33,134 bases of DNA from an uncultured Ruminococcus sp. (GTDB taxonomy: Bacteria; Bacillota; Clostridia; Oscillospirales; Acutalibacteraceae): positions 1 to 33,134 of the forward strand of contig CACYTI010000023.1 of NCBI GenBank assembly GCA_902777275.1. Reading direction: 5' to 3'. The stretch's first letter is position 1, and every line of letters starts with the position of its first letter. Under the pieces are notes generated by a model. It was not told the DNA's origin and did not search any database. It worked only from the letters and a program-made list of their open reading frames with translations. This document shows positions 1 to 33,134 of this stretch, one piece after another. The position numbers and the translations under genes were made by a program.

Positions 1-12
1 TGTGTGTATCGG

Positions 13-501
13 TTATGATACATGAGAGTCCTCTCCTTCCGTAAGTAACGCCTTCAGCTTCTTTCTTGCGCGCTGTAAATACGAGCTGACGGTGTTGGGA
101 TTTTTGCCGAGTATTTTTGCAATTTCCGCAATCGTGTAGGATTCATAATAATAGAGGTAAATAATATTGCGGTAGTCCTTTGGCAGCTGCCGGATTTCCT
201 CCATGATTTCTGAATTTTCAGGAGCTTCTAAGTGAGTATAGTCCTCCAGTGATTCGCGCCGCCTGCGCCACGCAAGCCTGTGAAGACTGTTGCATTTGTT
301 GATTGTAACGCGAATCAGCCATGCCTTCAGGTGTTCGGGATCTCGCTGCTTGGGGCATTTCGTCAGCAGAGAAATACACACGTCCTGCAAAATATCCTCC
401 GCGTCTGCGATATTGCCTAAATTGTGAACGGCGATTCTGTATATCATGTCAGAATACTGCCTGATGATTTGTTCTGCTTCTTCGGTACCGAGCTTAGACA
501 T
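13..501 (-). CDS. ECF-type RNA polymerase sigma factor
   Basis: A 162-residue sigma-70 family factor of the extracytoplasmic-function size class. Sigma region 2 spans about residues 10-75, with the core-binding stretch DAEDILQD at 33-40. Region 4 spans about 100-152, with the helix-turn-helix AEIAKILGKNPNTVSSYLQR that reads the -35 element. Regions 1 and 3 are absent, as usual for the class. It would direct RNA polymerase to a small regulon. Any anti-sigma partner would lie downstream, beyond the left edge. The start codon at 499-501 lies directly against the remnant of a serine recombinase, so the native promoter and leader seem to have been replaced. No good Shine-Dalgarno sequence precedes the ATG, and expression may be impaired. 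The family call is secure; the target regulon is unknown. Confidence 0.9.
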   Translation of the reverse strand: MSKLGTEEAEQIIRQYSDMIYRIAVHNLGNIADAEDILQDVCISLLTKCPKQRDPEHLKAWLIRVTINKCNSLHRLAWRRRRESLEDYTHLEAPENSEIMEEIRQLPKDYRNIIYLYYYESYTIAEIAKILGKNPNTVSSYLQRARKKLKALLTEGEDSHVS

Positions 502-852
502 AATGCAGAGAAAGTAAAAAATATCCGCTGTCTCTACGAGGACAGAGTAGTTGGACGTATCACTCCGGAACGCTATGATTTCCTCGCGTCAGGGTACGAG
601 GAAGAACAGGCGCATATTCGCACTAAGCTGAATGAACTCAACGAGAAAATCAATGAGATTGATTTGCAGGAGAAATACGTTAAGGATTTCATCGCAAAAG
701 CGAAAGAGTATCTTAACATTGAAAAGCTCACTCCCGAAATTCTCCGTGCCTTCATCAAGCGGATTGATGTCTACGAAAAAGAAGTCAGATACTCGCGCAC
801 CTGCGGCAACACCATTGTCATTCAGTACACGTTTCAATTAGACAAAAACTAA
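502..852 (+). pseudogene. C-terminal remnant of a large serine recombinase
   Basis: The plus-strand frame from about 502 to the TAA at 850-852 encodes about 116 residues. They resemble the C-terminus of large serine recombinases of the TndX/TnpX type: LYEDRVVGRITPERYDFLAS, then a basic and acidic coiled segment, then a final RAFIKRIDVYEK and NTIVIQYTF block. The catalytic resolvase domain and zinc-ribbon region are missing. Upstream of 502 the same frame is only the antisense of the sigma gene, so the homology stops at that point. I read it as the scar of a transposon or integrative element. Its normal role would be excision and integration through a serine-DNA intermediate, which this fragment cannot perform. 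Confidence 0.7.
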
Positions 853-860
853 ACAGAAAA

Positions 861-894
861 ATACCCTGAAGGTAACTTCAAACCTTCAGGGTAT
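861..894 (+). terminator. 12-bp perfect hairpin after the recombinase remnant
   Basis: ATACCCTGAAGG (861-872) pairs perfectly with CCTTCAGGGTAT (883-894) across a 10-base loop, starting 9 bases after the recombinase stop. No T tract follows on the plus strand, but an A-run (854-861, broken by one C and one G) precedes it, giving a T-rich tail on the minus strand. It may be an element-borne terminator acting in either direction. Confidence 0.45.
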
Positions 895-956
895 CACTGC
901 CACCTAATTTTCCGTTAAGAATATCACGGAAACGGCAGCCCCTTGTTTTTATTCAT

Positions 957-983
957 TATATCAGGCAATTTATATCAGGCAAT
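957..983. repeat. Tandem 13-bp direct repeat
   Basis: TATATCAGGCAAT occurs at 957-969 and again at 971-983, one base apart. It lies in the 252-base gap between the recombinase scar and the next gene, which otherwise shows no gene. It could be a leftover of the mobile element end or a chance duplication. Confidence 0.5.
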
Positions 984-1104
984 GCACGCCCCTGTTGTGA
1001 AGTGATTTGAAACGACATTATGCGACTAAACAAGGATAACAGCATATTATAACGATACTGTCCAAAGCCGCCAAAAGCGCACGCCGGCGAATGTCCATTT
1101 AAAC

Positions 1105-1650
1105 CTACGCTTCCCCCACCAGCGTCACTTCCGTGAAGCTGTGGTCGGTGGCGGGCAGGAACTTTTCAAACAAATCCCTGACCTGTAATTTAAGGCTGGA
1201 GGTATTTACGCACGGGTGACAGCCTATATATTCGTCCTTGAGCAAATCTCTGTCAACAAGAAGGGTGACGGCGTTTTCGCTGTCGTTGATAAGCCCGAGC
1301 ACACTGACAGCCCCCGGCTCAATGTCGAGGTATTCAAGCATTTTGTCGCCCGACGCAAAGGAAAGCCTGGCGGCGTTAATCTGCGCGCTCAGCTCCTTTG
1401 TTTTAAACGGCTTGTCAGCGGGCATAAGCAGCAGATAAAATTTGGTTTTTTGGCGGTTGCACAAAAACAGATTTTTGCACATTTTTACGCCGAGCGCCTC
1501 GTCTATCGCGACGCAGTCCTCCATTGTCTGCGCCGCGTCATGATCCGCGCGGGTGTATTCGATGTTAAGACGGTCAAGAAAATCGTAGACTCTCATTTCA
1601 CGGTCAAGACGGTTTTCTGCCGTTCCGGGTCTTCCGGGAGCTAATCGCAT
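1105..1650 (-). CDS. YbaK/ProX-type prolyl-tRNA editing domain protein
   Basis: A 181-residue stand-alone protein of the YbaK/ProRS-associated editing family (PrdX/ProX type), which hydrolyses mischarged Ala-tRNA(Pro) in the cytoplasm. Family-typical stretches are YTRADHDAAQTMEDC near residues 32-46, KNLFLCNRQKTKFYLLLMPA near 59-78 and the C-terminal GCHPCVNTSSLKL. The start ATG overlaps the last bases of the upstream glycosyltransferase gene in another frame, with GGAGAG eight bases ahead, so the two are translationally coupled. The first 20 residues are not conserved in the family and may be a lineage extension; a shorter start at MRVYDF is possible. The link to the glycosyltransferase has no obvious functional reason. 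Confidence 0.85.
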   Translation of the reverse strand: MRLAPGRPGTAENRLDREMRVYDFLDRLNIEYTRADHDAAQTMEDCVAIDEALGVKMCKNLFLCNRQKTKFYLLLMPADKPFKTKELSAQINAARLSFASGDKMLEYLDIEPGAVSVLGLINDSENAVTLLVDRDLLKDEYIGCHPCVNTSSLKLQVRDLFEKFLPATDHSFTEVTLVGEA

Positions 1651-2672
1651 TTTGCTCTCTCCTCTTTTTTAAAAAGTATCCTGCGCTGAATAACAAACGT
1701 CAGAAAATACATGACAACGTCAATCAGCACCTTTGCGCCTATCGCGTTTATGCCGAGCGAAATCAGCCCCCACAGCAAAAGGGTGTTCAGCGCTAAAATA
1801 ACCGCCGCCGCCGAAAAATACCTCGCGGCAGACAGCCTGCGCTCTCTTACCATGCTTTTTGTCTGCATGAACAGCGCGGCAAAATTAACGGGTGCGCTTA
1901 CAAGCCTCGCCGCCGCGTTCGCCGCCGCAAACGGAACTCCCGCGATAAACAGCAGCGCGAACAGAATAACATCGAGCGCGAAGCCGATAAACGCAGGCGC
2001 GGAAAAACGTATGATCTCTCTGTAAACGCAAAGGGAATCGCGTATCGCGTGAAAATGTGAGCCGCTGTTGCCGTCGTTATATATGGTGGTGATCGGAACT
2101 TCAACAAAGCGGCAGTCACACCTCGCCCGCCACAGCAGAACGTTTATCTCGTATTCGTAACGCTTTCCTCTGACCCCGAGTAAAAACGGCACAAGCTTGT
2201 CGGAAAACCCCCTAAGCCCGGTCTGGGTATCCTGCAAAAATTTGCCCGTGGCAAACAAAAACGCCGCCTTTGTATAAATATTCCCGAACCAATTTCTCAA
2301 CGGCATATCTCTGCCGAAATCGCGGCAGCCTATAACCATGGCGTCGGGATTGCGGACAGCCTCCTCCGACACTCTGATTATATCCTCAACGCAGTGCTGC
2401 CCGTCCGCGTCGGCGGTAGTCACGGTGTATGGCAAAGAATATTTCCCGTTGATATAAGCGAGCCCTATTTTCAGCGCGGTGCCTTTTCCCCCGTTTTCCT
2501 CGCAGGTTATCACCTTAGCGCGCGGCTCAATTCGGGAAAACACAGGCTGATATTCGCTTCCGCTGCCGTCGTCAACAACTACTACGGTCATTCCTTTGTC
2601 GGCAAGCGAAAAAACAAGGTCTGTCAAACGGCTTGCAGGCTTGTAAGCCGGAATCAAAACTATTCTTTCCAC
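1641..2672 (-). CDS. GT2 glycosyltransferase fused to GtrA membrane domain
   Basis: A 343-residue fusion. Residues 1-215 form a family 2 glycosyltransferase of the DPM1/polyprenyl-phosphate sugar synthase type, with the nucleotide-binding VVVDDGSG (31-38), the metal-binding DADGQ (88-92) and TGLRGF. Residues about 224-338 form a GtrA domain with four predicted membrane helices. Proteins of this build transfer a sugar from a nucleotide donor to undecaprenyl phosphate and help move the lipid-linked sugar across the membrane for cell-wall or teichoic acid decoration. The start is GTG at 2670-2672 behind GAGGGGG. It is the first gene of a two-gene unit with its own promoter at 2700-2728. The acceptor and sugar cannot be told from the sequence. 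Confidence 0.88.
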   Translation of the reverse strand: MERIVLIPAYKPASRLTDLVFSLADKGMTVVVVDDGSGSEYQPVFSRIEPRAKVITCEENGGKGTALKIGLAYINGKYSLPYTVTTADADGQHCVEDIIRVSEEAVRNPDAMVIGCRDFGRDMPLRNWFGNIYTKAAFLFATGKFLQDTQTGLRGFSDKLVPFLLGVRGKRYEYEINVLLWRARCDCRFVEVPITTIYNDGNSGSHFHAIRDSLCVYREIIRFSAPAFIGFALDVILFALLFIAGVPFAAANAAARLVSAPVNFAALFMQTKSMVRERRLSAARYFSAAAVILALNTLLLWGLISLGINAIGAKVLIDVVMYFLTFVIQRRILFKKEERAKCD

Positions 2673-2699
2673 AACAGACCCCCTCTCTAATACTTTAAC

Positions 2700-2728
2700 A
2701 TTTTACCACACTGACGGTTAAAATACAA
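2700..2728 (-). promoter_or_regulatory. Sigma-A promoter of the glycosyltransferase unit
   Basis: On the minus strand, TTGTAT (2723-2728) and TAAAAT (2700-2705) are separated by exactly 17 bases, ending about 27 bases before the GTG start. Confidence 0.55.
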
Positions 2729-2814
2729 GGGCAGTTTTTAGGAAACTATAGACCGTTTTCACGACAGACAATGGAGCCTTTTACAATGGCATATCCTTAC
2801 GGAATATTTCGGAG

Positions 2815-2946
2815 TGTGACGGGTGTGACGGGTTTTTCTTATTGTTGTGTATAGAAAAATTATAATTCTATAAAAGAATATATAAAAATATAGAGGGTTT
2901 ATAGAAAACGCCTCAAACCCGTCACAACCCGTCACAACCTGTCACA
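2815..2946. repeat. Inverted TGTGACGGG repeats around an AT-rich core
   Basis: Two adjacent copies of TGTGACGGG (2815-2823, 2824-2832) face two copies of its complement CCCGTCACA (2918-2926, 2928-2936) and a one-mismatch third copy, CCTGTCACA (2938-2946). The 85 bases between the arms are very AT-rich. The left copies have a 9-base period and the right copies a 10-base period. The RNA of either strand could fold into a long stem, or the copies could be paired protein-binding sites. The 488-base gap from 2673 to 3160 contains this element, the glycosyltransferase promoter and the gap terminator, but no gene. Confidence 0.8.
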
Positions 2947-3087
2947 GAGTCAAGATTGTAATGGGAATGACAGATACAGGAAAACGATCTTTGCCCTATC
3001 CGTTAGCGTTGAACAAAACGTTTATGTCAGTGGCAGCGGAGAACGGGGCGCCGCCTCACCCTGCCGCGTCGTCACTCGGGATACGGC

Positions 3088-3124
3088 AAAATTAAAGAGG
3101 CGCGCTCCGAAGAACACGCCCTTT
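3088..3124 (-). terminator. Probable terminator of gap
   Basis: On the minus strand, AAAGGGCG and CGCCTCTTT form a stem with one bulge around a GTTCTTCGGAGC core, followed by TTAATTTT. It lies about 37 bases after the gap stop codon. Confidence 0.5.
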
Positions 3125-3160
3125 AAAAACCTTAGTAGTTTGCGGAATAAACCCCGTTGA

Positions 3161-4189
3161 TTACAGCTCAGCGAAATACTTAATGGTTCTAACCATCTGG
3201 CTGGTGTAGGAGTTCTCGTTGTCGTACCAGGAAACAACCTGAACCTCATAGAGACCGTCTGCAACCTTGGAAACCATTGTCTGGGTAGCGTCGAACAGCG
3301 AGCCGTATCTCATGCCGATAACGTCGGAAGAAACGATGGGATCCTCGTTGTAGCCGAAGGAAGCGGAAGCGGCAGCCTTCATAGCAGCGTTGATGCCTTC
3401 AACGGTAACGTCGTCGCCCTTAACAACAGCGGTGAGGATAGTGGTGGAGCCTGTGGGAACAGGAACACGCTGAGCGGAACCGATGAGCTTGCCGTCCAGT
3501 TCGGGAATTACAAGACCGATAGCCTTTGCAGCGCCTGTGCTGTTGGGAACGATGTTGGCAGCGCCGGCTCTTGCACGTCTGAGGTCGCCCTTTCTGTGAG
3601 GACCGTCAAGAATCATCTGGTCGCCTGTGTAAGCGTGAATGGTGCTCATGATACCGCTCTGAATGGGAGCGTACTTGTTGAGAGTATCAGCCATGGGAGC
3701 AAGGCAGTTGGTGGTGCAGGAAGCAGCGGAGATGATGGTGTCCTCAGCGGTGAGGATGTTCTCGTTAACGCTGAATACAACAGTGGGAAGGTCTTTGCCC
3801 GCGGGAGCGGAGATAACAACCTTCTTGGCGCCTGCGTCGATGTGAGCCTGGCTCTTTGCCTTGGAGCAGTAGAAGCCTGTGCACTCAAGAACAACGTCAA
3901 CACCCAGCTCACCCCAGGGAAGCTCGGCAGCGTTGGGCTTGGCATAAATGGTGATTTCCTTGCCGTCTACGATAATGGAGTTCTCGCCCGCCTCAACAGT
4001 GTGCAGATCCTCGCCGATAGTGCCGCAATAGCCCTTCTGAGCGGTGTCATACTTGAGCAGGTTTGCAAGCATTTTGGGATCGGTAAGATCGTTGATGGCA
4101 ACTACCTCGTAGCCCTCTGCGCCGAACATCTGACGGAAAGCAAGACGTCCGATACGACCAAAGCCGTTAATAGCAACTTTTACTGACAT
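3161..4189 (-). CDS. gap: Glyceraldehyde-3-phosphate dehydrogenase, type I
   Basis: A 342-residue NAD-dependent glycolytic GAPDH, converting glyceraldehyde 3-phosphate plus phosphate to 1,3-bisphosphoglycerate. The Rossmann motif is at the N-terminus (INGFGRIGR, 7-15), with N33-D34 after the second strand as expected for NAD use. The active-site signature [10 protein letters not shown] has the catalytic Cys at 158, and the partner His is in TIHAYTGDQ at 185. The C-terminal WYDNENSYT is intact. The start is supported by AGGAGGAATTTATT just before the ATG. The gene stands alone with its own promoter and terminator, rather than in a pgk-tpi operon. Function is very secure. Confidence 0.98.
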
Positions 4190-4222
4190 AATAAATTCCT
4201 CCTAAATTTTAAGGTTATTATT

Positions 4223-4251
4223 ATTATATTATATTTTTTTAATTTCTTCAA
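4223..4251 (-). promoter_or_regulatory. Sigma-A promoter of gap
   Basis: Minus-strand TTGAAG (4246-4251) and TATAAT (4223-4228) with a 17-base spacer, about 34 bases before the gap ATG in an AT-rich stretch. Confidence 0.5.
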
Positions 4252-4390
4252 TAGTTTTGCAAAAAAATAACGCAATTTTAAAAAAAATTTCCACAGAATG
4301 GACAATTTTATCCACAAAGCTGAAAAAACATATCTTGACCGCAAATATTATTGTCAAAAAGAATTATTTTGTAAAATATACATTTTCTTA

Positions 4391-4419
4391 TTGACATTCA
4401 CTTTATTTTATTATAAAAT
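4391..4419 (+). promoter_or_regulatory. Strong plus-strand promoter with a long leader before rny
   Basis: TTGACA (4391-4396), a 17-base spacer and TAAAAT (4414-4419). The predicted transcript would start near 4426, giving about 255 untranslated bases before rny. It would include a hairpin GCGAATGTG / CACATTTCGC at 4447-4475 (one bulge). A weaker promoter closer to rny (TTGAAT 4596-4601, TAAAGT 4619-4624, spacer 17) is also present. The 492-base gap from 4190 to 4681 holds these promoters and the gap promoter, but no gene that I can support. Confidence 0.5.
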
Positions 4420-4681
4420 TATATTAAACTCTGTTATTATGGGGTTTGCGAATGTGAGCTTTTTGCACACATTTCGCTTATTTAATCAGACTCTTTTGGG
4501 AGCCGTTATATATAGATATTATTTTTTACTATTCGCTTATCCGTTTTAAAATAATATTTCACACAAGTAGTATTTTTACAAAAGCCTTATTAAAATTGAA
4601 TATCATGTAACGGCACCTTAAAGTATTTTTGATTGTAATAATTGACTTTGAAAAATCACAAAACAAGGAGGTGTCAGGGAG

Positions 4682-6238
4682 ATGGTTCACGCAGCTGTTT
4701 TGATCATCGGTATCATTGCGGCTCTTGCAGCAGGTGGAGCTATCGGCGTTTTTATCGGTATCAAATTGAGACAGAATACCGCCGAGAAGGAAATCGGCAG
4801 CGCTGAGGAGGAAGCCAAGCGCATTGTTTCGGACGCTATAAAAACCGCCGAGGCAAAGAAAAAAGAGCTGGTTCTTGAGGGTAAAGATGAGGTTCACCGG
4901 TTCCGCAGCGAAAGCGAAAAAGAGATTGCGGACAGACGCCGCGAGGTTCAGCGGCAGGAACGCCGTATCCAACAAAAGGAGGAAACGCTCGACCGCAAGC
5001 TCGACAACGTCGAGAAAAAAGAGGACAAGGTTTCCAAAAAGCTTAAGGATGCTGATACAAAGCTGGAAGAAATTGAAACCATTAAGAAAAGTCAGTTTGA
5101 AATGCTTGAGAAAATTTCGGGTTATACTCCCGAGCAGGCAAAGAACTACTTACTATCCCAACTGGAGGACGAGCTGACTCACGAGAAATCCGTAAAAATT
5201 ATGGAATATCAGGAGCAGCTTAAAGAAGAAGCTGACGAAAAGGCGAGAAATATCATCTCGCTTTCCATTCAAAAGCTCGCCGCCGAGCAGGTGGCAGAGG
5301 CCACTATTTCGGTAGTACCGCTTCCCAACGACGAAATGAAGGGCAGGATCATCGGCCGCGAGGGAAGAAATATCAGGGCGATCGAAACGCTTACCGGCGT
5401 AGATCTGATTATCGACGACACGCCCGAGGCTATTACGCTTTCGTGCTTTGAGCCGGTCAGACGCGAGGTCGCAAGGATCGCGCTTGAAAGGCTTATTTCG
5501 GACGGTCGTATACATCCCGCAAGAATCGAGGAAACAGTTGAAAGGGCGCGCCGTGAGGTTGACGCAACGATCAAACGCGAAGGCGAGCACGCCGTGCTTG
5601 AGCTTGGCATACACAATGTTCACCCCGAGCTTATCAAGCTGCTCGGAAGACTGCGCTACCGCACCAGCTACGGTCAGAACGTTCTCAATCATTCAATTGA
5701 GGTTGCGTATCTTGCCGGCATGATGGCGAGCGAGTTGGGGCTTGATCCTACTCTGGCAAAGCGCGCGGGTCTGCTTCACGACATAGGCAAGTCTATCGAC
5801 CATGAGGTCGAGGGCACTCACATTCAAATCGGCGTCGATTTGGCAAGAAAATACAAGGAGAGCGACGCTGTAATTCACGCTATCCATGCTCACCACGGCG
5901 ATGTCGAGGCAAAAACGATCGTCGCCATTCTGGTTCAGGCGGCAGACGCGCTTTCGGCAGCGCGTCCCGGCGCAAGACGCGAAAACGTTGAAAACTACAT
6001 TAAGCGCCTGCAAAAGCTTGAAGAGGTCGCTTCTTCCTTCCACGGCGTTGATAACTGCTACGCTATCCAGGCAGGCCGCGAGGTTCGCGTTATGGTCAAG
6101 CCCGAGGTAGTCAACGACGAGCGAATGATTCCGCTCGCCAGAGAAATATGCAAAAAGATTGAAGAAGAGCTGGAGTATCCCGGTCAAATCAAGGTCAACA
6201 TTATCCGCGAAAGCCGTGCTGCGGATTTCGCCAGATAA
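4682..6238 (+). CDS. rny: Ribonuclease Y
   Basis: A 518-residue membrane-anchored endoribonuclease that starts mRNA decay and processing. A single N-terminal membrane helix (about 4-27) is followed by a charged coiled coil (about 30-200). A KH RNA-binding domain follows, with the GxxG loop GREG at 225-228 and the family block [14 protein letters not shown]. An HD hydrolase domain has the metal ligands H337 (LNHS) and H366-D367 (LLHDIGKS). Length and order match the Firmicutes family. AAGGAGGTG at 4665-4673 decides the start. It is the only strong housekeeping gene on the plus strand here and is followed by a UUCG-loop terminator. Confidence 0.97.
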
Positions 6239-6264
6239 CGACCTGATTAATACTACGGCATTTA

Positions 6265-6291
6265 CCCCCGCACTTCGGTGCGGGGGATTTT
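6265..6291 (+). terminator. Intrinsic terminator after rny
   Basis: CCCCCGCAC (6265-6273), a TTCG tetraloop and GTGCGGGGG (6278-6286), then ATTTT. The next gene begins only 24 bases later, so some read-through into it is likely. Confidence 0.85.
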
Positions 6292-6314
6292 GATTTATCG
6301 AAAGGAGCAACATT

Positions 6315-7100
6315 ATGAAAATCAACAGGCTTTTGGCTGTTATCTTATCCGTTTCGCTTGCCGCTTCGGCGCTTGCGTTTTCGGTAACTCAGGCGGCGGC
6401 GTATGATGACTATGAATATCCGATAGTTAACTTCACCGAAGATCCGACAGGTCACTGTACCGAGGAGGATGTCTGCGAGGTGAGCGCTTTTTCAAACTAC
6501 TGCGACGTGGAGCCCGAAACGCAAATAATCCCGACGTGGGAGCAGGCGACCTTCGACTTTATCGCTCCCGAGAATCTGGAGATAGTCAGCTTTCAGTTCA
6601 GGCTGACGCGCGACGAGGAATACCTCTCGCTTGAAAGTTACAGCTCTTTTGCTCCTCAGATGTCCTATAACGACAAAGAAAGCGGCGATCGCATTTTGCT
6701 GGGCAACGTTTCCTCGCTCGACCCGATTTCGGTAAAAGCGGGCGAAACTCTCGTCTCGGCAACCATCGCCTGCTCTTATCCCAATTCGGCGAATATCTTT
6801 CTGACGATTGAGGATCTTCAGGTTCGCACCCCCTACGGCGACCTTGTGATAGTTCAAAACGGCGAATATATTGAAAGGCTTGTCGGCGACGTTAACCAAA
6901 ACAAGGTCGTTGACATCGGCGACGCTACGACGCTGCAAAAGCACATTGCCGAGTACACCATCGACGGCGCGCCCGTCATCGACGAAACCGACCCCAAGAC
7001 GATGTATATTGCCGACGTTGACCGCGACCACAGCATCACGATAAAGGACGTCACCTTGATCCAGCAATACTTGGCGGAATATATTAGGTCGTTTGAATAA
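6315..7100 (+). CDS. Secreted type I dockerin protein
   Basis: A 261-residue secreted protein. Residues 1-29 form a classical signal peptide (MKINRLLAVILSV, cleavage near TQAAA-YD). Residues about 35-185 form a beta-rich domain with phrases such as VSFQFRLTRDEEYLSLES and ISVKAGETLVSATIA that recall cohesin-like or cellulose-scaffold modules; this is tentative. Residues 190-258 form a type I dockerin with two calcium-loop/helix repeats, GDVNQNKVVDIGDATTLQKH and ADVDRDHSITIKDVTLIQQ. Dockerins bind cohesins, so it may attach to a scaffold on the cell surface or in a cellulosome- or amylosome-like complex. AAAGGAG precedes the ATG. There is no room for a separate promoter after the rny terminator, so it probably depends on read-through. 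No catalytic domain is seen. Confidence 0.85.
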   Translation: MKINRLLAVILSVSLAASALAFSVTQAAAYDDYEYPIVNFTEDPTGHCTEEDVCEVSAFSNYCDVEPETQIIPTWEQATFDFIAPENLEIVSFQFRLTRDEEYLSLESYSSFAPQMSYNDKESGDRILLGNVSSLDPISVKAGETLVSATIACSYPNSANIFLTIEDLQVRTPYGDLVIVQNGEYIERLVGDVNQNKVVDIGDATTLQKHIAEYTIDGAPVIDETDPKTMYIADVDRDHSITIKDVTLIQQYLAEYIRSFE

Positions 7101-7114
7101 CCAATAACAATAGC

Positions 7115-7161
7115 AAGCCCCTGCACTTCGGAACAACCGCTCCGTCGCGCAGGGGCTTTTA
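7115..7161 (+). terminator. Terminator between the dockerin gene and folT
   Basis: AAGCCCCTGC (7115-7124) pairs with GCAGGGGCTT (7149-7158), followed by TTATT on the plus strand. The 24-base loop can form a further small CGGA/TCCG stem. It serves the dockerin gene and, in reverse, probably also folT, which converges on it. Confidence 0.75.
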
Positions 7162-7180
7162 TTATATCGCTGTTATATTG

Positions 7181-7738
7181 CTATGCTTTTCTTCGCAGAG
7201 ATTTTTCCGCCTTGCAAATCAGCTTGCCCGCGCCGAAAATAATCAGTATCTCGGGAACGCACAAAATGCTCTGCTGAATCAGCCGCCAGAACAGCCAGTA
7301 GCCAAAGTAATCACCGCCATACATAAAATACAACCAATACGCTTTTAAAAAAGTTTCAGATATCAATGCTTTCAGCGCCCATGCGATGATGATACGCGGA
7401 AGCGTAATTTGATCTTTATACAGAAAAAAACCGTAAATTGCTCCTGTAAGCGCAGCGCAAAGTGTAATCCCGGGGAAAAACGTTCCGTTTGGTATCCACA
7501 TGATTGCCAAAATATCGCCCAACGCACCCACTAAAATGGAAGCAACAGGTCCGTACATTGCGCCTGCCATCGCTATGGGCAGAAAGGTGAATGTGATTTT
7601 CACTGCGTTGCCGAACATGGCAATATTAGCAAACGCGCCTAAAACGACGCACAACGCAAGCAGCATAGCCAAAATGACAAGCGACTGAAGATTTTTTAAC
7701 TCTAAAAACGAACTTTTCAATGATTTCAACGGTGACAT
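7181..7738 (-). CDS. folT: Folate ECF transporter substrate-binding (S) component
   Basis: A 185-residue membrane protein with about six helices, of the ECF-transporter S-component fold. It begins MSPLKSLKSSFLELKNLQSL and contains the FLPIAMAGAMYGPVASILVGALGDI stretch typical of the FolT/QueT-like group. It would capture a folate and work with a shared EcfT/EcfA energy module, which is not in this window. The longer frame upstream runs through the riboswitch and is not used. AGGAGGGG lies eight bases before the ATG at 7736-7738. The assignment to folate rests mainly on the tetrahydrofolate riboswitch in the leader. Its downstream neighbour converges on a shared terminator. Confidence 0.88.
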   Translation of the reverse strand: MSPLKSLKSSFLELKNLQSLVILAMLLALCVVLGAFANIAMFGNAVKITFTFLPIAMAGAMYGPVASILVGALGDILAIMWIPNGTFFPGITLCAALTGAIYGFFLYKDQITLPRIIIAWALKALISETFLKAYWLYFMYGGDYFGYWLFWRLIQQSILCVPEILIIFGAGKLICKAEKSLRRKA

Positions 7739-7769
7739 AATACCCCTCCTGATACGCAGCCGCTCCAAA

Positions 7770-7794
7770 GAAAAAAGCGGGCAAAACGCCCGCC
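7770..7794 (-). terminator. Riboswitch-controlled terminator of folT
   Basis: On the minus strand GCGGGC-GTTTT-GCCCGC is followed by TTTTTTC. It lies between the tetrahydrofolate aptamer and the folT ribosome site, as expected for transcription control. Confidence 0.85.
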
Positions 7795-7811
7795 TCCGAA
7801 ATTTCATCAAA

Positions 7812-7911
7812 GCAACAGCGGGATGCGAAACCGGCACCGCAGTTGTATACCTTCGTTTTCGCGGCAACTCCCCGTCCGCGAAACACTTTACGCACCGGCT
7901 TCTACTCTGTG
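7812..7911 (-). promoter_or_regulatory. Tetrahydrofolate (THF) riboswitch
   Basis: The minus-strand leader carries the conserved THF aptamer landmarks in order: AGAGTAG, GCGTAAAGTG, GGGGAGTTG, ACGAAGG, TGCGGTGCCGG and TCGCATCCCGCTG. It is framed by a strong promoter upstream and a terminator downstream. Reduced folate binding should end transcription before folT. Confidence 0.9.
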
Positions 7912-7923
7912 AACTTATATTAT

Positions 7924-7952
7924 ATTTTATATCACTCCGACGTTTTTGTCAA
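7924..7952 (-). promoter_or_regulatory. Promoter of the THF riboswitch-folT transcript
   Basis: Consensus TTGACA (7947-7952), 17-base spacer, TAAAAT (7924-7929), just ahead of the aptamer. Confidence 0.75.
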
Positions 7953-7967
7953 GGAAAACGCCGAACA

Positions 7968-8642
7968 TTAAATGATTTTTGCAAAAATAAGCAGTACAAG
8001 AATCAGCGTCGCAACCGCAAGGGCAGACACGATTAACGTGATCATCGTATTTACTTTCCTGTTGTTGTCGCTGTCGTTGCTCGCGCGAACAGGTACAAGA
8101 CTTGATTTGCGAAGAGCGGTAACAACACCTTTGTACAGCAACAGTACAAGGGCGGCATTAAGCCCCGCTTTGATCGCGTTAAACGGCAGAAGAAGCGTAG
8201 GCATCATATTTACTACAATCTCGCGCGGAACGCCCATATAAATCGGCGTCATAATATAGTTCCAAAGAAGCATTACAGCAACCATCGCCAAAGAGCCTGA
8301 TACCAATCCGATTATTGCCCTGAGCATGGTTTTTTTACGGTAATAGATTACCGATGAAACTCCGACAAACATTGCCGACGCCAAAAAGTTCATCAAAAAG
8401 CCGATAAAGCCCGTAGAGCTTACAGTAACCATTTCTATCAGGCAGACAACCAGCGACATGAGAACACCCGCAATCGGATTGAAAATAAACGCGCCGATCG
8501 TCAGGATCACATCCTTTGGTTCATACGTCAAAAAACCACCGATGTTAGGAATTCTAAGAAAGAAATCCGCCGCCACCGCAAGAGCGGTCAGCATACTCAT
8601 AACCGCAAGCGATTTTATCCTGCTGCTTTGTTTTGTTGTCAT
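7968..8642 (-). CDS. ribU: Riboflavin ECF transporter S component
   Basis: A 224-residue integral membrane protein of the RibU family of ECF S components, which bring riboflavin into the cell with the shared ECF energy module. The N-terminus MTTKQSSRIKSLAVMSMLTA leads into about six helices with FLTYEPKDVILTIGAFIFNP and the MNFLASAMFVGVSS stretch. The C-terminal helix (about 198-222) is an extra hydrophobic tail. GGGAGG ten bases before the ATG at 8640-8642 decides the start; the longer frame is riboswitch sequence. Control by an FMN riboswitch confirms the substrate. It lies tandem with folT, but each gene has its own promoter and leader. Confidence 0.93.
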   Translation of the reverse strand: MTTKQSSRIKSLAVMSMLTALAVAADFFLRIPNIGGFLTYEPKDVILTIGAFIFNPIAGVLMSLVVCLIEMVTVSSTGFIGFLMNFLASAMFVGVSSVIYYRKKTMLRAIIGLVSGSLAMVAVMLLWNYIMTPIYMGVPREIVVNMMPTLLLPFNAIKAGLNAALVLLLYKGVVTALRKSSLVPVRASNDSDNNRKVNTMITLIVSALAVATLILVLLIFAKII

Positions 8643-8680
8643 AAAAACAACCTCCCTAAAATTTTTAAAGGCTGTATCGG

Positions 8681-8710
8681 AAAAAAGCCCCGCTGCCAGA
8701 GCAACGGGGC
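8681..8710 (-). terminator. Riboswitch-controlled terminator of ribU
   Basis: Minus-strand GCCCCGTTGC-TCTG-GCAGCGGGGC followed by TTTTTT, between the FMN aptamer and the ribU ribosome site. Confidence 0.9.
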
Positions 8711-8750
8711 GATTACGCATGATAAAGCCGCAAGTACGGCTGACGCGCGT

Positions 8751-8870
8751 CTTCTTTCGTCCGGACTTTAACCGTCGGTGCCTGAATTTCACAGGCTCGG
8801 CGGGCGCAAGCGCACCCGTTCGTGGACTGTAACCACCGGTGGAGAATTTCACTCCGCCCCGAAGACAACC
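8751..8870 (-). promoter_or_regulatory. FMN riboswitch (RFN element)
   Basis: The minus strand carries all RFN blocks in order: CTTCGGGGCGGAGTGAAATT, CCACCGGTGGT, CAGTCCACGA, GAGCCTGTGAAATTCAGG, CACCGACGGT, AAAGTCCGGACG and AAAGAAGA. FMN binding should close the terminator upstream of ribU and shut off riboflavin uptake. Confidence 0.97.
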
Positions 8871-8880
8871 TTATATTAAC

Positions 8881-8909
8881 ATTATAATCGGTTGTTTTGA
8901 GATTGTCAA
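8881..8909 (-). promoter_or_regulatory. Promoter of the FMN riboswitch-ribU transcript
   Basis: Perfect consensus TTGACA (8904-8909), 17-base spacer and TATAAT (8881-8886), immediately ahead of the aptamer. Confidence 0.88.
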
Positions 8910-8940
8910 TATTTTTTTCAGCGAACCACTAAAATCATCC

Positions 8941-10119
8941 TTATTTCAGCGCCTCAAGCAGCTCTTCTGTTTTGTCGGTCTGCTCCCACTTCACGCCAAG
9001 CTCCTCGCGTCCCATGTGACCGTATGCTGCAAGGCTGTAATACTGCGGCTTTTGAAGCTCAAGCCGGGTAATAATAGAGTTGGGGCGGCAGTCGAAAACC
9101 TTGTTGACAGCAGCGGCGATCTCCTCATTAGTGTATTTTGAGGTGCCGAACGCGTCAACCATGATCGAAACAGGCTTGGCAACACCGATAGCGTAGGCGA
9201 GCTGTACCTCGCACTTTTCAGCTATGCCTGCCGCAACTACGTTTTTGGCTATGTAACGGGCGTAATATGCAGCGCTGCGGTCAACCTTTGTCGGATCCTT
9301 GCCGCTGAATGCGCCGCCGCCGTGACGAGAGAATCCGCCGTAGGTATCAACGATGATTTTTCTGCCGGTAAGACCCGCGTCGCCTACGGGACCGCCGATT
9401 ACAAACCTGCCCGTGGGATTAACAAAAATCTTTGTGTCCGAAAACAGCTCCGCCGGGATAACGGGCTTGATAACGTATTCGATCATATCCGAACGAATTT
9501 GCTCAAGCGCCGCGCCGGGATCATGCTGGGTGGAAACTACGACCGTATCAACGCGGACAGGCTTGCCGTCCTCATATTCCACTGTGACCTGAGTTTTTCC
9601 GTCGGGTCGTAAATACGGCAAGGTACCGTCCTTTCTCACCTTAGTAAGCTGCTTTGCAAGCCTATGAGCAAGCGAAACGGGCATGGGCATTAGCTCGGGC
9701 GTTTCGCTGCACGCGTAACCAAACATCATACCCTGGTCGCCGGCACCTATTTGGTTATCAATGTCATTTTCTCCGTCCTTTAGCTCGTAGCTCTCGTTGA
9801 CGCCCATAGCTATATCCGCAGATTGAGCGTCCAAAGAGGTCAGCACGGCGCAGCTCTGAGCGTCAAATCCATAAGCGGGATCGTTGTAGCCAATGTCGTC
9901 GATAACGCGGCGCACAATCGCCGTGACGTCTACATGAGCCGTTGTTGAGATTTCTCCCATGATGTGTACCACGCCTGTGGTAACAGTCGTTTCGCAGGCT
10001 ACGTGAGCGTCACTGTCCTGCTCCAAAATGCTGTCGAGCACCGCGTCGGATATTTTGTCGCACACCTTATCGGGGTGTCCCTCTGTTACCGATTCTGATG
10101 TAAATAAAAACTTAGCCAT
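8941..10119 (-). CDS. metK: S-adenosylmethionine synthase
   Basis: A 392-residue methionine adenosyltransferase, making SAM from methionine and ATP in the cytoplasm. Family motifs are intact: [16 protein letters not shown] at 14-29, the ATP-binding [12 protein letters not shown] and the phosphate loop [19 protein letters not shown]. Length is normal. The ribosome site TTGGAGGG and the ATG at 10117-10119 agree. Transcription comes from a SAM-I riboswitch leader. The start codon is nearly 200 bases beyond the riboswitch terminator, an unusually long gap that holds a possible extra promoter. Confidence 0.98.
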
Positions 10120-10169
10120 TTACTACTTTCCCTCCAACAAATTATTTCCTGCGGGCGCTCCTGTCTGCT

Positions 10170-10198
10170 TTTTTACCGTTCAATTATCTTTCTGTCAA
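10170..10198 (-). promoter_or_regulatory. Possible internal promoter of metK
   Basis: Minus-strand TTGACA (10193-10198), 17-base spacer and TAAAAA (10170-10175). It lies after the SAM riboswitch terminator and about 45 bases before the metK start, so it could give SAM-independent transcription. The -10 box is weak. Confidence 0.35.
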
Positions 10199-10295
10199 AA
10201 GCAGGTCAATATAAAAAAGCGTGTGCACCCTGTGCGTGTCCTTTTTTCAGCCATCGCTCGTACGCACGCAGAGCGCAACTGAGCATTATATTTTA

Positions 10296-10316
10296 ATTAT
10301 AGGAAACTCCTATAAT
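10296..10316. repeat. 21-bp perfect palindrome downstream of the SAM terminator
   Basis: Arms ATTATAGGA and TCCTATAAT flank AAC. The element touches the T-tail of the SAM riboswitch terminator. The symmetry fits an operator or a small RNA hairpin. Confidence 0.6.
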
Positions 10317-10318
10317 GT

Positions 10319-10350
10319 AAAAAACCGCCCTTCTCCCGAAAGGCGGTCGT
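10319..10350 (-). terminator. Riboswitch-controlled terminator of metK
   Basis: Minus-strand GACCGCC-TTTCGGGAGAA-GGGCGGTT then TTTTAC, directly after the SAM-I aptamer. Confidence 0.9.
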
Positions 10351-10351
10351 A

Positions 10352-10457
10352 AAATTTGCTACAAACTCATCTTTCGGTAAATACCGCAGGATTTAGCACC
10401 TTGCATTGCAGGTTGCCGGGCTTCACAGGGCCTGTTCCCTCCGCCACTCTTGATAAG
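10352..10457 (-). promoter_or_regulatory. SAM-I (S-box) riboswitch
   Basis: The minus strand shows the S-box core: CTTATCAAGAGTGGCGGAGG, AGGCCCTGTGAAGCCCGGCA, ACCTGCAATGCAAGGTGCTA, AATCCTGCGG and AGATGAG. It is followed by a terminator and precedes metK, so high SAM should switch the gene off. Confidence 0.97.
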
Positions 10458-10474
10458 ATTTTCAGTTTTCAAAT

Positions 10475-10503
10475 ATTATATATGATAACGCGGAAAAAAG
10501 CAA
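10475..10503 (-). promoter_or_regulatory. Promoter of the SAM riboswitch-metK transcript
   Basis: Minus-strand TTGCTT (10498-10503), 17-base spacer and TATAAT (10475-10480), just ahead of the S-box. Confidence 0.7.
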
Positions 10504-10585
10504 GACTTTTTTAAAGATTTTTTGTTGTTTTCAAAGTTTTTTGCATTAATAAACAGTTTTTTACTTACTCAGCCGCTTTTTTATT

Positions 10586-10894
10586 TCAATTTCTGAACTG
10601 ATACTTTTTTAGATCGACGCAGTTATCTGTTACCTCTACGCCCTCGGCGCGAAGGAGTCTCGCCTGCTCGCTGACGCCTCCAAAGGCAAACTCCGGAGCG
10701 AGCCTGCCCTTTGAGTTCACGATCCTGTGGCACGGTATAACGCCGGGCGCGGGATTAACGTGCAGGGCGTTGCCCACGACCCTTGCAGCGTTGCCGTTCC
10801 CCGCCATAGATGCGATTTGACCGTAGGTTGCCACCTTGCCCGCAGGCACAGACCTCACGGCGCGATAGATTCGGTCGTACATATTGTCGGACAT
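10586..10894 (-). CDS. One-domain MGMT-family alkyltransferase-like protein
   Basis: A 102-residue protein consisting only of the DNA-binding/methyl-transfer domain of the O6-alkylguanine-DNA alkyltransferase family. The active-site block GVIPCHRIV has a Cys at 55, so it is not the Trp-bearing ATL form. VATYGQIASMAG and ARVVGNALHVNP are typical helix-turn-helix and arginine-finger stretches. The N-terminal domain of full Ogt/Ada is missing. It may repair or flag alkylated bases. The chosen ATG (10892-10894) lies 7 bases after the stop of the SipW gene, with AGGAGG inside that gene's tail, so it is probably co-transcribed as the last gene of the surface cluster. Longer starts run in an antisense-like frame and are not supported. 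Confidence 0.85.
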   Translation of the reverse strand: MSDNMYDRIYRAVRSVPAGKVATYGQIASMAGNGNAARVVGNALHVNPAPGVIPCHRIVNSKGRLAPEFAFGGVSEQARLLRAEGVEVTDNCVDLKKYQFRN

Positions 10895-10901
10895 TTTGCG
10901 G

Positions 10902-11708
10902 TCAATCCTCCTCGTCATCAACAAAGTCGGGGTCGGGATCCTCAAAATCGTCAGGCTCGGCAATTTGATCAAAGCTATCCTCGCCGTAGTCTTCAAGTCG
11001 AGCGCGGTCATGGCGCTCTTTGGCAAGCTTTTCGGCGTCCTCGCGCTGGATACGTTTTATTATCTCGCCGATACTTTCGGGATCCTCCTCATCTTCATAC
11101 TTGCCTGTAACAATATGGATTATGTTCATCACTTCGTCGAAGAAAATCAAAATCATCAGCAAAATAAAGACGATCAAGCCCCACGGCGAGAAGAAGAACG
11201 AGTAAAGCCAACGTAAAACATCCAGCTTGCAAACCATTTTGGATTCGATGTCCTGAAGCTTGATCGGACCGTCGTCGATCTCGTTGGCGTCGCCCATCGT
11301 GACAACGACCCAATCGCCCTCGTCATCCTTGAACGGCTCAACAATTATTCTATGCGTTACCCTGTTGTTGTCAAAGCGGGAGCCGCCTTGAAATGTAATT
11401 ATATCGCCGACTTTCAAGTCATCCTTATCGCTGACTTTTTTACTCAGAATAACGTCCTGAACATGAAGCGCGGGCTCCATGCTGCCCGATGTAACGCGTT
11501 GTATAGAGTAGCCGAAAACTGTCGGAGTTTTTCCGTTTACCCTTGCAAGCAAAAACGTTATAAAGCAAAACGCCAAAACAACGATCAATGACCAACAAAT
11601 AATGTTTTTTATAACACGCGCAACGCCCCAAGCATTATTGATTTTTGCGGCTCTCTCTTCACCGATTTTAGCAGCAAATCTCTTCTGATACTTCTTTCTT
11701 CTTTTCAT
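10902..11708 (-). CDS. sipW: SipW-type signal peptidase I (downstream copy)
   Basis: A 268-residue signal peptidase of the archaeal/ER type found in SipW. The catalytic Ser is in TSGSMEP (S76). The usual bacterial Lys is replaced by His in RVTHRI (H119), and MGDANEIDDGP forms the last conserved box. An N-terminal membrane helix (34-56) and a second one (about 172-192) flank the extracellular domain. The remaining 75 residues are a highly charged, acidic cytoplasmic tail. Known SipW enzymes cleave TasA, TapA and camelysin precursors. It follows four genes with such precursors, which suggests that these are its substrates. The start MKRRKK has only a modest GGGG site; MYNNC upstream is an alternative. 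Confidence 0.9.
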   Translation of the reverse strand: MKRRKKYQKRFAAKIGEERAAKINNAWGVARVIKNIICWSLIVVLAFCFITFLLARVNGKTPTVFGYSIQRVTSGSMEPALHVQDVILSKKVSDKDDLKVGDIITFQGGSRFDNNRVTHRIIVEPFKDDEGDWVVVTMGDANEIDDGPIKLQDIESKMVCKLDVLRWLYSFFFSPWGLIVFILLMILIFFDEVMNIIHIVTGKYEDEEDPESIGEIIKRIQREDAEKLAKERHDRARLEDYGEDSFDQIAEPDDFEDPDPDFVDDEED

Positions 11709-11754
11709 TACTAAGCCCCGTTTTTGAGTGATGATTATACAATTATTATACATG

Positions 11755-11782
11755 AAAAAGGGCTGCAAGCGCAACCCTTTTT
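11755..11782 (-). terminator. Hairpin between a surface-protein gene and sipW
   Basis: On the minus strand AAAAAGGGTTGC and GCAGCCCTTTTT form a 12-bp stem (one G-U) around GCTT, followed by CATG. On the opposite strand it is followed by TTATT. It probably lowers transcription into the downstream sipW rather than ending it fully. Confidence 0.55.
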
Positions 11783-11792
11783 TATTATTTGA

Positions 11793-13097
11793 TTAAACGC
11801 TAAGGAAAATACCTTCAAGTGTATAGCTTGCATCGGCTGTTGACTCAAAATATTCATCATCGCCGTTCTGGATAAACCACCAAACCTCGGTCTTTCCGTT
11901 AGCAGGAACAGTCAGGTTTGTAACGATCGGAGCATTGGTGATTGTTGTGCTGTTGGCGTCAAAGCCGTGAACAACAACATTTGCTGTTTTGGTCGCGGTT
12001 TCACCCTTTGAAGATGTGATTGTATAGGTCAGCGTTGCCGAGCCCTCAGCCACCGCTGTAATAGTTCCTTTGCTTGATCCGCTGTCGGAAACGGTGAAAA
12101 TATTTGTGTTGCCGGAGCTGTAGGATATCGAACTGCCGCAATAATCCGTGCCCGAGGTAAGAGCAACACTTATTGTTTGTCCGACAGAAATAGAAACCGA
12201 GTTAAAGTACTTCACAAAGCAAGCACCGTTGACATTCTCTTTACCCGCCCATGCGTTGTTGTAGTCGGTATATGTGCCGTTAGTATAAAAGAGCAAGCTT
12301 TGCAGCTGCGACAAGCCGTCACCGTTGAGATTTGTAAAGGTCTGCGTGCGCTGATAATTCGCAGGATTATTAGCAGTTGCGAAATAGAGCTGATTATGAC
12401 CGACAGGTATATCGGCATAATAATAGCCTGAGGTGCCTATTCTTGTCATCTGTACGTTTGATTGAACATTGCTGTCAACGTTGTTGCCCGACTTAACATA
12501 AAACGTTGTTCCGCCCCATGTTGTGCGATGGGCGTCATAGTTGTTGCCCGACGGTACTCTGCCTATCGGCTCAAAGTACACTCTCTTAACTGTGTTGGAA
12601 ACGGCGTTTTTTGTGGCAGGAGGGATAACCTGATTATAGGTCGAATAATTTTTGAACGCTTTGATCGGATAATTTACACCTACGCAAATGTTTGTGGTCG
12701 CGGAAATCGTAGGATGAAAATTTTTAATGAAAAGCGCAACCTTTTGCTCTGTTGAGCCGGAGTTCGTAATTTCCGTCTTATAATAATTTCTGTGTCCCGG
12801 CTGCAGTCCGCTGACACTTGTAGCAGGCGGAGCAGGCGTTTCGGAAAAAGATATCGCGTCGTCGGTGGAAAGGAATGTTTCCATCGTCAAATCTTTTCCG
12901 TCATACGCTTTCATGGAAAGTGTATTGCCGTTTGCGTCCTTATCGCCGTAAGGAATATTGAGCGATAAAGAACCGCCTGTTTTACTCTTTGGACGCTCAA
13001 ACCATGCAAAAGTCGGAGCGCTGACGCATAAGACTAATAATACAACTGCCAAAGCTAATACTACCACAGTCTTTAGCGCTGTCCTTGATTTTCTCAT
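11793..13097 (-). CDS. SipW-substrate surface protein with Ig-like domain
   Basis: A 434-residue exported protein. The signal (1-31) has a basic start, a hydrophobic core and the SipW-type end APTFA-WF. A TasA/CalY-like beta region follows, with ITNSGSTEQKVALFIKNF. Residues about 168-285 form a Tyr/Asn/Trp-rich module resembling starch-binding CBM25/26 domains. An Ig-like BIG_2 region (about 300-375) contains ISYSSGNTNIFTVSDSG and GTITAVAEGSATLTYT. The end returns to the cluster signature as TEVWWFIQNGDDEYFES. No LPxTG or other sorting motif is present. The start is decided by AGGAGG eight bases before the ATG at 13095-13097. It is probably an accessory, ligand-binding member of the surface set. 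Confidence 0.75.
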   Translation of the reverse strand: MRKSRTALKTVVVLALAVVLLVLCVSAPTFAWFERPKSKTGGSLSLNIPYGDKDANGNTLSMKAYDGKDLTMETFLSTDDAISFSETPAPPATSVSGLQPGHRNYYKTEITNSGSTEQKVALFIKNFHPTISATTNICVGVNYPIKAFKNYSTYNQVIPPATKNAVSNTVKRVYFEPIGRVPSGNNYDAHRTTWGGTTFYVKSGNNVDSNVQSNVQMTRIGTSGYYYADIPVGHNQLYFATANNPANYQRTQTFTNLNGDGLSQLQSLLFYTNGTYTDYNNAWAGKENVNGACFVKYFNSVSISVGQTISVALTSGTDYCGSSISYSSGNTNIFTVSDSGSSKGTITAVAEGSATLTYTITSSKGETATKTANVVVHGFDANSTTITNAPIVTNLTVPANGKTEVWWFIQNGDDEYFESTADASYTLEGIFLSV

Positions 13098-13120
13098 GGC
13101 TCTCACCTCCTGTTATAACA

Positions 13121-13864
13121 TTATTCGGTAAAGTTGAAACTTCCGCCGATTTGATTACGATTATCTGTTTTATCAGCTTTAATCCAAATACAATTGTTGT
13201 TTCCGTAAATACTATTGATATCAATATCAATTGTTTGGTCATTTCCGCCGTTAGCATTGAATAAAATATGAGTATAATCTAAACTAACCGTTACCTTATA
13301 TACTTTATGACCGCTATTTGTTTTGTTTGTATCAGTCATCTTTATATAATCTGTAGCACCGCCACTGGTATTCCAAGCATGCGCATACAAGTCTCCGCTC
13401 CAATTCTGAGTATTCTCAACATAATACGTCCTTACACTTATTTCGTACTTTGCGTAATATGTAACATTGTTAGTATTCTCGGTTGTTCCCAAAGTGTAGT
13501 TAGGGTTATCAGGAGCGATGACTTCATAAGTTTTGTTTGTTGACAGAACGGTTGTCGAGTCTTGCGAACTGTACCAGCCTATAAACTTCATCGTATCAGA
13601 ATCAGCGGCAGTGAGCGTTACCTTTTTATCATACTTCTGGTTAGCTATCAGGTTTCCGTTTGAGTCTACGTCCTGATATGTCTGACCATCAAGATTTACA
13701 CTTGAATCATTTGCGGGATACCACGTTGCCGTTCCGCTTACGCATGTGGAATCAGTTATAGCGCAGGATATATCTCCTGCTTCGTTATTATAAGACCCAT
13801 AATACGTTACTGTTACCTGTGCATGACTATGCTTCCAATAACCGAAAAGCTTGTTGGTTCCGTA
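13121..13864 (-). pseudogene. In-frame downstream part of the surface protein after TAA
   Basis: This is the direct in-frame continuation of the 13865-15274 gene past its TAA: 247 sense codons to the TAA just before the next gene. The first 91 codons contain no ATG, GTG or TTG, and the first ATG (13589-13591) has no ribosome site, so separate translation is unlikely. It encodes LFGYWKHSHAQVTVTYYG, then an InlB-B-like repeat (MKFIGWYSSQDST ... VTYYAKYE), then a module strongly recalling CBM26 starch-binding domains (YYVENTQNWSGDLYAHAWN, YTHILFNANGGNDQTIDI). It is either lost to a nonsense mutation or reached by stop-codon read-through. The reading frame is otherwise perfectly kept. Confidence 0.75.
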
Positions 13865-15274
13865 TTAATCATCATTGCTGATAGTTTGATTACGCGCTAC
13901 CCCAACGATCCCCCGGCAGGTCACGATATAACCGTACTCGCCGTTTTTCGAGGGAACCCTGAGGTCAAATGTTTGCAGCCACCTGTTGTCCCAGTTGTTG
14001 GCGCTTGTACTGCCGTTCATATAACAAAAGATAACATTTGTAGCGCTGCCCGTGTAAGAGCATTTATAATATCCGTTCCATGTTCCGGATGTGACAGCCG
14101 TCATATCATACCATGTGTGTGTGTTTGTTCCGGTACTGTCTATTCCGAATACATACGCCGCAAAGCGAACGTTTGAATTGTTCGTTGAATGCTGATAGAG
14201 CGGCTTCATGTAAAGCTCATGCTGATTTGAAAACTTTGCGTATAGAGTTTTGCCGGTTGTTGTTACCGTGTAAGAGTAGGGATCGACATCAGAGTTTGCA
14301 ATTACCGAACCTGTGGCGGAATCCGCCCAGCCGAGGAACTGATAACCGTTTGTTGTACTCGGAGCCGCGTGTAAATTCAATGCATGGTTAAGTGATGTAT
14401 AATAAGTGACTGACGCGGCATAGGAGCTGTTTTCAATAGCAACACTGCCTCCGGCTCCGCCCACTGAATTATTTGTCACCGCTTTGACCGTGAATGGGAT
14501 AACCGTTACAAGCTTGAAATTGGCTACTGTCAACGCCTTGTTATGATAAACGCTGCTGCTTGCTCCTGTCGGATCCTGAATCCACATATTAAAGCTGAGA
14601 TATCCGTTAGCAGTTGTTTCCACAACTCGCTTTTTTCCGGTCACATATTCGGAAAACGGATGAACAGTTACAGAAGCCACGGTCGTTCCGTTCTCACCGC
14701 TTATTACGTTCTCGGTGAACTCCTCGTCAAAAAGACTGAAAACGGTGAAATTGCCGTTTGTGTCGCCGACCGAAAAACGGACAAGCTTTTTATTTGCGCC
14801 CGAAAGGGCTGTTCCGTCAAACTTGATTGTCGGAACCTGCGCGAATGACAGACTTACATTTGATAGTGTCTTTACGGTAAAGCTAACGTAGTTAACATTT
14901 TTGTCGTTGACCGAAGCGACTCTGTACAATTGTGTAGAGCCGTTCATGCCGCCCTTAAAATACATTGTATTACCGTCGGATGAAGACGCGGGAGCAAGGT
15001 GATAACCGCCAGACGGACGGAAATAATTTGTCAAATCAATATCGGTGGCGTTGCTGTTTGAAAGATTGACCTGCTGATAATTCGCCGATTCGACAATTCC
15101 CTTTGCTCCGTCTTTGGTGTAAATCTTAATAGATGAAATGGACTCGATCCATGCAGAGGTCGAAACCAGCATAATCGCCAGCACCTCAACAAGTGCCACA
15201 ACAGAAAGAATAACAGCTATTTTTCTTCTTTTGCCGGACTTGACATAATGACGACCGCGTTTAAATCTTTTCAC
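13865..15274 (-). CDS. SipW-substrate surface protein, stopped early by TAA
   Basis: A 469-residue exported protein, start GTG with AGGAGG seven bases ahead. The signal (1-41) is very basic and ends STSA-WI. Residues about 45-285 are TasA/CalY-like and hold the shared motif in the form FNMWIQDPTGAS. An InlB-B-like repeat follows at about 290-350 (GYQFLGWADSATGS ... KTLYAKF), then a Trp/Tyr-rich module at 350-455 (YVFGIDSTGTNTHTWYDMTA, NVIFCYMNGST) similar to starch-binding domains. It ends SNDD-stop, but the frame continues for 247 more codons. The original protein was probably about 717 residues with two InlB-B/CBM-like pairs. A surface adhesin or substrate-binding role is inferred only. Confidence 0.75.
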   Translation of the reverse strand: MKRFKRGRHYVKSGKRRKIAVILSVVALVEVLAIMLVSTSAWIESISSIKIYTKDGAKGIVESANYQQVNLSNSNATDIDLTNYFRPSGGYHLAPASSSDGNTMYFKGGMNGSTQLYRVASVNDKNVNYVSFTVKTLSNVSLSFAQVPTIKFDGTALSGANKKLVRFSVGDTNGNFTVFSLFDEEFTENVISGENGTTVASVTVHPFSEYVTGKKRVVETTANGYLSFNMWIQDPTGASSSVYHNKALTVANFKLVTVIPFTVKAVTNNSVGGAGGSVAIENSSYAASVTYYTSLNHALNLHAAPSTTNGYQFLGWADSATGSVIANSDVDPYSYTVTTTGKTLYAKFSNQHELYMKPLYQHSTNNSNVRFAAYVFGIDSTGTNTHTWYDMTAVTSGTWNGYYKCSYTGSATNVIFCYMNGSTSANNWDNRWLQTFDLRVPSKNGEYGYIVTCRGIVGVARNQTISNDD

Positions 15275-15304
15275 CGTGACACCTCCTGTTCTATTAGCGT
15301 TGCT

Positions 15305-16843
15305 TTAGTTTCTGCTCACCGGACCGTTAGCCGTTCCCCAATAACCGATACACGGAGAAAGCCACTTCTCATAGCGCTGTGAATCGTTATGTGCAACCGT
15401 GCTGTAGCCGTTGCCTCGCAGCGCATAATAATGAACATACTTACTGTTTGTCGATCCAATTAACCTTGTTTCGGCAAGATTGCCGAGGATTTCCCAGTTT
15501 GAGTTTCCTTTAAGGTTTGGATGCAAATTATTTCTTACCCCGACATATGTATGCCACGAGTTAAAAATCGTCCCGTCGAACACATCGTCCCCGTGAGTAC
15601 TTAGTCGGTAGAATGAGATTTGTGTTGAAACATATTTTGGAATAGCGGTTTTATATTGCTTACAACCGTTGGAATCTGTACCTGCGTCGGTCATAACAGA
15701 GGTTTTCCAAGATTCAGCTACATTATCATAATAAGATAATACTATATTAACGTTGCCCGAAAGCCAGTTTCCGCCATTCCATGTATGTGCGGTTCTAACC
15801 TGTGAAGCGTTGACCGAGTTGTGCTCGTCACCGATTGTCCAATCGTGGAGATAAATCTCCTCCATCTCATTAACATTCGTTTCGATTTCAAGCTCGAATG
15901 TCAGCTCCTTGCCAACATACTCCTTAGCTCTGGGATGCGTTCCCTCAAGCCACGCAACTACAGTTAGAGAAATCGTTTTGCCCGGTTCTATGGTGAACAG
16001 CGGGTTGTCTGTGCCGTAATAATAGGAAGAGAATGAATCAAGTCTGGTTGTCTCGGTTTCAGCCTTTCCCTCGGTGTCGATTTTATAGACCGCGTTGGTA
16101 TTGTTAACATATGAGCTCAATTTAGCCGACGGGTCAAACACCTTGGGCGTGTGTCCGCTGTCGTCGATGATCGCGATGCGGACGGGACAGGTATAATCAG
16201 CAGGGAAAACCTGTCCAACAGGTGTGTTTCCGTTGTAGGTCAAGTTTATATGATCCTGATAAACCGAATTGCCTATCGTAACCTTATAGCCCTTGAGCCA
16301 GACCTTTGTTAAAGCGCCGCTTGACGAAATTGTAGTATCGGCATACGCGTAACGTACCATTTTATCTCCCGCGTTGCCCTCACGGAATGATAACGCTTTT
16401 GTCTGCGCATCCATATTTGTATTCGTGTTGGTGCTGCCGTAGTCAAAATTGATAATTCTTCCGTTATCGGATGAATTGGGAAAATCCCAGCGATACTCTA
16501 CCGTTGCATTTACCGCGTCGGAAGCGTTATTCTTGAAAGACGAAGGGAAATAAATATTTCTGCCGTCTACGCTCGACGCCTCTTCCATACGGAAATTTGA
16601 AATGGCAATTTCCGTTTGATAGGATTGAAGCTGGTCGTCCTGCATACCGCTTGACGATTTCATTTCCAAAACAGGAGATGTAATTGAAATGCCGTCCTTT
16701 GCGGTAAGCCACGCTGTTGTTCCGCCGATTGCCAGCGTCATAACGATAAAAAGGGAAACATATGATTTAGCGGTTTTCTTACGGCGTTTACGGTTTAATG
16801 AAGCCTTTTCTGCAATAGCTTTGCCGAGTGTTTTTAAATCCAT
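15305..16843 (-). CDS. SipW-substrate surface protein with C-terminal binding-like module
   Basis: A 512-residue exported protein. The long basic N-terminus (1-28) leads to a hydrophobic core and the SipW-type end GGTTA-WL at about 44. The TasA/CalY-like region (about 50-325) contains a pattern of alternating beta strands and the shared motif VVAWLEGTHPRAKEYVG before ELTFELEIET. Residues about 330-512 form a Trp/Tyr-rich module (EIYLHDWTIGDEHNSVNASQ, FYRLSTHGDDVF) with the look of a carbohydrate-binding domain. GGAGG eight bases before the ATG at 16841-16843 decides the start. It lies within 50 bases of both neighbours, so it is in one operon. No sorting motif is seen. Confidence 0.75.
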   Translation of the reverse strand: MDLKTLGKAIAEKASLNRKRRKKTAKSYVSLFIVMTLAIGGTTAWLTAKDGISITSPVLEMKSSSGMQDDQLQSYQTEIAISNFRMEEASSVDGRNIYFPSSFKNNASDAVNATVEYRWDFPNSSDNGRIINFDYGSTNTNTNMDAQTKALSFREGNAGDKMVRYAYADTTISSSGALTKVWLKGYKVTIGNSVYQDHINLTYNGNTPVGQVFPADYTCPVRIAIIDDSGHTPKVFDPSAKLSSYVNNTNAVYKIDTEGKAETETTRLDSFSSYYYGTDNPLFTIEPGKTISLTVVAWLEGTHPRAKEYVGKELTFELEIETNVNEMEEIYLHDWTIGDEHNSVNASQVRTAHTWNGGNWLSGNVNIVLSYYDNVAESWKTSVMTDAGTDSNGCKQYKTAIPKYVSTQISFYRLSTHGDDVFDGTIFNSWHTYVGVRNNLHPNLKGNSNWEILGNLAETRLIGSTNSKYVHYYALRGNGYSTVAHNDSQRYEKWLSPCIGYWGTANGPVSRN

Positions 16844-16874
16844 ATGTTTCACCTCCAAACTGTTAGATTGTTAT

Positions 16875-17987
16875 TTAACTTGCGCTGTCAAGGGAGAAAT
16901 CAAGAATCGTCTTGAATTTACCGGTGATCTGCGCCGAACGGGACTCGGGATCCTCTCCCTCGACCCATAAGTTCACTTGAACAAAATCAGCATAATAAGA
17001 TTTGCTGTTGTATGTTGCCTGTGTATTGAGAGTAGTCAAATTTACATCTGTGTGCAGCTTAAAATCTCTGTTTGTGTTTGCCGTAACGCCCGCTTCGGGA
17101 GTTGAATTATAATTGATCTTAGAACGCGTTTTATCGGCGTTGTAGTAACCGTGATTGTATGTGCCGTCGGTGTGAATATTTACGTTGCTTCCGTTTTGAA
17201 CGTAGAACAAACCATATGTATTAGCCGTATTCAATAAATCATTCGGTGTGCTTTGATTATATGTGGTGTTGAAAAGCTCAACTCCGTCAAAAAACAGATG
17301 CGGTGCAGGCACCCAAAGAAGCTTTCTGGTGCTCAAAGCGGAATCGTAAATCGCCATTCTTGCGGCACCGATAACCGCATCGGATGAAAAGCCGGAAACT
17401 TTGTTGCCGAAATCATATGTTGAGGAAGGACCCGAAGGCGGACCATAGTAGGTGTTTTCCCCTAATATGATTTTTTGTCCCGACTTTTGAGCTCTGAAAT
17501 ACAGGTTGATACTCATGTAATCCTGATTTCTGACGGTCTCCAAATTAGCTGTTGACCACTTTGTGTTAAATTCGGCCTGAGTTTCCGAGTCAAATTTTGT
17601 GGTCTGAACAGTTGCAACAGAACTGATCTGATAAATAGGGGGAGTGATAAAAGTCTTTCCGTCGCCGGTGATATCAGCTAAGCTGAGCGCCGCAAGGAAC
17701 GGATAATCTTCATCTGTAATCGTGAAGGACTCATTTTTCCAATTTGTATCATCGTTTAAATAGCTTGTTAACTGAGCTCCCGTCAGGGTAGGGTCAACAA
17801 CGCAAACCTCCAAGCCCTCGGGAACCGAGCACACGACTTGCACGCCCGACGCCTCCGCATGTGCCCCGGTCGGCGTAAACCACGAGCGAACACCGACAAC
17901 GGTCGCAACGGCGAGCACAGCTAAAATTATTAAATTTTTAGCAATCATTCTGCGGGTCTTGCGACCCAGCTCTTCGCTCTTTTTCAT
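16875..17987 (-). CDS. SipW-substrate TasA/CalY-like surface protein
   Basis: A 370-residue exported protein directly after the coiled-coil gene (28 bases). The signal has KKSEELGRKTRRMIAKN, then a hydrophobic core and VRSWFTP near 34-40, a variant of the A-W-F end. The mature start ASGVQVV matches the one in the 23163-23993 protein (SASGVQV). A single beta-rich domain fills the protein and ends with the shared motif VNLWVEGEDPES and ILDFSLD. There is no added binding module, so it is a plain subunit-type member. GAGGTTTGCA precedes the ATG. Polymerising or capping roles are possible but not shown by the sequence. Confidence 0.75.
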   Translation of the reverse strand: MKKSEELGRKTRRMIAKNLIILAVLAVATVVGVRSWFTPTGAHAEASGVQVVCSVPEGLEVCVVDPTLTGAQLTSYLNDDTNWKNESFTITDEDYPFLAALSLADITGDGKTFITPPIYQISSVATVQTTKFDSETQAEFNTKWSTANLETVRNQDYMSINLYFRAQKSGQKIILGENTYYGPPSGPSSTYDFGNKVSGFSSDAVIGAARMAIYDSALSTRKLLWVPAPHLFFDGVELFNTTYNQSTPNDLLNTANTYGLFYVQNGSNVNIHTDGTYNHGYYNADKTRSKINYNSTPEAGVTANTNRDFKLHTDVNLTTLNTQATYNSKSYYADFVQVNLWVEGEDPESRSAQITGKFKTILDFSLDSAS

Positions 17988-18015
17988 TGCAAACCTCGAC
18001 TTCGTGTTCAGGAGA

Positions 18016-20517
18016 TTACTTCTCGAAGAAGTAAACCGCTATCATGCCGCTTGTTTTTAACTTTTTGTTGTAGTTGACTGTAACATCGTTAAAGCCCTTT
18101 TCATTGACCTTTGCAACATATGACTCCGCTGAGATATCCTCGCTGCCCGTAAATGTGATTATTACAGGGCATTTCTCGATCTGGCTGAGCTCCCAGTGAA
18201 GCTCGGGGAACGCGCAGGTCAGGTCGGCGCTCTTTTTATAGAATTTTAAGACTTTAATTCCCGCCTGAGTGGTTTTGGAAACAAGTATTCCTCTCTCTGT
18301 TCTGCACGCGGAGAAGCCGACGATTAAGTTGGCGGCGTTGCTGATTTTTTCTGCCGCTTTCTTATCTTTTTGTTCAATAAGCTTCTGCGTGAGGTCACCG
18401 AGCAGGAATGAGCTTCCGAAAACGAAATCACGGTTGATCTGGTCAGACGTGCCTCTGATGGCTCGAATCGCTTCGTTCGCGCTGATGTGAGCCTGCTCCG
18501 CTCTTTCCTCGGCCTTCATAACACGGGCTGTCGCAATGCTCTGGATTTCCTGGGCTTTAAATTGATATTTCTTCTCGGCGTTTCTCTTTGCGTCGGCAAC
18601 GCGCTTGTCAACAGATTTCTGGACGTTTTTGACCTCGGTCACGTGCTTAGCGCTTGCCGCAGCTGCGGCATTGATGTTTGCCTGCTTGATATCGCCGATC
18701 TGGTTCTCATATTCTTTCTTCTGCTGCGACAAATCATCAAGACGCTTTTGCTCTGCCTGATTCGCTTTTTCCGCGAAATCATCCTGCATGGATTTGATTT
18801 CGGCAGCGTGCTCGTTGAGCATCGCGACCCTCTGATTCTCAAAGTTGAGATTCATTTGCTCCTCGTGCTCTTTTCTCTCGGTGCGTTCCTTCTGGAGCGT
18901 ATCTACGAGATTTTCATTGCGCGAGGTAAGATCCTTGATCGTTTTGTCGTCTTCATCCATCTTCGCTTCGCATACGCTGATATGCTTTTGCAGAGCTGCG
19001 ATAGTTGCAATGTGAGCAGTGATTTGACGCTCCAAATCCTGAATGGTAGCTATCTGACCGGCAATAATTGCCTCCTGCTCCTCGATCTTAGCTTTTTGCT
19101 CGGCGTTCTCTTCTTCAAGAACCCGAATACGCTCATTTAAGGTTTCAATTTGCTTGTTGAGCTCTTCGATAGTGTTGTTTAGTTCAACGATGTGAGCCTC
19201 AAGCTCCTCGATCTTAGCCTTGAGCTGGGCATTCTCTTCTTCAAGCTCTTTGATTCTCTTCTCGGCTTCAAGCAGCTTGAGCTTGACGAACTGCAGCTCG
19301 TCTTTGAGCTCTCTGATTTCCTGCTCTAAAGCCGCTACTGTTGCTTTGAGGGCTTGGATTTGCTTTTCCTTTTGTTCAAGCTGAGCTTTAAGGTTTCTGA
19401 CCTCGGTTGTAAGCTCCTGGATTTTCTTGTCACGCTCGCGGATCTCCTTGAGTCTGATGGCCATTTCTTCACGGCGAACAGCGTCGACCTGAGCACGCAG
19501 AACCATTTCACGCGTTTTTTCGGGCTGCGCGTTTTCCGCAGCAAGACGTGCATTTTCTTCCTCGTACTTTTCCTGAAGCATACGGCGCAGACCGGGGTTG
19601 GTCGCGATATTCATCATAAAATGCTCGAAGCCCATGGTGAAATATACGTCCTGCTGCGCCTCTTTGTCCATTGCACCCTCGTATTTCTCGGAAACGATCT
19701 CAAAGCCGCGCTTCTGATATTTATCGAGGAACTGCCACAGCTCAACTGCCTTTTTAAAGTTGGGGTCGCCCTTCAGCATATTTGTCATAACGATCGGCGG
19801 GCGAACCTCGGTTTCCTTTTTGATTGCCTGCATGAGCGGTGTGGCGAGGAAACTGTTGAGCTTTTCTCTGATTTTTCTTATACGGTCGAAATCGGAGAGC
19901 TGCTCATTATCTATTACGGAGTCAAGGTGTTCGTTAAACACCTCATGCGCCTCACGGGTGTACTTAAAATTGAAGTCAACCGTTTCCTCATGCATATTGA
20001 TTTGACGTTCCATGTTGAAATCGTTGTAGATATCGTCGGGAACATCCTTCATTTTGGTATACTTATCCGCAACAAATTGCAGTGTGCGGCGTATAAGCGT
20101 CATAAGAAAGCGGTTCTCATAAATCGCAAAGCTCTCTTCTTTTTCTGTAACAAGGAGCTTATTAGGTATGATCCTGCCGTTATCCTCAACCTTCGCAATA
20201 AAATTGGTGTGCTGGGAAAGATGCTTTACGGATTCAGGACCTGTTTTGCGCGCCAGCTCCACCTTAACGATATTTTCAATTTGTTTGATGAAGCGGCGCT
20301 GCTGTTCGATAGCGCGCTCAATATAAGGCAGAGTGTCCTCGATAGCCTCGACCCACTCCATGTCGATAACCTTTTCGTTGGTTTTACCGATAAGAGTGTC
20401 TTTTCCGACGTCGCCGTCTTTGAGGTTCTCGGTTATGTAATTGTAAGTAAAATCATCCTCCAGAAGCTCCTGCATATACTTGTAGCCTCTGTAATACTTG
20501 GTATAATCTACAGCCAT
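18016..20517 (-). CDS. DUF2357/McrC-N-like protein with long coiled coil
   Basis: An 833-residue protein with no signal peptide or membrane helix. The N-terminal 310 residues resemble the DUF2357 domain of McrC-type partners of AAA+ motors: WVEAIEDTLPYIERAI (55-70) and the Y-E-N-R-F block FAIYENRFLMTLIRR (130-144). Residues about 320-700 form an almost continuous coiled coil of IEELE and LEEENAQLKAK-like heptads. The last 130 residues are globular (FVFGSSFLLGDLTQKL ... GMIAVYFFEK) and unrecognised. The PD-(D/E)xK nuclease expected in McrC or DUF2357 nucleases was not found. It follows the AAA+ gene by 81 bases and is most likely its partner, perhaps a long cytoplasmic arm or scaffold reached by the membrane-bound motor. 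AAGGAG supports the start. Confidence 0.7.
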   Translation of the reverse strand: MAVDYTKYYRGYKYMQELLEDDFTYNYITENLKDGDVGKDTLIGKTNEKVIDMEWVEAIEDTLPYIERAIEQQRRFIKQIENIVKVELARKTGPESVKHLSQHTNFIAKVEDNGRIIPNKLLVTEKEESFAIYENRFLMTLIRRTLQFVADKYTKMKDVPDDIYNDFNMERQINMHEETVDFNFKYTREAHEVFNEHLDSVIDNEQLSDFDRIRKIREKLNSFLATPLMQAIKKETEVRPPIVMTNMLKGDPNFKKAVELWQFLDKYQKRGFEIVSEKYEGAMDKEAQQDVYFTMGFEHFMMNIATNPGLRRMLQEKYEEENARLAAENAQPEKTREMVLRAQVDAVRREEMAIRLKEIRERDKKIQELTTEVRNLKAQLEQKEKQIQALKATVAALEQEIRELKDELQFVKLKLLEAEKRIKELEEENAQLKAKIEELEAHIVELNNTIEELNKQIETLNERIRVLEEENAEQKAKIEEQEAIIAGQIATIQDLERQITAHIATIAALQKHISVCEAKMDEDDKTIKDLTSRNENLVDTLQKERTERKEHEEQMNLNFENQRVAMLNEHAAEIKSMQDDFAEKANQAEQKRLDDLSQQKKEYENQIGDIKQANINAAAAASAKHVTEVKNVQKSVDKRVADAKRNAEKKYQFKAQEIQSIATARVMKAEERAEQAHISANEAIRAIRGTSDQINRDFVFGSSFLLGDLTQKLIEQKDKKAAEKISNAANLIVGFSACRTERGILVSKTTQAGIKVLKFYKKSADLTCAFPELHWELSQIEKCPVIITFTGSEDISAESYVAKVNEKGFNDVTVNYNKKLKTSGMIAVYFFEK

Positions 20518-20568
20518 AACAATCTCCTTACTAATTACTGAACGCTTGATCGAAATGAATCAGCACTG

Positions 20569-20593
20569 AAAGGGCGAAGAGTGTTCGCCCTTT
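20569..20593 (-). terminator. Hairpin between the AAA+ and coiled-coil genes
   Basis: AAAGGGCGAA and TTCGCCCTTT form a perfect 10-bp stem with a 5-base loop, immediately after the AAA+ stop. On the minus strand no T tract follows, so it looks more like an attenuator or mRNA-end stabiliser than a full terminator. Confidence 0.5.
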
Positions 20594-20598
20594 TTCAA

Positions 20599-22140
20599 TT
20601 ATACAAGCTTCTTGAGCATCATCAGATATGACTTGCATTCATTCATGTTTTCAGAGCCGAAGAGTTCATCCATATACGCTACGAGTCCGTCGATTTCATC
20701 ACGGATGTAAGCGAGGTTGAGAGACTCAAACTTTCTGAATACCTTACGGGCGAGAACGCAGTCAAGAGCCTGAATTTCGGTGCCGCCGCAGCCAACGTAG
20801 GACGGTACGAAGTCGCGCATTTGTTTCATAATACGGTTACCGAAAGCTATGCGGAAATGCTCGATAACATAATCGTCAAGCAGACCGATTTTTCTGATGT
20901 TTTCTTCCGAGAGCGGATACTTCGCCTTTGCTTCGTTGAGCAGCGCCTCGAAATGGTGATAGTTGATGACAACCGGCTCGGTATCGGGGGCGTCGAAGGG
21001 AACGCCTTTGGTGTCGATGTTAATGGGCATCGCACGGTCGTAAACCTTATCGGTGATAGCGAATGTGGAGTCGTCGTTGTTCGCGGTGCCGACGTACCAC
21101 ATATTCGGAGGAACGGTGAGCTGACCGTTGACGATATGCTTGGGATCGCTCTCCCATGAGTTGGGAACGATATCTACGATCCACTCCTCGCGGCGCGGCA
21201 TTTCAAGAATGGAGAGCATTTCAGCGAAGTAATACTCAACACGAGCGATATTCATTTCGTCGAGGATCACGATATAAACATTCTCGTTGTAGGATGCCTC
21301 GTACATAGCGCGGAGAAGCTCGGTTTCGTTGAACTTCTTGGTGAATTCGTTGAAGTAGCCGAACAGCTCGGTTCTGTCACGCCATGACGGCTGAACGGAA
21401 GCGATGATCGACGGGTTGGAAACATACTTACCAAAAGCATAAGCCAGCGATGTTTTACCTGTACCGGAAATACCCTGTAAGATGATAAGGCGGTTTGAAC
21501 CAAATGAAGCGACAAACGAACGAATGAGGTTGATGTCGTAGTACAGACCGAGCTTGGAGCAAGCAAAGAGTCTGAAACGTTCACAGAATTCAGGCAGCGT
21601 GATCTCGTTGTCGTATACGGGCGGCTGATAGTCTGCCCACAGCTCGTCGATCTCGGCAAGCTTGTAGAATCTCTTTCCGCCCTCTTCTTCCTCGTCGCCC
21701 TTGTTGAGAGCTTCGATTTCTTCTCCGGTGAGCTCGGCGATCTCGTTCGGGTTGAGACCGATCTGAGAAACCTTCATAGAGAGGATCTTATCCTTTTCAA
21801 GGTTAAGACGCATAACTTCTTTGTTGAGCGACTGCACTTCTTTTACAAGCGAATCGGTGTCTTTTCTTCTTTGACGCGACTTGATAAACTTTTTTATAGC
21901 GACGATAATAAGCCATACAATCAAGCCCATCACGGCGGCGAGAAGTACAATGGCGATAATCGCAATTACCCACGCCAGACCGCCAAGCTTGTCTTCACCT
22001 GCAAAATCATTTATAATCTTTACATATTTCGGGAAATTGAACATTCCCACAATTCCTTTGAAAAAGCCTGTTATAATTGACCACAGAGAGCCAAAGAACT
22101 GGCCGAGAAAATGATACAGAAAATCAAATACGGTATCCAC
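20599..22140 (-). CDS. Membrane-anchored McrB-like AAA+ ATPase
   Basis: A 513-residue protein. The N-terminus has an amphipathic stretch (1-40), a strong membrane helix (54-83) and a short coiled coil (about 97-122). An AAA+ domain of the McrB/MoxR group follows: Walker A GISGTGKTS (223-231), Walker B VILDEMNIARVEYYF (291-305), sensor-like GTANNDDST (351-359) and a DRA arginine site (368-370). McrB normally has MNxxDR at the sensor; here it reads ANNDDST, so GTP specificity is doubtful and ATP use is more likely. A DNA-recognition domain such as McrB-N is absent and replaced by the membrane anchor. The start is GTG with AAGGAG nine bases ahead. It probably works with the adjacent coiled-coil protein at the membrane. 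Confidence 0.85.
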   Translation of the reverse strand: MDTVFDFLYHFLGQFFGSLWSIITGFFKGIVGMFNFPKYVKIINDFAGEDKLGGLAWVIAIIAIVLLAAVMGLIVWLIIVAIKKFIKSRQRRKDTDSLVKEVQSLNKEVMRLNLEKDKILSMKVSQIGLNPNEIAELTGEEIEALNKGDEEEEGGKRFYKLAEIDELWADYQPPVYDNEITLPEFCERFRLFACSKLGLYYDINLIRSFVASFGSNRLIILQGISGTGKTSLAYAFGKYVSNPSIIASVQPSWRDRTELFGYFNEFTKKFNETELLRAMYEASYNENVYIVILDEMNIARVEYYFAEMLSILEMPRREEWIVDIVPNSWESDPKHIVNGQLTVPPNMWYVGTANNDDSTFAITDKVYDRAMPINIDTKGVPFDAPDTEPVVINYHHFEALLNEAKAKYPLSEENIRKIGLLDDYVIEHFRIAFGNRIMKQMRDFVPSYVGCGGTEIQALDCVLARKVFRKFESLNLAYIRDEIDGLVAYMDELFGSENMNECKSYLMMLKKLV

Positions 22141-22254
22141 GGCGCTTCGTCTCCTTAAAAAAATCTACCCTTACGCGTCTGTTTGAATTACGCGCAATTT
22201 ATAATATAAATCTCACTTCTAAATCTCTTTGAGATGTCCATATGGATTACGGCT

Positions 22255-22280
22255 TTCCTTCCGGCTTACGCCGGAAGGAA
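22255..22280 (-). terminator. Perfect hairpin between the second sipW and the AAA+ gene
   Basis: TTCCTTCCGGC (22255-22265), TTAC, GCCGGAAGGAA (22270-22280): an 11-bp GC-rich stem in the 194-base gap. No T tract follows on the minus strand. It may attenuate or protect the 3' end of the upstream transcript. Confidence 0.5.
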
Positions 22281-22334
22281 TTCTCCGTATCTTTTAGTCA
22301 CACTATTCGTGTTTAGGGACAAATTTGTTAAAAA

Positions 22335-23102
22335 TTACTGTTCGTCCGATTCGGCGTCTGCCGCGTCGGGTTCAGGATCTGTCGCGTCATCCGGGGCAGG
22401 TGTTTGTACCTCTGAGCCGCTGTCCTGTTCAGGCGTTTCCGCCTGCTTTTTTTGCTGTGCCAGATATTCCGCAATAGCGCGTTGCTTCTGCTCTTCGGTG
22501 AGGTCAGCTTTAGCAACCGTTTCAGCAGCTTCTTCCGTAGCTTTTGCTTTGTTGTAGGCGATCACATTAAGAATAACGCGGATCGCTTCATAAACAAAGA
22601 AGATAATCATTGGAAGAAGTACGCAAAGGAAGAAACCGAGCTGAGTCCGTATGAAACTAAAGAATGCTCCGAGTCCCGGAATTCTTGTTCCGGTCCACTT
22701 TGCAACAATTGTTCTGGATGTTTGAAGCTTATCATCAGCTTCCGGGGCGTTATCACCCTTTGTTCTGTAATATGTCGTGCCGTTGTCTGCTATGACCTCA
22801 ACTATCCTATGAGTGTTATATGTACTTACACCCTGTATTTCAACAGGAAAAGTAACTATATCTCCGACCTCATATTTTTGAGAAAAGCTTTCGGACACCT
22901 TACTGATGATGACATCATTTTCCATGATAGTATCTTCCATGGAATCAGATTTCACGCTGAGCGGCGCGTATCCGAGCAGATTGGGTACCCCGCTTGATTT
23001 TAATGAAACGGATAATATAACTATCGCTACCGAAACAATTATAATTAAGATAATAATAATATCAATAATTACGTTAATTATCCGTTTCACTACCTTATTC
23101 AT
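22335..23102 (-). CDS. sipW: SipW-type signal peptidase I (upstream copy)
   Basis: A 255-residue signal peptidase of the Ser/His type. The catalytic Ser is in VKSDSMEDT (S54) and the His in YNTHRIVEV (H98); YRTKGDNAPEADD is the third box. Membrane helices are at about 8-35 and 150-180, followed by a long acidic cytoplasmic tail rich in Glu, Asp, Ala and Pro. It lies directly downstream of three small exported TasA/CalY-like proteins, its likely substrates, and ahead of the AAA+ gene. It differs clearly from the copy at 10902-11708, so the cluster has two peptidases and not a recent duplication. The start MNKVVKR follows GGAG by nine bases. Confidence 0.88.
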   Translation of the reverse strand: MNKVVKRIINVIIDIIIILIIIVSVAIVILSVSLKSSGVPNLLGYAPLSVKSDSMEDTIMENDVIISKVSESFSQKYEVGDIVTFPVEIQGVSTYNTHRIVEVIADNGTTYYRTKGDNAPEADDKLQTSRTIVAKWTGTRIPGLGAFFSFIRTQLGFFLCVLLPMIIFFVYEAIRVILNVIAYNKAKATEEAAETVAKADLTEEQKQRAIAEYLAQQKKQAETPEQDSGSEVQTPAPDDATDPEPDAADAESDEQ

Positions 23103-23162
23103 TTGCGGGGTCTCCAATCATGTGTTTTTATTGACTTAACAAAAGTCTAAATTCAAGAATAA

Positions 23163-23993
23163 TTAGGGCTTATCTTCGTAGATGCTGAACTGGAGTTCGG
23201 GCATTACGTTACCTGCATAGGTATCATAGCAGTCAGCATCCTGGCCTTCGAACCATACGATAAGCATATAGTACTTAGCAGCGCCTGCTGCGAGGGTGTC
23301 GCCAACCTTAACCTTGATTGTGGTTCCGGCAGCTGTGGTAACTGTATCGGTTGTGGCGATGTTGCCGTTTGTGTTTGCAGTAGCAGTCAAAATACCAAGA
23401 GCTGTGTCGTTGTTGGAAGCGCCGTATACGCTGGACTTAAATGTAGCAGCGTCCTTAACGGTTGCAGATGCACGACCTGCATCTGTTGTGCAGCCGGACT
23501 CAACAAGAGCAACACGGAGGTACTTTTTAGCAGCAGCAGCGTCGTTGAACTTCTCGGTGATGTTTCCGCTCAGCTCGATGTAAACAGGATTCTCGATGTC
23601 GGCAGAACCGGCATTCTTAACATTGAGCATGTTGTAGAACATATAGCTCTCAGCAGCCTGAGCTGTGTTGTTGGCGATTTTGTTAACGGTGCCGTTCTTA
23701 GCTGTTGCGGCGTTGGAGCCTGCGGCTGTTGCGTAGAACCAGTCAACACCGTTAGCGGATGAAACAGGATTTAATGTTTTGTTGAAACCATAGTCAAGGT
23801 CGTTTACCCATTCGGAAGTTCTGCTGGAAACGAGAAGGCTGGAAACCTTGTCGGTCTTAACCTGAACACCGCTTGCGGACGTAGAGGTATCAGTTGTGAA
23901 CCATGCGAAAGTCGCGGTTCCGAGTGCGAGCATTGCTACGAGGAGCATTGCTACGGAAGAGATCAATAATCTTCTTCTTGATTTTGCTTTCAT
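23163..23993 (-). CDS. TasA/CalY-like protein, likely major surface subunit
   Basis: A 276-residue exported protein with the most typical SipW signal of the cluster: MKAKSRRRLL, a hydrophobic core and GTATFA-WFTTD, cleavage after about A30. The mature protein is rich in Ala, Thr, Asn and Ser (runs such as AATAKNGTVN and LAAGAAKYY), has one beta-rich domain and ends with the shared motif LIVWFEGQDADCYD and LQFSIYEDKP. Small size, simple composition and an excellent AGGAGG site suggest high expression and a structural role, as for TasA or camelysin. It has a 128-base leader upstream. That it forms fibres is an inference from the family. Confidence 0.8.
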   Translation of the reverse strand: MKAKSRRRLLISSVAMLLVAMLALGTATFAWFTTDTSTSASGVQVKTDKVSSLLVSSRTSEWVNDLDYGFNKTLNPVSSANGVDWFYATAAGSNAATAKNGTVNKIANNTAQAAESYMFYNMLNVKNAGSADIENPVYIELSGNITEKFNDAAAAKKYLRVALVESGCTTDAGRASATVKDAATFKSSVYGASNNDTALGILTATANTNGNIATTDTVTTAAGTTIKVKVGDTLAAGAAKYYMLIVWFEGQDADCYDTYAGNVMPELQFSIYEDKP

Positions 23994-24113
23994 AGAGAAA
24001 TTCCTCCTAATAAAATAGATTTTTGTCCCTAAAACACCATAGGGAAGTTTTTTATATAAGCAGCCTTTTTCAGCCGCTTTATACCTGTTCAATAATACGC
24101 TTAATCCGCGCTG

Positions 24114-24131
24114 CGCTGAATTTATTCAGCG
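24114..24131 (-). terminator. Small hairpin at the end of the anchor-protein gene
   Basis: CGCTGAA (24114-24120), TTTA, TTCAGCG (24125-24131), overlapping the stop codon of the upstream gene. It has no T tract. It may separate expression of the anchor-type gene from the presumed major subunit. Confidence 0.35.
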
Positions 24132-24970
24132 TAATTATACGTGTCTTCTTCGATCTTGCCGTCGTAGTAGTCGCCGAAGGGTTTCTCGCCTTCGTCGTCG
24201 AGGACCTCGAAGAGCATCTTCATTCTTACCCAGCCGTCGCGGATCTCGTCTACACACTCGGCGTCGCTGCCCTCTATCCAAATGACTATCGTGTACTTGT
24301 CAACGTCATTCGGTTTGAAGCCGGTCGATTTGGCGGTCATAACAACTTTGTCGTCCACAAACATCGTTGTGTCCTGCTCCGCCTTGCTGCGGTCGGTGTA
24401 TTGCGGCTTGGCGTAGATGTTCGCTTCTCCGTTCTTATAAACCATGACGCGGCAGGCTTCGTCGGCTGACTTTGCAACGCCCGTTATGTCGAGCACCGCC
24501 TTGTAGTCAAGCTTCTCGTCGCCCTCGTTGCGGCAGTAGAAGGTGTATGCAACGTAGTTTTTGCCGTTGTGCTCACCGTCCTTTGAGGTGTCGAGGTCTG
24601 TGGGCAGCCACGTATAGGTTATGTTGGTTACGTTTTGCACCTGCTTAGCCGAAAGAGCAACTTGCTTGGTTTCAAACTTGGGGTCGGTGCTGAGAACGAT
24701 TCCCTTATTCTGGAGCGGCTTATCAACCTCAATTACCAAATCGCCCCATTTTGTAATCAGCATCGAAACCAAAAACAGAACTACCAAAATAGCAAGCAAT
24801 GCGCCGAGCGCGATTCTGAGGAAGAGCCGACGTTTTTTCAGCCCGACAATGCTCTTGGAGTCCATATTGACGTGATATTTACGTATCGCGGGATTTTGGA
24901 CATCCTTATCATTTTGCTTACTTAACTCCTGAGGAGTGGTCGGTTCTTGTATTTTGTTTTTACGAGGCAA
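24122..24970 (-). CDS. Membrane-anchored TasA-like protein
   Basis: A 282-residue protein with a 49-residue cytoplasmic N-terminus, one membrane helix (about 50-73) and an extracellular domain. Unlike the other six related proteins it has no A-W-F/L/I cleavage end after the helix (it reads SMLITKWGDLVIEVD), so it is probably not processed and stays anchored. The outer domain carries the shared motif IVIWIEGSDAECVDE and ends in an acidic tail. It may be the base or anchor of the surface structure. The start is TTG at 24968-24970, with GAGGAGG eight bases ahead; a TTG two codons earlier is too close to that site. Confidence 0.7.
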   Translation of the reverse strand: MPRKNKIQEPTTPQELSKQNDKDVQNPAIRKYHVNMDSKSIVGLKKRRLFLRIALGALLAILVVLFLVSMLITKWGDLVIEVDKPLQNKGIVLSTDPKFETKQVALSAKQVQNVTNITYTWLPTDLDTSKDGEHNGKNYVAYTFYCRNEGDEKLDYKAVLDITGVAKSADEACRVMVYKNGEANIYAKPQYTDRSKAEQDTTMFVDDKVVMTAKSTGFKPNDVDKYTIVIWIEGSDAECVDEIRDGWVRMKMLFEVLDDEGEKPFGDYYDGKIEEDTYNYAE

Positions 24971-25023
24971 CTTCAATCCCTCCTCGGTTTAACAGGTTAT
25001 AATTATAAATCATATGGTGATTT

Positions 25024-25049
25024 ATACAAACAGGCATACCTGTTTGTAT
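25024..25049 (-). terminator. Perfect hairpin after the first gene of the cluster
   Basis: ATACAAACAGG (25024-25034), CATA, CCTGTTTGTAT (25039-25049): an 11-bp stem about 23 bases after the stop codon of the first gene. No T run follows on the minus strand. Confidence 0.5.
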
Positions 25050-25072
25050 CTTTAATTTTCTTTTGTTTTGAA

Positions 25073-25885
25073 TTATGAAATAGGTACGTTGTTCTCATCG
25101 GTTCCGACAAAGCTGAGCGCGACCTTGAGGTCGGCATCCTGAACATCGTCGTCGCACTGGGGATCCTCGCCGTCAACCCACAGACGGACTGTAACCTTTT
25201 TGGGGGTAAGCTCATCAAGATGGAACAGACGCGAGCTGTCCGAATAACTCATGGGGGTCGAGATGTCGAAGGTGCTGAGTCCGTTTACGGTTCCCGCCTT
25301 GTTCGGCTCGTAAACCGCTGTGCCGTTGCTGTCGGTGGTAAAGCCGACTCTTGTGCACTGAACGACCTCGCTTCTCGGGGAAGGTGAATCTGAGGTCACC
25401 TGAGTTCCCTTGTCGCCCGCAATGTCCGAGGATTCGGTTGTGAGGTGAACCCACATTTCTTCGGTAGCAATAAAGTAACACTCAAACTCAAGATATGATT
25501 TTTTGTTCGGTTCCTTTACCGCGCCGCCGCGGTTGGTAAGCCTTACGCCGTCAGTGGTGGTTACGGGATCTAAAATGATATCCGCAAGCTTTGTGTTGTA
25601 TTTGCTGCCTAAATAACCGTCAATCATCTCGTTTGTAATTACTTTTACGTATTGGTCGAGATCCTTGCCGTGATCTTCCATGGAAACCTTTAGCTGCGCC
25701 GCGACACTGATGTGAACGTCAAGCGTATCTACACCCGCGAAGGTATTGACCGAAAACCACGCGACTGTGGAGGTTGTCATGGAAAGAAGTGTGATAATCG
25801 CGATAAACACGATCAGGCGTTTACGCCTTTTTTGGGTCATTTTATCATTTGTCATGCGCGCTGCCGCCTTAGAAAACAGTCCCAT
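25073..25885 (-). CDS. SipW-substrate TasA/CalY-like protein (first gene of cluster)
   Basis: A 270-residue exported protein. The signal has a long basic N-terminus (KMTQKRRKR), hydrophobic core 24-38 and the SipW-type end TSTVA-WFSVN near 42. The beta-rich mature domain includes KKSYLEFECYFIATEEMWVH and ends with the shared motif VRLWVDGEDPQCDDD and KVALSFVGTD. It is the first gene after the cluster promoter. AAAGGAG eight bases ahead selects the ATG at 25883-25885 over GTG and ATG codons just upstream. A minor subunit or initiator of the surface structure is a reasonable but unproven role. Confidence 0.78.
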   Translation of the reverse strand: MGLFSKAAARMTNDKMTQKRRKRLIVFIAIITLLSMTTSTVAWFSVNTFAGVDTLDVHISVAAQLKVSMEDHGKDLDQYVKVITNEMIDGYLGSKYNTKLADIILDPVTTTDGVRLTNRGGAVKEPNKKSYLEFECYFIATEEMWVHLTTESSDIAGDKGTQVTSDSPSPRSEVVQCTRVGFTTDSNGTAVYEPNKAGTVNGLSTFDISTPMSYSDSSRLFHLDELTPKKVTVRLWVDGEDPQCDDDVQDADLKVALSFVGTDENNVPIS

Positions 25886-25933
25886 TGACATCACTCCTTT
25901 TGCTTTTGTAGCATATTTCTCTACTTATATGTG

Positions 25934-25962
25934 ATTTTACTATTTTATTTTGAATAAATCAA
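25934..25962 (-). promoter_or_regulatory. Promoter of the surface-protein cluster
   Basis: Minus-strand TTGATT (25957-25962), 17-base spacer and TAAAAT (25934-25939), about 49 bases before the first start codon. It is the only clear promoter found on this strand for the 15-kb cluster. Confidence 0.55.
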
Positions 25963-26148
25963 TTGTTTTGGTATAAAAATTCTAAATTCGTATAAATCAA
26001 CAAAAACAATGTGACGGTTTTATGCATAATTTTTGAAGTTTATTTGAATGATTTTTGTATAAGATTGCGCAAGTTGTGTCCGTTATTGCGGTTTATGCTT
26101 ATAGTTTTAGTTAATTTGCAATAATAAGCCTATAATAATAATTTTCAA

Positions 26149-26475
26149 TTGGCTTTTCAGATTCTCCCTTTTGACGCGATTTTGTCGGCTATTAGCGCGT
26201 TGGCTTTTCAGTAAAAAATTCCGGCATAAAAAAAAGCGAGTATTTATGCGGTTTTTACCCTTTGCTACAATTTTTGCAATTTTTTAGCCCTAAGGGAATA
26301 ATTGCCTTTTTAGCGCACTTTAAATTATTTCATAAGTGCCTGTTTGCCTTTCTTATGTAAAACTATCGGCATAGCCCTTTTCACGCTCTTTAGGATTAGT
26401 CTTATGGAAAATATCAGCACGAAAATAATCCTTCTTTTGGAGTTTGCCCTTTTAGCGCACTTCCAAAAGAAGGAT
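26149..26475. repeat. Noncoding region with repeated short motifs and hairpins
   Basis: The 631 bases between the cluster and secA hold no gene. TTGGCTTTTCAG occurs at 26149-26160 and 26200-26211. TTTTAGCGCACTT occurs at 26308-26320 and 26450-26462, with related GCCCTTTTCACGCT at 26374-26387 and CCCTTTTGACGCG at 26166-26178. The second TTTTAGCGCACTT lies mostly in the loop of a perfect 14-bp hairpin (26428-26441 with 26462-26475). On the minus strand this hairpin is followed by TATTTT and could end secA transcription. Confidence 0.6.
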
Positions 26476-26516
26476 ATCCTTATTGTTAATGTATTTTGCG
26501 CGAGAGCGTCAGCCTA

Positions 26517-29390
26517 TCAGGCGTCGCGTCCGCAGCATTTTTTATACTTTTTGCCGCTGCCGCAGGGACAGGGGTCGTTTCTGCCGACCTTTTTACCCTT
26601 GCGAACGGTTTTGTTCGCGGTGTCGGTTCCGTCGCCGGAGGTCTGAACGGGCTTGGCTACCTGCTCACGCTTAAGCATCGCCTGAACAGCCACGGGCTGA
26701 GACTTTTTCTCTTCCTTTTCCTCCATAGCCTTCTGCGCCGCCGCTGCCTGCTTTTCGGCTTCCTTGCGCGCCGCCTCAATAGCCTCCTGACGCTTCTGTA
26801 TCTCATAAACGCGCTTGGGCATGATGAGCATGAGCTTGACGGTATCCTCGCGGATATTCTCGATCATCTCATCAAACATATCAAAGCCTTCAAGACGGTA
26901 CTCGACAACGGGGTCATGCTGACCGTAGGAGCGAAGACGGATTCCCGCCTTGAGCTGATCCATAGCGTCGATGTGATCCATCCAATGGGTATCGACGCTC
27001 CTGAGCAGGTAAACGCGCTCCATTTCGCGGATGGTTTCGGCGGGCACGATCTCTTCGTTTTCCTTGAAGATCGCGAGGGCGTCGTCCTTTATCATTTGAC
27101 CGATCTCATCGGCTTCCATTTCCTCAAGATCATCGAGATCGAGCTTGTATTTTTCCTCGTCGGTGATTATCCAGCCCTTGTAGTACTCGACAAGGCTCGG
27201 ATAGTTCCAGTTCTCCTTGGGGCCCTCGGGCAGATAGTGGGTGATCGAGGTATCTATAGTGTCGTTGAGCATTTTGAGAATGGTTTCGTGCAGATCTTCG
27301 CCGTCGAGAACCTGATCGCGCTGACCGTAAATGATCTCACGTTGACGGTTGAGAACGTCGTCGTACTGGAGAACGTCCTTACGTATTCCGAAGTTGCGCA
27401 GCTCAACTTTTTCCTGCGAGTTCTCTATAATATTTGTGAGCATTTTGTTCTCGATCGGGGTGTCCTCGTCAACGTTCATACGCTCCATCATCGATCTCAT
27501 ACGGTCGCCGCCGAACAGGCGCATAAGGTCGTCCTCTGTCGAGAGGAAGAAACGGCTCACGCCGGGGTCGCCCTGACGTCCGGAACGTCCGCGGAGCTGA
27601 TTGTCTATTCGGCGGGACTCGTGACGCTCGGTACCGATGATCATAAGACCGCCCGCCTCGCGAACCTGATCCGCTTCGCCTTTGATTTCGTCCTTATATT
27701 TATCGTTGAGCTCCCTAAATACCTTGCGCGCTTCGAGGATCTCCTCGTTGTCGGTTTCGGCATAACCTGTGGCTTCCTCGATCAGTTCCTCGGGATAGCC
27801 CTGCTTGCGCATTGACGACTTCGCCATATACTCGGCGTTACCGCCCAAAATTATATCGGTTCCACGTCCCGCCATGTTGGTGGCAATCGTTACCGCGCCG
27901 AACTTGCCCGCCTGCGCGATGATTTCGGCTTCTTTGTCGTGCTGCTTGGCATTGAGGACATTGTGCTTAATACCGCGGCGCTTGAGCATTTTTGAAAGGT
28001 GCTCGGATTTCTCGATTGAAATGGTACCGACAAGCACGGGCTGACCCTTTTCGTGAACCTCGGCGATCTGGTCGATAACCGCGTTGAACTTGCCGTTTTC
28101 TGTTTTGAATACCGAGTCGGGCAGATCCTTACGGATAACGGGCTTGTTGGTGGGGATCTCAACAACGTCAAGCTTGTAGATCTCCTGGAATTCCTCGGAC
28201 TCGGTCTGACCTGTTCCGGTCATACCCGAAAGCTTTTTGTAAAGGCGGAAGTAGTTCTGGAAGGTGATGGTCGCGAGAGTTTTGCTCTCGGACTGCACCT
28301 TAACGCCCTCTTTCGCCTCGATAGCCTGGTGAAGACCCTCGTTGAAGCGTCTGCCATACATAAGACGTCCGGTGAACTCGTCGACGATTATTACCTCGCC
28401 GTCCTTTACAACGTAATCGACGTCAAGCTTCATTACGCCGTTCGCCTTGATTGCCTGGTTGACGTGGTGCTGCAGGGTGAGGTTTTCGGGATCGGTAAGG
28501 TTTTCGATGCCGAAGAACTCCTCAGCCTTTTTAACACCTGACTGAGTGAGCGTGGCTGTCTTTTGCTTTTCATCAACAACGTAATCTATTTTGTTCTCCT
28601 CGTAGTAGGCGTCCATATCCTGCTTTGAGTCGATTTCGGTGAAGCGCTCAAGCTTGAGGGTTTTTGCAAGCTTGTCGGCGCGCTCGTAAAGGTCGGTGGA
28701 TTTGTCGCCCTGACCCGAAATGATAAGAGGAGTACGCGCCTCGTCTATCAGGATGGAGTCAACCTCATCGACGATCGCAAAGGCGTGACCGCGCTGAACC
28801 TTGTTTTCCTTATATACTACCATGTTGTCGCGCAGATAGTCAAAGCCGAGCTCGTTATTTGTGCCGTAAGTTATATCGGCGGCGTAGGCTTCCTTTCTGC
28901 TCTCGTTGTTCAGGTCGTGAACGATAAGACCGACCTTTAGTCCCAAATATTTATATAGCTTGCCCATCCACTCGGAGTCGCGGCGGGCAAGATAATCGTT
29001 TACGGTAACGATGTGAACGCCGTCGCCCGTGAGAGCGTTCAGGTATGCCGGAAGGGTAGCCACAAGAGTTTTACCTTCACCGGTTTTCATTTCGGCGATT
29101 CTGCCCTGGTGGAGAACTATGCCGCCGATCACCTGTACGGGGAAGTGCTTCATTCCGAGTACGCGCCAGCTCGCCTCGCGGCAGGCGGCAAAGGCGTCGG
29201 GAAGAATGTTGTCAACGGTTTCGCCGTTCGCCAGACGCTCTTTGAAAATCGCCGTTTGATTTTTAAGTTCGCTTTCGGACATTGCGGCATATTTTTCTTC
29301 AAGCGCCAAAACCTTGTCAGCTATGGGCTGAACACGCTTGACTTCGCGCTTGCTGTAGTTGCCAAACATCGCTTTTAAAAAGTTTGCCAT
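26517..29390 (-). CDS. secA: Protein translocase ATPase SecA
   Basis: A 957-residue SecA, the ATPase that drives preproteins through SecYEG at the membrane. The DEAD-type motor has Walker A MKTGEGKT (101-108), [15 protein letters not shown] and the second-half motifs NMAGRGTDI and [10 protein letters not shown]. The C-terminus has a complete zinc-binding SEC-C tail ([17 protein letters not shown]). [16 protein letters not shown] is the usual SecA start and follows AGAAAGGAAA; the longer in-frame start is not needed. It would export the precursors made by the neighbouring surface cluster, but this is general function and not evidence of a special link. It follows the penicillin-binding protein gene by 102 bases. 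Confidence 0.98.
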
Positions 29391-29492
29391 TGAATCTATT
29401 TCCTTTCTGTGTGAATGTCGGTTGTTTATATATTCAGTCAGCACGAAGCTGAACTTGTCACTTAAATCGTCAACTGTCCATTGTCCTGTGAT

Positions 29493-30890
29493 CTACATTT
29501 TCCCTCTCAGCCTTTCGGCAGCAGTGGAAAGCACAGCCTCAATAACCGGGCGTGCGTAGCTGCTGCCCATGCCGGAGTCCTCCACCACGCAGGCAAAAGC
29601 GAGCGGGCAGTCGCTGTCGGCAGAATAGCCCACGAACCATGAGTTGGGGTTCTTGTCCTCATTTACCTCGGCGGTACCGGTCTTTGCGCGGACGGTCAGT
29701 CCGCCAATGCTGTATTCGGGCATGATCTCTCCCACCTGACGGGCAGTGTCGGAGCTCAGGAAATTGTACGTTTTGTTGTGCTTTATCCCGATATCCTTCA
29801 GTATATCGCCCGTTCCGCTCTTTATATAGGACGGGTTCACGGCGGTTCCGCCGTTGGCGACAGAGGCGCAGATTATAGCCATTTGCATCGGGTTCACCTT
29901 GTCCTCATATTCGCCGCTGCCCTGACCGACGCCTGTCCAGCCGAGAACATTAACGTCGTTTTTGGGAGCATTGTAATGTCCCTTGGCGGTCTTTACATCG
30001 TCAACATTAAAGCTCATGTTGACGCCCATTTTTTCCGCCATGGCGTTCATTTTTTCGCTTCCCAGCTCAACCGCAAGCTTCGCGAATACAATGTTGCACG
30101 AATGCTCCATCGCTTCGTAAATATTCACATCGCCGTGCGCGGTAGAATCGTAGCAATGCACCTCATGCCCGCCGATTTCTTCGACACCCTCGCAGTACCA
30201 TGTGCGCTCGTAAAGGTCGGGAATGTTTTCGACCGCAGCCGCAGCGGTAACTATCTTGAATATAGAGCCGGGGGTATAGGTTGACGAGAGCACATTGTCA
30301 AGATAAACGCCGTCGTATATGCTTTCGTTATCCTCGGTGATTTTCGGCGGGTCCTCGGGGTCGTAGCCCGGTGTGCTCACAGAGCAGATGACCTCGCCCG
30401 TTTTATAGTTGTATACTACGCACGCGCCGCGCTTCGGCTCCTCAAAGCCGCTTTGCAGCATATTGTAAGCCGTCTTGCAGGTTTCGGAATCGACCGTAAG
30501 GGTGATATCCCTCGAGGTGCGCATCGACTGCGGCATATTCAGCCCCCAGATGAGGCTGTAGCCCGTGAGGTTAGAGCGGTACTTGCTCTGCACCGCCGTG
30601 GATATGTTAAGGCTGTTGTCGCCGACGGTGTGGAGCAGCGCCTTACGCACTCCCTCGTCGTCGTTGTAAACGCGTTCGCCGTCTATTGTTTCGGCGAGCC
30701 TGTTTCCGTTGCGGTCGAGTATTTTTCCCGCCTGCTCAAGCCCTCCGTTGCCGGAAATATGGGCGTTATACGGCTGGTCTACCCAGTCCTTGGCTTCGAT
30801 CACAAGCTCAACCGTAAAGAAGCCTATGCCTATTATAAACGCAATGGTAAAAATCAAAATCAGTGTGCTGCGCCGCAGCGTTCTTTTCAT
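29493..30890 (-). CDS. Class B penicillin-binding protein (transpeptidase)
   Basis: A 465-residue monofunctional peptidoglycan transpeptidase. An N-terminal membrane helix (about 8-30) anchors it outside. The three active-site motifs are present: SxxK in TPGSIFK (S209), SxN in HSCN (264-266) and KTG in RAKTGTAEV (403-405). It is short compared with 600-700-residue PBP2/PBP3 proteins because the N-terminal pedestal is reduced; this resembles the PbpA form of Actinobacteria and many Clostridia that is paired with RodA. It starts 12 bases after the FHA-FtsW/RodA stop, so the two form a glycan polymerase-transpeptidase pair. Confidence 0.93.
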   Translation of the reverse strand: MKRTLRRSTLILIFTIAFIIGIGFFTVELVIEAKDWVDQPYNAHISGNGGLEQAGKILDRNGNRLAETIDGERVYNDDEGVRKALLHTVGDNSLNISTAVQSKYRSNLTGYSLIWGLNMPQSMRTSRDITLTVDSETCKTAYNMLQSGFEEPKRGACVVYNYKTGEVICSVSTPGYDPEDPPKITEDNESIYDGVYLDNVLSSTYTPGSIFKIVTAAAAVENIPDLYERTWYCEGVEEIGGHEVHCYDSTAHGDVNIYEAMEHSCNIVFAKLAVELGSEKMNAMAEKMGVNMSFNVDDVKTAKGHYNAPKNDVNVLGWTGVGQGSGEYEDKVNPMQMAIICASVANGGTAVNPSYIKSGTGDILKDIGIKHNKTYNFLSSDTARQVGEIMPEYSIGGLTVRAKTGTAEVNEDKNPNSWFVGYSADSDCPLAFACVVEDSGMGSSYARPVIEAVLSTAAERLRGKM

Positions 30891-30902
30891 TTAAACACCG
30901 CC

Positions 30903-32612
30903 TTATCTCTTGATCGAATATGTTCTTTCGTCCGCCGCCTTGATAAACGCCAAAAGTCCCCAGCAGGAGATCACGCTGGAACCGCCGGCGCTTATGAACG
31001 GGAAGGTCACGCCTGTGAGCGGCAGGATATCCGTCGCGCCGAAAACGTTGAGCGAAAGCTGAACCACAAGCAGTCCCGCCGCGCAGCAAGCCGAAATCGA
31101 GTAGAAGGTGCTGCGTGCTCTCGTTGTTATCGCGCGCGCATAAAGCATTAGCAGCGCCACGGAAAGCGCGAGAACGATCGCAACGATAACGCCCATCTCC
31201 TCTGCGACAAGCGCGAACACAAGGTCGCTTTCGGAAGCGAAATACTGCTTGAAATAGCCGTTTCCTATGCCCACGCCGAACAGACCGCCCGACGCGATAT
31301 ATGTGAGAACGCGCACCTGCTGGTAGCCCGCGCTTACGTCGGCATAATCCCAAACATGGCGGTATGCCTTAAATCGGTTGAGCACGTAATTGAAGCGGTC
31401 GCCGATAAACGAGATCTTTTCGGCGAGGAAGCGCATTGAGAAGAACGCCGCGATAACCGCTCCTATCGGGATCAGTACGGTTTTGATATCTCCCGAACGC
31501 ATGAACACAACGAGAAGGAAGGTCACAAAGAAGATCAAAGCCGTGCCGAAGTCGCTCATAAGGGCGAGCAAGGCAACGCATACAGCCGAATAAATGGTAA
31601 ACTCAATAAGGTTCCGCTTTGTCTGCAATTTGTCAAGCGGGCTTGCGCCTACAAAAATAAAAATCGTCTTTACAAATTCCGACGGCTGGAACGAGATCGA
31701 GCCTATGTAAACCCAGTTTGCCGCGCCGTTTGTCGCTTTGCCCAAAACAATGGTAGAGGCGAGCATGGCGCAGGAAATTATCATCATAGGGATACGGATC
31801 TTCTGCACCCTGTCGGGGTCCTCTATAAACTTTACTATAACGCAGTAAAGCGCGATCCCGATCCCCATTGCGATAAGCTGAACATACGCCGAGCGCTCCA
31901 CCTGCCTGATGAGCATCATTACGCCGATTCCCGTCAAAAACAGTCCCAAAGCCTCAAGCTCAAAGTTCACGCGCCTTAATGCGAAGTATGAAACAGAGAA
32001 AAAGCCCCATTCCACAACCGCCATAACGCCAAAAAGGATAAGCGGAGAATAAACGTTGGTGCCGTCGTTCCAGAACATAGCCTCGACAGCCATGAACAGG
32101 TGGAACAGGGTTATCATAAACATCAGCTTCCACGCCTGGATAGCGGGCTTGTCGCTGACCTTTGAGAAGAACCTGCTTGAACGGAGAGGCGAGTTGAAGT
32201 CGTCGCCGCGCTTTAGCCGGTACTCGGTGCTGCCTATAGTGATAATATCGTCGATAAGCACCTGCGCTCTGCCGTGGATCGGCACGCCGTTGACATAGGT
32301 TCCCGTTACGGAGCCAACGTCGGACACAAACCAGCCGGCGCTTCTTCTCAAAAGAACGCAGTGGTTGCGCGATACCGATAAATCGTTTATAACAATGTCA
32401 CTTGATTTGCTTCTGCCTATGGAGTTTTCCCAGAACACCACGGGGATCATGCCGCCCGAACGGGGGTTATACAGCGAAACAAGCGGCTTCTCGGGTCGTC
32501 TGCGGCGGCGCATAGCCGCGTAGCACTGATATACAATAATAATGGCGAAAAGGGGCATGACCATGCGAAGTCCCACAACGCCGGCGTCGTAGATCACGGA
32601 AATATCAAACAA
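30903..32612 (-). CDS. FHA domain fused to FtsW/RodA/SpoVE glycosyltransferase
   Basis: A 569-residue SEDS-family peptidoglycan polymerase with an N-terminal extension. Residues about 12-33 form a membrane helix. Residues about 45-135 form a forkhead-associated (FHA) domain with GRS (66-68), SRNH (81-84) and the NG loop (108-109), the phosphothreonine-reading residues. The rest has about ten membrane helices with FQPSEFVKTIFIF and the C-terminal VTFPFISAGGSS signature. The FHA domain suggests control by a Ser/Thr kinase. The start is TTG at 32610-32612, nine bases after AAGGAGG. It is the first gene of the unit with the penicillin-binding protein. Confidence 0.93.
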   Translation of the reverse strand: MFDISVIYDAGVVGLRMVMPLFAIIIVYQCYAAMRRRRRPEKPLVSLYNPRSGGMIPVVFWENSIGRSKSSDIVINDLSVSRNHCVLLRRSAGWFVSDVGSVTGTYVNGVPIHGRAQVLIDDIITIGSTEYRLKRGDDFNSPLRSSRFFSKVSDKPAIQAWKLMFMITLFHLFMAVEAMFWNDGTNVYSPLILFGVMAVVEWGFFSVSYFALRRVNFELEALGLFLTGIGVMMLIRQVERSAYVQLIAMGIGIALYCVIVKFIEDPDRVQKIRIPMMIISCAMLASTIVLGKATNGAANWVYIGSISFQPSEFVKTIFIFVGASPLDKLQTKRNLIEFTIYSAVCVALLALMSDFGTALIFFVTFLLVVFMRSGDIKTVLIPIGAVIAAFFSMRFLAEKISFIGDRFNYVLNRFKAYRHVWDYADVSAGYQQVRVLTYIASGGLFGVGIGNGYFKQYFASESDLVFALVAEEMGVIVAIVLALSVALLMLYARAITTRARSTFYSISACCAAGLLVVQLSLNVFGATDILPLTGVTFPFISAGGSSVISCWGLLAFIKAADERTYSIKR

Positions 32613-32654
32613 AAAAGCAAACCTCCTTCATAACCTGATAGCTATACATATTAG

Positions 32655-32683
32655 ATAATACTCCAATTAATTGAAAAAGTCAA
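32655..32683 (-). promoter_or_regulatory. Promoter of the FHA-FtsW/PBP unit
   Basis: Minus-strand TTGACT (32678-32683), 17-base spacer and TATTAT (32655-32660), about 43 bases before the TTG start. Confidence 0.7.
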
Positions 32684-32768
32684 CTGTTCAATTTAAAATT
32701 AACAAACACAGAGTCAGAGAGTCAGAGCGGTTCGGAGATTCCTGCTTATTGAAAAGAAAAACCGCAGC

Positions 32769-32814
32769 AAAAAAGCGCCGCCGTTTCAAGCATTAACGCT
32801 CAAAACGGCGGCGC
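32769..32814 (-). terminator. Intrinsic terminator after the small Gly-Pro protein
   Basis: Minus-strand GCGCCGCCGTTTT and AAACGGCGGCGC form a long GC-rich stem around a 15-18-base loop, followed by TTTTTTGC. It closes the unit that enters from the right edge. Confidence 0.9.
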
Positions 32815-32866
32815 GGTTGTTTATCTCGGTTTTATCCGGGAAGCGGCAGATAGCTTTGCGGAATTA

Positions 32867-33043
32867 TCAGAATCCCGCAGGCATCTCCCACGGATTATTG
32901 GGGTTAAAGTCGGGCGCGTTGCCGCCGGGTCCGGGACCGGGGCCGGGACCGGGGCCTACGCCGGAGGTGGTGATAACGTCCTCAACGTCAAATTTCGTTA
33001 CATCCATAGTCAAACGCTCGTAAGTTTCTTTCATTATATTCAT
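32867..33043 (-). CDS. Small protein with Gly-Pro repeat
   Basis: A 58-residue protein: MNIMKETYERLTMDVTKFDV, then EDVITTSGV, then a five-fold GP repeat (about 30-40) and a tail GNAPDFNPNNPWEMPAGF. There is no signal peptide or membrane helix. AGGAAAGGACGTGC precedes the ATG at 33041-33043, 15 bases after the preceding stop, so it is translated as the last gene of its unit. A short acidic leader-like half followed by a low-complexity half could suit a secreted peptide precursor, but no modifying enzyme is visible in the window. I do not recognise a named family. Confidence 0.65.
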   Translation of the reverse strand: MNIMKETYERLTMDVTKFDVEDVITTSGVGPGPGPGPGPGGNAPDFNPNNPWEMPAGF

Positions 33044-33058
33044 GCACGTCCTTTCCTA

Positions 33059-33134
33059 TCAATCAAAGTATGCGTTCGCCGCCTGATTGTAGAGGAACAG
33101 CGACTTTGCAAGGTTCTTCTGCGTATCGGTCATG
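33059..33134 (-). CDS. C-terminal end of an unidentified gene (partial)
   Basis: The last 24 codons readable from the window edge are MTDTQKNLAKSLFLYNQAANAYFD plus TGA. The phrase LAKSLFLYNQAANAYF looks like the C-terminal tail of large Clostridial surface proteins. The first ATG may be internal, since the frame is open to the edge. It and the 58-residue gene end at the same terminator. Confidence 0.45.
   Translation of the reverse strand, partial: MTDTQKNLAKSLFLYNQAANAYFD

Follow-up and report, generated by a model that had tools for sequence, protein, structure and literature searches.

A McrBC-like AAA+ pair with CoCoPALM traits is linked to SipW-type signal peptidases and exported proteins in Ruminococcus and its relatives

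Related systems

The closest described relatives of the analyzed pair belong to the McrB branch whose GTPase signature is shortened to NxD, which section 7 of Bell et al. 2024, eLife (PMC11090510) treats as a mark of the whole branch. The CoCoNuT systems discussed in that section combine an NxD McrB, a DUF2357-containing McrC homolog, and long coiled coils. In this coiled-coil clade, the PD-(D/E)xK domain of the McrC homologs is often missing or inactivated, and HEPN or other nucleases are encoded adjacently. The CoCoPALM systems are named in a single paragraph of the same paper, which defers the rest to a forthcoming publication. This paragraph places them in the NxD branch and mentions a McrB homolog with a membrane helix and a coiled coil, its N-terminal domain being described as an FtsB homolog, a coiled coil on the McrC homolog, and associated signal-peptidase genes. 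The literature that we searched describes neither the partners nor the function of CoCoPALM beyond this paragraph, and the terms SipW, TasA, c-di-GMP, "EAL domain", and biofilm do not occur in the main text of PMC11090510.

Two other groups of systems are relevant. In the tapA-sipW-tasA operon of B. subtilis (PMC9674648, PMC10151520) and the sipW-bsaABCRSD operon of C. perfringens (PMC7395162), as described there, a SipW-type peptidase gene adjoins genes of exported beta-rich proteins, and in C. perfringens the secretion and polymerization of the BsaA filament need SipW (PMC7395162). The PcdA protein of S. aureus, as characterized in PMC10602043, is a McrB-family AAA+ protein turned to a cell-envelope task; in contrast to the pair considered here, its NTPase motifs are degraded and a McrC-N partner is lacking.

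The AAA+ protein and its coiled-coil partner

The features of the cluster found in the window, that is, the whole analyzed stretch of 33,134 nucleotides from an uncultured Ruminococcus sp., are listed in Table 1.

Table 1. Genes of the cluster, with positions in the window
Feature	Coordinates	Strand	Remarks
Signal peptidase B, predicted SipW-type, 290 aa	10902..11774	(-)	TIGR02228 76.4 bits and Pfam S26, both above cut-off; SGSM and THR motifs
S7, exported (TFAWF)	11793..13106	(-)	weak Ig-like match
S6, exported (TSAWI)	13865..15274	(-)	List_Bact/Flg_new-type repeat, below cut-off
S5, exported (TTAWL)	15305..16858	(-)	
S4, exported (RSWF)	16875..17987	(-)	
Partner, 833 aa	18016..20517	(-)	DUF2357/McrC-N 1-~310; coiled coil ~336-690; optional C-domain ~690-833 (18019-18450)
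McrB-like AAA+ NTPase, 513 aa	20599..22140	(-)	membrane helix at ~61-79, followed by a charged helical segment that is conserved (~95-125); Walker A, Walker B, and NxD (NNDDST) in the AAA+ core
Signal peptidase A, predicted SipW-type, 260 aa	22335..23117	(-)	TIGR02228 65.1 bits, above cut-off 51.85; SDSM and THR motifs
S3, exported (ATFAWF), predicted mostly beta	23163..23993	(-)	inner ATG start chosen; listed ORF extends to 24092
S2, membrane-anchored, same family as S1	24122..24976	(-)	without AWF motif; co-occurs with AAA+ gene
S1, exported	25073..25894	(-)	STVAWF N-terminus; EGEDPQC block near C-terminus

The AAA+ core matches the McrB structures of the E. coli and T. gammatolerans McrBC complexes (6hz4, 6ut5, 6ut6, 6ut7), with which the pair also shares the McrC N-terminal domain. 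The pair differs from these in that NxD replaces NxxD, a membrane helix takes the place of the DNA-recognition domain, and no nuclease is matched. Walker A is retained in all 101 homologous loci and the DEMN motif in 100 of them, and each has the NxD motif, which reads NNDDST in 100 cases and NIDDST in one. The membrane helix is equally universal (101/101), whereas it was seen in just one of 28 other NxD relatives, all of which have NxDE. In the tree, which was built from 92 distinct AAA+ sequences since some genomes are present twice among the loci, these sequences separate from the 28 other relatives with support 0.83. Thus, a McrB-like AAA+ domain whose recognition domain is replaced by a membrane helix, as proposed from the sequence alone, is upheld. 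The same reading stated that the GTP signature is lacking; the MNxxDR form, that is, the NxxD signature of type IV restriction McrBC, is indeed absent, but the motif is present in the shortened form rather than simply lost.

The DUF2357 domain was found by Pfam in all 20 partner proteins scanned, and the predicted structure of the N-domain matches the McrC fold, whereas a sequence-profile search of the DUF2357 region against PDB yielded no McrC, only two unrelated sequences (E 0.084 and 1.2); the DUF2357/McrC identity thus rests on the Pfam and fold results. The long coiled coil of the window protein shows a heptad signal. The C-domain is present in 14 of 78 partner homologs; it was not found in the other 64, a few of which are cut by contig ends, and the ORFs searched contain no copy outside partner proteins. 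In three loci the partner is only 362-371 aa long, and thus the long stalk is not essential.

No nuclease was detected in the partner. For the C-domain, there is no Pfam match even at E <= 10, no PDB profile match, and no conserved-residue motif, and we reject it as a candidate nuclease on these sequence searches; a PD-(D/E)xK domain likewise has neither a family match nor a motif. The expectation that the partner, including its C-terminal 130 residues, lacks a recognizable nuclease agrees with these sequence searches. The family scan found no nuclease in the window cluster, and a single protein with a nuclease-like Pfam family, DUF559, among 118 neighbors scanned in relatives (selected from 221 proteins of 31 loci, L050 being omitted as its AAA+ gene was missed, and from a second set). 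This distinguishes the pair from the CoCoNuTs, which carry or adjoin nucleases; the earlier statement that CoCoNuTs keep a nuclease is inaccurate, as follows from section 7 of PMC11090510 cited above. The gene for RNase Y (4682-6238) lies on the opposite strand, outside the cluster.

Of the traits listed in the CoCoPALM paragraph, the NxD AAA+ protein with a membrane helix and coiled coil, the coiled-coil DUF2357 partner, and the signal-peptidase genes are found here, the coiled coil of the AAA+ protein being judged from the charged helical segment visible after the membrane helix in the alignment of relatives. The helix and this segment have weak matches to FtsL (E 0.01-0.16). The pair therefore fits a CoCoPALM-type system by its predicted domains and gene context, and, FtsB homology aside, is not the unnamed type that it had seemed to be.

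SipW-type peptidases, exported proteins, and gene order

Both peptidases can be assigned to the SipW type, as they exceed the TIGR02228 cut-off and contain the Ser and His motifs. Five TIGR02228 matches were found in the genome, and the only two over the cut-off are these genes, which flank the pair on either side. Both also match NF046067, the equivalog of Bacillus SipW, below its cut-off (for peptidase A, 109.1 bits against 190).

The products of S1, S2, and S3 are mutually related by profile comparison (probability 97-99), and S1 has no Pfam match at E <= 0.001. As in the tasA and bsa operons, a SipW-type peptidase stands beside exported beta-rich proteins; in contrast, the operons described for these systems contain no McrBC-like pair, and the window S proteins do not match the TasA/camelysin family PF12389, which has no match at E <= 10 anywhere in the genome. 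The signal-peptide family TIGR04088 of SipW-cognate proteins is absent from the cluster and has one match below the cut-off elsewhere in the genome, the S proteins have no PDB match by sequence, and the predicted S3 structure matches the jelly-roll donor-strand fold of TasA only weakly. We thus do not claim that the S proteins are TasA.

Synteny and co-occurrence show that SipW-type peptidases and the exported protein family form a module of which the pair is a constant component. A scan of genome contigs confirmed 569 loci, and the best 80 were used, all with record titles that denote a MAG or an uncultured organism. In this set, SipW is nearby in all 61 loci with at least 3.5 kb of upstream sequence (upstream in 58, between the AAA+ and partner genes in three), and the partner lies within 2 kb in all 77 loci with at least 1.5 kb downstream. 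This context, which we consider decisive, was missing from the sequence-only reading. The order S1-S2-S3-SipW-AAA+-partner is observed in 12 of 17 loci from the same genus; one locus is truncated at a contig end, and in four SipW or S2 has moved. In 59 related genomes the AAA+ gene and S2 occur together in 28, S2 alone in four, the AAA+ gene alone in none, and neither in 27 (Fisher test, 8.9e-13, uncorrected for kinship; one genome, G021, whose S2 match spans 27 residues, was scored as lacking S2). Linkage to SipW is kept even in three loci (L125, L128, L130) where S1-S3 are undetectable; each of them encodes other membrane-anchored proteins, one apiece with a FAWF motif. By family scans, the neighbors in relatives are SipW, exported proteins, and EAL proteins (the NCBIfam tally covers the 25 families listed out of 66).

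An EAL gene of the c-di-GMP type, mostly degenerate, accompanies 23 of 32 relatives in the sister group and none of 22 in the group of the window, the two groups being divided by the listed order of identity rather than by a tree. In 26 loci the gene is encoded on the same strand; L118:5003-5740 is an example of an EAL-like protein. The alignment includes 21 of these 26 proteins, and degeneracy was judged at eight presumed catalytic positions, taken in part from the L050 protein. In the genome of the window, GGDEF and EAL have two matches each, all off the window contig; hence the window itself has no local link to c-di-GMP.

The present analysis adds to the main text of Bell et al. 2024 the assignment of the peptidases to the SipW type, the family of exported proteins, the optional C-domain, the short partners, and the EAL association. 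The secA gene (26517-29444) is directly upstream of the cluster in the window; none of 20 relative loci shows it next to the cluster, so we take the adjacency for chance and do not count SecA as a component. A promoter and terminator scan for operon structure was uninformative (19 terminator-like sites, 17.8 expected).

Possible function of the module

The lack of a detectable cutting part, the membrane anchor, and the surface-export gene neighbors suggest that the pair may contribute to building the cell surface instead of protecting against viruses. With a probability of about 60%, we consider it a CoCoPALM-type, non-nucleolytic, McrBC-derived AAA+ machine serving the export or assembly of SipW-dependent surface proteins, and thus share the earlier view of a repurposed machine under the membrane. 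As predicted from sequence, the AAA+ protein would be held in the membrane by its single helix with the AAA+ domain in the cytosol and would form an NTP-dependent ring; the DUF2357 domain of the partner would dock in this ring and, like McrC, stimulate it, and the coiled coil would project as a stalk or scaffold. We infer that the ring could spend NTP energy on the S proteins, recruiting or organizing their export, processing, and assembly into a putative surface filament or layer, or gating these steps. By analogy with FimX and PilB of type IV pili, the mostly degenerate EAL protein of the sister group may provide a c-di-GMP or other signaling input. A bolder version, which we regard as tentative and rather doubtful, is that McrBC was exapted into the membrane-anchored AAA+ motor of a clostridial system for surface filaments, whose DUF2357-capped ring assembles SipW-processed filament subunits, with a dead-EAL c-di-GMP switch in one branch; such a filament-assembly machine would have no relation to the pili of type IV, to sortase pili, or to the unassisted assembly of TasA. 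If the export reading is right, then in Clostridia of the gut and rumen a restriction machine has been converted into an energized device that exports or assembles surface proteins, and some lineages may have it under c-di-GMP control.

Instead, the pair could position the export site, acting as a scaffold or a landmark that binds NTP but performs no power stroke, a mode proposed for PcdA. The co-option of PcdA as a cell-division factor in S. aureus (PMC10602043) is a precedent, and both the long coiled coil and the weakly FtsL-like membrane region are consistent with such a role. However, according to the same paper, Walker A of PcdA is largely degraded and its Walker B lacks the glutamate, whereas the window pair keeps the motor motifs and the DUF2357 partner, and the short partners of three loci speak against the need for a long stalk; we consider this explanation unlikely. 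Control of the SipW peptidase or of cluster expression, rather than assembly, would explain why linkage to SipW persists without detectable S1-S3, and the EAL proteins of relatives suggest a control layer. Yet S2 is tightly linked to the AAA+ gene, the three loci retain their other membrane-anchored proteins, and neither protein of the pair has a DNA-binding family over the cut-off (the coiled coil gives TMF_DNA_bd and bZIP_2 below it), which makes regulation a quite improbable role.

Finally, a membrane-tethered McrBC relative might still be a defense system that detects phage at the cell envelope and responds through a non-nuclease effector or by a change of the surface. This would agree with the AAA+ core, a member of the NxD McrB branch that is recognized by the PADLOC defense-candidate model PDC-M26A (6.6e-41), but all four other NxD proteins tested score better (8.8e-51 to 4.7e-56); the model thus marks the branch and not this clade, and we reject it as specific evidence of defense. 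Further, the N-terminal fragment of the partner gives no hit to PADLOC models at E <= 0.001, the neighbors are those of a surface-export module that is syntenic across many species, and a single scan of viral contigs contained no relative, so that a phage origin was also dropped. Defense is, in our opinion, very improbable, and export or assembly of surface proteins remains the preferred reading; given the PDC-M26A match of the AAA+ protein, defense finders may mislabel such pairs.

Identity of the gene pair and its nucleotide-binding motifs

The genes considered in this part are listed in the table below. The traits of the pair formed by the McrB-like AAA+ gene and its coiled-coil partner match those of CoCoPALM, the coiled-coil McrBC relatives named by Bell et al. 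2024 (PMC11090510); as to FtsB homology, the matches observed were weak ones to FtsL (E 0.01-0.16). The shared traits are an McrB of the NxD type fused to a membrane and a coiled-coil segment, an McrC homolog with a coiled coil, and associated signal-peptidase genes, the latter being pilus assembly factors in the view of Bell et al. (PMC11090510). In the literature searched, CoCoPALM was found in Bell et al. 2024 and its preprint and in nothing else related, and nothing evidently related was found for McrBC together with SipW.

Coordinates of the gene pair and of other genes discussed, on the window
Feature	Position	Strand	Description
McrB-like AAA+ gene	20599-22140	-	513 aa; AAA+ core matches McrB in PDB
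Coiled-coil partner	18016-20517	-	833 aa; DUF2357 domain, coiled coil of ~355 residues, C-domain of ~140 residues
S6	13865-15274 (13121-15274 with the open frame past the stop)	-	exported protein
ORF past the S6 stop	13121-13591	-
SecA gene	26517-29444	-
Dockerin gene	6315-7100	+
FHA-domain gene	30903-32612	-

The GTP signature, considered lost in the sequence-only reading (ANNDDST), is instead present in the shortened NxD form: it reads NNDDST in 100 of the 101 homologous loci and NIDDST in the remaining one. Such shortening of NxxD to NxD, mostly followed by E or D, is described for a branch of McrB proteins (Bell et al. 2024, PMC11090510), and all 28 other NxD relatives have NxDE. The Walker A motif is intact in 101/101 loci and the motif DEMN was found in 100/101. 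Since both motifs are retained and the NxD form is common to all loci, the AAA+ protein is likely an active NTPase. Its single strong membrane helix (approximately residues 61-79) has a stretch of basic residues on the C-terminal side, an arrangement that predicts a cytosolic location of the AAA+ domain. A search of 398 genomes of the phylum identified full-length homologs in two of them, including the genome of origin, and matches limited to the AAA+ core in a further 52.

The partner protein

The partner gene is separated from the AAA+ gene by 81 bases. Its product ends with a C-domain for which no Pfam match was observed at E <= 10 and no good match among PDB sequences; the residues invariant in an alignment of eight C-domain sequences do not form a nuclease set. 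Among 118 neighboring proteins, a single one matched a nuclease-like family (DUF559). The C-domain was seen in only eight of the 20 aligned partners and in 14/78 of a wider set, where a few ORFs stop at contig ends, and thus it appears to be an optional part of the partner. At three loci (L125, L128, and L130) the partner is just 362-371 aa long. SipW-type genes lie to either side in these compact clusters, which also encode several small proteins anchored in the membrane and, directly upstream of the AAA+ gene, a soluble protein of ~340-350 aa.

Signal peptidases and exported proteins around the pair

Two SipW-type signal peptidases (TIGR02228, over the cut-off) are encoded in the window on the same strand as seven exported proteins, S1-S7, that surround the pair. 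In six of the seven, as counted by eye, the N-terminal hydrophobic stretch is directly followed by the motif [AS]W[FLI]. Profile comparison demonstrated that S1, S2, and S3 are mutually related. An EGxDxxC block is conserved near the C-terminus in S1, S3, and their relatives. The S6 gene is broken by a stop codon, past which the frame remains open through a further ORF; relatives of S6 are sometimes far longer single ORFs, for instance, 1265 aa in locus L031. On the upstream side, the cluster is adjoined by a SecA gene, which was not found beside the cluster in 20 relative loci inspected.

The gene order S1-S2-S3-SipW-AAA-CC, where CC is the partner gene, is retained in 12 of the 17 same-genus loci; of the others, one is cut by a contig end and in four either SipW or S2 has moved. 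In a wider sample, the best 80 of 569 loci from one scan, a SipW gene occurs at a distance of at most 5 kb in all 61 loci with at least 3.5 kb of upstream sequence, and the partner is found within 2 kb in all 77 loci with at least 1.5 kb downstream. Further, the AAA+ gene and S2, the membrane-anchored member of the family, are gained and lost together across 59 related genomes, as judged by raw counts uncorrected for kinship: 28 genomes have both genes, 27 have neither, four have S2 only, and none has the AAA+ gene only. Of the four S2-only genomes (G005, G011, G024, and G025), G005 and G011 retain fragments of the partner.

EAL-domain genes and other genes of the window

A gene encoding an EAL-domain protein is located near the pair, on the same strand, in 26 loci (upstream in 24 and downstream in two), all of which fall among L048, L049, L050, and L096-L129. 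Among the loci outside the Ruminococcus-like group that have at least 2.9 kb of upstream sequence, 23 of 32 carry it; within this group, to which the window belongs, it was found in none of 22 loci with at least 5.6 kb upstream. At most five of the eight catalytic positions are kept in 19 of 21 aligned EAL proteins, and all eight are kept in the other two. One protein consisting of the EAL domain only matches solved EAL structures that range from active enzymes to FimX; in type IV pili, FimX is described as acting together with the PilB motor (PMC8389850). Some EAL proteins (those of L103, L116, and L123) have an N-terminal HD-type stretch with the motifs HDIGK and HHE..DG.GFP.

Two other genes of the window may be mentioned. 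One encodes a protein that looks secreted and carries a type I dockerin domain, which suggests a cellulosome-type surface assembly in this organism. The product of the other is a protein of the FtsW/RodA/SpoVE family carrying an FHA domain at its N-terminus.
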